DNA of 56,962 nucleotides from a virus, in the IMG/VR virus record IMGVR_UViG_3300043568_000719, positions 1 to 56,962 of that record; one strand, 5' to 3'. The notes under the pieces were generated by a model. That model was not told the DNA's origin, made no database searches, and saw only the letters and a list, made by a program, of their open reading frames with translations. Below, piece by piece: positions 1-56,962 of this stretch (position 1 is its first letter; each line of letters begins with the position of its first letter). The position numbers and the translations under genes are program-made.

Positions 1-2
1 AT

Positions 3-476
3 TTTAATCTTGAACGTGTAAAACCTAAAGACAATGACTATTTAGATAAAACTCCTGCTAAGAATTCACCAGACCTAAGTAATTTTAGTACATCGTATCT
101 GCAAAAAGTTGCAGCAGGCGAGCATCCGAGACCTATGGTCGATAAAGACGATGCTAAAAAAGAATTAGCTAAAAGACGTAATGAAAGTGTTTCAGAAGCA
201 CCTATCGAGATGGATCCAGCAGATCCAATGGATCCAATGATTCACAGTCATGATAAAGCCAATCCTGCTAAATTAAAGTATCGCATGCTACGTGCGGCCG
301 GACAACTAAAAGATCTAGCCAGTCGAGCTGAGAATGCCAGTCCGGGCGAGTGGCAACTAATGGCTCGTCAGTTTGACGAACTAAAAATGAATATGGAACA
401 GATTCGCCACGCTCTAGAAGAACTAGGTAAAATAAAAAGCAAAGGTGGCATTAGGTCAAGAGGTATCACTGTATGA
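3..476 (+). CDS. Conserved phage protein, N-terminus cut by window edge
   Basis: The frame is open from the first full codon at base 3, so the ATG at 135 is most likely internal and this is the C-terminal 157 residues of a longer protein. The visible part begins with a polar segment, has a Met/Asp/Pro-rich linker near the internal Met (repeated DPMDPM), and ends in a helical region around MLRAAGQLKDLA and MNMEQIRHALEEL that looks like coiled coil. I recognise the general type from marine T4-like phages but no function is known to me. It overlaps the next gene by four bases (ATGA), so the two are translationally coupled. Its position at the head of a block of basic small proteins suggests a virion or assembly role, which is inference only. 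Confidence 0.7.
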   Translation, partial: FNLERVKPKDNDYLDKTPAKNSPDLSNFSTSYLQKVAAGEHPRPMVDKDDAKKELAKRRNESVSEAPIEMDPADPMDPMIHSHDKANPAKLKYRMLRAAGQLKDLASRAENASPGEWQLMARQFDELKMNMEQIRHALEELGKIKSKGGIRSRGITV

Positions 477-649
477 GAGCAAAAGATTTTGTACCGCCTA
501 GTAAACCTCGTAATTTTGTAGCCAAGAATCAAAAGACTGCAGGTGCTGGCGCACACAAAGATAAAAAACGTGCAGAGAAACAAGGCAATGTCAAGCACAA
601 GCAGAAACAGTTTGAAGAAGATGTAGAGCAAGATACTAATTCAAAATAA
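473..649 (+). CDS. Small basic Lys-rich phage protein (58 aa)
   Basis: This short gene starts at an ATG overlapping the previous stop (ATGA) and ends at TAA 647-649. The product begins MRAKDFVPPSKPRNFVAKN and continues with a GAGAHKDKKRAEKQG segment followed by KHKQKQ and an acidic tail. It is strongly basic through the middle and has no membrane segment. The opening M-R-A-x-[DE]-F-V recurs in the gene at 1399 and resembles the start of T4 internal head proteins, although here no IxE-type protease site follows. Small, basic and in this neighbourhood, it could be a packaged nucleic-acid-binding protein. Function is not established. Confidence 0.6.
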   Translation: MRAKDFVPPSKPRNFVAKNQKTAGAGAHKDKKRAEKQGNVKHKQKQFEEDVEQDTNSK

Positions 650-657
650 AAAATATC

Positions 658-864
658 ATGGACGAATTAGACGAAATTAAAAAACTTGCAGGTATTAACG
701 AATTTCGAGGCTATCAGCCGTATGGTGGCAGCAACATAAGTATTACCGGAAATGAAAAAGGTGAACTTATGAAAAAACATAATATTAAACCAGGCACTGA
801 TGAATGGTTTCAACTGTGGTTTAGTAAACCATACTTAACTGGTGAAAAACCTGTAGGAAAGTAA
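658..864 (+). CDS. Conserved small phage protein (68 aa)
   Basis: It begins [16 protein letters not shown], an amphipathic helix, then a Gly/Tyr/Ser-rich turn and a C-terminal segment [18 protein letters not shown] that looks like a compact folded motif. The upstream region is A-rich without a clear Shine-Dalgarno match, so the start rests on the in-frame ATG and the eight-base gap after the previous gene. The TAA stop is two bases before the Fe-S carrier ATG, and the end of this gene (GTAGGAAAG) supplies that gene's ribosome-binding site. No recognised domain; function unknown. Confidence 0.65.
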
Positions 865-866
865 AA

Positions 867-1193
867 ATGGTCGAGATAACAGAATCAGCAAAATCTAAAA
901 TAATGGATCTATTGCTAGAAGAGAATAATCCCAAGCTGGCATTACGCACATTTGTACAAGGTGGCGGGTGCAGTGGTTTCAGCTATGGCTTTACCTTCGA
1001 CGAAACAAAGAACGAAGACGATTTTGAATTTCCTATCAACGAACAATACAATGTGTTTGTCGATGCAATGAGCATGCAGTATCTACAAGGTGCTGTTATT
1101 GATTACAAAGAAGAAGCAATGGGCAGTCAGTTTGTTATTACTAATCCTAATGCACAATCAACCTGCGGCTGCGGCAGTAGCTTTTCAGTATGA
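867..1193 (+). CDS. A-type iron-sulfur cluster carrier (IscA/ErpA/HesB family)
   Basis: The 108-residue product has the full A-type carrier layout: an N-terminal [10 protein letters not shown] helix, the first cysteine at C35 in [10 protein letters not shown], and the C-terminal pair C100 and C102 in STCGCGSSF. These three cysteines bind the transferred Fe-S cluster in this family, and the length equals that of bacterial IscA and ErpA. A good ribosome-binding site (AGGAAAG) precedes the ATG. The role is to carry clusters to apo-proteins in the cytoplasm. In this phage, plausible clients are the radical SAM enzymes encoded at 17540 (QueE) and 27780. That link is inference. Phage A-type carriers are known in marine T4-like phages. 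Confidence 0.93.
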
Positions 1194-1267
1194 ACCCAAA
1201 CAATTACCCAGTATATCCAGAGGACGACGGTTATGACACTCCAAAAAACCCTTACAGCCCTGTGTAA
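1190..1267 (+). CDS. Possible 25-residue peptide
   Basis: The ATG at 1190 overlaps the Fe-S carrier stop in the ATGA arrangement used by most genes here, and the frame runs 25 codons to TAA 1265-1267. The peptide is Pro/Tyr/Asp-rich ([19 protein letters not shown] and six more residues). It overlaps the next small gene in another frame. It may be a real micro-protein or merely a translational bridge that carries ribosomes to the ATG at 1233. Evidence is limited to position and coupling. Confidence 0.3.
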
Positions 1268-1412
1268 TAAATTTATCACAGGTTTGGCCATTTATGGCAT
1301 CAGCATGAGCCTAGCCTATGCTGGTTACATCGGACAAGACATTAATCCACAATATGATTGGTGTGACCCGAGGTTCTGTTGTCCTCCAGGAAATTTAGAT
1401 GAGAGCAAGTGA
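1233..1412 (+). CDS. Small exported or membrane-anchored Cys-rich peptide (59 aa)
   Basis: The frame reads from ATG 1233, behind a GAGGA-type ribosome-binding site at about 1220-1224, to TGA 1410-1412, overlapping the next gene by 14 bases. The first 30 residues look like a signal sequence: a Lys-bearing start, a hydrophobic core (FITGLAIYGISMSLAYAG) and an A-Y-A/G site of the type cut by signal peptidase I. The short mature part carries three cysteines in DWCDPRFCCPPG. It would sit in the periplasm or inner membrane. No family is recognised. The alternative is that this stretch is non-coding spacer, but the export signature argues against that. Confidence 0.5.
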   Translation: MTLQKTLTALCNKFITGLAIYGISMSLAYAGYIGQDINPQYDWCDPRFCCPPGNLDESK

Positions 1413-1740
1413 ATTTGTTGTAGAAAAACGCCGCAAGCGTAAGCCTCGGTGGGCTGCTTATGGCCCAGGGCCGTATGGCGGTTACGGGTATGCTACTGGA
1501 TACAGTGGCGATGGCGGCAGCAGTGGTGGTGACGGAGGCGGTGGTGAGAGCATCGAGCATGAAAACTTTGCAGATGGTAAAAAGCCTGGTCGTAAAGGAC
1601 TTGCTAAACGCAGTGGAGTCAATACCAAAGCCAGTGTTAGCAGCCTAAGAAAAACAGCTAAAAATTCATCAGGTGAAAAAGCTCGCATGGCGCACTGGCT
1701 GGCTAACATGAAAGCAGGCCGTGCTAAGAAGAATAAATAA
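1399..1740 (+). CDS. Basic Gly-rich protein with capsid-targeting-like N-terminus
   Basis: The 113-residue product starts MRASEFVVEKRRKRKPRW, comparable in length and pattern to the ten-residue capsid-targeting sequence of T4 internal proteins (MKTYQEFIAE), then has a long Gly/Tyr/Ser-rich region (about residues 20-52) and a very basic C-terminus with KPGRKGLAKRSGVN and SGEKARMAHWLANMKAG. The C-terminal motif recurs widely in marine phages as I recall, with no assigned function. Composition suggests nucleic acid binding. It overlaps the signal-peptide-like gene upstream and stops just before the similar small gene at 1745. A packaged DNA-binding protein is the best guess, not proven. Confidence 0.65.
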   Translation: MRASEFVVEKRRKRKPRWAAYGPGPYGGYGYATGYSGDGGSSGGDGGGGESIEHENFADGKKPGRKGLAKRSGVNTKASVSSLRKTAKNSSGEKARMAHWLANMKAGRAKKNK

Positions 1741-1744
1741 CAGT

Positions 1745-1930
1745 ATGAAAATATCAGAAATTTTAGAATCAGCAACAGCAGGCGCTACCAGTGCTGGTAA
1801 CGTAGCTATAGGTGCTGTATACAAAAATAAACCCGGAAAAACGGCAAAAAACAAAGACGGAACTGCCAAAAACGCATTAGATCTTAAAGGAACTAATCTG
1901 TTAACTGGTGGGTCTTTGGTAAAAAGATAA
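1745..1930 (+). CDS. Small basic protein with IxE protease-like site after residue 8
   Basis: The ATG at 1745 is chosen over the in-frame ATG at 1721 because the upstream one lies inside the preceding gene and the product then begins MKISEILESATAGATSAGN. Residues 6-8 are I-L-E, which fits the (I/L)xE site cut by the T4-type prohead protease gp21, leaving a Ser/Ala/Gly-rich and then Lys-rich body (KNKPGKTAKNKDGTAK). Length is 61 residues with no hydrophobic segment. The match with capsid-targeting peptides is a pattern judgement. A prohead protease gene is not in this window, so the system would need it elsewhere in the genome. Confidence 0.6.
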   Translation: MKISEILESATAGATSAGNVAIGAVYKNKPGKTAKNKDGTAKNALDLKGTNLLTGGSLVKR

Positions 1931-1933
1931 ATA
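1926..1933 (+). promoter_or_regulatory. Candidate T4-type late promoter (GATAAATA)
   Basis: GATAAATA matches seven of eight bases of the T4 late promoter TATAAATA and overlaps the stop of the preceding gene. Transcription would start near 1939, about 20 bases before the ATG at 1960 with its AGGA site. No sigma70-type -35 is visible. Recognition would require a gp55-type late sigma factor not seen in this window. Confidence 0.5.
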
Positions 1934-1959
1934 CATAATACACTTTTAGGAATGTGAAC

Positions 1960-2826
1960 ATGGACTTCAAATCGTTAATCAGCAAAATAGAAAGCATCGA
2001 CGGCAAAATCGATACTCCAAAAGCACCACAGCTACCCAAGTCTGTGCAATTGAATGAAGACGCACAACTGCGTGTTCTAAGCGGCCGTACTACTTACGTT
2101 GCTGAAGCTAAAAAGAAAGCTGAAGAAGACGTTAAAGAAGCCGACGACATGAAAGTAGGCGATAAGAAAAACATCGCTACTGGCACTGTTGAAAAAACAA
2201 AAACAGGCATTGTTCACAAGAGCAGCAAGGCCTATGGCGGCAGTGAAGAAAAAGAAGCTGATGAAGATGACAAGCCAAAGAAAAAAGCCAAGAAAGAAAG
2301 TGTAGAACCTCAGTTTAAAAGCAAGTTCATGAAAATGGTCGAAGCCAAGAAAGAAGAAGCTGCTGATAAGAAAAAGAAAATGGCTAAGAAAGAAAAGATG
2401 GCAGAAGGATCTAAGCCAGACTTCTTAGACGTTGACAAAGACGGCGACAAGAAAGAGCCAATGAAAAAAGCTGCTGCTGACAAAGGCGATGACAAGCCAG
2501 CTGGCAAGAAAGGCATGAGCGACAAGCAGGCCAAATATTTTGGTAAGAAAACTGAAAGCGCAATGATGCCTAAAGGCAAAAAGCGTCCAGTTAAAGAAAG
2601 TGTAGAAACAAAATTATCTTTCAAACAAATGGTACAGTTGGTACAAGAAAGTGGTGGTCAACAACAGATTGATCCTGTAGACAAAGCTCTGTTTACCTGG
2701 GCCGAGCGTGTGGCCAAGAACAAACTAGGCGAAGGTATGAAAGCTGATCTGTACGCAGGTCTAGTATACGAACGCAACGGCGGTGTATTTGAAATGTACG
2801 ATGTACTATCAGAAGACCAAAAATAA
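1960..2826 (+). CDS. Lys/Glu-rich protein with repeated FK-helix motifs, scaffold-like
   Basis: ATG 1960 is preferred over GTG 1954 because AGGA (1948-1951) lies eight bases before it. The 288-residue product is dominated by Lys, Glu, Asp and Ala in long charged stretches, likely disordered or helical. Three similar segments punctuate it: MDFKSLISKIES at the start, QFKSKFMKMVEAKK near residue 118, and SFKQMVQLVQES near residue 220. The last two follow an identical ESVE, encoded by an identical 15-base stretch at 2293 and 2593. The C-terminal 55 residues (DPVDKALFTWAERVAKNK onward) look folded. High charge resembles T4-like prohead core proteins, but no family is identified. A late promoter precedes it and a terminator follows. 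Confidence 0.65.
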   Translation: MDFKSLISKIESIDGKIDTPKAPQLPKSVQLNEDAQLRVLSGRTTYVAEAKKKAEEDVKEADDMKVGDKKNIATGTVEKTKTGIVHKSSKAYGGSEEKEADEDDKPKKKAKKESVEPQFKSKFMKMVEAKKEEAADKKKKMAKKEKMAEGSKPDFLDVDKDGDKKEPMKKAAADKGDDKPAGKKGMSDKQAKYFGKKTESAMMPKGKKRPVKESVETKLSFKQMVQLVQESGGQQQIDPVDKALFTWAERVAKNKLGEGMKADLYAGLVYERNGGVFEMYDVLSEDQK

Positions 2827-2843
2827 TTTTTAGTTTGGTAAAC

Positions 2844-2876
2844 AAAAGCCAGTCATAGGTTGACTGGCTTTTTTTA
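2844..2876 (+). terminator. Rho-independent terminator
   Basis: A perfect 12-base inverted repeat (AAAAGCCAGTCA at 2844-2855 and TGACTGGCTTTT at 2861-2872) with a five-base loop is followed by a T-run to 2875. This is a classical intrinsic terminator 18 bases after the stop of the Lys/Glu-rich protein gene. Its 3-prime arm contains the -35 element of the next promoter. Confidence 0.9.
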
Positions 2877-2888
2877 TGACTATATAAT
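2860..2888 (+). promoter_or_regulatory. Sigma70-type promoter for the polymerase operon
   Basis: TTGACT (2860-2865) and TATAAT (2883-2888) are separated by exactly 17 bases, matching 11 of 12 consensus positions. Transcription would begin near 2895, just before the AGGAG ribosome-binding site of the gene at 2909. The -35 lies in the terminator stem. A host-polymerase promoter fits early expression of DNA replication genes. Confidence 0.8.
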
Positions 2889-2908
2889 AGTTGTATAGGA
2901 GAGAACAA

Positions 2909-3169
2909 ATGACAAAAATGTACGGGCCAGAAGAAAAAGCCAAATTAGAAAGATTGATCAATGAAGGATCAAATGTTCTACGAGAAGTCGAAGACCTGCA
3001 AGAGGGTCTCAAAGAAACTGTGAATGCTGTTGCAGAAGAATTACAGATCAAACCCAGTTGGATCAACAAAGCAATACGCATTGCACACAAAGACAATTGG
3101 AAAGATCACGAAGCTGAATGGAACGAGATCGAAATGATCCTCGGCGTAACAAAAAAACTGCCTGAATGA
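2909..3169 (+). CDS. dsbA: DsbA-like double-stranded DNA-binding protein
   Basis: The start is ATG 2909, six bases after an AGGAGAG site; the upstream in-frame TTG lies before the expected leader. The 86-residue product is nearly all helical and charged. Its C-terminal half (AEELQIKPSWINKAIRIAHK, then a Lys/Asp/Glu turn and EWNEIEMILG) resembles that of T4 DsbA, an 89-residue protein that binds double-stranded DNA near late promoters, in spacing, length and the DNA-binding helix followed by an acidic helix. The first 40 residues form a likely coiled coil. It opens the polymerase operon and overlaps the next gene by four bases. Assignment is from remembered family pattern and needs a profile search. 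Confidence 0.6.
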   Translation: MTKMYGPEEKAKLERLINEGSNVLREVEDLQEGLKETVNAVAEELQIKPSWINKAIRIAHKDNWKDHEAEWNEIEMILGVTKKLPE

Positions 3170-3456
3170 ATGAACTATTAAAACCTACGTTTGATTGGAT
3201 TAGGGATGATTGGAATTCTCATCCCTTACGGTTTTTTATTGAGTTACTCGCTTGGGCTATTAGTATTGGTTGTTCAATCACTATGGCTGTCACGGTTCCC
3301 AATCCGCCATTACTTGCTCTATATCCTGTTTGGATCGCTGGCTGTGCCATGTATGCTTGGGCTGCTTATACTCGGAAATCATTTGGCATGCTGGCTAACT
3401 ATATCTTGCTAACCGCAATTGATACGTTTGGCCTAGCAAGAATGCTAATTAATTAA
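3166..3456 (+). CDS. Small integral membrane protein (96 aa)
   Basis: The ATG overlaps the previous stop (ATGA). After an N-terminal amphipathic stretch with WIRDDWNSHP, three hydrophobic segments follow: about residues 22-42 (FFIELLAWAISIGCSITMAV), 46-67 (PPLLALYPVWIAGCAMYAWA) and 73-92 (FGMLANYILLTAIDTFGLAR). The final segment has a polar Asp-Thr. The layout suggests three inner-membrane helices. No family assigned. It lies between the DsbA-like gene and DNA polymerase, an unusual site for a membrane protein, so it might link replication to the membrane or alter the host envelope; both are speculation. Confidence 0.7.
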   Translation: MNELLKPTFDWIRDDWNSHPLRFFIELLAWAISIGCSITMAVTVPNPPLLALYPVWIAGCAMYAWAAYTRKSFGMLANYILLTAIDTFGLARMLIN

Positions 3457-3500
3457 ATAATGTGAGAAGGTAGGCGGGCCATAAACCGCACATTGGTATT

Positions 3501-3524
3501 TGCAAGCCTAAAATTGCATAGGAG
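3501..3524 (+). promoter_or_regulatory. Candidate gp43 translational operator hairpin at the polymerase start
   Basis: TGCAA (3501-3505) pairs with TTGCA (3514-3518) in a five-base-pair stem closing an eight-base loop GCCTAAAA, and the Shine-Dalgarno sequence TAGGAG (3519-3524) follows at once, seven bases before the polymerase ATG. In T4 the polymerase represses its own translation by binding a five-base-pair, eight-base-loop hairpin beside its ribosome-binding site. Geometry and place agree; loop sequence differs. A second possible hairpin (GCGG 3474-3477 with CCGC 3486-3489) lies upstream. Confidence 0.45.
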
Positions 3525-3530
3525 AAAAAA

Positions 3531-6200
3531 ATGAGTTTCGTGGACGCATACTACGATCGCGACAATGACACTATCCGTGTCGTTGAACGTGACGACAAAG
3601 GGCAGAGGCATTTCAAAGACTATCCTGCCAGACATATATTCTATTACAACGATCCCAAAGGCAAGTTCCAATCTATCAAAGGTGAACCCCTTAGTCGAGT
3701 AAGTTCAAAGAATGTTAAAGAACATCGCAAAGAACTTGCTATACATTCAAACAAAAGACTCTACGAGTCAGACATTAATCCTATCTATAGATGTCTTGAA
3801 GACCATTATCTCAATCAAGATGCTCCAAAACTAAATGTAGCATTTTTCGACATTGAGGTAGACTTCGATCCAGAACGTGGTTATGCATCACCAGACGATG
3901 CGTTCATGCCAATCACCGCCATTGCTGTGTATCTACAATGGATGGAGACCATGGTATGTTTGGCTATTCCCCCTAAGACTCTGAATATGGAAGAAGCAAC
4001 TAAAGCAGTCGCAGAATTCCCCAACGTCATGCTGTTTGACAACGAAGCAGACATGTTGAATACTTTCTTGGATCTAATACAGGAGGCGGATGTGCTGAGT
4101 GGCTGGAATTCGGAAGGCTTTGATATTCCGTATACCGTTAATCGTGTTACTAAGGTTCTCAGCAAAGAAGATACCAAACGATTTTGTCTATGGAACTGTT
4201 TGCCTAAGAAACGCGAATATGAAAAGTTCGGTAAAACTGCCACCACATATGACTTCATCGGTCGTGTGCATATAGACAGTCTTGAGCTGTATCGCAAGTA
4301 CACTTATGAAGAACGCCATACATATCGATTAGATGCCATTGCTGAATATGAACTAGGTCAAAGAAAGACCCAATACGAAGGCACACTAGATCAATTGTAC
4401 AACAACGATTTTAAAACATTCATTGAATACAACATCAATGACTGTAAACTGTTGGATGATCTAGATAAGAAACTGAAATTCATCGATTTGGCTAATACAA
4501 TTGCACACGAAAACACAGTGTTGTTAGCAACCACTATGGGTGCAGTGGCTGTGACTGAACAAGCTATTATCAACGAAGCTCACCGCAGAGGTATGATAGT
4601 TCCTAATCGTAAAAAGATGGAAGAGCACGGAGACACACAGGCTGCTGGTGCTTACGTTGCATATCCTAAGAAAGGCATTCATGAGTGGATCGGTTCGCTG
4701 GATATTAACTCACTGTATCCTTCAGCGATTCGTGCGTTGAACATGGGTCCGGAAACCATTGTAGGGCAGTTGCGACAAGATGGAACCAAGGATTTTATTG
4801 CAGCAGAAATGTCCAAAGGCAAATCTTTTGCGTCAGCTTGGGAAGGTATATTTGGTAGTCTCGAGTATTCCGCAGTTATGAACAAAGAAGTAGGTAGAGA
4901 AATCAACATCGACTGGGAAGGCGGCGGTTCTGACACTTTAAGTGCGGCACAGGCCTATGATCTTATATTTGACAGCAACCAACCTTGGATGATCTCAGCT
5001 AATGGCACTATCTTCACATATGAAACAGAGGGAGTGATTTCAGGACTGCTGGCTCGTTGGTACAAAGAACGTAAGGAAATGCAGGCCAAGCTGAGAGAAT
5101 GTATCCAAGCTGGCAACAAGATTGAAGAAGAATACTGGGACAAGCGACAGTTGGTCAAGAAGATTCTGTTAAACAGTCTATATGGTGCGATTTTAAATCC
5201 GGGCTGTAGATTCTTTGATAACAGAATTGGTCAGTCAACTACACTAACTGGTCGACAAATTGCCAAACACATGGCATCAAAAGTTAACGAAATTATCACC
5301 GGAGAGTATGACCACGTAGGCAAAGCGGTCATATACGGTGACACAGACTCTTGTTATTTTTCAGCGTATGCTACACTGAAAAAAGACATTGAGAAAGGCC
5401 TGATTCCTTGGAACAGAGAATCAGTTGTTGAACTTTATGATACCATAGGAGATACAGTCAATGGCACATTTGTCAAATTCATGCAAGATGCATTCCACGT
5501 CCCCCGAGCTAGAGCCGAGGTCATCAAAGCAGGTCGCGAAATTGTTGCAAGCAAGGGACTGTTCATTACCAAAAAACGATATGCAGTGCTCTACTACGAC
5601 AAAGAAGGCAAACGAGCAGACACAGAAGGCAAACCAGGAAAAATTAAAGCGATGGGGCTTGATCTCAAGCGTTCAGATACCCCGGTTGTTATACAAGACT
5701 TCTTAAGTGAAGTGTTGACTAAGACACTAACTGGCGTGACCAAAGAAGAGATCCTGCAGTATATCACTGATTTCCGCACAGAGTTTAAAACTCGACCGGG
5801 TTGGGAGAAAGGTAGTCCCAAACGTGCTAACAATATTACAGAATACGCTGCCAAAGAAAAGAAGGCAGGCAAGACTAACATGCCCGGACATGTCAGAGCT
5901 TCATTAAATTGGAACACGTTGAAGCGAATGATGGACGACAAGTACTCAATGCAGGTAGTAGATGGCATGAAAGTGATTGTGTGCAAGATCAAAGACAATC
6001 CTATGGGGTATACTTCTGTGGCCTATCCTGTGGACGAACTGAGATTACCGCAGTGGTTCAAAGATCTGCCTTTCAACGATGCTGAAATGGAAACCACAGT
6101 GATCGATGAAAAGTTAGGAAACCTTATTGGTGTATTGGAATGGGACATCAGTTCAACAAGGTCGGATAATACATTTAACAAATTGTTTGATTTTGAGTAA
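3531..6200 (+). CDS. 43: T4-type family B DNA polymerase with proofreading exonuclease
   Basis: The 889-residue product is the replicative polymerase. The exonuclease motifs are FFDIEVD near 105-111 (D107, E109), SGWNSEGFDIPY at 190-201, and YNINDCKLL near 300-308. The polymerase motifs are A, LDINSLYPSAI near 390-400, B, KKILLNSLYGA near 543-553, and C, YGDTDSCYF near 602-610 with the catalytic Asp pair. All key acidic residues are present, so both activities should be intact. The length is close to T4 gp43 (898). TAGGAG precedes the ATG, with a possible autoregulatory hairpin beside it. The clamp gene follows. If the 7-deazaguanine pathway works, this enzyme must copy modified templates. 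Confidence 0.98.
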   Translation: MSFVDAYYDRDNDTIRVVERDDKGQRHFKDYPARHIFYYNDPKGKFQSIKGEPLSRVSSKNVKEHRKELAIHSNKRLYESDINPIYRCLEDHYLNQDAPKLNVAFFDIEVDFDPERGYASPDDAFMPITAIAVYLQWMETMVCLAIPPKTLNMEEATKAVAEFPNVMLFDNEADMLNTFLDLIQEADVLSGWNSEGFDIPYTVNRVTKVLSKEDTKRFCLWNCLPKKREYEKFGKTATTYDFIGRVHIDSLELYRKYTYEERHTYRLDAIAEYELGQRKTQYEGTLDQLYNNDFKTFIEYNINDCKLLDDLDKKLKFIDLANTIAHENTVLLATTMGAVAVTEQAIINEAHRRGMIVPNRKKMEEHGDTQAAGAYVAYPKKGIHEWIGSLDINSLYPSAIRALNMGPETIVGQLRQDGTKDFIAAEMSKGKSFASAWEGIFGSLEYSAVMNKEVGREINIDWEGGGSDTLSAAQAYDLIFDSNQPWMISANGTIFTYETEGVISGLLARWYKERKEMQAKLRECIQAGNKIEEEYWDKRQLVKKILLNSLYGAILNPGCRFFDNRIGQSTTLTGRQIAKHMASKVNEIITGEYDHVGKAVIYGDTDSCYFSAYATLKKDIEKGLIPWNRESVVELYDTIGDTVNGTFVKFMQDAFHVPRARAEVIKAGREIVASKGLFITKKRYAVLYYDKEGKRADTEGKPGKIKAMGLDLKRSDTPVVIQDFLSEVLTKTLTGVTKEEILQYITDFRTEFKTRPGWEKGSPKRANNITEYAAKEKKAGKTNMPGHVRASLNWNTLKRMMDDKYSMQVVDGMKVIVCKIKDNPMGYTSVAYPVDELRLPQWFKDLPFNDAEMETTVIDEKLGNLIGVLEWDISSTRSDNTFNKLFDFE

Positions 6201-6208
6201 TTTCTAGG

Positions 6209-6237
6209 TTGCTTTTTACTCAAGATCTAAATATAAT
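6209..6237 (+). promoter_or_regulatory. Sigma70-type promoter of the clamp gene
   Basis: TTGCTT (6209-6214) and TATAAT (6232-6237) are 17 bases apart. Transcription would start near 6244 and give a short leader before AGGAGA (6248-6253) and ATG 6261. The -35 resembles a T4 MotA box, but the 17-base spacing fits an ordinary -35 better. CTAAATA, a late motif reported in T4-like cyanophages, overlaps at 6227-6233. Confidence 0.65.
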
Positions 6238-6260
6238 CTTAATATACAGGAGAATTCTCA

Positions 6261-6998
6261 ATGAAAGATATTTTACAAGACATCGTTAGCCATACGCAGA
6301 ATCTAGGCTTCTTGACCACAGTCAAGGTAACAGGCACAGATAAAGGCACAACTGTTAACTCAATGGCCGATGACCGTTCAGTTATCATGGAGGCAGAAAC
6401 TGCTAATCCATACCCAGATATGATCGGTGTGTTTGGTATGCCGCAACTCAACAAGTTGAAATATCTCTTGGAAGGTGCAGAGTACAAAGAAGGGGCAAAG
6501 ATCAGTATTACCACAGCAGAACGCAATGGTGAAACTTTGCCAGTGGGTCTACACTTTGAAAACAAAGACGGCGACTTTAAAAACGACTATCGCTTTATGA
6601 ATCAAGAAATCATCAATGAAAAGATGAAGACTGTGAAGTTTCGTGGCGTTAAGTGGGATGTTGAAATTGAGCCGTCAGTGACCTCTGTGCTTCGCTTTAA
6701 CTTCCAAGCAGGTGCTAACTCTGAGCATCCTACATTCCTTGCCAAGACAGAAGGCGGCAATCTTAAATTTACGTTCGGTGATGCATCAACACACGGCGGC
6801 GAGTTTGTATTTGCACAGAACGTTGCAGGTAAACTTGATCGTGGTTGGACTTGGCCTGTGTTGCCAATCTTGAGCATTCTTAAGATTGCAGATACCAACA
6901 CCACAAAGATGTCGTTGAGCAATGAAGGTGCTATTCAGATCACTCTAGATAGCGGACTTGCTACTTACAAATATATCATCCCAGCACAAGCTGCCTAA
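6261..6998 (+). CDS. 45: Sliding clamp, DNA polymerase processivity factor (gp45-like)
   Basis: The 245-residue protein starts MKDILQDIVSHTQNLGF and has the size and beta-rich two-domain composition of T4 gp45 (228 residues), which forms a trimeric ring tethering gp43 to DNA and also activates late transcription. Internal landmarks are MIGVFGMPQLNKLKYLL near 54-70, the analogue of the T4 D-L-N-G-F-L-G-I-L segment, and a second-domain VLRFNFQAG. Position directly after the polymerase gene supports the call. It has its own promoter and AGGAGA site. Because late promoters in T4 need gp45, this gene would also gate the late genes here. Confidence 0.85.
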   Translation: MKDILQDIVSHTQNLGFLTTVKVTGTDKGTTVNSMADDRSVIMEAETANPYPDMIGVFGMPQLNKLKYLLEGAEYKEGAKISITTAERNGETLPVGLHFENKDGDFKNDYRFMNQEIINEKMKTVKFRGVKWDVEIEPSVTSVLRFNFQAGANSEHPTFLAKTEGGNLKFTFGDASTHGGEFVFAQNVAGKLDRGWTWPVLPILSILKIADTNTTKMSLSNEGAIQITLDSGLATYKYIIPAQAA

Positions 6999-7000
6999 AT

Positions 7001-7366
7001 ATGATCAAAGGTTTACAAGGCGTAACAGGCATTACGGTTGGTGGCGGAAATACCGCCCTACCATATGTCGGTCCAAACTCAAGCAACCCAATGACTGGGA
7101 TGATGCGTATCCACAACACCGAACTAGAAGTGTTTAACGGATCAAATTGGCAAATGCTATCTACCAGCTATGCCACAGTAGGCCTAGATCAAGATGTGCT
7201 AGACATTATACAATGGGCTCGTAAAAAACGCCAAGAAGAAAATGATTGGTACAAACTTGCTTCATCTAATGAAGCAGTTCGTATCGCATTAGAACAACTA
7301 GAACAGGCAAAAACAAGATTAGAACTTACAGCAATTTTATCGAGAGAATATGAAACAACCAATTGA
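7001..7366 (+). CDS. Conserved phage protein with fibre-like N-terminal motif
   Basis: It starts two bases after the clamp stop with no Shine-Dalgarno sequence, so it depends on coupled translation. The first half is Gly/Asn-rich and contains GMMRIHNTELEVFNGSNWQ, the kind of short beta unit common at the N-termini of phage fibre and structural proteins. The second half (WARKKRQEENDWYKLASSN onward) is a charged helix, probably coiled coil. The 121-residue product overlaps the DpdA gene by 17 bases. Function unknown; the motif hints at a virion component, though its early-gene position argues for caution. Confidence 0.65.
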   Translation: MIKGLQGVTGITVGGGNTALPYVGPNSSNPMTGMMRIHNTELEVFNGSNWQMLSTSYATVGLDQDVLDIIQWARKKRQEENDWYKLASSNEAVRIALEQLEQAKTRLELTAILSREYETTN

Positions 7367-8960
7367 CCTAACACCTTTACAGAAAGACTATGCTGTGTAT
7401 TTGCCAGCTATCAGTTCTTTCTATTCAACTTATGTTGCAAAACAACGACTAGAAGAATTTGTTTCTAAAGATCGAATTCCTGCGGGATTTGATCGTGGCA
7501 TTGAAGGCATGAACTTCTTAAATGCTGATCAAGGATACTTTACCTACAAGTATGCTCTGTATTCAGCAGGTCACGCACAGTTAGATCTTGAAAAGTCAAT
7601 GACTCAAGAATCAATGATACAAGACCGTGATCGACCTAATACAATGATTTTAGGTGATTCAGGTGGATATCAGATTGGTAAAGGTGTTCTTAAGTTTGAT
7701 TGGTTGAACTTTGAAGGGCCAGAAGCTACTAAGACTCGTCAAAAGATTCTTGAGTGGCTTGAACTTACTGCTGACTGGTCAATGATGTTAGACGTTCCAA
7801 CATGGGCATGTGATCATATTCATTCACCAAAGACTGGATTGAAAACATTCGAAGACTGTCTAGAAAAGACTCGCTACAATAACGATTACTTCTTAATGAA
7901 TCGGTTAGGTCAAACCAAATGGCTTAATGTTCTGCAAGGCGGAGACTGGGATACTGCTGAGAAATGGTATGCTGGCGTTAAAGAGTTTAGCGACCCCAAA
8001 GGCAAGTATGCCGGACGTGAAGCTGAAGGTTGGGCATTTGGTGGTGCTAATATGTGCAAGATGGATATCACCCTCAAACGTCTAATGACTATGCGTGACG
8101 AAGGTATGCTAGACGGCAAGAACTGGATTCACTTCTTGGGTACTGCACAGCTAGACTGGTCATGCTATCTAACACAGATTCAAAGACAAATACGTAAACA
8201 TATCAATCCAGAACTTACTATCAGTTTTGACTGTGCAAGTCCGTTCATTGCCACTGCTCACGGACTTGTCTATACAAATGCACAGCATACCAACAAGCGT
8301 TGGTCAGTGATCATGGATAAGGCTCCGGATAATAAAGCACTTGCTGGGCGTCACGACATTCCGTTTCCTTTTGAAAGTGAGTTTGCAAGTCGATTGACTA
8401 TGGGTGATATTGCCTATTACGATTACGGTGTTCGTAAGACTGATCAAGAATTAGCGGGTAAGAAATTTGATCATCTAAATCCAGAACACTATCATACTGT
8501 GCCCAAACTAAACAAGTTAGGCAAGATTCCGAACAAGACCAGTTGGGATAGTTTCAGCTATGCATTAATGATGGGGCATAATGTTGAATGTCATATCAAG
8601 GCAGTACAACGTGCTCAACAGTTAATGGACATTGAATGTGCAAGATTTAAACCAGACTGGAGAATGAAAAGTATTGAAGGCAAAAAAGAAATTGAATTCA
8701 GTGATTGGGTTCCAAACAAAATTCTTTACTTTGGCACATTCGTTGAAGAACTATTCAATACTAGAACTAAAGCAGAAGCATTTGACATGATTGAGACTGC
8801 TGGACTATTCTTGAAATCGTTAGAAGGTGCTCGACTACAAGGAGGGCCTGCTGCAAATACTTTTGGTAGTTTGTTTGAGTTTGATGATGGTAAAAAAGCT
8901 GGAGAAATTGATTTTGCAAATCCAGATGACGATGACCTAAATAGTCTTGTAGCCGAATAA
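7350..8960 (+). CDS. dpdA: TGT-like DNA 7-deazaguanine transglycosylase (DpdA family)
   Basis: The 536-residue protein carries the tRNA-guanine transglycosylase barrel signatures: LGDSGGYQ (D103) matching the TGT DSGGFQ motif, MLDVP (D148), NVLQGGD (193-199) and WAFGGAN (228-234) matching the TGT QGG and GGL loops, and SFDCASPF (D294) at the position of the nucleophilic Asp. The C-terminal zinc site of tRNA enzymes is not evident and the C-terminus is a different, longer domain. Phage members of this family are the DpdA enzymes that swap guanine in DNA for 7-deazaguanine derivatives. FolE, QueE and a QueD-like gene lie within 10 kb, which supports a DNA rather than tRNA role. The exact base inserted cannot be told from sequence. 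Confidence 0.85.
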   Translation: MKQPIDLTPLQKDYAVYLPAISSFYSTYVAKQRLEEFVSKDRIPAGFDRGIEGMNFLNADQGYFTYKYALYSAGHAQLDLEKSMTQESMIQDRDRPNTMILGDSGGYQIGKGVLKFDWLNFEGPEATKTRQKILEWLELTADWSMMLDVPTWACDHIHSPKTGLKTFEDCLEKTRYNNDYFLMNRLGQTKWLNVLQGGDWDTAEKWYAGVKEFSDPKGKYAGREAEGWAFGGANMCKMDITLKRLMTMRDEGMLDGKNWIHFLGTAQLDWSCYLTQIQRQIRKHINPELTISFDCASPFIATAHGLVYTNAQHTNKRWSVIMDKAPDNKALAGRHDIPFPFESEFASRLTMGDIAYYDYGVRKTDQELAGKKFDHLNPEHYHTVPKLNKLGKIPNKTSWDSFSYALMMGHNVECHIKAVQRAQQLMDIECARFKPDWRMKSIEGKKEIEFSDWVPNKILYFGTFVEELFNTRTKAEAFDMIETAGLFLKSLEGARLQGGPAANTFGSLFEFDDGKKAGEIDFANPDDDDLNSLVAE

Positions 8961-8969
8961 GGAGTTGAC

Positions 8970-9197
8970 ATGTATCAAAATAGAATAAAGCATCTAGAAG
9001 AAGCGCATCGTGCTTTGGACAAACAAATAGATACTATGGAGAAAACCGGTATCTTTGATGACCTAAAAATAGAAGAATTGAAGAAACAGAGGTTGCGTTT
9101 AAAGGACGATATTGTTATACTTAAACACAAGCACGAAGCAGTGATGCAAGAAGCACAGGCAGAACAAGAAGCAAAAAGAAACGGACTAGAACTATGA
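8970..9197 (+). CDS. YdcH/DUF465-like coiled-coil protein
   Basis: The 75-residue product is almost entirely helical. Its core, LEEAHRALDKQIDTME followed by LKIEELKKQRLRLKDDI, matches the pattern of the bacterial YdcH (DUF465) family, a small helical hairpin whose signature is H-x-x-L-D-x-x-I then L-K-K-x-K-L-x-L-K-D-x-I. The cellular role of that family is not well defined. GGAG lies seven bases before the ATG. It follows the DpdA gene closely and overlaps the zinc-ribbon gene by four bases. The charged tail is rich in Glu, Ala and Lys. Confidence 0.7.
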   Translation: MYQNRIKHLEEAHRALDKQIDTMEKTGIFDDLKIEELKKQRLRLKDDIVILKHKHEAVMQEAQAEQEAKRNGLEL

Positions 9198-9340
9198 AAT
9201 GTAATACATGCGGTCAAGAGGTTTCAACCAACTGCGATTGGCAACAAGGTCGTTGCCCGCATCGAATTCCATTCTTAAATGATTATCATTTTCGATATCT
9301 CAACTTAATTAACTCAATCAAAAACTGGTTTAAACGATGA
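9194..9340 (+). CDS. Mini zinc-ribbon protein (48 aa)
   Basis: This short gene runs from an ATG overlapping the previous stop to TGA 9338-9340, which overlaps the next ATG (ATGA at 9337). The product starts MKCNTCGQEVSTNCDWQQGR and continues CPHR, giving C3, C6, C14 and C21 or H23 as a probable zinc knuckle, followed by an aromatic and basic tail (FRYLNLINSIKNWFKR). Both ends are locked by overlaps, which supports it as a genuine gene despite its size. Such ribbons bind nucleic acid or proteins; the target is unknown. Confidence 0.6.
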   Translation: MKCNTCGQEVSTNCDWQQGRCPHRIPFLNDYHFRYLNLINSIKNWFKR

Positions 9341-9870
9341 AAAGAAATTACGAGTCAGGTGTTACTGATGCTATCACTTTCTTCACTGGGATAGAAATCG
9401 AACATACACCTGCATACGGAATGAAAACGCTGTTTGTTGTCGGGGAACATGATCCGTATGTAATCATGGAACTGGCGAGAAATCATAAATGCGAACATAT
9501 CTACTTCGGAGCTAATCAAAGTTTCAAAACGCTAGGCGTCAATGATTCAGCAACGTGGCGTCCTTGGGAGAATATGATTTATGTATGTCTCGATGCTGAA
9601 GATGGATTTTGGTGTACCTTAGACTTTGATGTTAAAGAAACAGAAGGACTGCTTGAAAGCGGTCTTACAGAAAAGCGTAGATTTATTCCGCAGATCAGTG
9701 TAAAATTACCTTATCTAAATCAACTGGGCTATAATGCTACATTAAAGATAGATGACAAAGATTTTAACGCAAGCAATCCTGGGGTGTGGTGCCATAACCT
9801 GCAGGACCTATTAGGAAGAGATCGCTTCACTAATTGGGATCAATATGGCAAAGATGAGATTATCAAATGA
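9337..9870 (+). CDS. Conserved T4-like phage protein of unknown function (177 aa)
   Basis: It starts MKRNYESGVTDAITFFTGIE and contains a Rossmann-like opening (MKTLFVVGEHD), then HIYFGANQSF, a CTLDFDV strand, FIPQISVKLPYL and a C-terminal NPGVWCHNLQ. The architecture reads as a globular alpha/beta protein with no membrane segment. I recall close relatives in marine T4-like phages but no assigned activity. Overlap with both neighbours by four bases places it in the same coupled run as the zinc-ribbon gene. Function is not inferred. Confidence 0.75.
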   Translation: MKRNYESGVTDAITFFTGIEIEHTPAYGMKTLFVVGEHDPYVIMELARNHKCEHIYFGANQSFKTLGVNDSATWRPWENMIYVCLDAEDGFWCTLDFDVKETEGLLESGLTEKRRFIPQISVKLPYLNQLGYNATLKIDDKDFNASNPGVWCHNLQDLLGRDRFTNWDQYGKDEIIK

Positions 9871-10256
9871 GTGGTGGATACGCCGTAGCATCAACTGCAA
9901 AGGTTCCAAGAAGGATTCCAAGGATTACTGGTGCTAATACAGTTAAACGTGCAAGACAATACGTAGAAGAAAGACCTATGAAACTAACATTTAAACAAAG
10001 AATTCGCAACTGGCTAATGAACGACAACGACGATGCTGAGTACGGTAATTCTATCAGCGTTGACGAAGAAGGCCCGAATATTCAAACACAGTCATTTAGA
10101 TTAAATGTCTACAGTGCCGGTGGCGGAACTATTATCGAAACTACCAAATATGATCGTCAAAGAGACGACCACCGTCACAGCCTGCATATAGTCACCGACG
10201 ACAAAGACCTTGGTGAAGAATTATCCAAAATTATCACCATGGAGAGTCTAAGATGA
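9867..10256 (+). CDS. Conserved hypothetical phage protein (129 aa)
   Basis: The ATG at 9867 overlaps the previous stop. An internal ATG at 9978, behind GAAGAAAG, would give a 92-residue form starting MKLTFKQRIRNWLMND, which as I recall resembles relatives better, so the 37-residue basic N-terminus (Arg/Lys/Pro-rich) may be optional. The core alternates strands (QSFRLNVYSAGGGTIIETT) with an acidic-basic YDRQRDDHRHSLHIVTDD segment and ends in DLGEELSKIITMESLR. Function unknown. It overlaps the next gene by four bases. Confidence 0.6.
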   Translation: MSGGYAVASTAKVPRRIPRITGANTVKRARQYVEERPMKLTFKQRIRNWLMNDNDDAEYGNSISVDEEGPNIQTQSFRLNVYSAGGGTIIETTKYDRQRDDHRHSLHIVTDDKDLGEELSKIITMESLR

Positions 10257-10501
10257 ACACACAAATTCAAGAAATTCTAAATAAGTCAACAGAAGATATT
10301 ATGGGTGTTCCTGTCGTCAATCAAGAACTATTTGCTAGACTTCTTATAGAAGAATGTGCTAAAATATGTTTTGAACTTAGATTTACCACAGAAGGTCCTG
10401 CAGAAGGTGCATCATATCAACGCACACTCTGCGGAACTGCAATTAAAGAAAACTTTGGACTTCAAGGCAAAGGCCCAATAACTGCAAAGAACGTAAAATG
10501 A
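10253..10501 (+). CDS. Conserved small hypothetical protein (82 aa)
   Basis: The product begins with a helix (MNTQIQEILNKSTED), has a hydrophobic helical middle (ELFARLLIEECAKICFELRF) with two cysteines, and ends with a Gly-rich segment and a basic tail. No recognised domain and no membrane span. It is locked between neighbours by four-base overlaps at both ends and directly precedes the QueD-like gene. Nothing in the sequence reveals a function. Confidence 0.6.
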   Translation: MNTQIQEILNKSTEDIMGVPVVNQELFARLLIEECAKICFELRFTTEGPAEGASYQRTLCGTAIKENFGLQGKGPITAKNVK

Positions 10502-10887
10502 TTATTAGACAAGACCAAAGACCTAACAAAATGATTTGGGTTACCTTCCGCAAAGAAGGTATTCACAAATATCCGGCCGCACTTACAGATGCCAACCTTG
10601 CTACAGGTGATGAGTATGATGTAAGTTTTCTAGGATATCCACATCGTCACATCTTCCACTTTAAAGTTTGGATTGGTGTTACGCACGATGACCGCGATAT
10701 CGAGTTCATTCAGTTTAAACGCTGGTTGGAAAAACTGTACGCAGAAGGTACACTCCAACTAGACTACAAGAGTTGCGAGATGATGTCAGGCGATTTGTTT
10801 GACGCTATCTCCAATAAGTATCCAGGTCGCGAGATTTGGATTGAGGTCTCCGAAGACGGAGAAAATGGTTCATTCATCAAATACTAA
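10498..10887 (+). CDS. QueD/PTPS-fold protein, possible 6-carboxytetrahydropterin synthase
   Basis: The 129-residue product follows the order of the tunnelling-fold pterin synthases: an early strand ending GIHKYPAAL (H23), a central YPHRHIFHFKVWI (H49 and H51, like the HGH zinc pair), a D-I-E-F-I-Q-F-K-R-W-L helix like the family DF-x-x-L-K element, and a final strand IWIEVSEDGENGSFIKY like the Glu-bearing C-terminus. Zinc could be held by H23, H49 and H51. The catalytic Cys of canonical QueD, usually shortly before the His pair, is absent, and the usual Asp-His pair appears as Asp-Tyr (D89, Y90). It may therefore be a divergent enzyme or have another substrate. Proximity to dpdA and folE favours a pterin or deazaguanine role. 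Confidence 0.55.
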   Translation: MIIRQDQRPNKMIWVTFRKEGIHKYPAALTDANLATGDEYDVSFLGYPHRHIFHFKVWIGVTHDDRDIEFIQFKRWLEKLYAEGTLQLDYKSCEMMSGDLFDAISNKYPGREIWIEVSEDGENGSFIKY

Positions 10888-10898
10888 AAGGAACATCG

Positions 10899-11123
10899 AT
10901 GAAAAACTACAAGGACTACAGGTACTTTGAAAATCGTCCTGACGTTGTGAAAGTGTGGGAAGACCTTGAGGCCTACCACGATTGGTGCAGATTTCAACTC
11001 TGCGATTTCAACCCTGCAGATCTCTATCGTAGAGATTCTCAAAACTATGGATCGTATCTTGCCAGTAAGCGGCCAAGACGTCCATATCAAGGCAACAGAC
11101 CAAACTTTCAAAAGAGAGGTTAA
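10899..11123 (+). CDS. Conserved small phage protein (74 aa)
   Basis: An AAGGAA site precedes the ATG. The product starts MKNYKDYRYFENRPDVVKVW and has an aromatic, acidic helix (EDLEAYHDWCRFQLCDFNP) followed by a basic Arg/Pro/Gln-rich tail (KRPRRPYQGNRPNFQKR) that looks disordered and may bind nucleic acid. As I recall, relatives with the R-P-D-V...D-L-E-x-Y core occur in marine T4-like phages without assigned function. It lies between the QueD-like and glycosyltransferase genes. Confidence 0.6.
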   Translation: MKNYKDYRYFENRPDVVKVWEDLEAYHDWCRFQLCDFNPADLYRRDSQNYGSYLASKRPRRPYQGNRPNFQKRG

Positions 11124-11126
11124 AAA

Positions 11127-12224
11127 ATGGCACGAGTTTTTCTTATTGATCTAGAAGCAGTTGAGACACGTTACACAGGTCAGTGGAAAACTCATGTGCC
11201 TGCGTTACTTAAAAAGGCAGGACACAATGTTCAAATTATATCTGGGCCTGAAGATATTCCTTCAGCCACTACTCCTGGTGCTTTTCTTAATTTTGGTGGC
11301 ACCAATATATACAAGTCTAGTCAAGTTGAGCAGATGGGCCGGTTATTTTGTAACGGAGCCGTTCATCCCGGCGATCACTTTATCTTTACTGATGCTTGGC
11401 ATCCTGGTATCATAAACTTAAAGTACATGAGTGAGTTGTTGGGTATTCCCGTAACTACACATGGCTTATGGCATGCTGGCAGTTATGATCCACAGGACTT
11501 CTTAGGACGTCTTGTTGGAGATAAACCCTGGGTACGTCATGCAGAGAAGAGTTTCTACCACGCTTTTGATCACAACTACTTTGCCACAGACTTTCACATT
11601 CATATGTTTTACGAGAATTTGATTCAACCTGATCCGGATCGTAAAGTAAGTATGTACAAGACTGTATTTGATGATACTTTATTCACCGACAAGGTTGTTC
11701 GCACAGGATGGCCCATGGAGTATATGACTGATACTCTACTCATGTACAAGAATATGCCCAAGCGTGATCTTATCTTGTTCCCGCATCGTATTGCTCCTGA
11801 GAAGCAGGTCGAAATCTTTCGTGACCTAAAACATCATTTGCCTCAATATGAGTTTGTTGTTTGTCAAGATCAACAACTAACAAAAAATGAATACCATAAT
11901 TTACTAGGTGAAGCTAAAATGGTGTTTAGTGCTAACTTACAAGAAACACTAGGCATCAGTTGGTATGAAGGTGCTATAGTAGATGCTATCCCAATGGTTC
12001 CCGATAGACTAAGCTACAGCGAAATGGCGATGGACACATTTAAGTATCCTAGCAAATGGACTGAATCGTTTGACGCTTACACTGTACATCGTCCAGACAT
12101 CTGTAAAACAATTATAGAGCATATGGAAAATTACAGAACTCGTATACCTAGCCTAAATAAACAGGTAGATATACTAAAAGAAAACTTTTTTAGTTGCAAT
12201 AAACTATTAGAGATGTTAAAATAA
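11127..12224 (+). CDS. GT-B fold glycosyltransferase (GT4-like)
   Basis: The 365-residue protein begins with a Rossmann strand (ARVFLIDLEAVE) and a long N-terminal domain containing FLNFGGTN and FTDAWHPG. The C-terminal domain has the GT4-type elements LILFPHRIAPEKQVEIFRD, a strand YEFVVCQDQQ, and NLQETLGISWYEGAIVDAIPMVPD with an E-x7-E spacing (E in QET and E in YEG) that contacts the nucleotide sugar in that family. It lies among base-modification genes, between the QueD-like gene and folE, so DNA or modified-base glycosylation is possible, while a sugar for virion or cell-surface use is the alternative. Donor and acceptor cannot be inferred. Confidence 0.75.
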   Translation: MARVFLIDLEAVETRYTGQWKTHVPALLKKAGHNVQIISGPEDIPSATTPGAFLNFGGTNIYKSSQVEQMGRLFCNGAVHPGDHFIFTDAWHPGIINLKYMSELLGIPVTTHGLWHAGSYDPQDFLGRLVGDKPWVRHAEKSFYHAFDHNYFATDFHIHMFYENLIQPDPDRKVSMYKTVFDDTLFTDKVVRTGWPMEYMTDTLLMYKNMPKRDLILFPHRIAPEKQVEIFRDLKHHLPQYEFVVCQDQQLTKNEYHNLLGEAKMVFSANLQETLGISWYEGAIVDAIPMVPDRLSYSEMAMDTFKYPSKWTESFDAYTVHRPDICKTIIEHMENYRTRIPSLNKQVDILKENFFSCNKLLEMLK

Positions 12225-12266
12225 TATAATATATGTCATCCACGACATTAACTCGGAGAAACTCAA

Positions 12267-13013
12267 TTGACAGATAAAAAAGAAACAGGCCTAGACGCAA
12301 TGGCAGGCGATGGCGGATATCAAGAAGCATACCTAGGCGATCACATCCGCTTTAAAATGAAACGTGAGGGCAAACGTTTCTGGGCAGGTGACAACATTAG
12401 TGATTACCTGCACGAAGGCGACATAGAAAAACTAATCGACGAAGCAACTCCTGCATTTGAACAAGTGCTAGATAGTTTGCTTATTGATCGTGAAAACGAT
12501 CCCAACAGTAAAGGTACTGCAAGACGACTTGCCAAGATGTACTTTAATGAAATTATGGCAGGTAGATATGAAACAGCACCAGACGCAACAGCATTTCCAA
12601 ACGACTCACAAGACCGATACGAAGGTATGCTGGTGGTACGTAGTGAGTTGCGCTCTATGTGCTCTCATCATCATCAGCCCGTTAGTGGTGTCGCTTACAT
12701 TGGTATCATCGCCGCACAAAAACTTATCGGTCTTAGCAAGTACACTCGTATTGCTCAGTGGTGTGCTCGTCGCGGTACCTTACAAGAAGAACTCTGCAAC
12801 GACATCGCCAGAGAAATAATGAAGGCTACAGATAGCGAGAATGTAGCTGTCTATGTTCAAGCTATTCACGGATGCTGTGAGAATCGGGGCATTATGGCAC
12901 ACAGTTCGTTGACTCAAACAACAGTACTCAAAGGTACATTCAAAGACGACCCTCATACAAAGAAAGAGTTCTTTGATAACATTAAACTACAACAAGAGTT
13001 TGCTCCGAGGTAA
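12267..13013 (+). CDS. folE: GTP cyclohydrolase I (FolE)
   Basis: FolE turns GTP into dihydroneopterin triphosphate, the first step to folate and to 7-deazaguanines. The product has the zinc and active-site motifs MCSHHHQP (C132, H135) and AIHGCCENRG (C203), plus GVAYIGI and a GLSKYTRIAQWCARR helix, all in family order; 248 residues is somewhat longer than bacterial FolE because of an N-terminal extension. TTG 12267 is the likely start since GGAG lies nine bases before it; the first ATG (12300) has no such site. The enzyme would feed the QueD-like protein and QueE encoded nearby. All key residues are present. Confidence 0.92.
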   Translation: MTDKKETGLDAMAGDGGYQEAYLGDHIRFKMKREGKRFWAGDNISDYLHEGDIEKLIDEATPAFEQVLDSLLIDRENDPNSKGTARRLAKMYFNEIMAGRYETAPDATAFPNDSQDRYEGMLVVRSELRSMCSHHHQPVSGVAYIGIIAAQKLIGLSKYTRIAQWCARRGTLQEELCNDIAREIMKATDSENVAVYVQAIHGCCENRGIMAHSSLTQTTVLKGTFKDDPHTKKEFFDNIKLQQEFAPR

Positions 13014-13015
13014 TT

Positions 13016-13312
13016 ATGGGTGATGGTGGTAAAGGATCTAAGGCAAGACCGTTTAGCGTTAGTCAAGAAGAATTTGCTAATAGTTTTGAAAAAATATTCG
13101 GTAAAAAGGATAAAGACATGCAAGTAAGAGTAAAAGAAAATACAGAAGATATCGGTCGGTGCGGATGCGGTCGCAGCCCAACAGGTAAATGCATTGGCTG
13201 GCACGGACTGTCAGACGATATGTATAAACATCAATTAATGTTGTACATGGAAGATCAAATGCGCAGTGACGACGAAGCGGGCACCAATAATATAATCCGA
13301 GGACAACAATGA
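13016..13312 (+). CDS. Two-part small protein with CDGSH-like Cys/His motif
   Basis: The first 30 residues (MGDGGKGSKARPFSVSQEEF and onward) form a Gly/Lys start and helix common in marine phage proteins, as I recall. The second part holds CGCGRSPTGKCIGWH, close to the CDGSH iron-sulfur pattern C-x-C-x2-S-x(5)-C-D-G-x-H but one residue shorter between Ser and the third Cys, and with Ile in place of Asp. It could bind a 2Fe-2S cluster or zinc. A charged helical tail follows. An internal Met (MQVRVKEN, at 13118) would encode the second part alone, so this may be a fusion. It follows folE by two bases. Confidence 0.6.
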   Translation: MGDGGKGSKARPFSVSQEEFANSFEKIFGKKDKDMQVRVKENTEDIGRCGCGRSPTGKCIGWHGLSDDMYKHQLMLYMEDQMRSDDEAGTNNIIRGQQ

Positions 13313-13527
13313 ACACTGCCAAAGATCTTACAGACAATCTAATCTTTCGTGCTAAAAATCTACAAGAGTTCGTTGTAGAACGAGATTGGGAACTTATTCC
13401 TGCAGGTGTTGTAAAATTTAATATTCAACATACTGTAGGCGAGCCTGCTCGTATTTTTGTACACGCAATGACACGAGAAGAAGCAGAACGTCAAGTTGAC
13501 GATTGGTTCGGTGAAGGTGTGGAATGA
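13309..13527 (+). CDS. Small hypothetical protein (72 aa)
   Basis: The ATG overlaps the previous stop by four bases and is preceded by CCGAGGAC. The product is a small alpha/beta protein: helix DLTDNLIFRAKNLQEFV, strands around VVKFNIQH and ARIFVHAM, then helix REEAERQVDDWFGEG. No membrane segment or known motif. It is flanked by genes of similarly small size in one coupled run. Function unknown. Confidence 0.6.
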   Translation: MNTAKDLTDNLIFRAKNLQEFVVERDWELIPAGVVKFNIQHTVGEPARIFVHAMTREEAERQVDDWFGEGVE

Positions 13528-13721
13528 TTGATAAAACTCCCTGGGATCGATTGAAAGAGCAATTTAAACCAGATGGCAAAGGTAGATTTAAAACTACTGA
13601 TGCTATGAAGATTGCTGTTCAAATAGATAATGAGAGAATCCAATTAGAGAAAAAGGTGTGGGGATTAAATAAAGAAATAGAAGCATATAAGTCTCATCTA
13701 CGGGCAGTGACAAAACAATGA
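13524..13721 (+). CDS. Small coiled-coil protein (65 aa)
   Basis: The start overlaps the previous stop (ATGA). After a short MIDKTPWDRLKEQFKPDG lead, the rest is a continuous charged helix (IAVQIDNERIQLEKKVWGLN and KEIEAYKSHL) with heptad-like hydrophobic spacing. It likely dimerises. Nothing more can be inferred; it lies directly before the DNA glycosylase gene and overlaps it by four bases. Confidence 0.55.
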   Translation: MIDKTPWDRLKEQFKPDGKGRFKTTDAMKIAVQIDNERIQLEKKVWGLNKEIEAYKSHLRAVTKQ

Positions 13722-14137
13722 TTAAACCCCTACGTGATGACCTAATGGTGCAACAGCAAGTAGATGATGCCTGGCAGCATTTCGTTGGTGTGATTATGCT
13801 GAACCAAACTGGTCGAAAAGCTGTAAAGACCACACTACCCGAATTCCTATATTGGTTTCCCACAGCGTTGGCACTGCTACACGCAGAAGAAGAGTTTGTC
13901 AAAAGCATAATCCAGCCCTTGGGAATGCTGAATGTTCGTTATAATCGATTGATTAGAATGAGTCAAGACTACTTGACTTGGGACGGAAATGATGCTACAA
14001 TGTTATATGGCATTGGAAAGTACGGCAGCGACAGCTATGAAATTTTTTACAAGAACAATTATAGTGTAGAGCCTACTGATAAAGAACTGATAAGATACCT
14101 CAAGGAAGAAGTTAATAATGTTTTTGAAACTGCTTGA
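13718..14137 (+). CDS. MBD4-like HhH-GPD DNA glycosylase
   Basis: The 139-residue product matches the glycosylase domain of the MBD4 type: an N-terminal helix with IMLNQTGRKAV (compare I-F-L-N-R-T-S-G-K), a PLGMLNVRYNRLIRMSQDYL helix (compare P-L-G-L-Y-D-L-R-A), the helix-hairpin-helix LYGIGKYGSDSYEIF, and the catalytic Asp (D121) in PTDKELIRYL (compare the P-E-D-H-K-L-N-K-Y segment). No lysine at the endonuclease III position is seen, so it should be a monofunctional base-removing enzyme. MBD4 removes T or U from G mismatches. Here it could repair deaminated bases or act on unmodified or foreign DNA; the real substrate is unknown. Confidence 0.82.
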   Translation: MIKPLRDDLMVQQQVDDAWQHFVGVIMLNQTGRKAVKTTLPEFLYWFPTALALLHAEEEFVKSIIQPLGMLNVRYNRLIRMSQDYLTWDGNDATMLYGIGKYGSDSYEIFYKNNYSVEPTDKELIRYLKEEVNNVFETA

Positions 14138-14585
14138 ACGTCTAGGTCGCAAACGTATCATTTTTGATCGGGTGAATAACGAACCGTATCTCGAACGCTA
14201 TTATCTGTTTCTTAAAGAAAGAAATCGTTTTCCATTCAACATATTTTTACATAAATTTCTTAAAGGTGATCCCGACGATGTTCACGATCATCCGTGGCCG
14301 TATGCTACACTAATATTGAAAGGTGGGTACTATGAATATACTCCTAGTTTCGAAAATGGCAAGATGGTTGGAGAAACAAAGCATTGGCGGGGTCCTGGTC
14401 ACTTCCGCATTTGTAGTTCTAATAGCTATCATCGTATCGAACTTAAACCTGGAGTAACTGCTTGGACTCTATTCATGCCAGGCCCTCACAAACGTGAATG
14501 GGGATTTTTAGTCAACAACAAATGGATACAACACGAACAATATCTCAAGGATAGAAATGAACAAACTCAAAATCAACCAGCATGA
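14118..14585 (+). CDS. Cupin-fold metal-binding protein
   Basis: It overlaps the glycosylase gene by 20 bases and has AAGGAAGAAG before its ATG. The 155-residue product has the cupin pattern: FNIFLHKFLKGDPDDVHDHPW, with a likely metal pair H56 and H58, then YATLILKGGYYEYTP, the second motif GHFRICSSNSYHRIELKPG (His near 105), and TAWTLFMPGPHKREWGF. This resembles small cysteine-dioxygenase-like cupins in phages, but no substrate is known. The metal site appears intact. It may be an enzyme or a sugar- or metabolite-binding protein. It is coupled to the phosphoribosyltransferase gene downstream by a 29-base overlap. Confidence 0.7.
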   Translation: MFLKLLERLGRKRIIFDRVNNEPYLERYYLFLKERNRFPFNIFLHKFLKGDPDDVHDHPWPYATLILKGGYYEYTPSFENGKMVGETKHWRGPGHFRICSSNSYHRIELKPGVTAWTLFMPGPHKREWGFLVNNKWIQHEQYLKDRNEQTQNQPA

Positions 14586-15096
14586 AGTAAACGGATTAGT
14601 CGGCAAAATCTGTAGAGAACTTGCTACAGGAACGTGGAGACCCGATTATATTGTAGGTATTACTCGAGGCGGATTGATTCCTGCTGTTATGATCAGTCAG
14701 TATTTTAATATTCCATTACATACATTGAACGTAAGTTTACGTGACAGTGAGATTGGGCCTGAAAGCAATCTGTGGATGGCTGAAGATGCACTAGGCCCAC
14801 TATCCAAGGATCGTGCAGTTGATAGCGATACTACTTTTAAAAACATTTTGATTGTGGATGATATCAACGATCAAGGTACCACACTTAACTGGATCATGCA
14901 GGATTGGCCTAGTGGTTGCTTTCCAGACGATCCGGCCTGGGAAGAAGTATGGAACAATAATGTTAAATTTGCTGTATTGGTAGATAATCTTGCCAGCAAG
15001 TGTAATGTTAAAATGGATTATATTGGCATGGAAGTCAACAAAGCCGAAAACGATGTGTGGATTGATTTTCCTTGGGAAGATTGGTGGACTAAATGA
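14557..15096 (+). CDS. Type I phosphoribosyltransferase
   Basis: The 179-residue protein shows the PRPP-binding motif ILIVDDINDQGTT (about 98-110) and the PPi loop YIVGITRGGLIPAV (about 31-44), as in xanthine, hypoxanthine and guanine phosphoribosyltransferases. It would make a nucleotide from a free base and PRPP. The Trp-rich C-terminus (FPWEDWWTK) resembles the hood of xanthine-guanine enzymes. A purine or deazapurine base is the likely substrate, which would fit salvage of guanine released by DpdA exchange or by DNA breakdown; that is inference. AAGGAT precedes the ATG. Confidence 0.85.
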   Translation: MNKLKINQHEVNGLVGKICRELATGTWRPDYIVGITRGGLIPAVMISQYFNIPLHTLNVSLRDSEIGPESNLWMAEDALGPLSKDRAVDSDTTFKNILIVDDINDQGTTLNWIMQDWPSGCFPDDPAWEEVWNNNVKFAVLVDNLASKCNVKMDYIGMEVNKAENDVWIDFPWEDWWTK

Positions 15097-15320
15097 TTGA
15101 TTCGAAAATCAAAGTACATTGTACAGATGCAGGCAAAGATTTTGACATGCATGTACTAGGTTACAAGCCTAAAGCATTTTTAGAAGTTGCATTTCAAACA
15201 ATTAAATTGCGACTGGTCTATACAGAACGCACACGAGCATTTGTCGGTAGTCTAGGTGGACGTGAATTTGTCATTCGTGAAGATGCATTGCCTACAGAAA
15301 GAAAGGAATATCAACGATGA
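15093..15320 (+). CDS. Conserved small hypothetical protein (75 aa)
   Basis: A compact beta-rich protein: IKVHCTDAGKDFDMHVLGYK, then KAFLEVAFQTIKLRLVY and RTRAFVGSLGGREFVIRED. It contains one Cys and no membrane span. As I recall, relatives occur in marine T4-like phages next to HIT-family genes, as here. ATGA overlaps couple it to the phosphoribosyltransferase gene before and the HIT gene after. Function unknown. Confidence 0.6.
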   Translation: MIDSKIKVHCTDAGKDFDMHVLGYKPKAFLEVAFQTIKLRLVYTERTRAFVGSLGGREFVIREDALPTERKEYQR

Positions 15321-15694
15321 ACCTACACTATTCATTAGATGATGCACGAGATGCAGGTCAGGCACCATGGGACGATGTTGTACAAGATGATTTTCATGTT
15401 GCTATTTTTAAAGACAAGTATCCTGTAACAGAAGGACACTTGTTGTTTGTGCCTAAATACTCAGCTGTAGGTGTTATCGAAGATTGTTTTGCTGATGCAC
15501 TTAGACTTGGTCAAGAAAAGGTCAACAGTGGTGAGTGGGACGGATTCAATATCGGTATGAATTGGGGGGAAGCAGCAGGGCAAACTGTTCCGTATCCCCA
15601 TGTTCATTTGATTCCCAGACGCAAAGGTGATATGGAAGACCCCACAGGCGGTGTTCGCCACGTGATTCCGGAAAAGGGTAACTACAGAAAATGA
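15317..15694 (+). CDS. HIT-family protein with incomplete His triad
   Basis: The 125-residue product has the HIT fold layout: VAIFKDKYPVTEGHLLFVPK (strand, then P-V-x-x-G-H-x-L-x-x-P), a helix around FADALRLGQEK, and GQTVPYPHVHLIPRRKGD. In the family the triad is H-x-H-x-H; here it reads Y93-x-H95-x-H97, so the first His is Tyr while the central catalytic His is kept. HIT enzymes cleave nucleotide phosphoramidates, dinucleoside polyphosphates or similar. Activity is likely but specificity unknown. It is coupled to genes on both sides by four-base overlaps. Confidence 0.88.
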   Translation: MNLHYSLDDARDAGQAPWDDVVQDDFHVAIFKDKYPVTEGHLLFVPKYSAVGVIEDCFADALRLGQEKVNSGEWDGFNIGMNWGEAAGQTVPYPHVHLIPRRKGDMEDPTGGVRHVIPEKGNYRK

Positions 15695-15891
15695 TAACTG
15701 TACATGTACCATGGAGTCCCAAGGCAGGTAGTATCCCAATTTGGGATGAAATCACTATAAGCATTATAGAACGATTTGGGTTACCTGGGGACAAATACAC
15801 CACAGAGTTAACAGACAGCTACATGAACTTTCTATTTAAGGATGAGCGTGAAGGATTAATGTGTCAACTGTTGGTCAGCGACTATATATGA
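15691..15891 (+). CDS. Small hypothetical protein (66 aa)
   Basis: It begins MITVHVPWSPKAGSIPIWDE, then a helix ITISIIERFGLPG, KYTTELTDSYMNFLFKDE and a short hydrophobic end. The size and mixed alpha/beta profile suggest a small soluble protein. Both ends overlap neighbours by four bases. No homologous family recognised and no function inferred. Confidence 0.6.
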   Translation: MITVHVPWSPKAGSIPIWDEITISIIERFGLPGDKYTTELTDSYMNFLFKDEREGLMCQLLVSDYI

Positions 15892-16106
15892 AAAATATCT
15901 TGATAGTCATTGTAGCATTTATAGCAGTGTTTTTGATTGTTATCAACAATTGGGAAGGAACTCCTGGTAGATATTACAATTGCAGAGATATAGATTTTCT
16001 TCCTGATGTACCTCCCCAAGTTAGAACAGAATGTAGAAAGATGATCAAAGAAAGATTAGAGCAACAACGTAAGCAAGAGCGAGATAGGTCAGATTCAATA
16101 ATATGA
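15888..16106 (+). CDS. Single-pass membrane protein with two cysteines (72 aa)
   Basis: ATG 15888 overlaps the previous stop (ATGA) and is preferred over in-frame GTG 15861. Residues 4-22 are a hydrophobic helix (ILIVIVAFIAVFLIVINNW). After it come RYYNCRDIDFLPDVPPQVRT and ECRKMIKERLEQQRKQERDR, giving two cysteines about 22 residues apart and a charged helix. The short Lys-Asn start and hydrophobic run suggest either a signal anchor with the rest in the periplasm or an export signal. The tail is shorter than a usual inner spanin, so I do not call it one. Function unknown. Confidence 0.65.
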   Translation: MKNILIVIVAFIAVFLIVINNWEGTPGRYYNCRDIDFLPDVPPQVRTECRKMIKERLEQQRKQERDRSDSII

Positions 16107-16294
16107 ATACCTGGACATTAACTGTTGAAGAAGATGGTATATTATCGTTACCACAGGATCTGCTTGATGCTGCAGGTTGGAAAGAGGGCGATTGCTTACA
16201 TTGGATTGACAATCACGACGGGACTTGGCGGTTAATCAAAGAAGACTTGACAACTTTTATTAATAATGGTATAATAAACAATGACAACAACTAA
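16103..16294 (+). CDS. AbrB/SpoVT-like DNA-binding protein (63 aa)
   Basis: The product has the swapped-hairpin pattern of AbrB and MazE-type proteins: WTLTVEEDGILSLPQDLLDA, then AGWKEGDCLHW and a final strand TWRLIKED. The usual motif is strand, P-x-x-L/I-R, G-x-x-x-G-D, strand; here L-P-x-x-L-L and GWKEGD fit. Such proteins bind DNA as dimers. No toxin-like partner gene is adjacent, so a phage regulator is more likely than an antitoxin. Its 3-prime end contains the strong promoter at 16247. Confidence 0.65.
   Translation: MNTWTLTVEEDGILSLPQDLLDAAGWKEGDCLHWIDNHDGTWRLIKEDLTTFINNGIINNDNN
16247..16275 (+). promoter_or_regulatory. Perfect-consensus sigma70 promoter with extended -10
   Basis: TTGACA (16247-16252), a 17-base spacer and TATAAT (16270-16275) match all 12 consensus bases, and TGG directly before TATAAT supplies an extended -10. 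It lies within the 3-prime end of the AbrB-like gene. Predicted start is near 16282, on the ATG of the next gene at 16281. It would drive the 16281 gene, queE and downstream genes from host RNA polymerase. Confidence 0.85.
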
Positions 16295-17543
16295 TACTAA
16301 AGGCTCATGGCCATTTGCTCCGAGCGATGTTCCGGAGCCAACTGCTGAAGAACTTGAAACACAGCGTCTAGCAGAACAGCAAAAACTTATTGAAGTTCTT
16401 AAATTCACACCACGCACATACAAAATTAGTATGTGGGGCTACGGTGGCGAAAAGGTTATGGGCACAGTAGACAAAAAGATTTGGGACTATTGTAATGATA
16501 ATCAAGTCGACTTATCTGAAATTGCTTGGAGTGATGAAGATACTGTACAAGAAGAAATGGGGCTTGACCTAGACATGCTGCCATTTACACCAGGCTCGTG
16601 GTACGAGTGTGACGACATGGGACACATCAATGGTGTGAGTCGCGATGCAGGCACACTTCAAATCGAAGACGAAAATGGTAACACAGTACTGGAACGCTCT
16701 CTAGATAGTATCGACGGAACAGACATCGGTCTGTGTTGCAGTGACGAAGTATGGGCAGGATCAAAGCCCAAAGGCACAGTAGTGTTCATTGGTAGCAGTA
16801 ATGAAAAAGGCACATTCTTTGAAGGCGAAATTGAACTTCGTGCACCTTTTGATATTGAAAAATTAGAATTAAACTACGATGAGTTCGATGGTGAAGATAT
16901 TATTACCAGCGTAACCTACGACGGTGAGGATATTGACAACTGGGGCGGCAGCACAGACGGCAAGAGTTCAGACATGAACATGGTTTTGATTACAGACGAC
17001 CAAGGCAATTGGGAACGCTATTCTCCAGAAGAAAAAGATTGGGGTCATCCTCCAATAGGAACAAGTCCAAGTGACTGGGAAAAGTCACCTAAGTTCAAGT
17101 TTGCCAAAGTTAAACCTACTGTGGAAGGTTGGTATAGTGCAGTGTGGCGCAACTTCGGAACTACCTACGGTACATTATATTGGAACGGTACAGAATTCGG
17201 CGAATGGGAATACGGACAGTTCAAACCGCAGTCAGGAGTTGATACTTGGCAGGGATATAACTGGGACACTGGTTCATGGGTTAATCAGCCACCAGAGCCA
17301 GTAGACGCACAATGCAGTGATAAGAAATGCGGGTGGACTGGTATGCGTAGCGATATGCGTGAAGATGACGACTATAACAATCATTGTCCGTTGTGTGATG
17401 GCACAGAATTTGAATGGATTGACTATGATCCAGACACCAAAGAAGGTCGTGCCAATCGTAAAAAGTATTGCAAAGAATGGGATCCAGCTGTGTCAATGGA
17501 CCGAATTGTCAAAGCATTTCCGAATACAGAGGAAAATAAATGA
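16281..17543 (+). CDS. Acidic zinc-finger-containing phage protein of unknown function (420 aa)
   Basis: The protein is rich in Asp, Glu, Gly and Trp. After a polar start (GSWPFAPSDVPEPT) a KISMWGYGGEKVMGT region begins a series of beta-rich segments, including PFTPGSWYECDDMGHINGV and GWYSAVWRNFGTTYGTLYW, which reads as repeated strands. Near residues 345-380 CSDKKCGWTG and HCPLCDGTEF give two Cys pairs forming a likely zinc ribbon. The final part is charged. I do not recognise a family. It begins at the expected start point of the 16247 promoter, has no Shine-Dalgarno sequence, and overlaps queE by four bases. Confidence 0.65.
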   Translation: MTTTNTKGSWPFAPSDVPEPTAEELETQRLAEQQKLIEVLKFTPRTYKISMWGYGGEKVMGTVDKKIWDYCNDNQVDLSEIAWSDEDTVQEEMGLDLDMLPFTPGSWYECDDMGHINGVSRDAGTLQIEDENGNTVLERSLDSIDGTDIGLCCSDEVWAGSKPKGTVVFIGSSNEKGTFFEGEIELRAPFDIEKLELNYDEFDGEDIITSVTYDGEDIDNWGGSTDGKSSDMNMVLITDDQGNWERYSPEEKDWGHPPIGTSPSDWEKSPKFKFAKVKPTVEGWYSAVWRNFGTTYGTLYWNGTEFGEWEYGQFKPQSGVDTWQGYNWDTGSWVNQPPEPVDAQCSDKKCGWTGMRSDMREDDDYNNHCPLCDGTEFEWIDYDPDTKEGRANRKKYCKEWDPAVSMDRIVKAFPNTEENK

Positions 17544-18403
17544 GTAAAATTAAAATAGCAGAGCTGTTCTACAGCATACAAGGCGAAGGACGTTATATGG
17601 GTGTTCCTTCTGTTTTCTTGCGTACATTTGGGTGTAACTTCAAGTGTGCTGGCTTTGGCATGCCTCGTGGTGAAATCAGTCACGAGGCTACTGACATTGC
17701 GGCCACACACTCAATGATCGAATCATTTCAAACGTATGAAGAACTTCCGTTAGTTAGCACAGGCTGTGACAGCTATGCATCATGGATGCCAGAGTTTAAA
17801 GATCTTAGTCCGATGCTTACTTCAGATGCAATAGCAGAACGTATCATGGAAATCTTACCTTACAAGCGTTGGGAAGACGAACATCTTGTTATTACAGGCG
17901 GCGAACCGTTACTAGGTTGGCAACGTGCTTATCCAGATCTGTTGAATCATCCGAGCATGACAGGTCTTAAAGAAATTACGTTTGAAACAAACGGTACTCA
18001 GAAACTCACACCAGAGTTTAAAACATTCTTACAAGAGTGGAACCAGAATCCTCCATTTGTTTCTAGAGAAGTTACATTTTCAGTCAGTGCCAAACTCAGC
18101 TGTTCAGGCGAAGAAAGGCACGAAGCGATAAAGCCAGATGTTGTTTGTGAATATCAAGAAGTTGGTAATACCTATCTTAAGTTAGTTATTGCTACAGAAG
18201 AAGATGCTGAAGAAGCTCTAGAAACTCTAGATATATATCGAGCAGAAGGATTCACCGGACATTGTTATCTCATGCCTGTGGGCGGAGTTGAATCAGTGTA
18301 CACGCTAAATAACCGTCGTGTAGCAGAATTAGCAATGAAACACGGACTTAGGTACAGTGATAGACTACAAGTGCCGTTATTTAAAAATGAGTGGGGAACA
18401 TAA
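17540..18403 (+). CDS. queE: 7-carboxy-7-deazaguanine synthase (QueE), radical SAM
   Basis: QueE makes 7-carboxy-7-deazaguanine from carboxytetrahydropterin using SAM and a 4Fe-4S cluster. The start AELFYSIQGEGRYMGVPSVF matches the QueE opening, followed by LRTFGCNFKC (C32, C36), the ITGGEP motif near 120 and ETNGT near 155. In ordinary QueE the third cluster Cys follows at once as W-C-D-T. Here that place is G-F, and a likely replacement Cys (C76 in STGCDSYASW) comes about 38 residues later, as if a loop were inserted. The protein is 287 residues, longer than usual. It is coupled to genes on both sides and supplies the precursor for DpdA. Confidence 0.9.
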   Translation: MSKIKIAELFYSIQGEGRYMGVPSVFLRTFGCNFKCAGFGMPRGEISHEATDIAATHSMIESFQTYEELPLVSTGCDSYASWMPEFKDLSPMLTSDAIAERIMEILPYKRWEDEHLVITGGEPLLGWQRAYPDLLNHPSMTGLKEITFETNGTQKLTPEFKTFLQEWNQNPPFVSREVTFSVSAKLSCSGEERHEAIKPDVVCEYQEVGNTYLKLVIATEEDAEEALETLDIYRAEGFTGHCYLMPVGGVESVYTLNNRRVAELAMKHGLRYSDRLQVPLFKNEWGT

Positions 18404-18843
18404 TGAATAAATGGATTGAAAAATTATTTGGTATTGATAAGATCAGAGCAGAAGCTGAACGATCTGCAATCATCGCAGCCGAGGCTGCTGAAACAGCCAA
18501 AGCAGCCACTGCGGCTGCTGAACGTGCCACAGAAGCAGAAGCACAGGCTAAACTATCACCAAAAGAACGTGCAACACGCAAAAAAGAACCGTGGGTAGGT
18601 GTACTCGAAACACATGTCAACAAAGATAATGTGCGTAATGGCTTTTTTGAGCTTGACTGGAACGACCTTTTTGTGTTAAAATTAAAGCAAGAGGGATACG
18701 GTGAGGACGGGGATAAAGACGAAGAAATTATAGATCGTTGGTTCCGTGAACTGTGTGCCAATGTAGTAGTTGATGGTGATTTTGGCGGTCCTGTAAACAC
18801 AGGCTTAATTGATATTAAAACAGTAAAGAAAGACAATCTATGA
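18403..18843 (+). CDS. Conserved phage protein with Ala-rich coiled coil (146 aa)
   Basis: ATG 18403 shares one base with the queE stop (TAATG) and is preferred over the in-frame GTG at 18391. Residues about 14-52 are an Ala/Glu-rich helix (SAIIAAEAAETAKAATAAAE) that should form coiled coil. The second half is globular and conserved-looking: KKEPWVGVLETHVNKDNVRN, GFFELDWNDLFVLKLKQEGY and EIIDRWFRELCAN. I recall relatives in marine T4-like phages, function unknown. It overlaps the RNase H gene by four bases. Confidence 0.7.
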   Translation: MNKWIEKLFGIDKIRAEAERSAIIAAEAAETAKAATAAAERATEAEAQAKLSPKERATRKKEPWVGVLETHVNKDNVRNGFFELDWNDLFVLKLKQEGYGEDGDKDEEIIDRWFRELCANVVVDGDFGGPVNTGLIDIKTVKKDNL

Positions 18844-19847
18844 CATATATCTTAGTTGATACAGCAAACACATTCTTTCGTGCTCGGCACGTTATCAACG
18901 GTGACGCTGATATTAAACTAGGCATGGCGTTTCATATTACTTTAAACAGCATTCGCAAAGCATGGCAGCAGTTCGAAGGTAGCCATGTTATCTTCTGCTT
19001 AGAGGGGCGTAGCTGGCGGAAAGATTACTATACTCCTTACAAAGCTCAACGTGCTGCTCAACGTGCTGCTCACACAGAACGTGAAGCAGACGAAGAAAAG
19101 ATCTTCTGGGAAGCATTTGATACATTCAAAGACTTTATCGCAGAAAAGACCAACTGTACTGTGCTACAAAATCCACGCCTCGAAGCAGATGATTTAATTG
19201 CTGGTTGGATACAAACGCATCCAAATGACAAACATGTGATCATTAGCACAGACACAGACTTTGTTCAATTGATTGCACCCAATGTCACGCAGTACAACGG
19301 TGTCATGGAACATGTTATCACTGACAAAGGAATATTTGATGACAAAGGTAAAGCAGTCATTGACAAGAAAACACAAGAGCCTAAGCCCGCACCTAATCCA
19401 GAATGGCTATTGTTCGAAAAATGCATGCGTGGTGATACCAGTGATAATGTCTTCTCAGCGTATCCGGGTGTACGTACTAAAGGCACAAGCAAAAAAGTGG
19501 GTCTTACTGAAGCGTTCGAAGATCGTAACAGCAAAGGATATGCGTGGAACAATCTCATGCTTCAGAGGTGGTCTGACCATAATGGAGTAGAACATCGAGT
19601 GCTAGAAGATTATGAACGCAATCGTCGACTGATTGATCTAACACACCAGCCTGATGACATTAAAGAGGTAATTGCAAATACCATTACCACTGCTACCGCT
19701 GAACAAAAGAATGTGAGTCAAGTTGGTATAAGATTAATCAAGTTCTGTAATCTATGGGATTTGAAAAAGATTGCTGATCAGGCACAGAGTTATGCAGAAC
19801 CACTTAATGCGAGATACGTCAATGAAACTCAAACTTTGTCAGTATGA
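18840..19847 (+). CDS. rnh: T4-type RNase H, FEN-1-like 5-prime nuclease
   Basis: T4 RNase H removes RNA primers and short flaps from lagging-strand fragments. The 335-residue product carries the metal-binding acidic motifs of the family: ILVDTANTFFRAR near 4-16, EADDLIAGW near 115-123, STDTDFVQLI near 136-145, and MRGDTSDNV near 196-204. The arch region CLEGRSWRKDYYTPYK is also present. Length is slightly above T4 RNase H (305). All catalytic Asp residues are seen, so it should be active. It acts with the gp43 and gp45 homologues at 3531 and 6261. Confidence 0.93.
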   Translation: MTYILVDTANTFFRARHVINGDADIKLGMAFHITLNSIRKAWQQFEGSHVIFCLEGRSWRKDYYTPYKAQRAAQRAAHTEREADEEKIFWEAFDTFKDFIAEKTNCTVLQNPRLEADDLIAGWIQTHPNDKHVIISTDTDFVQLIAPNVTQYNGVMEHVITDKGIFDDKGKAVIDKKTQEPKPAPNPEWLLFEKCMRGDTSDNVFSAYPGVRTKGTSKKVGLTEAFEDRNSKGYAWNNLMLQRWSDHNGVEHRVLEDYERNRRLIDLTHQPDDIKEVIANTITTATAEQKNVSQVGIRLIKFCNLWDLKKIADQAQSYAEPLNARYVNETQTLSV

Positions 19848-19890
19848 AGACACCTGTGAAATTAAAACAGATACCTGTTGGGAGAACACA

Positions 19891-20367
19891 ATGACAGACA
19901 TACATGCTAAACCTATCATAGCAAATAAATTTTGGATTGTAGAAGCAAATGGCGAGAAGATTGCTACCTTGAGAAAGGATGATGATAACAGATTTTTTAT
20001 GAGTAATGAGACAGGCGTAACAATTTACGAAACCAAAGATAGTTTAACCAAACAGTTTGGTAAAAAGTTTTTCACTGTAAAGATTGTCAAAGAAGCCGAC
20101 ACAGCATTGCCTAATGAAGTTCATGGGTATGCCACCAGTGCCGAGCCGCACAATGCCATGTTTGACATTCGCAAGAAACTTCCCTTGTTCACAAAAAGCA
20201 GCGATTCAAAAAGTTTATATTGTGCGGGTTACTACTGTATAAAATTTGATAAAGGCTGGGTCAAAAGTTTTTGTCCCAAAAAGATCACACTGGAACGATA
20301 TCCATATAAAGGTCCGTTCAAGACAGAATTAGAAATGAAACAGGTATTGGCCAATGTCACAAAATAA
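19891..20367 (+). CDS. Conserved phage protein (158 aa)
   Basis: The frame could begin at ATG 19822 (adding a 23-residue Cys-rich segment, LCQYEDTCEIKTDTCWEN) but ATG 19891 has GGGAGA just before it and gives MTDIHAKPIIANKFWIVEAN, which as I recall resembles relatives. A 16-codon frame at 19844-19894 ends on this start as ATGA and could couple translation to the RNase H gene. The protein alternates strands and charged loops: FWIVEANGEKIATLRKDDDN, YCAGYYCIKFDKGWVKSFCP, with several Cys in the C-terminal half. Soluble; function unknown. Confidence 0.7.
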   Translation: MTDIHAKPIIANKFWIVEANGEKIATLRKDDDNRFFMSNETGVTIYETKDSLTKQFGKKFFTVKIVKEADTALPNEVHGYATSAEPHNAMFDIRKKLPLFTKSSDSKSLYCAGYYCIKFDKGWVKSFCPKKITLERYPYKGPFKTELEMKQVLANVTK

Positions 20368-20602
20368 TCTGCCAACTACATTACCTACTATACAGAAACT
20401 ACTACAGCGAATTCAAGTAGCTGAACGTAGCCAGCAAAAAGAAATACGCATAAGTCTACAAGAAGCTAGAGATCTAACTTCAGAATTAGCCCTTATGACT
20501 GTGAAGCTAGGACTAACTGTTACTGAAATACACCAAATGCTGGTGGCAATCAAAGAATCTACCACTCAAATAGACGTTAAATTCGACGGCGGACAGTTCT
20601 AA
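20354..20602 (+). CDS. Conserved small helical protein (82 aa)
   Basis: It overlaps the previous gene by 14 bases. The product has a short Pro/Thr start, then helices IQKLLQRIQVAERSQQKEIR, SLQEARDLTSELALMTVKLG and LTVTEIHQMLVAIKES, and ends in a polar tail. This resembles a three-helix bundle. As I recall, relatives are frequent in marine T4-like phages. It is the last gene before the late-type unit that starts at 20608. Function unknown. Confidence 0.65.
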   Translation: MSQNNLPTTLPTIQKLLQRIQVAERSQQKEIRISLQEARDLTSELALMTVKLGLTVTEIHQMLVAIKESTTQIDVKFDGGQF

Positions 20603-20607
20603 AAAAA

Positions 20608-20615
20608 CATAAATA
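20608..20615 (+). promoter_or_regulatory. Candidate late promoter (CATAAATA)
   Basis: CATAAATA matches seven of eight bases of TATAAATA and lies 28 bases before the ATG at 20644. Start would be near 20621, inside the left arm of the hairpin annotated at 20615-20645. This arrangement allows late transcripts to lack the full hairpin. Confidence 0.6.
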
Positions 20616-20645
20616 TATACGTGGTTAATTAGGAAACACGTATAT
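20615..20645 (+). promoter_or_regulatory. Start-codon-masking hairpin with ribosome-binding site in loop
   Basis: ATATACGTG (20615-20623) is a perfect nine-base inverted repeat of CACGTATAT (20637-20645), with a 13-base loop holding the Shine-Dalgarno AGGA (20632-20634 region). The right arm includes the first two bases of the ATG at 20644. Read-through transcripts would hide the start, whereas transcripts from the late promoter would begin inside the left arm. Confidence 0.6.
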
Positions 20646-20928
20646 GAGCAGACCCAAACCTAAAATTCTTTTAGAATATGCTAACAAAGAAACCTACAAG
20701 GTTGAGCAGATCCTTGACTCGGAAGCTATCTGGGCCGTGTTCTATAACGGCCAGCCGTTCAACCTCAAAAGCGGTAGTCTGGTAGCCAGCTATCCTGGAC
20801 CAAAATATAAAAAAGTCTCATTTTCAAATCCAGGACATGCACACAATTTGGCAAAGAAATTAAATCGATTATTCAAGACCAAAGACTTTGCTGTGTACAA
20901 ACTCACAGCAGGTGAAGAGATTAAGTGA
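20644..20928 (+). CDS. Conserved phage protein under late control (94 aa)
   Basis: The product starts MSRPKPKILLEYANKETYKV and contains ILDSEAIWAVFYNGQPFNLK, YPGPKYKKVSFSNPGHAHNL and a final helix and strand KKLNRLFKTKDFAVYKL. It is basic and soluble, with the pattern of a small alpha/beta protein. As I recall, near relatives are common in marine T4-like phages, function unknown. Its translation start is held in a hairpin and a late promoter lies just upstream, so it is probably a late gene. It opens a six-gene unit running to 22819. Confidence 0.72.
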   Translation: MSRPKPKILLEYANKETYKVEQILDSEAIWAVFYNGQPFNLKSGSLVASYPGPKYKKVSFSNPGHAHNLAKKLNRLFKTKDFAVYKLTAGEEIK

Positions 20929-20929
20929 C

Positions 20930-21328
20930 ATGAACAAAGATGCCTATACCAAGGCGTTCTTACAGGCAGCAGAATTACCCGTCAATGAAAAAAATATCAA
21001 AGACTATAAAGCTGTGTGGTGGTGGAGTTTTAGAAAGAAAGATCAAGGCGGATTAAGATTGACTGAACAGGCCTTGGAATTCATCGAAGAACATGCTAAA
21101 ATAAAAACTTACAAGATAGAATTTCCCAAAGAATTTGCGTTTACTCCGCAGGTGTTACTTTGGTTAGATAACTACATCGATTCACCATTTTTCGTCAACA
21201 AGAAACATATCATTGTCATGAAAGAAAAAGCCGCTTTTGAACTATATCTGCTTAGTGGTGATGTTCGTAAATTAGGACACAGTAGAGCAATGAGCAAAAG
21301 ACTTAGCCAAGAATCCACCCCCGAATAA
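20930..21328 (+). CDS. Conserved phage protein (132 aa)
   Basis: ATG 20930 is one base after the previous stop and follows GAAGAG; the longer in-frame start at 20888 lies inside the preceding gene. The product has MNKDAYTKAFLQAAELPVNE, KDYKAVWWWSFRKKDQGGLR, LTEQALEFIEEHAKIKTYKI, and a C-terminal KEKAAFELYLLSGDVRKLG. The mix suggests a soluble globular protein with a basic end. As I recall, relatives occur in marine T4-like phages without assigned function. It ends just before the exact TATAAATA at 21337. Confidence 0.7.
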   Translation: MNKDAYTKAFLQAAELPVNEKNIKDYKAVWWWSFRKKDQGGLRLTEQALEFIEEHAKIKTYKIEFPKEFAFTPQVLLWLDNYIDSPFFVNKKHIIVMKEKAAFELYLLSGDVRKLGHSRAMSKRLSQESTPE

Positions 21329-21336
21329 TCCCCCCG

Positions 21337-21344
21337 TATAAATA
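21337..21344 (+). promoter_or_regulatory. Exact T4 late promoter sequence (TATAAATA)
   Basis: All eight bases match. The element ends nine bases before the ATG at 21353, so transcription should start about three bases before that codon. Messages would then have almost no leader, or the promoter may mainly serve the genes from 21622 onward. Confidence 0.6.
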
Positions 21345-21352
21345 TTTTCACT

Positions 21353-21622
21353 ATGTTTGACCTTAATCCAATGGACGTACTACAACAGCGCAAGCTGAAG
21401 ACTGTGGCTCCACATTTCGCTGAATTGAATATTACAGATTCTGAGATATTTGAAGGTATCGAAGACTGGATTAAAGTCAAGCTCAAGGGCAGGTATTATA
21501 TCTGCAAAAAACCTGCTCTGGACAAGAGTGGGAATCTTAGATCTTCACATTTTGTAGGATTTGAAGATCAAAAAGAATTAACTTATTTCATGCTTGCATG
21601 CCCACACCTAAGGAGAAATTAA
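21353..21622 (+). CDS. Conserved phage protein with possible near-leaderless start (89 aa)
   Basis: The product reads MFDLNPMDVLQQRKLKTVAP onward, then HFAELNITDSEIFEGIEDWI, KVKLKGRYYICKKPALDKSG and a conserved-looking end VGFEDQKELTYFMLACPHLR. No Shine-Dalgarno sequence lies before the ATG; the late promoter sits instead. A later in-frame Met (21371) is possible but would remove part of a recalled conserved N-terminus. It is soluble, alpha/beta in character, function unknown. Its TAA shares one base with the next ATG (TAATG). Confidence 0.68.
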   Translation: MFDLNPMDVLQQRKLKTVAPHFAELNITDSEIFEGIEDWIKVKLKGRYYICKKPALDKSGNLRSSHFVGFEDQKELTYFMLACPHLRRN

Positions 21623-21870
21623 TGTCAGAAGAAGTTAAAGAACAAGTCGCAGCACCAGCTGAAGGTCAGCCAGGAACAACTAATCCTGCTCCAGAAGCAC
21701 CAGCAGCACAAGGTCCTGATCTTAACATCAGCGATCTGTTGGCTGTGAAAAATATCATCGAAGTTGCAACAAGCAGAGGAGCGTTCAAAGCAGCAGAATT
21801 GGAAGCAGTTGGTAAAAGTTTTAACAAACTAAATTCCTTCCTTGAAGCTGTATCTAAAAAGGAAGCCTAA
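21622..21870 (+). CDS. Small Ala/Pro/Glu-rich protein with helical C-terminus (82 aa)
   Basis: ATG 21622 has AAGGAG seven bases before it, which outweighs the upstream in-frame ATG at 21598. The first 35 residues are Ala, Pro, Glu and Gln-rich and probably disordered. The rest is two helices: NISDLLAVKNIIEVATSRG and FKAAELEAVGKSFNKLNSFL. As I recall, relatives with the same two-helix end are common in marine T4-like phages. The function is unknown. It directly precedes the gene at 21871 with no gap. Confidence 0.68.
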   Translation: MSEEVKEQVAAPAEGQPGTTNPAPEAPAAQGPDLNISDLLAVKNIIEVATSRGAFKAAELEAVGKSFNKLNSFLEAVSKKEA

Positions 21871-22521
21871 ATGAAAAGCCTTAAACACATAGGTAGAATT
21901 CAAAACACAGGTGCCAAAGTATTGGTAGTGTTTAGAACGTTGCCCGGAGAGTCAAACATGGCTCTAGTATTACCTGTAGCTCAACTGCCAGATCAATATC
22001 ATGATTCAATTATGACTTTGGTAGAAACAGACCAAGCGCAGGATGCATTTGAGTTTGGCGAGATCATGCACATACGCCCATTCCCGGATGGTAGACCTAT
22101 GTTGCGGGCCATGCAAGCAGACGGTAGATTAATCAAAGTAGCCACTGATGCTGTAATGATGATGCCTACTACCAACGATACTGTGCTGTTAGCTAATCTC
22201 AACACACTGATTGCGGAACAGAAGAACTGTACTGTGGACGATCTATGCACATTTGTAGCAGGTGCGCCGTCTGCTAAAGCCGAAGTCAAAGATGTAGCTT
22301 CAGTAAACGATACAACTCCTGCGGTTGATACTGATATCCCTGCTCCAGTACGTGCTCAAGCTGCCGCCAACGAAGCATTATCTGACAAAGATATTGCCAA
22401 AAGCTATCGAAGTCAGGCAGATGCTATGTACAAAGAAGCGGCGAGATTACGTAAGGAAGCAGAAGAACTCGATCCTACTGTAAAGAAAACCAAAAAGGTA
22501 GAAGAATCTGTTGATGCCTAA
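21871..22521 (+). CDS. Conserved phage protein (216 aa)
   Basis: It begins MKSLKHIGRIQNTGAKVLVV and FRTLPGESNMALVLPVAQLP, followed by YHDSIMTLVETDQAQDAFEF, MHIRPFPDGRPMLRAMQADG and VATDAVMMMPTTNDTVLLAN. The N-terminal 130 residues look globular and well conserved by my recollection of other T4-like marine phages. The last 80 residues are Ala, Asp, Glu and Lys-rich with a coiled-coil segment (DKDIAKSYRSQADAMYKEAA). It overlaps the next gene by eight bases. Function unknown; late expression is suggested by the upstream promoter at 21337. Confidence 0.72.
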   Translation: MKSLKHIGRIQNTGAKVLVVFRTLPGESNMALVLPVAQLPDQYHDSIMTLVETDQAQDAFEFGEIMHIRPFPDGRPMLRAMQADGRLIKVATDAVMMMPTTNDTVLLANLNTLIAEQKNCTVDDLCTFVAGAPSAKAEVKDVASVNDTTPAVDTDIPAPVRAQAAANEALSDKDIAKSYRSQADAMYKEAARLRKEAEELDPTVKKTKKVEESVDA

Positions 22522-22819
22522 TCCTTTGTTCAAACCTCCTCGACATCTTGTAAAAGAATGGCCAGAGGTTTTTGAAGATCTTTATATGAATACCATGCCT
22601 GTGGCCTATCTGGATTCCGTGAGATTAGATTTCACAGATGGCCGGGTATGGGAAATCGATGTAAAGAATGAACTCACCAAACAGACTGCTGACGGCATCG
22701 CTGATGTGTTGATCAGTACTCTTCAAGAATACAAAGACGAAATTAAAAAAATAGATTTCAAAGTTGATGTAGAAAGACTTAAAAAAGACATCAGAGATTC
22801 GTCAAAAAACATTTTTTAA
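22514..22819 (+). CDS. Conserved phage protein (101 aa), last rightward gene
   Basis: ATG 22514 is preferred over TTG 22511. The product starts MPNPLFKPPRHLVKEWPEVF and contains MNTMPVAYLDSVRLDFTDGR, VWEIDVKNELTKQT and a C-terminal helical, charged part IKKIDFKVDVERLKKDIRD. Soluble and small. As I recall, relatives lie near head or tail genes in T4-like marine phages, but no function is assigned. Its TAA overlaps the stop of the convergent gene on the other strand (22816), so the two transcription units meet end to end. Confidence 0.7.
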   Translation: MPNPLFKPPRHLVKEWPEVFEDLYMNTMPVAYLDSVRLDFTDGRVWEIDVKNELTKQTADGIADVLISTLQEYKDEIKKIDFKVDVERLKKDIRDSSKNIF

Positions 22820-23613
22820 GTAATATTCTCTGCTATAAGGTCAGCCATTTGTTTGGCTGATCCCTTTCCTGGGTGTATTAAATCTCGAGCTTGATTGTCA
22901 ATAGACACCCAATCACTTTCTGTATAATGTGCTGTGGCTTCAAAAAAACTTGCAGAATAGTATCTACATTTGTTTTTCCAAAACTCTCTACTAGACATAC
23001 TTGTGTAGGCAGCAGTGAGCATTGATTGATATGGATTCATAACTATACTCTCGGAAAAATGTTCGCTGTCCCAAGGACCTATGTGTTCGATATCTTGTTT
23101 ATTGAATACTGTGAATCTATCGATGTTTGTCCATAAATGTATCACAGCATAAGGTGTTGTAAAATTCTTAGCCAGCAACATAGAATTTATAAAAGAGTGT
23201 TGCATTGATGACGCACTGACTCCCATGTTTATCACCGGTCTGTTTAATATAGTCGACAGCTGGTAAGAAATTGTTTCATCCTCAGCCAGGCCAACGCCAA
23301 CAGTGCATGAACATCCAAATATAACCACTGCATTGGGCCAATCGATTGTGTCCCACTCGTCCGCTCTATATCCATTAGAATTACAATTATATCTAACATC
23401 CTTAGTTCTATAGTGCCAATCAGATGGCTGCGTTTTGAGATTCTGCTTAAGAAGATCAGGCGAGTCACTTGATGAAAACTTATCAGAAAGCGGCGTCGGA
23501 ATGTCAAAAGTTTTTAAGACGGTATAATCAAGATGTGTTAACAAATTTGCTTTGAGGAAAGGATATTTGAGAAAATATTCAGGATATTTTTCTGCACCGC
23601 TCCAGTTATACAT
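22816..23613 (-). CDS. SGNH-hydrolase-like protein (265 aa)
   Basis: The product has block I of the SGNH family as VVIFGCSCTVGVGLAED (Ser 102 in the G-C-S position), a following RPVINMGVSASSMQHSF stretch with Gly and Ser as in block II, a TPYAVIHLWTNIDRF segment in the region of the Asn block, and RDLIHPGKGSAKQM near the C-terminus like block V with its Asp and His. SGNH enzymes are esterases or acyltransferases acting on sugars and lipids. Here it would add or remove an acyl group on a sugar made by the operon; this is inferred from context. It is the last gene of the leftward operon. Confidence 0.65.
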   Translation of the reverse strand: MYNWSGAEKYPEYFLKYPFLKANLLTHLDYTVLKTFDIPTPLSDKFSSSDSPDLLKQNLKTQPSDWHYRTKDVRYNCNSNGYRADEWDTIDWPNAVVIFGCSCTVGVGLAEDETISYQLSTILNRPVINMGVSASSMQHSFINSMLLAKNFTTPYAVIHLWTNIDRFTVFNKQDIEHIGPWDSEHFSESIVMNPYQSMLTAAYTSMSSREFWKNKCRYYSASFFEATAHYTESDWVSIDNQARDLIHPGKGSAKQMADLIAENIT

Positions 23614-23614
23614 T

Positions 23615-24655
23615 TCAAGCTCCTATAATAAACTTATGTAGTTCGTGGGCAAACAAATCATGCCCCTTGGCACTGGGGTGGCAACACACTGTTACCCAAT
23701 GATTAGGTGTGCCTTTACCGTTGAAATCCCAGAATCCCACGTTCTTTATTCCTTCTTGGTTAAGGCATAAATCTATAAAGGTTGGGCAGTCTTGAGGCTT
23801 AAACATTTTATCCCACGGCCATTGATTTACAATAGCGTCAAGAGTTTGTTCTTTGTTTTTATCAAGAATCTGCATGCTGGCTGTGTGTTCAACATGCTTG
23901 GTTATTTTTTGATTCTCGTCACGAACAATATTCCAACGAATCATATTTTTAAAATCAGTTTGAGTATATGTTCTATCGAAACCAGGAGTAATAATTAATT
24001 TTGCGTTTTTTAACTTACACCAGTTCTCTAATTCAATGACATTAGATATTTGTTCTAACATGCTGGATTTTTCGCTGTGTACTGCGGTACCATATCCTTT
24101 CCACAATGTTTTACGCGGACTGTCTGGTTGATCTTCGTGCCACGGCCACATACAATGAAACTTGGCGATCTCATTACTGTCGTTACCCAACTCATCACTA
24201 AGGAAATCAAAACGCTCAGGGCCGCTTGGCACATAGATTACAACAAGTTCATCAATGTTATGCCAGTCTATCTGAGGATGAAAGTATAGACTCTTAATAG
24301 ATGCTCTATTACCTTTGCCTTTGAGTCCAAAATTGATAGCGGTATACTCGGAATTAAAATATTTTTTACAAAGCACATTCACAAATGCATTTTTATGTTG
24401 CATAAATGTCCAATCAATGTTACCCTTGTTATCAATTCTTAATTCTTTGTGTGCTAACAACAGCTTGGATTTTTCTGCGTCTGTTAGAATAGGTTCCATA
24501 GGAACGCCTGTCTTTAGCATAGACCAATCATGTGTTTCATAGATATCTTGATCTATCGCCCCCTGGCCTTCTACAAATGAACAGCCTAAACTAATTATAG
24601 CTTTTCGTGTTCTTTTCAACTCACTGTTTATTGCGGCAATCTCGATGTTATGCAT
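23615..24655 (-). CDS. SGNH-hydrolase-like protein (346 aa)
   Basis: ATG 24655 is preferred to the one at 24673 because GGGAG lies six bases upstream. Block I appears as AIISLGCSFVEGQGA (Ser 26), and the C-terminus has CCHPSAKGHDLFAHELH, matching the H-P block that carries the catalytic His. A strand LVVIYVPSGPERFDF lies in between. The protein is longer than its neighbour at 22816 and the two are only distantly alike. The likely role is ester chemistry on a glycan. It overlaps the upstream gene by eight bases. Confidence 0.6.
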   Translation of the reverse strand: MHNIEIAAINSELKRTRKAIISLGCSFVEGQGAIDQDIYETHDWSMLKTGVPMEPILTDAEKSKLLLAHKELRIDNKGNIDWTFMQHKNAFVNVLCKKYFNSEYTAINFGLKGKGNRASIKSLYFHPQIDWHNIDELVVIYVPSGPERFDFLSDELGNDSNEIAKFHCMWPWHEDQPDSPRKTLWKGYGTAVHSEKSSMLEQISNVIELENWCKLKNAKLIITPGFDRTYTQTDFKNMIRWNIVRDENQKITKHVEHTASMQILDKNKEQTLDAIVNQWPWDKMFKPQDCPTFIDLCLNQEGIKNVGFWDFNGKGTPNHWVTVCCHPSAKGHDLFAHELHKFIIGA

Positions 24656-25985
24656 GCGCGACTCCCGAAACATAATTCCTCAGCGTTTCAATTGCTTTAG
24701 GCATATTAACTGTGGAATTGTCACTGAGTACTTTGAAATTGTGATCAAGAATATCTTTCATTGAAATAAACCATTGAATCTTTTTTTCATTTGACATAGC
24801 TCTGATATCTTTGAGTATTTGAATAATTGCATCTAATCTATCCCACGACTCTAACTCGTCGTATGATTCATCTATAAATCCATGAAACGTTTTATATCCC
24901 AACTCTCTGAGATATCGTAGACTGTGTTTGTTACCGTACATTATAAACGGATGCCTTGTGGCAATAGGTTTAAAAGTTTTTTCACTGATAAAGCAGGTAT
25001 TCTCAGCAAACGATGCTTCACTGACAACACTTACCCATGTGTCTAATGTGGCTTGATGGTTCAAGTCGTGTTCAAATAAATTACCCAGTGGTCCTTCAAA
25101 CCCATTTTTTTCTGTTTCTTTAAGATTACTTCTAGGATACATAGGCAACATATGCTTATAAGAATTGTACACATCCTGATCTAACATCCGTCCATCATAA
25201 AATCCTTTGTGGAATGTAAAAGCATTCATGCTGTTGATCCCATCATCAAGTAATCCATTTTTATACAGACTATCAAATAGCCAGATACGATGGGGTCTGG
25301 ATCTTTTTTGAAATGCGTTATACAACTTGATATCATTGATATTTTTTGTTTTATAGGCAATTTGTTTTTCCGACGAAGGCAACAGATACCGCTGATTGCT
25401 TGCACATTCATGAATGTATTTTTCAAAATGAATATAGGGAATTACGCACATCTTATCATTGATTTGTCGATTCAAACACCATTCGTCGTATTGTTGAGCC
25501 ACCGCAAGATTCCCTGTGACATATATAACCCTGCTGGCGCTTATTTCATACTGAGCACATCCAGCATGAAACCAATCAAATAGCCAATCTGTATGATATC
25601 CCTCGTGCGATTGATCAAGCAATAAGTAACAGTGTTTCTTACGCAGAGCCGATAGTTGTTTCGTGTCTAAAAATGCAAACACAGACTTGCGGTGTGATAT
25701 GTTTGAATCATAATCGTTGTTAAGATCGGCCGACCCGCACCAATCCCAGGGAGCATGTGCTACTCCAGTTGGTATTATATAATTCGCATATGATTTTCTA
25801 TTACTCCATTGATCAAATGTCACTGTGTCTGCATCTAATTGATCGGCATACAGGCGTTGAGTTTTGATTCGAGACAGCACTGTGGCCAATGGACTGGGTG
25901 GGAATTTACGGATGTTGGAAGTATTTCTTTCCTCACATGCAGTGATATTCAGTAATTCATCGACGTTTTCAAAAATAAAATTCAT
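24648..25985 (-). CDS. Putative glycosyltransferase-like protein (445 aa)
   Basis: I do not have a firm family for this protein. The N-terminal half contains CYLLLDQSHEGYHTDWLFDW and SRVIYVTGNLAVAQQYDEWC, like a Rossmann-type domain. The C-terminal half has SVVSEASFAENTCFISEKTF followed by KPIATRHPFIMYGNKHSLRY and LRELGYKTFHGFIDESYDEL. The S-E-K-[T]-x-x-P pattern followed by hPF and a Leu-Gly-Tyr strand is reminiscent of GT10-type or other GT-B acceptor-side motifs. Context among sugar genes supports that guess. It overlaps both neighbours by four to eight bases. Confidence 0.5.
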   Translation of the reverse strand: MNFIFENVDELLNITACEERNTSNIRKFPPSPLATVLSRIKTQRLYADQLDADTVTFDQWSNRKSYANYIIPTGVAHAPWDWCGSADLNNDYDSNISHRKSVFAFLDTKQLSALRKKHCYLLLDQSHEGYHTDWLFDWFHAGCAQYEISASRVIYVTGNLAVAQQYDEWCLNRQINDKMCVIPYIHFEKYIHECASNQRYLLPSSEKQIAYKTKNINDIKLYNAFQKRSRPHRIWLFDSLYKNGLLDDGINSMNAFTFHKGFYDGRMLDQDVYNSYKHMLPMYPRSNLKETEKNGFEGPLGNLFEHDLNHQATLDTWVSVVSEASFAENTCFISEKTFKPIATRHPFIMYGNKHSLRYLRELGYKTFHGFIDESYDELESWDRLDAIIQILKDIRAMSNEKKIQWFISMKDILDHNFKVLSDNSTVNMPKAIETLRNYVSGVAHA

Positions 25986-26770
25986 GTCCTATTCCATTGT
26001 TCTACATTAGTTCCATTGGCAACACTGCGACGAGCAATTAGTTTTTGTATTTCAACGTCATCTTTCTGTTGATCTGTAGGTGCAAATAAAGCTCTACTTC
26101 TAGGGTCAACATTAATTGGAGGATCTGTCAAATAATACATAGCGATACTGTTTCTTGTGATGCCAGTTGGAGATTTCACGGCAGAAGTTAATCCGTGCCA
26201 TGTACTTTGTGTAGTATCAAATATCACTGCTCTGTTAAACATAGGCGACACTGTTTGAAATATAGTAGTAGGACCACTGCTATCCGAATTCCAGATTCCG
26301 AAATCTCCGCCCCATTCTGTTTGCCATTGAGGAGTAAGATATATTATTAAATTATATTTACGCTGGAGATGAAGCTTGGGATGAATGCTGTAATCCAGAT
26401 GAGGATTTAATTTTCCTCCTTGCGGATAACAGTGAAGACCACCGCCATGTAGCCCCGGATCTGTATATAAATTCGCAGTCCCAGTTAACCCAATGAGCAT
26501 ATCTGTAAATTGTTTGGAGTTCAAACAATATAACAATTGATATATGCTTTGGGGAAATCTATCCCAGATGTTGCATGTACGTTTAAGTTCAATCTGGTTA
26601 TTGTATGTACCGTTATACATTCCGGACTCGTAGGCAGGAAAATCTTCTGCAATTTTAGCTGCAACAGATTCCTGTAAAAAATTATCAATAACACAATGCG
26701 AATACGCACTGTGATTGAAACTGCCAAAGGCAGTTTCTACGTTTTCTAAATTAATTAAATCACTAACCAT
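25982..26770 (-). CDS. 2-oxoglutarate/Fe(II)-dependent oxygenase (prolyl-hydroxylase-like)
   Basis: The 262-residue protein has the iron-binding facial triad: H124-L-D126 in NPHLDYSIHP and H192 in TTQSTWHGL, with R206 after it in GITRNSIAMYY as the likely 2-oxoglutarate anchor. Preceding strands GGGLHCYPQGG and YNLIIYLTPQW match the double-stranded beta-helix of the PF13640-type enzymes. These hydroxylate proteins or small molecules. The target is probably a sugar or a virion protein. All metal ligands are present. It shares a 16-base overlap with the dehydratase gene upstream. Confidence 0.82.
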   Translation of the reverse strand: MVSDLINLENVETAFGSFNHSAYSHCVIDNFLQESVAAKIAEDFPAYESGMYNGTYNNQIELKRTCNIWDRFPQSIYQLLYCLNSKQFTDMLIGLTGTANLYTDPGLHGGGLHCYPQGGKLNPHLDYSIHPKLHLQRKYNLIIYLTPQWQTEWGGDFGIWNSDSSGPTTIFQTVSPMFNRAVIFDTTQSTWHGLTSAVKSPTGITRNSIAMYYLTDPPINVDPRSRALFAPTDQQKDDVEIQKLIARRSVANGTNVEQWNRT

Positions 26771-27780
26771 CTGTCATTCTTTAAAGTCCAGTGTATAGAT
26801 TCTTCCAATCGTTGATACACTGGTTGTGGGACCCATCCCATATCTTTCATTTTACTGCCGTCAAGTGCATACCGTAAATCATGCCCCGGACGCTGACTAT
26901 GAAAATCTAACATTTCGTAATTCAAAGATTTACCTTGAACATCAGCAATATATTGTGCAAGTTCTAAATTGTCAATCTCTGTCGATCCTACGATATTAAA
27001 CTTTTGACATTTTGCACCTCCAGGATCTGCTGGTAGTTTAGATAGATCTTGTTTGTATAGAAATAATAATGCATCTGCTACATCCCTGGCATGTATATAA
27101 TGTCGCGACCCTGCTTTGGTTTTTTCCGGGTTCGAATGGATGGAAATTTTTTGATTATCTCTTACACGTTTTATACAAAGCGGAATATATTTTTCTGGGT
27201 GTTGCCTTTCTCCGAACACATTCATAGTGTGTGTAATTATTGCAGGTAATTTATATGTGTTTTCATATGCCACAACAAATTCTTCTGCGGCGGCCTTGCT
27301 GGCGCTGTATGGATTAGTTGAGTTGTATCGGTCATTTTCTTTATAATTAATTCCGTGGGGTGCAGGGCCAAAGACTTCGTCTGTGGAAAAATAAACGAAC
27401 AAATCTAAACTATCTAAGTTGCGAGCGTAATCCATTAAATTTACAGTTCCAACTACGTTGTCCTGCACAAATTCCATAGGGTATGTAATTGAACGATCAA
27501 CATGACTGCCGGCTGCAAGGTGTGCGATGATATCTACTTTGCCTATCATTGATCTAATTTGTGGATTCAATTCTGCTTTTAAATCATGATGCACCACACG
27601 CACTCTCTTGCGTACTGCTTCAGGATAACTAGAGACTACTTCATGCAATCTATTCAAATTACCACTGTAATCCAATCTATCTAAAGTTACAATTCTCCAA
27701 TCAGTTTCAGATAAAAGTTTATCAATTAGATGATGAGCAATAAACCCTGCTCCGCCGGTGATTAATATTGTTTTGCTCAT
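26755..27780 (-). CDS. NAD-dependent nucleotide-sugar 4,6-dehydratase/epimerase (RmlB-like)
   Basis: The 341-residue product is an extended short-chain dehydrogenase. It has the nucleotide-binding ITGGAGFIAHH (GGAGFI at 9-14), DIIAHLAAGSHVDRS, the active-site FSTDEVFGP with D134-E135 as in dTDP-glucose 4,6-dehydratase, and NPYSASKAAAEE with Y158 and K162. The R-x-Y-I-H-A-R-D-V-A-D segment toward the C-terminus is also typical. The T-D-E signature favours a 4,6-dehydratase over a simple epimerase. It would make a 4-keto-6-deoxy sugar nucleotide for the glycosyltransferases in this operon. Confidence 0.88.
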   Translation of the reverse strand: MSKTILITGGAGFIAHHLIDKLLSETDWRIVTLDRLDYSGNLNRLHEVVSSYPEAVRKRVRVVHHDLKAELNPQIRSMIGKVDIIAHLAAGSHVDRSITYPMEFVQDNVVGTVNLMDYARNLDSLDLFVYFSTDEVFGPAPHGINYKENDRYNSTNPYSASKAAAEEFVVAYENTYKLPAIITHTMNVFGERQHPEKYIPLCIKRVRDNQKISIHSNPEKTKAGSRHYIHARDVADALLFLYKQDLSKLPADPGGAKCQKFNIVGSTEIDNLELAQYIADVQGKSLNYEMLDFHSQRPGHDLRYALDGSKMKDMGWVPQPVYQRLEESIHWTLKNDRWLVI

Positions 27781-29150
27781 TATACTGTCTCCTTGCAGTC
27801 TTTATAGAAATTAGCCAATTCTGGAAATGTATTTACAAAATTGGTGCCACGACGTTTGTCATATTCTGTAAACCAATTAAAGAAGTCTCTACGCCCCTCT
27901 TTTACTTTATCTGGGGTATAGATAGCTGATTCCATGTATTTTACCACTCTTTCAAATTTAGCATACTCTAAGTCGTTGAATTTACTACGGTTTTTATCGT
28001 CTAAATTGGCTAGAATGAAGTCTAGGTGTCGGATCATGTAAGGCATAAACTGGTCTTTAGGCAGAATATTCATGTCGTACTGTAAAGGTTCTTTTAAGTA
28101 GGGCGTATCAAAGCGTATACGCTGCCATTTATTTTGATCAACACCATTATATTTCTCACGCCATTCTAAAATCTTTTCTAATAGACTTTGGAAGTTGGTT
28201 ACTGTTAGAATATTAAAAGTACACATAAATGTAATCGGTAACTGTGTTTGAGTTAGGTACGTATCTAAGTTACGTTCCCATACAGTTAAATCCAATCCTG
28301 TACGAATATATTCAGCAGGTGTGCCCCAAGTGTCCATACTGGTAAAAATTTTAAAATCTTTAATACAGCCTTTGGCAATTAGACTGTTTACCTTTTCTAC
28401 AAGTCGATCTATAAGGATAGGTTTAACTCCAAAATTAGTATTGATGTTTAATTCAAGATCAGGTAAAGGATTAACCAATAGATCATCTAACAATTTCCAT
28501 GTGCTAGATTGTAATAATGGTTCACCCCCTGTTATACGCAAGATAGTTAATGTCTTACGAACTTCAGGCCACCAACGCCACCATGCTTCTACATACGGAT
28601 TGGTTTCTTCTTCGTAAATTTGAAACCAGTCAATGTCGTTGCGATGATTCTTAACCATGTCGTACGGGCCATAATCTTTGATCTCTTTGTAGTAAGCACT
28701 GCTGTGTTTAGGATGGCAGTATCCGCATTTAAAATTGCATTCATTACCGAAACTAACTTCGATATATTGCGGATTTATATTTTGATCCCAATCGCCATCT
28801 TTGATCTGTTGGAATCTTTTATCTGTGTAGATAGTCGAGTTGCGTTCTTTGCGATCACTGACATAGTCGTTTCCCATGTCTTCGATATTCCAGCAATAAT
28901 TACAACCGCTGGGCTTTCCACCGTTGAGCATTTCTAGTCGTTCGTGTTTCTTTTGGTTTGTGTTATGTAATGCACTTGCATCTATAACAATCTCATCTAA
29001 AGGAATTTTATGAGGAGCGGGATGATAACAGCTGTGTGTTTCACCCGACTGAAGATATATCGTAGTGTGGTGCCACTTGGCCATGCAAAAAGTTGGCGAT
29101 ATCTCATTCATTATAGGAATAAATTTTTTAATTCTTGCTATATCGTCCAT
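27780..29150 (-). CDS. Radical SAM protein with extra N-terminal Cys cluster (456 aa)
   Basis: ATG 29150 has AAGGAA eight bases upstream and is preferred over the longer in-frame start at 29174. The SAM-binding cluster motif is NECNFKCGYCHPK (C138, C142, C145), followed by RITGGEPLLQSSTW. Before it lie four more cysteines, C22 in FCMAKW, C41 in SCYHPAPH, and C83 and C86 in GCNYCW, a layout I associate with twitch-type radical SAM proteins that bind an auxiliary cluster. The substrate is unknown. Context suggests sugar or peptide modification. The IscA-like carrier at 867 may help mature it. Confidence 0.88.
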   Translation of the reverse strand: MDDIARIKKFIPIMNEISPTFCMAKWHHTTIYLQSGETHSCYHPAPHKIPLDEIVIDASALHNTNQKKHERLEMLNGGKPSGCNYCWNIEDMGNDYVSDRKERNSTIYTDKRFQQIKDGDWDQNINPQYIEVSFGNECNFKCGYCHPKHSSAYYKEIKDYGPYDMVKNHRNDIDWFQIYEEETNPYVEAWWRWWPEVRKTLTILRITGGEPLLQSSTWKLLDDLLVNPLPDLELNINTNFGVKPILIDRLVEKVNSLIAKGCIKDFKIFTSMDTWGTPAEYIRTGLDLTVWERNLDTYLTQTQLPITFMCTFNILTVTNFQSLLEKILEWREKYNGVDQNKWQRIRFDTPYLKEPLQYDMNILPKDQFMPYMIRHLDFILANLDDKNRSKFNDLEYAKFERVVKYMESAIYTPDKVKEGRRDFFNWFTEYDKRRGTNFVNTFPELANFYKDCKETV

Positions 29151-30180
29151 CGAACTGTTCCTTGAGCCACACAAAATCGTTTATCATTTTTAGAGCTTGT
29201 AAATTTGTTTTGTTTTTTATGCCATAGTCTCGACCGCATGTAGATCCGTCAATAGCATATTGATCTTTAGATTCTTCACACCATACTCGTAATCGTTCCT
29301 GTGTTTCTGCATCTTGTTGACGAGCAATTACACGACTGGCTAATTTGGCGCATTCTCTAAATGCTGATTTCCAAGTGTTAAATGGATCAGTATTGAACCC
29401 ATTTATGTTTGAAACTTCTGGCATAGGTTTAAACCATCTGCTGATACTTGTGGTCATATCTGGTTTTGAAAGATCCATATCTATGGTCAGCTGCCTCGGC
29501 AAGAGTTTTACGCCACCGTTGCCGTATTCTAAACCATTTACTGGATTACGGCTTTTCCATACATGCACTGTAGATTTAGCGTTAAAATCATAGTAAGGAA
29601 TATGATAATTAAAATCAAAGGTATCTAAAATAATAGCATCTGCGTCTACCACATAAAACATGTCCGTAGATACTGCTGTTGCTGCTGCTATATGGGCTTG
29701 ATGTATGCCCTGCACATTCTTAATCCAGTGGATTTTATTTCCGTCGAGCCTAGATATCAATGATTGATATCGTTCTTCAGCGAATGGTTCATAATAGGAA
29801 ATGAATGCCACATCGAGCTTTTTAGGTCTGCTGGCTATAACATCTATTTGTTTTTTATTAGTAAAAAATCTGTAATCCCATTCACGTTGTAGTATCTTCG
29901 CAGACTTCGGAAACAAACAGACTCCGTCGTAATATTGATTATTTAGAAACACATGAATGTAACTCTCATCCCATTTGGTCACGCAATAATCTAAATGAAA
30001 GTCAGAATCTAATTCTACGTAGTCCCAAACTACCCAGAAAAATTTTGTAAATGCTCGAGACCTTACTTCTTCAAATGTTTGAACATGTTCGAGTTTTTGT
30101 GCGTTAGGAAATCTCAGTCGAAACTGCTGCCATGCTTGGGTGTCTATTGAGCCTGTACCGACATAGAATATATCATACAT
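29128..30180 (-). CDS. GT-A glycosyltransferase, long paralogue (350 aa)
   Basis: ATG 30180 follows an AGGGCGG site; the earlier in-frame codon is TTG. Residues 1-120 form an extra alpha/beta domain (MYDIFYVGTGSIDTQAW onward). From residue 122 the protein parallels the gene at 30173: LDVAFISYYEPFAEERYQSL, HQAHIAAATAVSTDMFYVVD, the metal-binding D179-A-D181, and RNPVNGLEYGNGGVKLLP. The D-x-D and its preceding hydrophobic strand mark a GT2-like nucleotide-sugar transferase. Donor and acceptor unknown. It overlaps the radical SAM gene. Confidence 0.72.
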   Translation of the reverse strand: MYDIFYVGTGSIDTQAWQQFRLRFPNAQKLEHVQTFEEVRSRAFTKFFWVVWDYVELDSDFHLDYCVTKWDESYIHVFLNNQYYDGVCLFPKSAKILQREWDYRFFTNKKQIDVIASRPKKLDVAFISYYEPFAEERYQSLISRLDGNKIHWIKNVQGIHQAHIAAATAVSTDMFYVVDADAIILDTFDFNYHIPYYDFNAKSTVHVWKSRNPVNGLEYGNGGVKLLPRQLTIDMDLSKPDMTTSISRWFKPMPEVSNINGFNTDPFNTWKSAFRECAKLASRVIARQQDAETQERLRVWCEESKDQYAIDGSTCGRDYGIKNKTNLQALKMINDFVWLKEQFDGRYSKN

Positions 30181-31084
30181 TGTCAACCGCCCTGTAATAC
30201 GTCAAACCTAAATTGATTGTTTCATCATATAGATCCAATGTATATTTGCTCTGTGCTGCATCAAGAAACGGCCAATCAAATCCCAACTGTTGTTTGATCT
30301 TTTCGCCAAGGTCTCGAATAGCTGTGTCGAGATCCCGTCCATTGTCTTGCTCATAAGGTCGTCCGTACTGCTCCCATATGCCTCTAAGAATTTCAAAATC
30401 TCGTACTTCCACATAATTCCAGTCTGTGCAATTAGCCAGCCATGTGCCTAATCTAGCACCATAGACTGCATACATACCGTTTTCTTCATGAGCGCCAACT
30501 GTGGACCACATACGCAGTCTATGTATGTTATGCCACCAAATCTGTTCTCGGATTTCTTGGGGTGGTACACGTACTCCGTCAAGCAGCGTCATCTTAACAC
30601 CTTCGCGGAATCCTGCTCTCCACGCCTGGAACGGTGATCCTGTAATAACACTTTCACTGTAAACTCTGGGAAAATTGCGATATCCATCCTCCCAACAAAA
30701 ATCTACTTGACCTCGATCGCTGTCGCTGTTCTCATGAGTTTTCATATTAAGGACAAAATCTTTCTTCCAGATTTTTAATCCGCCGTTGCCATAGCGTAAG
30801 CCATTGATGCTGTTTCGACCACACCATCCATATACCTGGATCTTAGGATCGTCCATGTTGAGATCTAAATTAAAAAATGAAGGATCAACAATGTTATCTG
30901 CATCTACTGTGATAAACCAATCTGTTTCTGATAATTCAGCCGCGGCTTTGTGAGCATGATCGCTGCCCTTTACTCCATGAACACGCTTGGCCCAAGGCAC
31001 CTTGGCGCAGAGATCAGCGTAGTGAAGATCTGCATTAGGTTCGTCGTAGCTTAAAAACACTACATCAAATTCTACTGTTTTCAT
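30173..31084 (-). CDS. GT-A glycosyltransferase, short paralogue (303 aa)
   Basis: The protein starts MKTVEFDVVFLSYDEPNADL and has KGSDHAHKAAAELSETDWFI leading to the D61-A-D63 metal motif, then CGRNSINGLRYGNGGLKIWK and a C-terminal helical region. These features match a GT2-like fold and are closely parallel to the second half of the neighbouring gene at 29128, so a tandem duplication is likely. All catalytic acidic residues appear kept in both. It overlaps its neighbours at both ends by a few bases. Confidence 0.72.
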   Translation of the reverse strand: MKTVEFDVVFLSYDEPNADLHYADLCAKVPWAKRVHGVKGSDHAHKAAAELSETDWFITVDADNIVDPSFFNLDLNMDDPKIQVYGWCGRNSINGLRYGNGGLKIWKKDFVLNMKTHENSDSDRGQVDFCWEDGYRNFPRVYSESVITGSPFQAWRAGFREGVKMTLLDGVRVPPQEIREQIWWHNIHRLRMWSTVGAHEENGMYAVYGARLGTWLANCTDWNYVEVRDFEILRGIWEQYGRPYEQDNGRDLDTAIRDLGEKIKQQLGFDWPFLDAAQSKYTLDLYDETINLGLTYYRAVDNV

Positions 31085-31707
31085 TTATATTCTATCACGT
31101 AATTTTTAAACAATCGTCTTGTATATACACTGAACTGGTCAAAGTCAATATTTTTCACCGTCACAGTCTTACCGATAAGATCATTGATCGTGATAACATG
31201 ATTCTGATACAATATGTTAGGATCGTTATATGCGGTGATTAAAAAATTCATTTCAGTGCTGCCATCCCAGACAAAGTTTCTTCGTTGGCCTTCAGTCTTT
31301 GATTTTTTTGTTCCGCCGAATTCCTGTGACAATTGTATTTTTAATGTTTTAGTTCGTTTAGTGTATGTTAAGTATACATCCGGTTTTGTGACTGCGGAAT
31401 ATTCTGTTGAAATAATTCTATGCAGTACATCATCGAGCTTGATTAAAGTTTTCAATTCTGCAATTTCTAAATTTCCTGAGCTGATGTCTATCATGCAGTT
31501 TTCTATCTGTATCTCCGCATTGATTATAGATTCAGCTAAATGACTATCTACAACGACTTTATTGACTTCGTTGGGAAAAGCATAATCGGGACCAATGCTA
31601 ATGACCTTGCCAGTAGTGGGGTCAAACACTGCGGCGTAAACCGTAGGTGCGGGCTTATACTCCGCTATCCATTTTTCAAAATCTTCTATGGTTTCTATAG
31701 TTTCCAT
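31081..31707 (-). CDS. Unassigned protein in the sugar operon (208 aa)
   Basis: The product begins METIETIEDFEKWIAEYKPA and has a strand-rich N-terminal half (TVYAAVFDPTTGKVISIGP), then EIAELKTLIKLDDVLHR and YLTYTKRTKTLKIQLSQEFG, and ends FSVYTRRLFKNYVIEYK. Soluble, no Cys-rich or D-x-D motif. I recognise no family. It has AGAGGA before its ATG and overlaps neighbours on both sides, so it is clearly part of the operon. It may be a structural or acceptor protein rather than an enzyme; that is a guess. Confidence 0.55.
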   Translation of the reverse strand: METIETIEDFEKWIAEYKPAPTVYAAVFDPTTGKVISIGPDYAFPNEVNKVVVDSHLAESIINAEIQIENCMIDISSGNLEIAELKTLIKLDDVLHRIISTEYSAVTKPDVYLTYTKRTKTLKIQLSQEFGGTKKSKTEGQRRNFVWDGSTEMNFLITAYNDPNILYQNHVITINDLIGKTVTVKNIDFDQFSVYTRRLFKNYVIEYK

Positions 31708-32534
31708 GCTATTTCCTCTAAGATGTTAATTACTTCATCGGTGATTTTATCTTTTTCTACATAATGTACAATGTCATGCTGTTGGTAATTGCCAATTTTT
31801 AATTGTGCTTTTTTGTCAAGATAAAATCCCACGTGGTTACTCCAGGTGTCTGCAGGCCAAGGCCAATTCTGTATCATAGGCTTCATGTGAACAATCCTAG
31901 GAAACTCTAATGGATATGCTATTTGATCTGATATGTCTAGGATTTTTGCTGCTAGAGCAAACGCTTCGTCTGTGCCTACTATCTTGGGTTTATATTCTGA
32001 CAAAAACACATTGGCAAACTCCACAGGATTTTTAATAATGTGTCTGCCCAGGTCAAAAAAGTCTCGAGCCATTTGAGAATCTTTAGCGAAAAATGTCCAC
32101 ATAGAGTATACATCAGGCAGATGATTTTTATCAAAGCATTTGCGGTAAGTTCTATCAGTGACTATCTGTGCTCTATATGTATGAACCTTGTTGGCAATAT
32201 ACAGCTGGGAGTTTTCAACATGATAATCAATCCAATGACTATAGTCCCGCATAAACAGCATGTCAGCATCCAAACATACAGTATGGTCAAACGGTGTCAG
32301 CTGATCCATCCAGCTACGTCCGTCCCAAAATGTTTCTTGATTCCATTCTATAACATGATCAAACACCCACGGGCTTTTAAGTTTTTGTAATTTCGATTGA
32401 TCATCTATGACCAATGCTACTTTGTCGTAGCCTGGCTTTTGAGTGTTCTTGATACTGAGCGCAAGGGCGTAGGCCATACTGAGATAATCAACTGTGTCAT
32501 GTTCTGCAACTATCAGAAGATATCCAAAATTCAT
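31695..32534 (-). CDS. GT-A type glycosyltransferase (279 aa)
   Basis: ATG 32534 overlaps the previous stop (ATGA) and has GGAG nine bases before it, so the longer Cys-rich frame upstream is not used. The product starts MNFGYLLIVAEHDTVDYLSM, then AYALALSIKNTQKPGYDKVA, VIEWNQETFWDGRSWMDQLT and PFDHTVCLDADMLFMRD with D89-A-D91 as the metal site. This is the pattern of nucleotide-diphospho-sugar transferases of the GT8-like type. Donor and acceptor are unknown. It pairs with the related gene at 32531. Confidence 0.72.
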   Translation of the reverse strand: MNFGYLLIVAEHDTVDYLSMAYALALSIKNTQKPGYDKVALVIDDQSKLQKLKSPWVFDHVIEWNQETFWDGRSWMDQLTPFDHTVCLDADMLFMRDYSHWIDYHVENSQLYIANKVHTYRAQIVTDRTYRKCFDKNHLPDVYSMWTFFAKDSQMARDFFDLGRHIIKNPVEFANVFLSEYKPKIVGTDEAFALAAKILDISDQIAYPLEFPRIVHMKPMIQNWPWPADTWSNHVGFYLDKKAQLKIGNYQQHDIVHYVEKDKITDEVINILEEIAWKL

Positions 32535-33391
32535 ATCATCTCCAATAACTGCTGTTTGTGTCTCACAATACTTTGTTTGTTCATGATATGAATATCTAAT
32601 CCGCGAACAGCAGCAGCACAATATGTATTGTCTAATTTGTAGTCAACTAAAAATTTCAATGTAGGTCCATCAACTTCGTATAGTATGTCTTTGTCTAACG
32701 CTGATAATACCGCTGGCAGACGGCCTAATACAGTTTCTTCAAACCCGTCTAACAGATGTTTGGCAACACTGAAGGCAATGTCGTTTCTAAACTGTCTGTG
32801 ATCAAATCTAAAAACATCAGCATAGTACAGATAATTTTGTTTGACATATTCCACTGTGTCAAAAAACAGTTTAGACGCAGAATTTTTAGTAAACATCACT
32901 GTGGTGGCCCAATATAGTTTTACTCCGGTTTCGGAAATGTTGACATCGAGATATCCTAATCTGTGTTGACTGTAAATGTCGTTGATAGATTCTCCTATCA
33001 TTATGTCTTGATCAATATCCCAATAGCTGTTGAGGTTATCGGACAGTATGAAATAATCACTGTCGATCAACAGTGTTCGATCATATGGGGTTAATTCCCA
33101 AGCCGAATGTCTGTTGGTATTCGTGAACGGAACCATCTGTCCATCGATACCATCTCTGAGAAATCGTTGATTTCCGGTCTGTGGTTTTTCAGTTAATATA
33201 ATCTTGTCAAATACAGTATTGGCCAAATCAAAGACCAAGCTCTGTTTCATCCAATCAATAGTAGTAGCATCAGTGACCAAACTCACTGGCACATCAAGAT
33301 GTTTTTTGGCTAAGCCTCCGCTGATTATGCTGAGCAAGGCATAATCCACCGTGCGGTTATTATACGCATAGATCAAGATGCCTTTGGTCAT
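32531..33391 (-). CDS. GT-A type glycosyltransferase (286 aa)
   Basis: The product opens MTKGILIYAYNNRTVDYALL with LSIISGGLAKKHLDVPVSLV and has LTPYDRTLLIDSDYFILSDN with the D110-S-D112 metal motif, then a second half with KLYWATTVMFTKNS and RQFRNDIAFSVAKHLLDGF. Order and motif match the neighbouring gene at 31695, so the two are probably related. The second gene of the operon, it overlaps its neighbours by four bases at each end. A role in adding a sugar to a phage or host acceptor is inferred. Confidence 0.72.
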   Translation of the reverse strand: MTKGILIYAYNNRTVDYALLSIISGGLAKKHLDVPVSLVTDATTIDWMKQSLVFDLANTVFDKIILTEKPQTGNQRFLRDGIDGQMVPFTNTNRHSAWELTPYDRTLLIDSDYFILSDNLNSYWDIDQDIMIGESINDIYSQHRLGYLDVNISETGVKLYWATTVMFTKNSASKLFFDTVEYVKQNYLYYADVFRFDHRQFRNDIAFSVAKHLLDGFEETVLGRLPAVLSALDKDILYEVDGPTLKFLVDYKLDNTYCAAAVRGLDIHIMNKQSIVRHKQQLLEMI

Positions 33392-33738
33392 GACTGTATT
33401 AATTTTTCCACAGATCTGCTTTTTTTGATCTGCTGATATTGAGCAAAATATTCATTAGTGACTTCGAAATATCTGCTGAATATTTCATCACAGAATGTCT
33501 GTACATCACTGATCAACACGGGATTTTGGTTAACGTCAAGCAGTACTATGTCTGTGAGTCTGCCTTTGGCGCACAGCATCTCTACAAAAGTCAGCAGGTC
33601 CCTGTCAATGCGGAATATGCCACCACTGTGGCCATAGTTGAGTTTGGCTTCAGATCTTTCTTTGAGGACTTTTTTCTGGATAGAAAAAGTCTGTTGATAA
33701 TTGGCAAAATCCAAAGCTGCTTTCAGCTGCTGTTGCAT
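33388..33738 (-). CDS. Conserved phage protein, first gene of the sugar operon (116 aa)
   Basis: The ATG has AGGAG six bases before it and a late promoter just upstream. The product has MQQQLKAALDFANYQQTFSI, then QKKVLKERSEAKLNYGHSGG, RIDRDLLTFVEMLCAKGRLT and DIVLLDVNQNPVLISDVQTF, ending in an acidic, aromatic, helical region EVTNEYFAQYQQIKKSRS. As I recall, relatives commonly follow fibre genes in marine T4-like phages. Function unknown; its place between the fibre module and the glycan genes suggests a link with fibre assembly or modification. Confidence 0.65.
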   Translation of the reverse strand: MQQQLKAALDFANYQQTFSIQKKVLKERSEAKLNYGHSGGIFRIDRDLLTFVEMLCAKGRLTDIVLLDVNQNPVLISDVQTFCDEIFSRYFEVTNEYFAQYQQIKKSRSVEKLIQS

Positions 33739-33766
33739 ACATTCTCCTAATATAAACTGCGTAGTT

Positions 33767-33774
33767 TATTTATA
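33767..33774 (-). promoter_or_regulatory. Exact late promoter (TATAAATA) of the sugar operon
   Basis: Read on the minus strand, TATAAATA runs 33774 to 33767. The start would fall near 33761, giving about 22 bases of leader with AGGAG at 33748-33744 before ATG 33738. A seven-base-pair hairpin (33752-33758 with 33763-33769) overlaps the promoter, so only read-through messages would carry both arms. Confidence 0.75.
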
Positions 33775-33793
33775 GGAGTAGGTATGTGTTGAA

Positions 33794-35710
33794 TTAAAAA
33801 TAGAAGAACAGTCGCATACGGTTAGTCAGATTCTGCACTATGGTCTGAAGTTGAGCTGCTGGAATATCAGCAGCGGTGGTGCTTAATAACATTGTCACAG
33901 CTAAGACATTTGTGCTGCCACTCATTTTCAATTGCGCAGATAATTGTTCACCAGAAGTGGGAGCTGAAAATGTTACTGTGCCGAACACAGAGTTCCATCT
34001 AGGGTGCCCTATCAGTAGGAATAGATCGCATACGTTTTTGTTGGCTCCACCATAAGTACATCTTCGATATGCGTACACTTGAAATGTGTTGACTGTGGCA
34101 TTTTCATAGATAAATCCAGCGGACACATCCGTTGTCCCACCTGTGGCACGACCAGTTTTACCCCAACCTACGGTTCTGTTAGATCCCGGACGATAGCCAA
34201 ATGCTGTAAGCGGGCGACTGGTAGGATAATTGCCTGCGGGATAGTAGACCGGTTGAGTTGGATCCGGTGCTGGGTCATCATTTAAAACGTATACTCCCGG
34301 ATTTCGCCGATCGGCTGGAATATCCTGATCACCATATCCGAAAGTTTTCACATAAAAATCACCGTCATATATCGTGGTGGTTTTAGCAACTTGGTATCGA
34401 ATACTCGGGCCAGGAGTAGGACCCAACCCAGCAACAGTATTCACGTATTGAGCAAAAAAATCGGAATCATTGGCTGGGATAGTCCAATTTCCCCCTATTG
34501 GGAAATTAAAGAGGGCACCACCACCGACACTGCCATTAGACACATATTGATCAAACGCTCTGCCGTCGCTTGTTAAGATTCCATCATCGATTCCATCTAA
34601 CCTGTACGGAGACATAGAAATAGGCGATGTGTACTCACTGAGATAGTTGTTGAGATCAAACACCAAGCTGTCGAAAAATATTGATGGTGAGTATGTAGCC
34701 AGTCCTGCAGGCGGTGTATAATCAGCTGATATAGCACCTATACCCAATGTGGGCTGTGTTACTGTAAACACTGCGCTGGAGGGAACCATGATTCCTGTTG
34801 CATACCGTAGATTACATGATACTGTGAGTGTGCCGTCTACTAAATCAGCAGGCGGTACAGGATCTGGTCCAAACGCTCTGCTTGGAGGAATACTCACTAC
34901 TGGATCAGTATATCCGTCTGTGAATACCACACGGATTTCACCGTAGGCAGCTGTGCCTGTGGCGTTGTTAGCTACATCAGTTACACGAGCCTGCAACTGT
35001 ATATTATTAGAACCATAAGGGCTAGAAGCTGTACCAGTATAATATGTTTGAAATGTACTGGTACAACGATACCAATTTAGGCCATCGCTGGGTGTTGTAC
35101 CTGTGCCGGGAGTGTTTGCTCCAAAAATCTGTGTGCCTACTGCTGTTAACAGATTTGACCATGCTGTGTTCTGGGCGGAGGTAGTGCCACCAGTTCTGGC
35201 TGCACTAATTCGTATCTGTCCGCCGCTGTTGAAAAACCAACGAGCTTCGTTGGCGCTGCCGAAATAAAATCCTATCACACAACTCACAGTTCCGTTCCAT
35301 GCATTAGTTTTGGTCTGCGATATAGCAGCAGTAACTACACTTTCTCCTGCTGCCACGGTGAATCTATTTGTGGTGATATTGTTGGCCCAATCATCGTACT
35401 GCTTCTGTGGCACATCCAGTGTGCCAGTGTCTGGTGTAAAGGTTGAAGTATATCGAATGGTGTTACCTTCAGCTACCTGAGCTGTGGTAGGATTTGAACC
35501 ATTGATATGTTTGTAGGCATTAATCACATCGTATCGAAGGTTAGCCCATTCGTTGATAGTGACCTTGTTGCCTTCTGCTACAGCAACACTGTTGATTCGT
35601 GCCTGTTGGCCCCAACCAAAATTTCCGGAACCACTACCTAAAATGGAAACCATCTTGTTTCTGATATCGTTGTAATCTGCTTGGATTATTTTGCTATTAA
35701 CAGCTGGCAT
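33794..35710 (-). CDS. Virion structural protein, long paralogue (638 aa)
   Basis: The protein is Gly, Thr, Ser, Asn and Tyr-rich, as in phage fibre and tail proteins. Its N-terminal 310 residues parallel the gene at 35727: N-F-G-W-G-Q, NEWANLRYDVINAYKHINGS, NRFTVAAGESVV, EARWFFNSGGQIRISAARTG, and SSPYGSNNIQLQARV. The last 330 residues are an added beta-rich region (for example PIGGNWTIPANDSDFFAQYV) with no known family. It is the last gene of the fibre module. It is soluble with no signal. An adhesin or decorating protein is likely. The start has a weak ribosome site, so coupling from upstream may matter. Confidence 0.68.
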   Translation of the reverse strand: MPAVNSKIIQADYNDIRNKMVSILGSGSGNFGWGQQARINSVAVAEGNKVTINEWANLRYDVINAYKHINGSNPTTAQVAEGNTIRYTSTFTPDTGTLDVPQKQYDDWANNITTNRFTVAAGESVVTAAISQTKTNAWNGTVSCVIGFYFGSANEARWFFNSGGQIRISAARTGGTTSAQNTAWSNLLTAVGTQIFGANTPGTGTTPSDGLNWYRCTSTFQTYYTGTASSPYGSNNIQLQARVTDVANNATGTAAYGEIRVVFTDGYTDPVVSIPPSRAFGPDPVPPADLVDGTLTVSCNLRYATGIMVPSSAVFTVTQPTLGIGAISADYTPPAGLATYSPSIFFDSLVFDLNNYLSEYTSPISMSPYRLDGIDDGILTSDGRAFDQYVSNGSVGGGALFNFPIGGNWTIPANDSDFFAQYVNTVAGLGPTPGPSIRYQVAKTTTIYDGDFYVKTFGYGDQDIPADRRNPGVYVLNDDPAPDPTQPVYYPAGNYPTSRPLTAFGYRPGSNRTVGWGKTGRATGGTTDVSAGFIYENATVNTFQVYAYRRCTYGGANKNVCDLFLLIGHPRWNSVFGTVTFSAPTSGEQLSAQLKMSGSTNVLAVTMLLSTTAADIPAAQLQTIVQNLTNRMRLFFYF

Positions 35711-35726
35711 AGGAATATTTACTTAA

Positions 35727-36662
35727 TTAACTGGCGGAGATAGCAGAAAGTGAATATGTTGGACTGGTTACAGTAAACGTTCCGCTCGGCTGTAACTGAC
35801 CTGACGCTTTTAATTCTTGTACAGAAATTGTCAATGTTCCGTCTACTGTATCGCCTGGCGGGAATCCCGCAGCTGATGGAACGAACCCAGTCGTAGGTAC
35901 GGGATCCGGAACCGGATCAACATATGAATCTAAAAGAGTGATCCTAATTAAAATCTGTGTTGCTGTTCCGGAAGAATTATCAGATACATTGCAACTGGCT
36001 TCTAATCTATAACTGTTAGCAGAATAAGGTGTGCTGAGACTGTTGGTATAAAACTGTTGATAGGAATTGGTCAATGTATAAAAATTTACGTTTGGATTAG
36101 TATCAGCTCCAAAAGACACTGTGCCTACACTGGCCAAAAAATTCTTCCAAGCATTTACTTGAGGAGTAGCTGACCCGCCTGTGATCTGAGAAGATGCTCT
36201 AATTTTTCCGCCACTGTTAAAAAAATATCTTGCAGCGGCAGCAGTTAAAAATGTCACAGTTATCACTGTCTGCGCCTGTGTGCTCCATGCACTGCTATAA
36301 GTAACATTGCCCACGGCAGCAACTGCTGATTGATTCCCGGCTATGTTAAATCTATTTGCTACCGCCTGCTCCATTAGAATGTCATAGTTGGTATTAGGAG
36401 AACTCACTCCATACCCTATAGGATCTCCTACGTTTACTGTGGCTATCGCTGGCACAACTCCGTCTTGATGCAATCGAATATTGATAATATCGTATCGCAG
36501 CGCATCCCACTGTGCTTTAGTTATAGTGTTGCCGGTAAACACATCAGCAGATTGCACAGTCTGCCCGTAGCCTCTAGTAGTGGACCCTGTGCCTAATATA
36601 GATTGAGCTTTGTCTTGTATGGCGACAAACTGGGATGCCAGTATGTTTGTACCTAAAGTCAT
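35727..36662 (-). CDS. Virion structural protein, short paralogue (311 aa)
   Basis: It starts with MTLGTNILASQFVAIQDKAQ, then G-Y-G-Q, KAQWDALRYDIINIRLHQDG, NRFNIAGNQSAVAAVG, AARYFFNSGGKIRASSQITG, and STPYSANSYRLEASC. The same elements occur in order in the gene at 33794, so both arose by duplication. It ends where the longer paralogue continues into an extra region. The ATG shares one base with the previous stop (TAATG). Probably a fibre- or tail-associated protein; the exact position in the virion is unknown. Confidence 0.68.
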   Translation of the reverse strand: MTLGTNILASQFVAIQDKAQSILGTGSTTRGYGQTVQSADVFTGNTITKAQWDALRYDIINIRLHQDGVVPAIATVNVGDPIGYGVSSPNTNYDILMEQAVANRFNIAGNQSAVAAVGNVTYSSAWSTQAQTVITVTFLTAAAARYFFNSGGKIRASSQITGGSATPQVNAWKNFLASVGTVSFGADTNPNVNFYTLTNSYQQFYTNSLSTPYSANSYRLEASCNVSDNSSGTATQILIRITLLDSYVDPVPDPVPTTGFVPSAAGFPPGDTVDGTLTISVQELKASGQLQPSGTFTVTSPTYSLSAISAS

Positions 36663-38464
36663 TACAGTACCAATGCCTCGATAATTTTTACGCCTTCGTT
36701 GTCATTGCTTTCTAATGCTACTGCAAAAACACCGCTGGAGTGAGGGACTGCGATCATTGCACAACCGCCGTCAGTTGCAATTAGATCATCACCTTTTTTC
36801 ACCCGACCAATCACTTTAACTGGCACACGCCCTTTTAGAGCAATATATGTTCCGCCTTCCAAATCCTTGTTCATCATAAATGCTGGATTTGTACTTACTA
36901 CACCGATTGCACGTTTACCCCATGCACATGCTGTAACTTCTTTTTCGCCGCCAATCATAACCACTGTGCCTGCTTCATATTCTGCATCGGCCAAGTATTT
37001 CTCTGCTAAGTCAGCATATCGAGCTGCGGTAGCTGTACCGTTAAAAATGTTAGCAGTGATATTACCACTAACATCTCTGCCTACTATACTGTAAGCAGTG
37101 GCTGTGAGTCTAGCAGTTCTATAGTGAGTGCTGGCGGTGCCATCAAACCATGTAGGATCTGCTCTAGCGTCTGTGCGATCAAGAAATGTTCTATCTACTT
37201 TGTCTGCTATACCTACAAATTGATTTGCTAATATATTACCACTGCTGTTTCGAACTGCTACTGTGGCCACTGCTGTGCCTGGCACTGTAGCACTACCTTC
37301 TAATCCGTTAAGAGTACCGGAGTCTGCCGCAGTGGTAGCTGAACCTGTAATCGATCCAGTTAATGTCCCTACGATGTTCGCTCCAGCAAAACCTATCTGC
37401 TTGGTAGCTGCATTGATCATAACGTTGTTGTCGTCGGCTAATACATTACCTTTATGACTGCCTGTGGTATTACCTGTGACCGCTCCTACCAATGCGCCTC
37501 TAAATGTAGTAGCATATACATCGCTCCACGCCAACGCAGATGAACCCAAAGTATATGCATTTCCAACTCCAGGAACTACGCCAGTGGGTCTTACAATCGC
37601 AATATCTCTTTCGTCTGTGGTTTCAGTGACTGTGATTCTAAAAGTAATATCGTTGCCGAGACGGTTTTCAACAATAACATCATTGCCGCCTTCTACGCGG
37701 ATTCTAAGATCATTGCCGTCGCCTACTTGAAAGCCAGGATCTTTAAAACTAACTTCTGAATTAAATGAGCTTTCACCTGTCTTAATATATTGATCAGCTG
37801 TGAAGCCGCCTAGTTTAGTAGCGTTTGATGCTGTTCCCCAAAAGGTAAAATCGTCGGTGGAAACACCAGTCTGTGATTTAGCCAGGGTGACACCTTTCTT
37901 TATAACTGTGAAATCATCTATGGTGTTTTTACTGTTGTCAAGGGTAAACGCAGTCTTGCTGACCACTGCTATAGTTTTATTATCTGATATAACTTTTAAT
38001 ATTGTATGTGGGCCTTCTGCGGTACTGATAGTACCATAAACCACTGCAGGACTTATTATCGAAGTGCCTAAGTCTGGACTGGCAATTGGTCCAATCAGGG
38101 TGAAATCTGTGCCAGTATAAGTGTATAGTTGTTTGGCTCCTGTATCCCACCAAAAGTCACCTGCTACCAACCCGCTTGGAGCTGTGGCGCTGGCTTCTGC
38201 ACCGCCTGCGACTTTGAATCTGGCACCATCATAGAATTTCAGTTTCTTGGCAGCTGTATCAAACCAAATTTGTCCGGTTACAGATTTTGGTGGCGCTGTA
38301 GTATTGGCGAAATTTTCCAACAGGTGCACAAAATTCTCATTTTGTACTTCGCCGTAACCTGCGTAATTCTTACCAACTAATCTTAGATCAGTAGTGGTGT
38401 CGATTGTGCCGTCAGCTACAGACGTTAAAAACACACCGTTAAATTTATTGACTTCATATGCCAT
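36662..38464 (-). CDS. Tail fibre-like protein with conserved N-terminal domain (600 aa)
   Basis: The N-terminus has the shared fibre attachment-type domain (GKNYAGYGEVQNENFVHLLE, then GQIWFDTAAKKLKFYDG), also found at 38858, 41633 and 43461. The middle is beta-rich and repetitive (VTGNTTGSHKGNVLADDNN). The C-terminus ADLAEKYLADAEYEAGTVVM followed by GKRAIGVVSTNPAFMMNKDL and VPVKVIGRVKKGDDL is a recurring phage structural end domain. It has AGGGG ten bases before its ATG and a late promoter upstream. It would bind the host surface; receptor unknown. Confidence 0.82.
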   Translation of the reverse strand: MAYEVNKFNGVFLTSVADGTIDTTTDLRLVGKNYAGYGEVQNENFVHLLENFANTTAPPKSVTGQIWFDTAAKKLKFYDGARFKVAGGAEASATAPSGLVAGDFWWDTGAKQLYTYTGTDFTLIGPIASPDLGTSIISPAVVYGTISTAEGPHTILKVISDNKTIAVVSKTAFTLDNSKNTIDDFTVIKKGVTLAKSQTGVSTDDFTFWGTASNATKLGGFTADQYIKTGESSFNSEVSFKDPGFQVGDGNDLRIRVEGGNDVIVENRLGNDITFRITVTETTDERDIAIVRPTGVVPGVGNAYTLGSSALAWSDVYATTFRGALVGAVTGNTTGSHKGNVLADDNNVMINAATKQIGFAGANIVGTLTGSITGSATTAADSGTLNGLEGSATVPGTAVATVAVRNSSGNILANQFVGIADKVDRTFLDRTDARADPTWFDGTASTHYRTARLTATAYSIVGRDVSGNITANIFNGTATAARYADLAEKYLADAEYEAGTVVMIGGEKEVTACAWGKRAIGVVSTNPAFMMNKDLEGGTYIALKGRVPVKVIGRVKKGDDLIATDGGCAMIAVPHSSGVFAVALESNDNEGVKIIEALVL

Positions 38465-38486
38465 GCTGTTAGCCCCTAATATCTTG

Positions 38487-38494
38487 TATTTATT
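38487..38494 (-). promoter_or_regulatory. Candidate late promoter (AATAAATA)
   Basis: On the minus strand AATAAATA (38494 to 38487) matches seven of eight late-promoter bases. The start near 38481 would give a leader of about 17 bases with AGGGG before ATG 38464. It lies in the gap between the assembly-like gene and the fibre gene. Confidence 0.5.
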
Positions 38495-38498
38495 GCTG

Positions 38499-38855
38499 TC
38501 ATGCTATACGAGCTGCTGCGGCTTCGCGCTGCTGCTCGAGTTGTATATACTCTGCATCCGATAGACTGGTGGCAATATTCAGTGCTTTCTGTCTAATATG
38601 CCGCAAAATCTTCCAATCCGTGCTGTTTAAAAATTCTCTTTCTACTGCATTTTTCTGTTGCTGTTCTTTTGCAGACAGACTGTAATCCGGATTTGCTATT
38701 ACCGTTTGTGTTCCTACATCGAATTTATGAGTAGTGGAGCTTATGTTGTCATACTGCTCGTCTGTAATTTCAGCTATTGTTACCGAAGAAGGAACATTCG
38801 GCATATAATTTAATACACTTATTACATTATTATTTTCAATACACACGTAATACAT
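38499..38855 (-). CDS. Tail fibre assembly-like protein (118 aa)
   Basis: ATG 38855 has GGAG six bases upstream; the in-frame TTG at 38867 lies within that ribosome site. The product has MYYVCIENNNVISVLNYMPN and VPSSVTIAEITDEQYDNISS at its start, and a C-terminal NSTDWKILRHIRQKALNIAT and EYIQLEQQREAAAARIA. The STDW and EYxxLxxxRxxAA pattern is common in tail-fibre assembly (Tfa/caudo_TAP type) proteins, which act as chaperones or caps for fibre trimers. It lies directly downstream of the fibre gene at 38858, as such genes often do. Confidence 0.7.
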   Translation of the reverse strand: MYYVCIENNNVISVLNYMPNVPSSVTIAEITDEQYDNISSTTHKFDVGTQTVIANPDYSLSAKEQQQKNAVEREFLNSTDWKILRHIRQKALNIATSLSDAEYIQLEQQREAAAARIA

Positions 38856-38857
38856 TA

Positions 38858-41614
38858 TTATCTCCAAATAGCCAAATAGTTTGCTGCCGGGGTCGAACGT
38901 TGTTCAGTGTTTTGCACATATACCCTAATTCGATTACCTAAATTACTCCACGTGCAACGCATAGAATCGTCACTGTTGACTCCTCCGGCGTAATGAATAA
39001 CCGCAATCGACGGCATAAATGCTACTAAGTTTGCCATTGACTTCCCTGCTGGCGGAAATACATCAAAATAGTTTGCACTGTCATTCCATGAACCTACTTG
39101 ATTAGTAAATCCTGAAGTACTGTAAATTGTATTGCCCGATGTTATTGTATAATTTGGAATACTGTTTACATAATTTATTATTGCTGCTGCAGACACTTGA
39201 TCTGGTTCATCGATTTCACCAAACACTTTAATACATGCTACCAGTGCAACGTTTCTTGGTCTTGTTGCTCCGTATGAAAATCCCGAAGTTCCCAAATTAA
39301 GCGGTGTATTTGCACTTACATAGGATAGCATTATATTTGGATACGAGTCCGTAGATATCTGATCCATGCCTACTTCCACGTTAAATTGTGGATCTACCGG
39401 ACCAGAAGTTCCGCCCGGATAATTATTTCTGCCGATAATACTAGAAGTATTGAAACTTCCATAATTTGGATCGGTAACATTAATTGTACCCTTTTGGAAA
39501 GTGCCAACTCCTCTACCGGAGTCAACTCCCCGACCACCATCCCAACTTCTAATAAATTCTCCTCTTAGATCTGGTAGTCTAAACGTGTTTCCAGATCCAC
39601 CGTAGGTATATCCAATCTTAGAAAATAACAACGAGAATGCTGTTGTAGATAACGAAGCCCCGTCACACGTCATCCAACCCACTGGAATAGTGGCAGAGGG
39701 ATAATACAGTATTGCTCCTACCGGAGCTCCGGAGTTTGGATCGCTGGCTTCTACTACAATATTTTGTGTGCCATCAAATGCTACACCGTTAATTGTTCTA
39801 GGTGTTTGCAATCTAGTTGCTGTTCCAGCATTACCTGTAATATTGCCAGTAACATTTCCTGTTAGGTTAGCAGAGACTGTTCCCGCTGCAAAATTTCCGC
39901 TGGCATCTCTTGCAACAACTTTAGATGCAGTGTTTGTCGAGGTAGCATCTACAGATATCGTCACTGGTACTGAAGAATTAAAGAAATTCACACTACCACT
40001 GGTAGTGGTATTGGCCATATTAATAAAGCTGCCTTTGTTCAGCTGCTCTAAGATCAATGGTTCCCATATTGGACCGCCAGGTCTTGCTCTCAATACTGAA
40101 TTATCTGCACCTAATCCTAAGAATCCTGTGACTCCCACAGATTGTTGAACTGCAATCGCACCCAGACCGCCACCGACAAGATTAGTGGCATTAGTGGACA
40201 ATGTTGCTGTAGCAGCATTTCCAAATAAATTGTTAGCATAGATACCATTGAACTTATAGCCGGCGATACCGAGGTTGGTATTATTATCGCCTATCACTGC
40301 CGGAGCATTCGGGCCGCCAAGACTCAATGATGTTGCAGAATCTATAAAGTTAATATCGGGACCGCTGCCACCCATATCAAAATTCAATCGACCTGTTGTT
40401 GATCTAATTGTCGGGGTACTAGAGTCTACAAATACTCTCAGTTGTGTTCCGCTGCCTACAAATATTCCACTGTCGTTTACGGTTAAAGAACTCAGCGTTC
40501 CTACCTGTGTCAACGCACTCAGTGTCACAGAATTATTGATAGCATTACCAGTTAATGTTTCTGCGCTGGCAGCAACTGTGATGTTTCTAGTACCGTCAAA
40601 ATTCACACCATTTATACTTCGTTCTGTGGCCAATCTTGTGGCTGTGGCAGCGTTACCTGTAAGTTGTGATCCCACAAATTGATTAGCCTGTACAGTATTA
40701 AATGTACTCACCCCACTGCTGGCAGTGACATTACCTGTAAGATCGCCTACAAAAGTTGCACTGATAGTACCGGCTGAAAATCCACCTTCTGAATTTCGTG
40801 CTACTACCTTGCCTAATAAATTTGCAGATGAAGCATCTACACTCCATGTACGCTCTACGCTGCCATCAAAATCAGAACCTGCAATATAGGTACCTTTTTT
40901 CAACGTATTAGTAGTATTGGCAGTGACAGTGATATTCGATGAAGCATTAAATGGCACGCCGTTGATTAATCTTGCGGTAGCCAACTGATCTGCTGTGGCA
41001 GCATTGCCTGTGATGCTGCCATTTATTTTAGCAGTCTCGGATAAATTTATACCTGCCTGTAGAACATTGCTGAATCCAGTTACTGAATTACTAGGATTAA
41101 TAACAAATGCCGAGGCAGTACAAATAGCAAATGCTGTGCCGTTGGTTTCTAAAAAGATCACCGGGCGTGGATCGCCTGCGGTGTTATCCAACGATCCCGA
41201 TCTAGCTCTTGTTGATCCAAATCCTTCTACAGCTTCGGGACCTATAAATCTCCATTCTGTGCCAGTATAGACAAACAGTTGGTTAACTGGAGTTTTCAGC
41301 CATAACGCACCTTTGTTATTGTTGGTAGGTGTTGTGGCACTGACTGAAGCTGCTCCGATAGGATTCCACTGTGTGCCATCGTAGGCGTAGGCAGTGGCAT
41401 CCGTGGTGTTGAACCATATCTGCCCGACAATCGGTCTAGAAGGCGGAGCCGAGTTGGCAAAATTTTCTAAGAGAAACAGAAAATTTTCATTCTGTGTTTC
41501 GCCATAGCCTACATAGTTTCTACCTACTAAGCCGAGACTGGTGGTGGTATCTAATGTGCCGTCATCCAGCACTATTAGTTCTTCGCCACTAAACTTATTA
41601 ATTACATAGGCCAT
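38858..41614 (-). CDS. Tail fibre protein with tail-collar domain (918 aa)
   Basis: The N-terminus repeats the shared fibre domain (GRNYVGYGETQNENFLFLLE, GQIWFNTTDATAYAYDG). The long middle has repeating Ala/Thr/Gly strands such as GNVTGNITGNAGTATRLQTP and RTINGVAFDGTQN, three times in variant form. Near residue 650-700 is a phage tail-collar domain (GAILYYPSATIPVGWMTCDG and TFRLPDLRGEFIRSWDGG). The C-terminal 150 residues form a different, Asn/Ser/Tyr-rich tip. It would be a trimeric receptor-binding fibre. Confidence 0.88.
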   Translation of the reverse strand: MAYVINKFSGEELIVLDDGTLDTTTSLGLVGRNYVGYGETQNENFLFLLENFANSAPPSRPIVGQIWFNTTDATAYAYDGTQWNPIGAASVSATTPTNNNKGALWLKTPVNQLFVYTGTEWRFIGPEAVEGFGSTRARSGSLDNTAGDPRPVIFLETNGTAFAICTASAFVINPSNSVTGFSNVLQAGINLSETAKINGSITGNAATADQLATARLINGVPFNASSNITVTANTTNTLKKGTYIAGSDFDGSVERTWSVDASSANLLGKVVARNSEGGFSAGTISATFVGDLTGNVTASSGVSTFNTVQANQFVGSQLTGNAATATRLATERSINGVNFDGTRNITVAASAETLTGNAINNSVTLSALTQVGTLSSLTVNDSGIFVGSGTQLRVFVDSSTPTIRSTTGRLNFDMGGSGPDINFIDSATSLSLGGPNAPAVIGDNNTNLGIAGYKFNGIYANNLFGNAATATLSTNATNLVGGGLGAIAVQQSVGVTGFLGLGADNSVLRARPGGPIWEPLILEQLNKGSFINMANTTTSGSVNFFNSSVPVTISVDATSTNTASKVVARDASGNFAAGTVSANLTGNVTGNITGNAGTATRLQTPRTINGVAFDGTQNIVVEASDPNSGAPVGAILYYPSATIPVGWMTCDGASLSTTAFSLLFSKIGYTYGGSGNTFRLPDLRGEFIRSWDGGRGVDSGRGVGTFQKGTINVTDPNYGSFNTSSIIGRNNYPGGTSGPVDPQFNVEVGMDQISTDSYPNIMLSYVSANTPLNLGTSGFSYGATRPRNVALVACIKVFGEIDEPDQVSAAAIINYVNSIPNYTITSGNTIYSTSGFTNQVGSWNDSANYFDVFPPAGKSMANLVAFMPSIAVIHYAGGVNSDDSMRCTWSNLGNRIRVYVQNTEQRSTPAANYLAIWR

Positions 41615-41632
41615 TTAGCCGCTCCTAATTCA

Positions 41633-43447
41633 TTATGGAGGAAGCACTGTGTCTGATTGCCATGCCCACACGCCTCCTACTATTTGAAACAATTTAATAA
41701 TTCTTGTCACAGACACACTGCTTGCTGCAATAGTAGCTGTTGGAAAACTTATATTAGTAATAGCCAAACTGCTGGCGCCGCCAAGATTAGTCAAGAACGC
41801 TGCTGTTGACAGTGCTGGCGGTAAAGAATTAATCTCTAATGTCTGTGAATTGTTGCTGATCAAACTACACAGTATTCTTGCATATGTGCCTGTACGATAT
41901 TCAGCCACAGGAGAAAGATTGTTTAGAATATTATCAATAATGTATGTGTTAGATTTTCCGTCAGATATATCAATTGAGAAAATCAATGGTCTTGATTCTA
42001 TTCTATTATCAGTGTATTCTTTGGTTGCAGCATCTTGGGCAGAGGTTGGATTAGCCATGCCTGTGATTCTCGGCGATCCTATCAATACCACATTCCCTGT
42101 ACCATCCGGTTCTAATTCAATATCGAAATTAGATGACACTGTGCTGATTCTGTGATTTTCCAGTCTTAGTTGTGTTACTGCTGGAGCGCCAGGACCGATG
42201 TTTACCACAGTCTGTGTACCAAACGAACTCACACCCGGAATACTTGTGATAGCGGATCCAAGACTGTTACCATCTATAACTTTGGTACCACCTATGTATA
42301 GTGCCTTGCCAGCCGCTAAATTCACTGTATCTGATACAGCTAACCAATTGCTGGATTCTGAGTAAGCAATAGTTTTGTCTGTGGTGCCTTTGATTGTGAT
42401 ACCTGCGCCGTCGGCTGTGCTATTACTAGGACTGGCCACGTTGGCAATCACCACATTTTTATCTTCTACGGTGAAAATGCTGGTGTTCAATGTAGTTGTG
42501 GTGCCTTCTACTGTAAGGTCACCAGTTATTACTAAATTTCCGCCAACATTAACTGTGCTTGAAGGAATAGTAGGATACAATCCTATGGTTCTTGCAGCAG
42601 CATTTATTACCACAGCGTTTTCTTGGGTTGCTGCTTTATTCACACTGAGTGTAATATTCTTATCTGAAGAAGAATTAGCTAACACCAAGTCGCCGCCGTT
42701 TACAAACAATAATCCCTGACCTGCTGAACCTACTATCAGGCCTGAATCTACAGTGATCTGTAGTTGACCGTTGATAGCATTAGAGCTGTCTGTTCGCACA
42801 TAAGTAGTAGACACTGCTCCGCCGAGACTGTCGCTGTTGGTACAAGTAGCACGTATTTTAAAATTTGCTAATGTGCCTGCGTTGAATCCTGGTTCGATAC
42901 TGCCTGTAAATCCTATGATAGCGACTTTTGGCGTAAAGCTGTCTTTGGCAAATATACCTAATAAAATACCGTTGTTGTACAAACTTGTAATAACTCTGGT
43001 TTGATTCAGTGTGTCAAGAATAGTGTCGACTCTAATACCACTAAGACTTTGAGAACTGCTGTATGATGGAGCCAACAATACTGCTGCTGTACCATCAAAG
43101 AAAAATAATTGTTGTCTTACATTGTCATACCACAAATCACCTGTGGCCAGTGTTGATGGTTGCGAGCCTGAAATAGTAGCGGAACTTACTGGAACAAAAT
43201 CTAATCCATTATATACCTTTAACTTAGATTGACTTGAATCAAACCATATTTGTCCTCTGATAGGATTATCTGGCGGTGTCGAGTCTGCAAAGTTCTCTAA
43301 TAATTGAATTAGATTTTCATTAAATATTTCTCCAAACCCACTGTAGTTTTTTCCGATCAAGGTAATTGCAGTCGATCGGTCATCAATTTGACCGTCTGCA
43401 ACTGTAGCAACTATAGTTCCGTCTGTTTTGTTAATCTGATATGCCAT
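41633..43447 (-). CDS. Tail fibre-like protein (604 aa)
   Basis: Its N-terminus again has the shared domain (GKNYSGFGEIFNENLIQLLE, GQIWFDSSQSKLKVYNG). A TGDLTVEGTTTTLNTSIFTV segment marks a repetitive stem. The C-terminus has a NPTSAQDAATKEYTDNR motif often found in phage fibre proteins, followed by a final strand-rich tip ending VWAWQSDTVLPP. There is no tail-collar domain. It lies between two other paralogues. Likely part of a set of fibre or short-fibre proteins with different tips. Confidence 0.82.
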   Translation of the reverse strand: MAYQINKTDGTIVATVADGQIDDRSTAITLIGKNYSGFGEIFNENLIQLLENFADSTPPDNPIRGQIWFDSSQSKLKVYNGLDFVPVSSATISGSQPSTLATGDLWYDNVRQQLFFFDGTAAVLLAPSYSSSQSLSGIRVDTILDTLNQTRVITSLYNNGILLGIFAKDSFTPKVAIIGFTGSIEPGFNAGTLANFKIRATCTNSDSLGGAVSTTYVRTDSSNAINGQLQITVDSGLIVGSAGQGLLFVNGGDLVLANSSSDKNITLSVNKAATQENAVVINAAARTIGLYPTIPSSTVNVGGNLVITGDLTVEGTTTTLNTSIFTVEDKNVVIANVASPSNSTADGAGITIKGTTDKTIAYSESSNWLAVSDTVNLAAGKALYIGGTKVIDGNSLGSAITSIPGVSSFGTQTVVNIGPGAPAVTQLRLENHRISTVSSNFDIELEPDGTGNVVLIGSPRITGMANPTSAQDAATKEYTDNRIESRPLIFSIDISDGKSNTYIIDNILNNLSPVAEYRTGTYARILCSLISNNSQTLEINSLPPALSTAAFLTNLGGASSLAITNISFPTATIAASSVSVTRIIKLFQIVGGVWAWQSDTVLPP

Positions 43448-43460
43448 GTTATTTTACCTA

Positions 43461-45578
43461 TTAGAATGCCGGTGGGCCGGATCTGATTATATAATTCATT
43501 GCCAAAAACGGATTCATCAAGCCCACAGCAGTTCCAAGAGTAACTCCTGCTGGTTTTTTAACGTTGCCGCTGTCTTTGAGATACTGAGCCTGACCAGGTG
43601 CTGTTGGTCCAAGTCCGGAAGTAGCCAGCGGATCAAGTGTTGTTGTTAGTGCGACTGCAGAATAGTCTTGTGTAGGAGTTGACAACGAATGACTATGTTC
43701 AGGTAAATTGGCCAAGGTCAATGGAACTGAACTTAGTCCTGCTGACCCTCCAAGAATTGTAGCCTGCACGTCTGGCACACGGCCTGCAAAGCCGCCGCCT
43801 GCATCAACATACGGACCTGCACTTGATGGTACAGTGCCTGCATTGTCCATGTTGTCTCTGCCCAGAGCAAATCTACCTCGTAAATCCGGTAATCTATATG
43901 TACCTACTCCTGCCAGAGGAGCAGTGCCGTTAAAGGTAACACCAATGATGTCAAATAAATCTCCATACTTTGATCTTTCAACTTCACTGCCGTCACACAA
44001 AAGATATCCGTCGGGTGTGGTTCCGCCAGCATAAGGCAATATCGCACCAATTGGCACAGCCAAATCAGCCATGAATCGTTCTCTAGTCTGTTTCAAAAGT
44101 CCTGAACTGGCCAATGTACTTTCGCTGGGTCTGTAGGTCAATAAGAAATCGCCTTTCTTACCTCGATTAGGCGATGGTTCTGCCTTGGCTGCGATAATAT
44201 TAGCAGTCAACGTAGCGTTGAAAACTTTGGTTGCAGAACCCAACTGTCCATCAAATAGTATTGCAGGTGATACAACATCACCTGCTAATTGGAAACTGGT
44301 AACTGTGCTTAATGATGTGGCAGTATTAGCATTACCGCTGATGTTACCTTCTAGCACGCCTTGTATAGTGTCTGCGGTGATTGTTTTAGCACGGATATTA
44401 TTAAATCGTTTAAGAGGTGTGCCTAGATCATAAGTGTTGGTTGTTTTTGGTTGTATGGTATTAGTTTGCAAAAATCCAGTAACATCTATGCCGTCTCCGA
44501 CTATTAAATTTTTAGTAATCGCCACCCCACCTAAAGTTTGTATGCTGCCGTTATTTAAATTGGTGCTGGCGGTGGTGTTTGTAGTTGTTAGTATTCCTGT
44601 GAGTTTGATATTACCCAATACATCTAATGCTTCTTGCGGGTTATCTTGATTGATGCCTACTCGGTTATCAATCACTCTAATTATAGTTGCAGGTATTCCA
44701 TTTCTGTTAGTTTGCAAATCGATTGAACTACCAGCAGCAGAATTGTAAATGCTGCTCGATGATTCTGTAGACAATAACTTAAACGTTTCGTCAATACCGA
44801 TAGAAATACCATTGTTGTTTTTTACTTTTATTTCAAAATCAGTGACATTAACAGTGTCCTTTCTGAGGAAGTTTCCCGCAGCTACTTCTACGCCACCAAC
44901 TGATAATGCTTGAGCATTTTTAGCTGTACCATTGAGTATAGGTAAAAATCCTCCTACGAAATTTGCTATTTCTCCAGAAGTAGCAGGTGCACTGATGTTT
45001 ATTCCCGATCTAATTGTGTCAAAACCCGTGATAATAGTCTTAGGAGTAAAACTGTCCTTACTGAAGATAATCACAGGGATATCAGCAATAAAAAATACTA
45101 ATATGAATCTATCTACGTTGTCCGAGTCTGCAATTTTTTCTATGACTGGGCCGTAGCGCAATCCGCCTACCGAGCTTTCAACTGGTCCAACTAAAATCCA
45201 TCGTGTACCTGTGAATATACGCAGTTGTTGATTAGTGGTATCTACCCATAGTTCTCCTACTTTGCTGTCCTCGACTGCAGGTTGACTGACACCTTTTTGT
45301 ATACCAGATGCTGCTTTCCATGCAGTGTTATCCCAGATTTTTAAAGTCTGTTGTCCGCTGGTGCTGTCATACCATAACTGTCCTTCTATCGGATTTACGG
45401 GCTGATCAGTGGAAGCAAAATTTTCCAGCAGTGATAAAAAGTTTTCTGCAATTATCTGACCGTACCCAGTGACATTACGACCAGGAAATTTAAGACTGGT
45501 ATCTGTACTCGAAGTATTGTCAAATACCGTAATTGGGCTTTTGTTTTCGTTGTCTGTAAAATTAACTATGTATGGCAT
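43461..45578 (-). CDS. Tail fibre protein with tail-collar domain (705 aa)
   Basis: The N-terminus carries the same domain in a more diverged form (GRNVTGYGQIIAENFLSLLE, EGQLWYDSTSGQQTLKIWD). The middle has DNRVGINQDNPQEALDVLGN and GNISGNANTATSLSTVTSF stem repeats. The C-terminal tail-collar domain is VPIGAILPYAGGTTPDGYLL with YRLPDLRGRFALGRDNM, then a His-bearing LPEHSHSLS loop typical of collar-type tips. It starts two bases after the stop of the structural gene at 45581. A receptor-binding fibre is the best call. Confidence 0.88.
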   Translation of the reverse strand: MPYIVNFTDNENKSPITVFDNTSSTDTSLKFPGRNVTGYGQIIAENFLSLLENFASTDQPVNPIEGQLWYDSTSGQQTLKIWDNTAWKAASGIQKGVSQPAVEDSKVGELWVDTTNQQLRIFTGTRWILVGPVESSVGGLRYGPVIEKIADSDNVDRFILVFFIADIPVIIFSKDSFTPKTIITGFDTIRSGINISAPATSGEIANFVGGFLPILNGTAKNAQALSVGGVEVAAGNFLRKDTVNVTDFEIKVKNNNGISIGIDETFKLLSTESSSSIYNSAAGSSIDLQTNRNGIPATIIRVIDNRVGINQDNPQEALDVLGNIKLTGILTTTNTTASTNLNNGSIQTLGGVAITKNLIVGDGIDVTGFLQTNTIQPKTTNTYDLGTPLKRFNNIRAKTITADTIQGVLEGNISGNANTATSLSTVTSFQLAGDVVSPAILFDGQLGSATKVFNATLTANIIAAKAEPSPNRGKKGDFLLTYRPSESTLASSGLLKQTRERFMADLAVPIGAILPYAGGTTPDGYLLCDGSEVERSKYGDLFDIIGVTFNGTAPLAGVGTYRLPDLRGRFALGRDNMDNAGTVPSSAGPYVDAGGGFAGRVPDVQATILGGSAGLSSVPLTLANLPEHSHSLSTPTQDYSAVALTTTLDPLATSGLGPTAPGQAQYLKDSGNVKKPAGVTLGTAVGLMNPFLAMNYIIRSGPPAF

Positions 45579-45580
45579 GA

Positions 45581-46231
45581 TTAGACCTCAGCAAAGCCAG
45601 TTAAACTCTGCACACGTATAGTATAATCTATCTGCAGTAATCTATTCAAACTTTTTTGCACAGGGTGAAATATCACATGTGTCAACAGCTTTCCGTCCGC
45701 TGTGTTTGGTCCTAGGCTTTTTAATCCCAGTTCATCAAACACAAACGAGCCGTTCATATCTACACTGTTATCAAAGGCTTCTTGATCCAACGGCTCGCCG
45801 TAGTCTAATAAACAGCTGATCAAAATATCACTGTAGGTAGCTCCGCTGATATGTCGTATCTGCATTTTATTTCGAATAGGATCTTGATTTTCAATAGCAT
45901 TTTGATCCACTACTTTTTGATAGGTTTGATTGTATAATCCAGAATTCACGCCAACTGTGTTAGGTGTAAGGTATGTGATAAGTCCTGTAGGATCTACTGT
46001 TGTTCCGCCTGTGCCGAAAATCATTTGATATACTGTACCGTACCCTTGATTACTAAGACTGTTAACCATGGCCACGCTCATATTTTCATAGTGAATGGCA
46101 TTGCGTTTGTCCACAAAAACTTCTTTGGTTTCGGGATCATGAATTTTAATATGCCCTTCGAAGTGAAATCCACCGGTTTCGTTAGGGCGGGATTGAGAAG
46201 TAGTTGCTTGCTGATCTTGATTATTTGGCAT
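45581..46231 (-). CDS. Conserved virion structural protein (216 aa)
   Basis: ATG 46231 is chosen because the late promoter at 46257-46264 would start transcription near 46251, downstream of the longer in-frame starts at 46255 and 46291, and a GAGA site lies before 46231. The product has a Gln/Asn-rich start, then GGFHFEGHIKIHDPETKEVF and VDKRNAIHYENMSVAMVNSL, GTVYQMIFGTGGTTVDPTG and a strand-rich C-terminus (RLLQIDYTIRVQSLTGFAEV). As I recall, relatives are common beside fibre genes in marine T4-like phages. A baseplate or fibre connector is possible. Confidence 0.72.
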   Translation of the reverse strand: MPNNQDQQATTSQSRPNETGGFHFEGHIKIHDPETKEVFVDKRNAIHYENMSVAMVNSLSNQGYGTVYQMIFGTGGTTVDPTGLITYLTPNTVGVNSGLYNQTYQKVVDQNAIENQDPIRNKMQIRHISGATYSDILISCLLDYGEPLDQEAFDNSVDMNGSFVFDELGLKSLGPNTADGKLLTHVIFHPVQKSLNRLLQIDYTIRVQSLTGFAEV

Positions 46232-46256
46232 TTTGATCTCTTTTTGTTCCATCATG

Positions 46257-46264
46257 TATTTATT
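46257..46264 (-). promoter_or_regulatory. Candidate late promoter (AATAAATA) overlapping giant-gene stop
   Basis: Read on the minus strand, AATAAATA (46264 to 46257) contains the TAA stop of the giant gene (46262-46260). It would give late transcripts of the gene at 45581 and the fibre genes beyond it. Confidence 0.45.
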
Positions 46265-49200
46265 CAGGTATAGCTGTGGTCTTTTCCACAATGAATCTAG
46301 CTATAGCGGTGTCTGCATCTATTAGGCTAACACCGTCTGTAGCTGTGGTCTCGCCTCTGCTATGCCATGTTTTACCCTGTCTTCTTAGCACAGTCACTCG
46401 TGTACCTGCTGGCAATGCAGCTGTTAGTCTTATTTGAGCAGTAGCACCGTCTACACTAAATTCTGCTTCTTGTGTCTCGTCTGCTGCCGGACTGGCAGCA
46501 CCGTTGGCTTCTATGTACACAGCCTGCGGATCTTTTTTCAATCTTCGACCACCGGCAAACACTTCTATTTGATCGCAAGGTCCGTAAGTAGACGGTACAG
46601 TATTTCTATACCATACACCACTTCTCGATGCTTTTTGAGGCACAAAATCCAACGGGCCTATTAGCAGTGTGCTACCGTCGCTGGTAAAGTCAGTTCTCTG
46701 CTGGGTTTCATTATATGGTATAACTTCGCTGTATCCTACATCAACCACCGCTGTACCCTGAGCGTGTATTTGTGCTATAGATGTTCCCTGAGCTCCTCTA
46801 CGCAGTTGACCTAATGTATTACCCAATTTGGTCATGTACTCAATACGTTCTCCATCTATAAACACAACACCTGGTATATTTCTGCTGGCAATAGGTTGAG
46901 ACAATTCAGCAGCATTCGTAACTAATATGCTGGTATCGAAGTAGTTTAGTGCCTGAGCTAATTTGCATTCAGCTTTTGAGAATCTGTTGTAATGAAACAC
47001 ATTCAACATGTCTTTATGTATTTCATATGCCGATGGCAATTTGAAAATATTATTACTGAAATTAACAATTTTAATTTTATCAGTTGGTAAAGAATTTGCT
47101 GTGAGGTAAACTACTGCTCTTGGCAAGCTCACGTAATAATCTTTGTCTTGACGTAGACGATGTCCGTTTTTGTATACCCATACATAACTCATCGCAATCG
47201 GTGGGCGTGATAGTTGATATTGAAGACGTCCGCCACTGTTTTCATCTTGAATAATATTCATAGACGGATATTCACCAAACCAAGTTACTATTATTGGCAC
47301 ATTGTCTGTTTCGTTGACACTGGTCATTGGATAGCTTGCAGAAATTGCAATAGTATTTCCGTCAATAGAATATTCTGCTCTCAAATCATTAACAATCTTG
47401 ATGTGATCTCCTATTGACAATTTCAAAGGATTCAACGTTAATATTTTATTAGGGCCGTCTAGAGTATAATCTACAATAAATGTTCTAAGTTGGTCATTTA
47501 CCAGAACTTTTAGGTTAGCAGGCAATATACTACCGCCAGGTTCAACTGGATCGGTACCAAGTTGAAAGACATTATTAGAACCGTCATAAACAGCATATAA
47601 AGTGTCGGGCCCTTTTAATAAGTACCCATCAACTTCTACCAATGCAGCAGTCAGTGTCGATCCTCGACTCAATTCACTAAATCCATCGATGTCAAAACTT
47701 CTAGTGCTACCTTCATAATAGAAAGTCTGCGTATTAACTTGCACTAACGATAATCCTGAACTATCTACATCGGCACTGGCTTCTAAACATACTATTTTTA
47801 CTACATCTCCTGCTTGTGGAATTATTCCAAAATCTACCAAAGTTTTTCCTACAGCATCAATTACATTTGTACTGTTACGGTATCCTACATCTACTTGAGT
47901 TCCGTTCACACTTACAAATATATTGCTGGTATTGTCATAGTTGGCATTGGTTAAAAATAAACCAGTAACTCCATCTGCAATATAGCTTTGATAATCTAAA
48001 ATACCAACGCCGCCGATTCCTACACTGAGTATTTCCACTAACTTATCCACTAATGGTGCTGTGATAAAATTCACAGTATTGGTTTGTAGATCAATCGTAT
48101 AATCAGTGTCTAAGATTCTTGATGTGTTGTCGACGTATACAAAAACTGATTTGTTTTCTAATACAGTTTGTCCTATAGAAAACTGTGTGGTTGTTCCGTT
48201 AGCAATTTTCACATTAGAATGCAGTGATGCTGCCCCCGATACTGTGTTGTTATATACTTTAATTGACACACTTTCGATAACCTGGCCTGGAACATTTTCT
48301 TCAGGTGCTGGCACCACTGTAGGATCTATAAACTTGCCACCAGTAATAGCAATTTCTTCTGCAGTGAATCCAGTAGCGGTAACATAGGCTCCACTTATAC
48401 TTGACAACGATCCGCCGGTGAGTCTAGTATCTAAAATATTATTATCATTGATAGAAACACTGCCATCGCTTTCTATAGGTCGGAAAATTAATGTATCTTC
48501 ATTATTCACTAATAGATACTGACCAATTTGAATTCCATCAGTGATGCCATTGCCTACAAATGTTGGCATTTCTGCAGAAGGATTCACTCCTGTACTTGAA
48601 TCTAAAATGCTACTGCCGTCTACCCCATACTGAATATAATTTTCATCATCTACCCGTACAGTGATGTTGGTGTCTTTGCGTTTGATATAAATGTTAATTT
48701 TCTGTCCGGCAGCTGGCACATACGGTAATCTCACTGTGAATATTTCCCAGAATAATTGCCATTCTTGTGAAATAATCGGAATAATAACATTGCCTGCGGT
48801 GTCAACACTGTTTTTTAGTGCTTTGTATAATACGCCGTTAACTTCCACAATTTCATCTTTCAGATATATCGCTGTAGAGTCAACAAAAGATCGTATGCCG
48901 TCAACTATAAAATAATAATCTGCACTGGTCTCAACTGAGTCCCAGTTGTCAGTAAACCAAGGTAGAGCATCCCATCCGCCAGTGACGTCAAATGTAGTAC
49001 CCTGTATCTGTACTCCGCCAAAATCAATGCCAGTCATTAACTGATTGAGTTCTTTTCCAATCATACCTTCTTTAGGTGCGTATGATTGATTGATCCTGTT
49101 CACTGCATCAAACAGCGTGATGTTTTTACCATAGCTTACTGTGATTGTGTCATTTTTTGTAGGAGCCAAGTTGAATATCAACTTGCCACGCAATAAAGAA

Positions 49201-52200
49201 TAACCATCAGTAGGTTGATAATACAAACTAATAGTGTATTCACTGGCCAACACCACTTGTGTTTTGTTGGTCGCAGCTGATGTACGTGATATAGTAATTT
49301 TACTCTTGTCGTTGGTCGGAGCATAATTTAACAAGAACACCGCAGAGCTTCCTGTGGCTGTAAATGACTGTGTTTGTGAAAATGTATTGTAAATTCCAGT
49401 TTTGGAAATTCTATCAAATTTTACCGAGACATCAAATGTTCTAACCTGTGCATCACCTATTATTGCCACAGCTTTAGCCTGCACAGCATTAGTAGGATTC
49501 CCTCCCACCAGTGTAACCGTCGGTGCTGCGGTATACCCAGAACCAGTAGTCAATACTTGTATACTGGAGACTTTACCATTAGAAATAAATGCTTTGGCTG
49601 TAGCGCCGGATCCGGTACCGTCAATTAGCACTTTAGGAGGAGTACTATATCCCGAACCCTGTTGATATACTTCTATAGCAGTCACTGAATATGAATTATT
49701 ATCTGCCCACCATTTCCAAGGATACTGAGATATTTCTGCAGACGAAGAGTTTACAGGATTTGCACGACCGTCAAATACCGAATACACCGGCGGTAAATCA
49801 AAATCTGTTGCGGCAGACGAATATGTTTCTGGAGTATCGTAACGACTGATATATTCTCTAACTGTGGTTCTAAAAGGTTTAACTTCATTAATGTATTCTT
49901 GATAACTTTGTAAATTATCATTTTTGTAATTAACTTTCTGTTCAAACGCCCCAATATTATGTGTGGCATTTAAGAAACTGGTTTTGAATATCCAGTCAAC
50001 ATATTGCTGTTCGCTCAGTAGGTGTCGTATAGAAGCAAAAAATAATTTATTCCATTCTACAGCATAGTCACCAATAAAAATATCTTGCTTGATTGCTGTG
50101 AAGATATTTCTCAACTCTTGATCATTCTCAATATCATACGTAGTAGTATCAAAGGCCTGTGTGTTATCAAACCCTACTCCAATAGTACCGGTGTCGTATA
50201 AGGAAGAACTAAGTTGTATTGTACCGTTTTGTCTACTAATTAACGAATATCTATCTAAGAATAGATCAGCAGTGTCTGATACTTTTTCAAACACTGCCCA
50301 GCCGCCGGCAGCATACTCTTTGACTTTTATGATTTCACCAATTAAAACTTGACTGTCAACAATTTCGTAAATGCTGACAAATTCTTTGATAATTTTAAGA
50401 TCGGTGTCATATCCGTCTTTATTCCAATCTGTTTTATTCCAATATTTCGTAGTGTCGAACGCCTGTGATTTACTGCGGAAATAAACTTTTCGTGTGTCGT
50501 CCCAAGAATACACACTCCAGAAATCGTTCAACGTTGCATCGGCATTTACTAATACAGAAAAATATCTAACCTGAATGTTTATACTGCTGTATTTTTTACC
50601 GCGATTAGTTACCACTGCTTGAATAACTCGGCCTTGTCCATCTATATGGCACACTGCTGTAGCATTCACACCGTCGCCTGATATAGTTACTGGAGGACCG
50701 AGATAGACACCTGGTAGCTCTTGACTGAACAGTTCTCTAGGCTTGTATCCGTATCCAGGATCCACAATATCTATAGTGTCTAATTCTCCGTTGATCAAAT
50801 TAGCTCTTAGAATTGCACGTTTGATGTTTGTTGTACCCACTGCTTGCAAATCAATGTCATTGTCTACTGCCACATCATAAAGATTTAACTTGCTGCTAGG
50901 CACAGCATCTACACTATTAAGATTAGTAAAATCTATAGTTTCTGCAAATGTTTCTTTTCGTAAAATATTGTTAATATATTCTATAACAATTTTCAGTGCT
51001 AATATTCTGTCAACAAACATAGTCTGGCGAGGACGGTACTGTATACCATATTTTTGTTTTGCCGGCAATGCTGCATCTGGAATACGATTACCTGCAATGT
51101 CTGTTCCGAGAAGACTGTCAATCCATTTGTTTTCTAATGGTGCAGAAGGTAAACTGTCTGCTATTCCTTCTGTTAACAATTGGTATTCGTTGTGTACAGG
51201 AATTTGTGATTCTAAATTTTTTCTAATCTGCAGATTTATCAGTGCAGTGTCAGACTGCATTATTGATTTAAAATTATAAGTTAAGAATTTATCTGCCTGC
51301 AAAAATGCCACAAACGCAAGACCAGTTCCGGCAGGGTTAGCAATTAGGTCGGCTACTTCGGCCGCTGATCTTGTGCGATCAGGCATATTTGCCGGGGTCA
51401 CCGCTTTGCTACGCACCCAATAGTAATACAGTGTTTCTGAAACTTGCCCGGTAGTAGGGCTGAAGAAAAATTTCACACTGTAAACATCGTTGTTAGGATA
51501 CAAGGGCTGGCCGCTGATCCCCTGCGCTAATCCTGCATTAGTGTCTGCCAGCGCAGCCCATTCATTAGGCAACAATACTGTTTCTACCCACTCATACACA
51601 TCGACGCTGGCGCCTAATACTGTTTGATTCCAATTTCCCGTTCTGTAAGCAGAGTCTTTTTGTTCTGCGTATTGAAACTTAGCTGTACCGATGTTCCACC
51701 ATAGTTTTCCTACATTTTTTTCCAACCAGTTTATAGTAGTATCTACCACAACTTCTGCTGTGCCTATGGTATAGACTGCTGGATCGTATGGAGTTTTATA
51801 TTTTATTTCTTGTTCGGCTATGTTTAATATTTTTCCTCTAGCGGCATCGATGTAATCTACATCTTGTATTTTTACATTCTTAGCATTGTCATAGAGTTCG
51901 ATTTTCTTTATTTTTCTAAGATCAACTAATGGTTGTTGACTTGCCAGCACTGTCCAGCTTGCTCCACTGGTACTTGCTGTGAACAATCTCACTATCCCCT
52001 GATAGGTATTTGTTATATTGTTTTTATGGTAAGGAGATCCTACCAATAATTTTGTACCTACGCAGTCGATACTGTGACCGAATGATTCGTCTACTTGAAG
52101 ATCGCTGTCAAGTTTTTCTGTTAAGAAATAGGTCTGATCTTTTTTATCAAATACGTACACACCGCCTGTGAATCCTTGTTCTACATAGAACCGTGTTCTG

Positions 52201-55200
52201 CTGTTGTCAAATGTTGTGCCTTCTAATAGATCAAAATTTACAGGGAATGGAGTTCTGGCATTTCTTGCCCCTATGGCTATCTTCGAACCGTCTGGGCTTA
52301 CTGATACAGCAAATCCAAAATATTCGTTGGTGTAGATTTCATAACTCTGTAAACGCTGTTTAACACGGAATTCAGTCACTGGCTGATCTAATTCTAAAAC
52401 ATATACCGCACCTTGATCCTGATAGTTTACATCTGCCCTAGGACTGGCGACTGCCAGCATTGTGCCATTTGCATCTATGTCCATGCTGAATCCAAATTGA
52501 TCACCTGTACTGATTACTAATCCGGAATCGATGTCAGTGAACGATGCCAGTGTTGCTGCGTTGATCATTTGAGTAAATTCATAAGAATCATACGCAGTCT
52601 TCTTATAAACAAATATCTTACCGCTGGAAGTTGTGGTACTGTCGCCCACTTGTTGCCAATTTGCACTGTCAGACGGATCTTCGTTATAGCTGCGATAAGT
52701 GCTGTCTGGTCCTAAAAGTCCGTCGCCTAATTGATAATATTGATATGCATCTCCCGGAGACCCTCGATGGCGTACTACTTCACCTTCGACGTATTCTACA
52801 TCGCCGCGCCACACTCCTCGATAATTTGCAAAATACTGACCATCACTGTCAGGCGCACCAATAACTAATATGCTACCGTCTTTGTTCATGGCCATCGAGA
52901 ATCCGAACAGATCGCCTTGCTTAACTAATTCTGCTTTTTGTGCATTAGTTAAAAGACCTGTAGTTGTAAACTCCATTGTAGAACCGTCGTCTTCCACAGA
53001 AATATTAGTCGGCAAAGAGCAGTGCGTAGATATATTATTGACCTTTAACCAGTTCTGTGACTCTAGGGTTATTGTGCTGCCGTCCGAGGTCGACCCGTCA
53101 AGGCTCTGCCATAGATTGCCGCGCACTGTTTCTAAAATAGGATCTTGTGCCGCTTGCCATACTATATCGCCTTGTTTGTACGAATCAAATAAGTTGTATA
53201 TTCCTTTGTACAAAGGATTTTCCATGTGTATCCACTCTGTACCTGTATATTTGATAAGGTACACTCGACCTGTGTTATTATACGATCCTATAGCAGATAC
53301 TGCTAGATAATATTCGTTACCGTTAACGCCTATTGTAATTTCTGATCCAAACTTTTCGTTGTCTGTGGGTCTTGGCGAAACAAATGCAGTGACACTGACA
53401 TATCTTCCACTGATAAATTCATAAACCGCTACCATACCTTGCTGATAATATCCAGTGTTACGTCCTGATGTTTCAGCAGGTATAACTGTGGTGTGTGCAA
53501 TCCAGTCGTCAGAGTTAATAGCTATCTGAGTGCTGCCATCTCCTAACCCTGCAAAATTTCCGTTGGCATTCAACGCTCTGTAAAGTCTGCCGCCATACAG
53601 TACAATATCACCTTGTTCATAGGCTAATTCAGTCTGCCATTCGCCCATGTATCTATTAATAACACCACTGGCGATCGGTGCTCCCACTACAAGGAATTTA
53701 CCGTCTGGGCTGACAGCCATCTTTTCGCCGAACGAGCCTATTGCGATGTCAAAGAATCCGATAGGAGGTGCAATGATCTGTTTTAAGATTAACCCTGTAG
53801 GAGTTTCTACATAAACATTCACAAATCCCGAGCCCGGTATACTGCTGATTATGTGTTTATTAATATTGTCATAAATGACTTTAGACCCTGCAAGCAGCGG
53901 AGACGAGGTACCAAAATCTTCTATGGTTTTTGCAGTGTACAATTTATTTTTCTGCACTACTTCCCACAAATCATCGCCATTGTTATCTACGAATACCGTT
54001 GACTTATTTTTCAATAATGCTGCTGGATGCTGATCAACCGCTGCGTAATCTGCAAATCTTGCTAGGGTTAACAACTGAATATTAACCGTGGTGCTGGAAT
54101 CTAACTCAGGATCATCAACGTCTGCGCTGACCACAACTGTTATTGTAGTGTTGGTTACTGCACTGACTTTAAAAAATCCGCTAAGGTTAACAATCTCACG
54201 GAATCCGATATACTCATCGACTGTCACTGAATGTGGTCTGTTCAATGTCAAGGTGACCGTAGTGTCATCTATACGTACTGCTTCACTAACAAATAGCAGT
54301 GGCGACTCATTGACTCGCAGTACTTGCCAGCTGTCCTGATTGAAAGTTACCCAAATATGATCGTTTTCATCGACTGTGGTTATATCAAGAGATGTTAACT
54401 GATCCAATGAACCGACCACATGTTGATATTGTCCTGAGCTAACATAACCGGCAGTGAATTCTGGTTCCAGATCCAACGTGGTTGGTAAAATATCTACAGT
54501 GTACGGGATCGGTGAAATTGTAAAATCATTAGCAGTAAATCTATAATACTGATCTAAGACGTTGGCTGTGTCATTGGCTGTTACCAGATGGAGTTGTGGG
54601 TTTAGTTTAAATTTATTCTTTTCAAGTTGTATTTCAATTTCCGAGAATTGATCAGTGCCGCCAAGTTGACCAAGACGAAATGCCCATTCTTCATTAAGTA
54701 CGACACTGTCGGACCCCGATCTACTTAGTTTATTAAAAATTTTAGTTACACTGTTTGCGGTACCTTTTTCTCTAATAAATCCCTGATATAGCTGAAACTG
54801 GCTTACCGGATCTTCCGCAAGATTTTGTAGATAGTCTCGTTGTTGATAACCTATGGCATGTCTAGCCAATTCTCGTTGACTTTGATCTAGTCCCTGAGAC
54901 GAAGTTTCAAAATAGTCACTGAATTGTTTTATCTTATAATCAAAATTTGACACCAGCTGTTTGACTGGTTTTGAATCTAGTTTTGACCAGTTGGCATCGT
55001 TAAATATTTCTGCACCTAATTGATTTACAAGGCTGGTCCAGTTGTAAGATTTGTAAGAAACAATATCTCCCAGTTTGTAATCTCGGAACGGTTGCCAAAT
55101 CTGTATATCAACATTATCGAATAAAAATCCTGGGCTGGTATAGTCCCCGTCCCAATCCACTGTGCGGAAGGCCTGCATTTTAATACGGCCTTGACGATAT

Positions 55201-56957
55201 CCAGTAGGCTTGTCATAGATTATGTCATTGAACACTGTGCGATCATCAAATACAGTAACGTGTTCTTTTATTACATAATGCAGTCTTGCATAATAAATGC
55301 CGTCAGTGGTATTTGTGGTTTCTATATCTAGGGATTGAAAACTTCTATTAATGTTAAGGAATCTTGGAGCCAGCGGAGTTCCGTCTCCCTTGAGAATCTG
55401 ATAGTCATAAAAACCGTCAAGCAGATTGTCTGGTGTTCCTACAGGTATAGAAATTTTTAATTTTTGTGCAGATGGGCTTAGGGCAATAATAGCACCTAGG
55501 TCCCAATTGTGCTTAGACCAAAACATGAATTCTTTAGCAGCACTGAGCCAATCCTGGCTGGTAGCATTTTGAGGATCGTAACTATCAAATACAATACCCT
55601 GTGTTTTAAGATAGCTTTCATATCCTAACAATAGATCTACCACTTCCTGTATACTGGTCAGGAGTGTTCCATAACTGATTTGTTTTACAGTAATGGTGTT
55701 GAATATTCGTCTACGTTGCGCTTCGATTGCACCTATCTTAGGCACATTTCCTAATTTTTGCCATAGACTACGATCAAAGTCTCCGCTGCTGCGGTGAGTT
55801 TTTAATGCTCGATAAAAATTACTCTGATATCTTATCAAAGTACCGTTGTTATAATTCTTATCTTCTATCCAATCGGTAAATGCTTCACTGACTCCACCCA
55901 CGGAGATTACGGGATCTTTACTGCTGGCCTGAGCCGGATGATAGTTAAAGTAAGGATGAATATCGTCATACCCTGCTACAATCCAGCCGCCTGATGTTTT
56001 TTCTAATCTCACACCACTGTAACTAACTGTAGATACTGGACTACTAATGTTAAACACAATATCGTAATTTTCTGGAGGGATAAAGATACTGGAAGTAGTT
56101 GCCGAAGGATTTTTCGAATCTAACAAATATTTTTGCTGTTGTTGATCCACAAACCCGCTCATTCTAAAACTCAAGGCCACATCTAATTTTTCTATTTTAA
56201 CCTGCAGGCTATCCTTAGATAATCCTTGAGATGTAGTATAACTGGTTAGATATTTTACCAATCCAACTGCTGTAGAATCTGTCACGAAGGGTGCAATGTC
56301 TGCAATAGTCACAAACAACCCTGTGGTAGAATTTATGTACTGGTCTAATTTGTTTTTTATGATTCTTGATCTATCAAAATTGTCAGGGATATATTCGAAT
56401 GGTTTCATCAAACACATAGCGGTAACAATTGCATATGGCCATTCAGAACTAGATCTCCATGCGTACTCTGCTGGACTTACATCCCCTAATACAAACGGGC
56501 CGCGATTGTTGATTAATGAAAAATCCTGTGCAAGATTAGAATCCAGCGGACTCAGTAACTTTCCGTCACCGTCTACAGGGATGTGTGAAACAAGGCCGGG
56601 CCGCTTGTATCTGTCATATCTACCAGCTCGAACGCCTTGTCGAATTATTCCAGCTTCAAGGTCTTCCCATAAAACTAAATTGTTACTGGTATACGGTGCT
56701 GACCCGTATTCTGCCTGCCACCAAGAAGGTCGCTGACTAAACCCTAACATCTCCCAAGGGCAGCGATGCGGTCTATCAGTGTCATAGAAATGCTGATACA
56801 CTCCTCTCCACCAGCCAGGGATATTTTTAGTTTTAGTGGGGTCTGACATGTTGGAATACGTATAGGTAAATGAGTTTTCGCTGTCGAAATACTCATTTGT
56901 TGTATAATTGATATTGGTATTCTGAATCCATTTTAAAAAATCTTGTACCACAATCAT
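46260..56957 (-). CDS. Giant virion structural protein with propeller and sugar-binding-like repeats (3565 aa)
   Basis: The ATG at 56957 has only five bases before it and the codon upstream is open, so the true start may lie outside the window. The N-terminus has IPGWWRGVYQHFYDTDRPHR and LGFSQRPSWWQAEYGSAPY. Residues about 1070-1640 hold at least six FG-GAP-like blades (for example FGFSMAMNKDGSILVIGAPD and FGFAVSVSPDGSKIAIGARN), suggesting a beta-propeller. At least six Y-x-x-G-D-I-V-x-Y-x-x-x-x-Y-x-A modules resemble small carbohydrate-binding domains (near 370, 625, 1115, 1260, 1390, 2700). Two or three GxGYxxxPxV repeats lie near 2065 and 2430-2500, and at least five DYxL-type repeats lie in the last 700 residues. 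It is probably a tail or fibre protein that contacts glycans. Confidence 0.82.
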   Translation of the reverse strand: MIVVQDFLKWIQNTNINYTTNEYFDSENSFTYTYSNMSDPTKTKNIPGWWRGVYQHFYDTDRPHRCPWEMLGFSQRPSWWQAEYGSAPYTSNNLVLWEDLEAGIIRQGVRAGRYDRYKRPGLVSHIPVDGDGKLLSPLDSNLAQDFSLINNRGPFVLGDVSPAEYAWRSSSEWPYAIVTAMCLMKPFEYIPDNFDRSRIIKNKLDQYINSTTGLFVTIADIAPFVTDSTAVGLVKYLTSYTTSQGLSKDSLQVKIEKLDVALSFRMSGFVDQQQQKYLLDSKNPSATTSSIFIPPENYDIVFNISSPVSTVSYSGVRLEKTSGGWIVAGYDDIHPYFNYHPAQASSKDPVISVGGVSEAFTDWIEDKNYNNGTLIRYQSNFYRALKTHRSSGDFDRSLWQKLGNVPKIGAIEAQRRRIFNTITVKQISYGTLLTSIQEVVDLLLGYESYLKTQGIVFDSYDPQNATSQDWLSAAKEFMFWSKHNWDLGAIIALSPSAQKLKISIPVGTPDNLLDGFYDYQILKGDGTPLAPRFLNINRSFQSLDIETTNTTDGIYYARLHYVIKEHVTVFDDRTVFNDIIYDKPTGYRQGRIKMQAFRTVDWDGDYTSPGFLFDNVDIQIWQPFRDYKLGDIVSYKSYNWTSLVNQLGAEIFNDANWSKLDSKPVKQLVSNFDYKIKQFSDYFETSSQGLDQSQRELARHAIGYQQRDYLQNLAEDPVSQFQLYQGFIREKGTANSVTKIFNKLSRSGSDSVVLNEEWAFRLGQLGGTDQFSEIEIQLEKNKFKLNPQLHLVTANDTANVLDQYYRFTANDFTISPIPYTVDILPTTLDLEPEFTAGYVSSGQYQHVVGSLDQLTSLDITTVDENDHIWVTFNQDSWQVLRVNESPLLFVSEAVRIDDTTVTLTLNRPHSVTVDEYIGFREIVNLSGFFKVSAVTNTTITVVVSADVDDPELDSSTTVNIQLLTLARFADYAAVDQHPAALLKNKSTVFVDNNGDDLWEVVQKNKLYTAKTIEDFGTSSPLLAGSKVIYDNINKHIISSIPGSGFVNVYVETPTGLILKQIIAPPIGFFDIAIGSFGEKMAVSPDGKFLVVGAPIASGVINRYMGEWQTELAYEQGDIVLYGGRLYRALNANGNFAGLGDGSTQIAINSDDWIAHTTVIPAETSGRNTGYYQQGMVAVYEFISGRYVSVTAFVSPRPTDNEKFGSEITIGVNGNEYYLAVSAIGSYNNTGRVYLIKYTGTEWIHMENPLYKGIYNLFDSYKQGDIVWQAAQDPILETVRGNLWQSLDGSTSDGSTITLESQNWLKVNNISTHCSLPTNISVEDDGSTMEFTTTGLLTNAQKAELVKQGDLFGFSMAMNKDGSILVIGAPDSDGQYFANYRGVWRGDVEYVEGEVVRHRGSPGDAYQYYQLGDGLLGPDSTYRSYNEDPSDSANWQQVGDSTTTSSGKIFVYKKTAYDSYEFTQMINAATLASFTDIDSGLVISTGDQFGFSMDIDANGTMLAVASPRADVNYQDQGAVYVLELDQPVTEFRVKQRLQSYEIYTNEYFGFAVSVSPDGSKIAIGARNARTPFPVNFDLLEGTTFDNSRTRFYVEQGFTGGVYVFDKKDQTYFLTEKLDSDLQVDESFGHSIDCVGTKLLVGSPYHKNNITNTYQGIVRLFTASTSGASWTVLASQQPLVDLRKIKKIELYDNAKNVKIQDVDYIDAARGKILNIAEQEIKYKTPYDPAVYTIGTAEVVVDTTINWLEKNVGKLWWNIGTAKFQYAEQKDSAYRTGNWNQTVLGASVDVYEWVETVLLPNEWAALADTNAGLAQGISGQPLYPNNDVYSVKFFFSPTTGQVSETLYYYWVRSKAVTPANMPDRTRSAAEVADLIANPAGTGLAFVAFLQADKFLTYNFKSIMQSDTALINLQIRKNLESQIPVHNEYQLLTEGIADSLPSAPLENKWIDSLLGTDIAGNRIPDAALPAKQKYGIQYRPRQTMFVDRILALKIVIEYINNILRKETFAETIDFTNLNSVDAVPSSKLNLYDVAVDNDIDLQAVGTTNIKRAILRANLINGELDTIDIVDPGYGYKPRELFSQELPGVYLGPPVTISGDGVNATAVCHIDGQGRVIQAVVTNRGKKYSSINIQVRYFSVLVNADATLNDFWSVYSWDDTRKVYFRSKSQAFDTTKYWNKTDWNKDGYDTDLKIIKEFVSIYEIVDSQVLIGEIIKVKEYAAGGWAVFEKVSDTADLFLDRYSLISRQNGTIQLSSSLYDTGTIGVGFDNTQAFDTTTYDIENDQELRNIFTAIKQDIFIGDYAVEWNKLFFASIRHLLSEQQYVDWIFKTSFLNATHNIGAFEQKVNYKNDNLQSYQEYINEVKPFRTTVREYISRYDTPETYSSAATDFDLPPVYSVFDGRANPVNSSSAEISQYPWKWWADNNSYSVTAIEVYQQGSGYSTPPKVLIDGTGSGATAKAFISNGKVSSIQVLTTGSGYTAAPTVTLVGGNPTNAVQAKAVAIIGDAQVRTFDVSVKFDRISKTGIYNTFSQTQSFTATGSSAVFLLNYAPTNDKSKITISRTSAATNKTQVVLASEYTISLYYQPTDGYSLLRGKLIFNLAPTKNDTITVSYGKNITLFDAVNRINQSYAPKEGMIGKELNQLMTGIDFGGVQIQGTTFDVTGGWDALPWFTDNWDSVETSADYYFIVDGIRSFVDSTAIYLKDEIVEVNGVLYKALKNSVDTAGNVIIPIISQEWQLFWEIFTVRLPYVPAAGQKINIYIKRKDTNITVRVDDENYIQYGVDGSSILDSSTGVNPSAEMPTFVGNGITDGIQIGQYLLVNNEDTLIFRPIESDGSVSINDNNILDTRLTGGSLSSISGAYVTATGFTAEEIAITGGKFIDPTVVPAPEENVPGQVIESVSIKVYNNTVSGAASLHSNVKIANGTTTQFSIGQTVLENKSVFVYVDNTSRILDTDYTIDLQTNTVNFITAPLVDKLVEILSVGIGGVGILDYQSYIADGVTGLFLTNANYDNTSNIFVSVNGTQVDVGYRNSTNVIDAVGKTLVDFGIIPQAGDVVKIVCLEASADVDSSGLSLVQVNTQTFYYEGSTRSFDIDGFSELSRGSTLTAALVEVDGYLLKGPDTLYAVYDGSNNVFQLGTDPVEPGGSILPANLKVLVNDQLRTFIVDYTLDGPNKILTLNPLKLSIGDHIKIVNDLRAEYSIDGNTIAISASYPMTSVNETDNVPIIVTWFGEYPSMNIIQDENSGGRLQYQLSRPPIAMSYVWVYKNGHRLRQDKDYYVSLPRAVVYLTANSLPTDKIKIVNFSNNIFKLPSAYEIHKDMLNVFHYNRFSKAECKLAQALNYFDTSILVTNAAELSQPIASRNIPGVVFIDGERIEYMTKLGNTLGQLRRGAQGTSIAQIHAQGTAVVDVGYSEVIPYNETQQRTDFTSDGSTLLIGPLDFVPQKASRSGVWYRNTVPSTYGPCDQIEVFAGGRRLKKDPQAVYIEANGAASPAADETQEAEFSVDGATAQIRLTAALPAGTRVTVLRRQGKTWHSRGETTATDGVSLIDADTAIARFIVEKTTAIPE

Positions 56958-56962
56958 ATCTA

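Follow-up and report, generated by a model that had tools for sequence, protein, structure and literature searches.

We assign the open reading frame at positions 13,718–14,137 (+ strand) of a viral DNA stretch of 56,962 nucleotides (IMG/VR record IMGVR_UViG_3300043568_000719; "the window" below always means this whole stretch) to the MBD4-type HhH DNA glycosylases, the family of the animal protein MBD4, which excises mispaired thymine or uracil. The protein, here termed MBD4L, is a single domain of 139 amino acids read from ATG to stop, contains no cysteine and is encoded inside a dense cluster of co-directional genes. The enzyme type as such is known; what is new is this widespread viral form of it. 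Computation establishes which family and fold it belongs to, its catalytic residues, its genomic context and the purifying selection acting on it. We further consider it reasonably probable that MBD4L, as a monofunctional pyrimidine-DNA glycosylase of the MBD4 type, initiates base excision repair in the chemically modified genome of the phage itself during infection. The original prediction for this gene was correct in its identification at the family level, and it over-read both the mismatch specificity and an attack on host DNA.

Family assignment and active-site residues

HhH-GPD was the one domain found in the 139 residues of MBD4L (Pfam, 7.4e-7, above the gathering score), the methyl-CpG-binding domain of full MBD4 being absent, and no PHROG family covers the protein. 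When all PDB chains were searched with phmmer, 15 distinct MBD4 chains headed the list (6e-18 to 3.4e-16), with no better than 0.25 for MutY, the family ranking second. With an AlphaFold (AF2) model built from 50 homologues (pLDDT 94, pTM 0.88), the top 16 Foldseek matches in the PDB were all MBD4 (TM 0.81–0.86), followed by MutY (6e-4) and, near 7e-3, by endonuclease III and MIG. In a maximum-likelihood tree, the phage proteins together with human and mouse MBD4 form a group that excludes Nth, MutY and MIG (support 99/97), and the clade of MBD4 and phage proteins received 96/97 in a tree computed without the long MutY branch. Vertebrate MBD4 was nested in the phage family in the first tree; for nested versus sister placement in the tree without MutY, the AU test gave p = 0.239, and the trees are compatible with either. 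The claim of an MBD4-like glycosylase is thus borne out by the PDB search, the predicted fold and the tree, and the profile search and phylogeny against MBD4, MIG and MutY that had been suggested as a check returned MBD4 as the best match and the MBD4 clade as the placement. Identification as endonuclease III, MutY or MIG is ruled out by the tree, the residues and the absence of cysteines. Relative to its relatives, MBD4L has dN/dS values of 0.012–0.11 (pairs with computable dS) and is under strong purifying selection.

The HhH motif LYGIGKYGSDSYEIF (14,003–14,047, + strand; residues 96–110) and the catalytic aspartate, both named by the original prediction, are in place. D121 (14,078–14,080, + strand) corresponds to the catalytic D560 of human MBD4 (hMBD4) and lies in VEPTDKEL, which aligns with VHPEDHKL of hMBD4. 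Y102 (14,021–14,023, + strand), the equivalent of hMBD4 Y540, occupies the position of the AP-lyase Lys of endonuclease III, for which E. coli Nth has GVGRK in the alignment; thus, rather than falling within endonuclease III and carrying that Lys, MBD4L lies on the MBD4 side of the tree with Tyr in its place. Both residues are invariant in 55 homologues spanning about 25–99% identity. The C-terminal 4Fe-4S cysteines that are a feature of endonuclease III, MutY and MIG are missing, and since there is no cysteine anywhere in the protein, MBD4L is without an FeS cluster. L466, L506 and R512 of hMBD4 are kept as L28, L68 and R74 (numbering and residue roles of hMBD4 according to PMC12073362), and Q12 (13,751–13,753, + strand) is the probable counterpart of Q449, which reads O2/N3 of the flipped T (PMC12073362); the latter assignment derives from an alignment by eye in which the loop is one residue shorter.

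At two positions MBD4L departs from hMBD4. The human enzyme depends on the arginine finger R468 to act on T:G, and its R468Q and R468L variants lose all or nearly all activity (PMC12073362). In the alignment, Q30 of MBD4L (13,805–13,807, + strand) takes this position, and Arg is not conserved there anywhere in the phage family: Gln is found in the window's clade, Leu in S-TIM54, AXL_1 and the loci L089 and L091, and Met in locus L087. Endonuclease III and MutY also have Gln at this position. The counterpart of K562, a phosphate contact in hMBD4 (PMC12073362), is Glu. Because R468 is replaced by Gln, or by Leu or Met in other members, strict T:G specificity of MBD4L cannot be assumed; judged by its residues, the chemistry would be that of the MBD4 domain, and the T:G pair must be recognised differently or less strongly. 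MBD4L is placed here as a variant within the MBD4 fold family, as its residues suggest, and not as a bona fide T:G-specific MBD4. The specificity implied by the label "mismatch-type" is weakened by the Gln in place of the arginine finger.

Compared with the vertebrate MBD4 (MED1) domain, MBD4L shares fold, size, lack of an FeS cluster, the Y540/D560 equivalents, the GIGKYGxDSY motif and the clade; unlike it, MBD4L is viral, lacks the methyl-CpG-binding domain and the long N-terminus, and carries the exchanges at R468 and K562. The archaeal MIG thymine glycosylase and MutY have the HhH-GPD fold and the catalytic Asp in common with MBD4L, MIG also having GVGKY, but both contain an FeS cluster, lie on the other side of the tree and gave weak or no phmmer matches in the PDB.

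Gene neighbourhood in the window's lineage

The statement that this phage seems to modify its DNA is well grounded by gene content, as the window encodes FolE, a QueE-like enzyme and a TGT-fold protein, and QueD is found in longer relatives only. FolE (GTP cyclohydrolase I, step one of the 7-deazaguanine pathway; 12,267–13,013, + strand; Pfam PF01227, 3.8e-40) is the usual upstream neighbour; in 107 loci it lies no more than 6 kb away from MBD4L. The radical SAM enzyme resembling QueE (7-carboxy-7-deazaguanine synthase; 17,540–18,403, + strand; phrog_2076, 1e-51) carries an insertion of about 50 residues after the first cysteine region, the NCBIfam QueE models covering residues 4–37 and 90–285. 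The 536-aa DpdA-like protein (7,350–8,960, + strand) is a candidate DNA guanine transglycosylase according to predicted fold and motifs, with the TGT fold and the catalytic aspartates in place: GDSGG(Y/F)Q and FDCASPF are invariant, and all 35 Foldseek matches at E ≤ 1e-3 of its model, which is of moderate confidence (pLDDT 67), are TGTs. It had no match in Pfam, PHROGs, NCBIfam or, by HMMER, the PDB, and may belong to a divergent group of such transglycosylases carried by large phages.

Three further genes on the + strand accompany MBD4L: a cupin/cysteine-dioxygenase-like gene that overlaps its 3' end (14,118–14,585; phrog_4786, 5e-39; near MBD4L in 103 loci), a gene for a phosphoribosyltransferase-domain protein (14,557–15,096; Pfam PF00156, 1.5e-13; 101 loci) and one for a HIT-domain hydrolase (15,317–15,694; Pfam PF01230, 9.8e-11; 108 loci). 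The usual order is dpdA-like gene, an ORF of the type found at 9,337, an ORF of the type found at 11,127, folE, small ORFs, MBD4L, cupin, phosphoribosyltransferase, HIT, queE and 5'-3' exonuclease. The ORF at 9,337–9,870 encodes a conserved 177-aa protein regularly found near the dpdA-like gene and folE, for which the profile search yielded only designed "Cake" proteins, and these weakly, and the 365-aa protein of 11,127–12,224, present in about 100 loci of the modification cluster, appears glycosyltransferase-like by eye and had no database match; profiles of the two gave no convincing match in the PDB. Elsewhere in the window, a block on the − strand (22,816–33,391) holds glycosyltransferase-like, NAD-epimerase-like and radical-SAM genes, possibly for surface sugar synthesis, and a small ORF at 867–1,193 resembles, by eye, ErpA/SufA-like iron-sulfur carriers, with a relative also in locus L089.

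The linkage between MBD4L and modification genes is common, not fixed. Among 133 labelled loci, a set in which near relatives are over-represented, 118 include one or more of folE, queE and dpdA, and the modification-gene label changes nine times on the MBD4L gene tree, some of the "absences" being fragments. The occurrence of MBD4L in members of the same lineage that lack DpdA (genomes G009, G010 and G013) is weakened as an argument, G009 and G010 being fragments with QueD. QueC or Gat-QueC gave weak partial matches in G001, G005 and G007 only. UvdE is encoded in 7 of the 13 carrier records; QueD and UvdE are adjacent in G009 (locus L179) and G010 and lie about 3 kb apart or less in G002 and G005, and in G009 a gene for an Fe/Mn superoxide dismutase (SOD) sits beside the pair. 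No C5-methyltransferase gene (PF00145) was found in the window's lineage and no thymidylate synthase (TS)-family gene (PF00303) in G001–G010, and the lone TS of G013 is of the normal dUMP type (GVPFN). 5-Methylcytosine was rejected for this lineage, given that these searches returned neither a C5-methyltransferase nor a TS with the switch to Asp.

Relatives in other phages and in cellular genomes

The family is widespread in water phages and undescribed; our literature search retrieved no paper describing an MBD4-type enzyme in phages, and existing annotations of its members read hypothetical, ENDO3c or endonuclease III. One scan of viral stretches identified at least 372 relatives, and at least 576 were identified with a profile, on viral metagenome contigs reaching 364 kb. 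Among 50,697 phage records, 8 carried a relative, corresponding to five distinct phages: S-TIM54, AXL_1, DoCa6, YB23 and Donnerlittchen. Cellular relatives are very rare: 7 loci emerged from a scan covering 84,980 species, several of them resembling phage DNA binned into MAGs, the plasmid collection contained no relative, and among sampled genomes of two phyla (398 and 396) the query genome itself was the sole match, apart from endonuclease III at 6.5e-15. At L087 (8,001–8,387), an MBD4-type gene lies amid ordinary chromosomal genes of Candidatus Actinomarina (MAG contig).

A modification cluster of the 7-deazaguanine type does surround MBD4L, but a specific connection with deazaguanine is weakened, since members of the family also occur in the complete genomes of S-TIM54, AXL_1 and Donnerlittchen, where DpdA, QueC and QueD are absent. 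These three phages, unrelated to the window's lineage, have a TS-family protein with Asp at the position of Asn177 of dUMP-specific TS, like the dCMP hydroxymethylase gp42 of T4. The ENDO3c or "endonuclease III" genes of the Bradleyvirinae (AXL_1 gp65, DoCa6, YB23, Donnerlittchen) are MBD4-type as well, with Tyr and Asp kept and placement in the same clade (AXL_1 gp65 matches MBD4 at 1.1e-13), but they differ from the window protein in sharing only 25–26% identity with it; in AXL_1 and Donnerlittchen the gene directly precedes those for a pyrophosphohydrolase, the dCMP-type TS, dCMP deaminase and DHFR, in surroundings free of 7-deazaguanine genes. The S-TIM54 hypothetical protein UYE97365.1, also MBD4-type, is 47% identical to MBD4L over the alignment and differs in the Leu at the R468 position and in its genome, which has the dCMP-type TS, an annotated alpha-GT and a C5-MTase-like gene, and no DpdA.

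In the sections of the AXL1 report considered here, the phage DNA is described as resisting 26 of 31 restriction enzymes, much like that of Xp12, in which 5-methylcytosine (5mC) replaces all C, and these sections do not discuss the ENDO3c gene in the light of modification (PMC9206674). An MBD4-type enzyme makes direct sense in such phages, because deaminated 5mC is a T opposite G and as such invisible to a uracil glycosylase. For S-TIM54 and Donnerlittchen, DNA modification is suggested by gene content alone. The gene is optional: a related TS occurs in 65 records, and an MBD4L relative in only 4 distinct Bradleyvirinae. Genes annotated as thymidylate synthase in L083 (16,400–17,338), L084 (21,211–22,047) and L188 (45,397–46,236) show the dCMP-type N-to-D switch; they probably encode dCMP methylases or hydroxymethylases.

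Proposed function and its implications

For the repair function favored above, MBD4L would flip out U or T, or a 5-substituted U, opposite G, and would read the base via Y102 and probably Q12; D121 would then activate a water molecule, leaving an abasic site. Enzymes of the UVDE family could nick at abasic sites, such that the phage-encoded UvdE of the relatives, or else a host AP endonuclease, may take over at this stage, and phage PolB and ligase may complete the repair. The benefit would arise because host repair copes poorly with deaminated cytosine or 5-modified cytosine in modified DNA. We count in favor of this reading that MBD4 is the best match by sequence, predicted fold and tree, that D121 and Y102 are invariant, that dN/dS is low, that UvdE is encoded by 7 of 13 carriers, that AXL_1, Donnerlittchen and S-TIM54 have a dCMP-type TS and that AXL1 DNA withstands restriction much as Xp12 DNA does, so that deamination there would yield T:G, the substrate of MBD4. 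No gene of the UDG superfamily was found in the 13 carrier records, so these phages have no further gene for a known uracil or thymine glycosylase. The replacements of R468 and K562 count against the repair reading. As no gene for 5-modified cytosine was found in the window's lineage, the deamination argument is not directly transferable to the window phage, and its benefit would be less direct since its modified base would be a guanine; our guess is that it gains from repair of plain cytosine deamination, or that host repair is poor on 7-deazaguanine DNA.

The main rival to repair of U or T opposite G is that the substrate of this MBD4-fold glycosylase has shifted, for example to uracil irrespective of its partner or to a pyrimidine that is oxidised, alkylated or derived from UV damage, as might follow from loss of the arginine finger that senses G. 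We regard this as possible, if clearly short of probable: position 468 is Gln, Leu or Met throughout the family, endonuclease III and MutY share the Gln, and the UvdE and SOD genes of relatives suggest a general defence against DNA damage, but the retained equivalents of Y540, D560, L466, L506 and R512 leave the pyrimidine pocket and the opposite-base contact looking intact. The same loss, together with the Glu at K562, could be taken to indicate an MBD4 derivative that binds DNA or senses mismatches and has little catalytic power, a reading that the invariance of D121 and Y102 over such a wide range of identity and the strong purifying selection make highly improbable.

Gene context invites two other interpretations. 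MBD4L might be a working part of the 7-deazaguanine system that removes a wrong or intermediate base or creates an abasic site for modification or editing, in line with the presence of folE, queE or dpdA on most labelled loci (the sample biased to near relatives) and with the conserved order folE-MBD4L-cupin-PRTase-HIT-queE. This appears unlikely to us, as the family exists without QueC, QueD and DpdA in the complete S-TIM54, AXL_1 and Donnerlittchen genomes and on the chromosomal contig of Ca. Actinomarina, the modification label switches repeatedly on the gene tree, and the pocket has the residues of an enzyme acting on pyrimidines. The location beside a modification pathway would also suit an enzyme directed against unmodified DNA of the host or of competing phages, comparable to a restriction glycosylase or to the reverse of Brig1, and both base-excising restriction enzymes (PMC10273834) and the defence glycosylase Brig1 (PMC11078745) do exist; we give this very little credence, given that the single 139-aa domain leaves no target-recognition domain, that PADLOC returned no match, that the nearest relatives are mismatch-repair enzymes and that Brig1 belongs to the unrelated UDG superfamily. 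A host-attack or defence role was rejected on the grounds of the missing PADLOC match and recognition domain, and neither the attack on host DNA nor the removal of unmodified bases, both raised by the original prediction, found positive support.

Returning to repair of the phage's own genome, a broader picture can be drawn in which base-replacing phages carry a dedicated MBD4-type repair glycosylase that maintains the modified genome; at least three phage groups unrelated to one another would have acquired it, the MBD4 domain of vertebrates would derive from this largely viral family, and in the window's lineage the enzyme would have become tuned, by arginine-finger loss, to mismatches opposite 7-deazaguanine. 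Taken as a whole, we hold this combination to be rather doubtful. If MBD4L is active, phages with altered bases would bring along their own mismatch-type base excision repair, and the protein would offer a simple, single-domain MBD4 devoid of the arginine finger for probing T:G recognition. The family also enlarges the pool of sequences for the question of where eukaryotic MBD4 originated.
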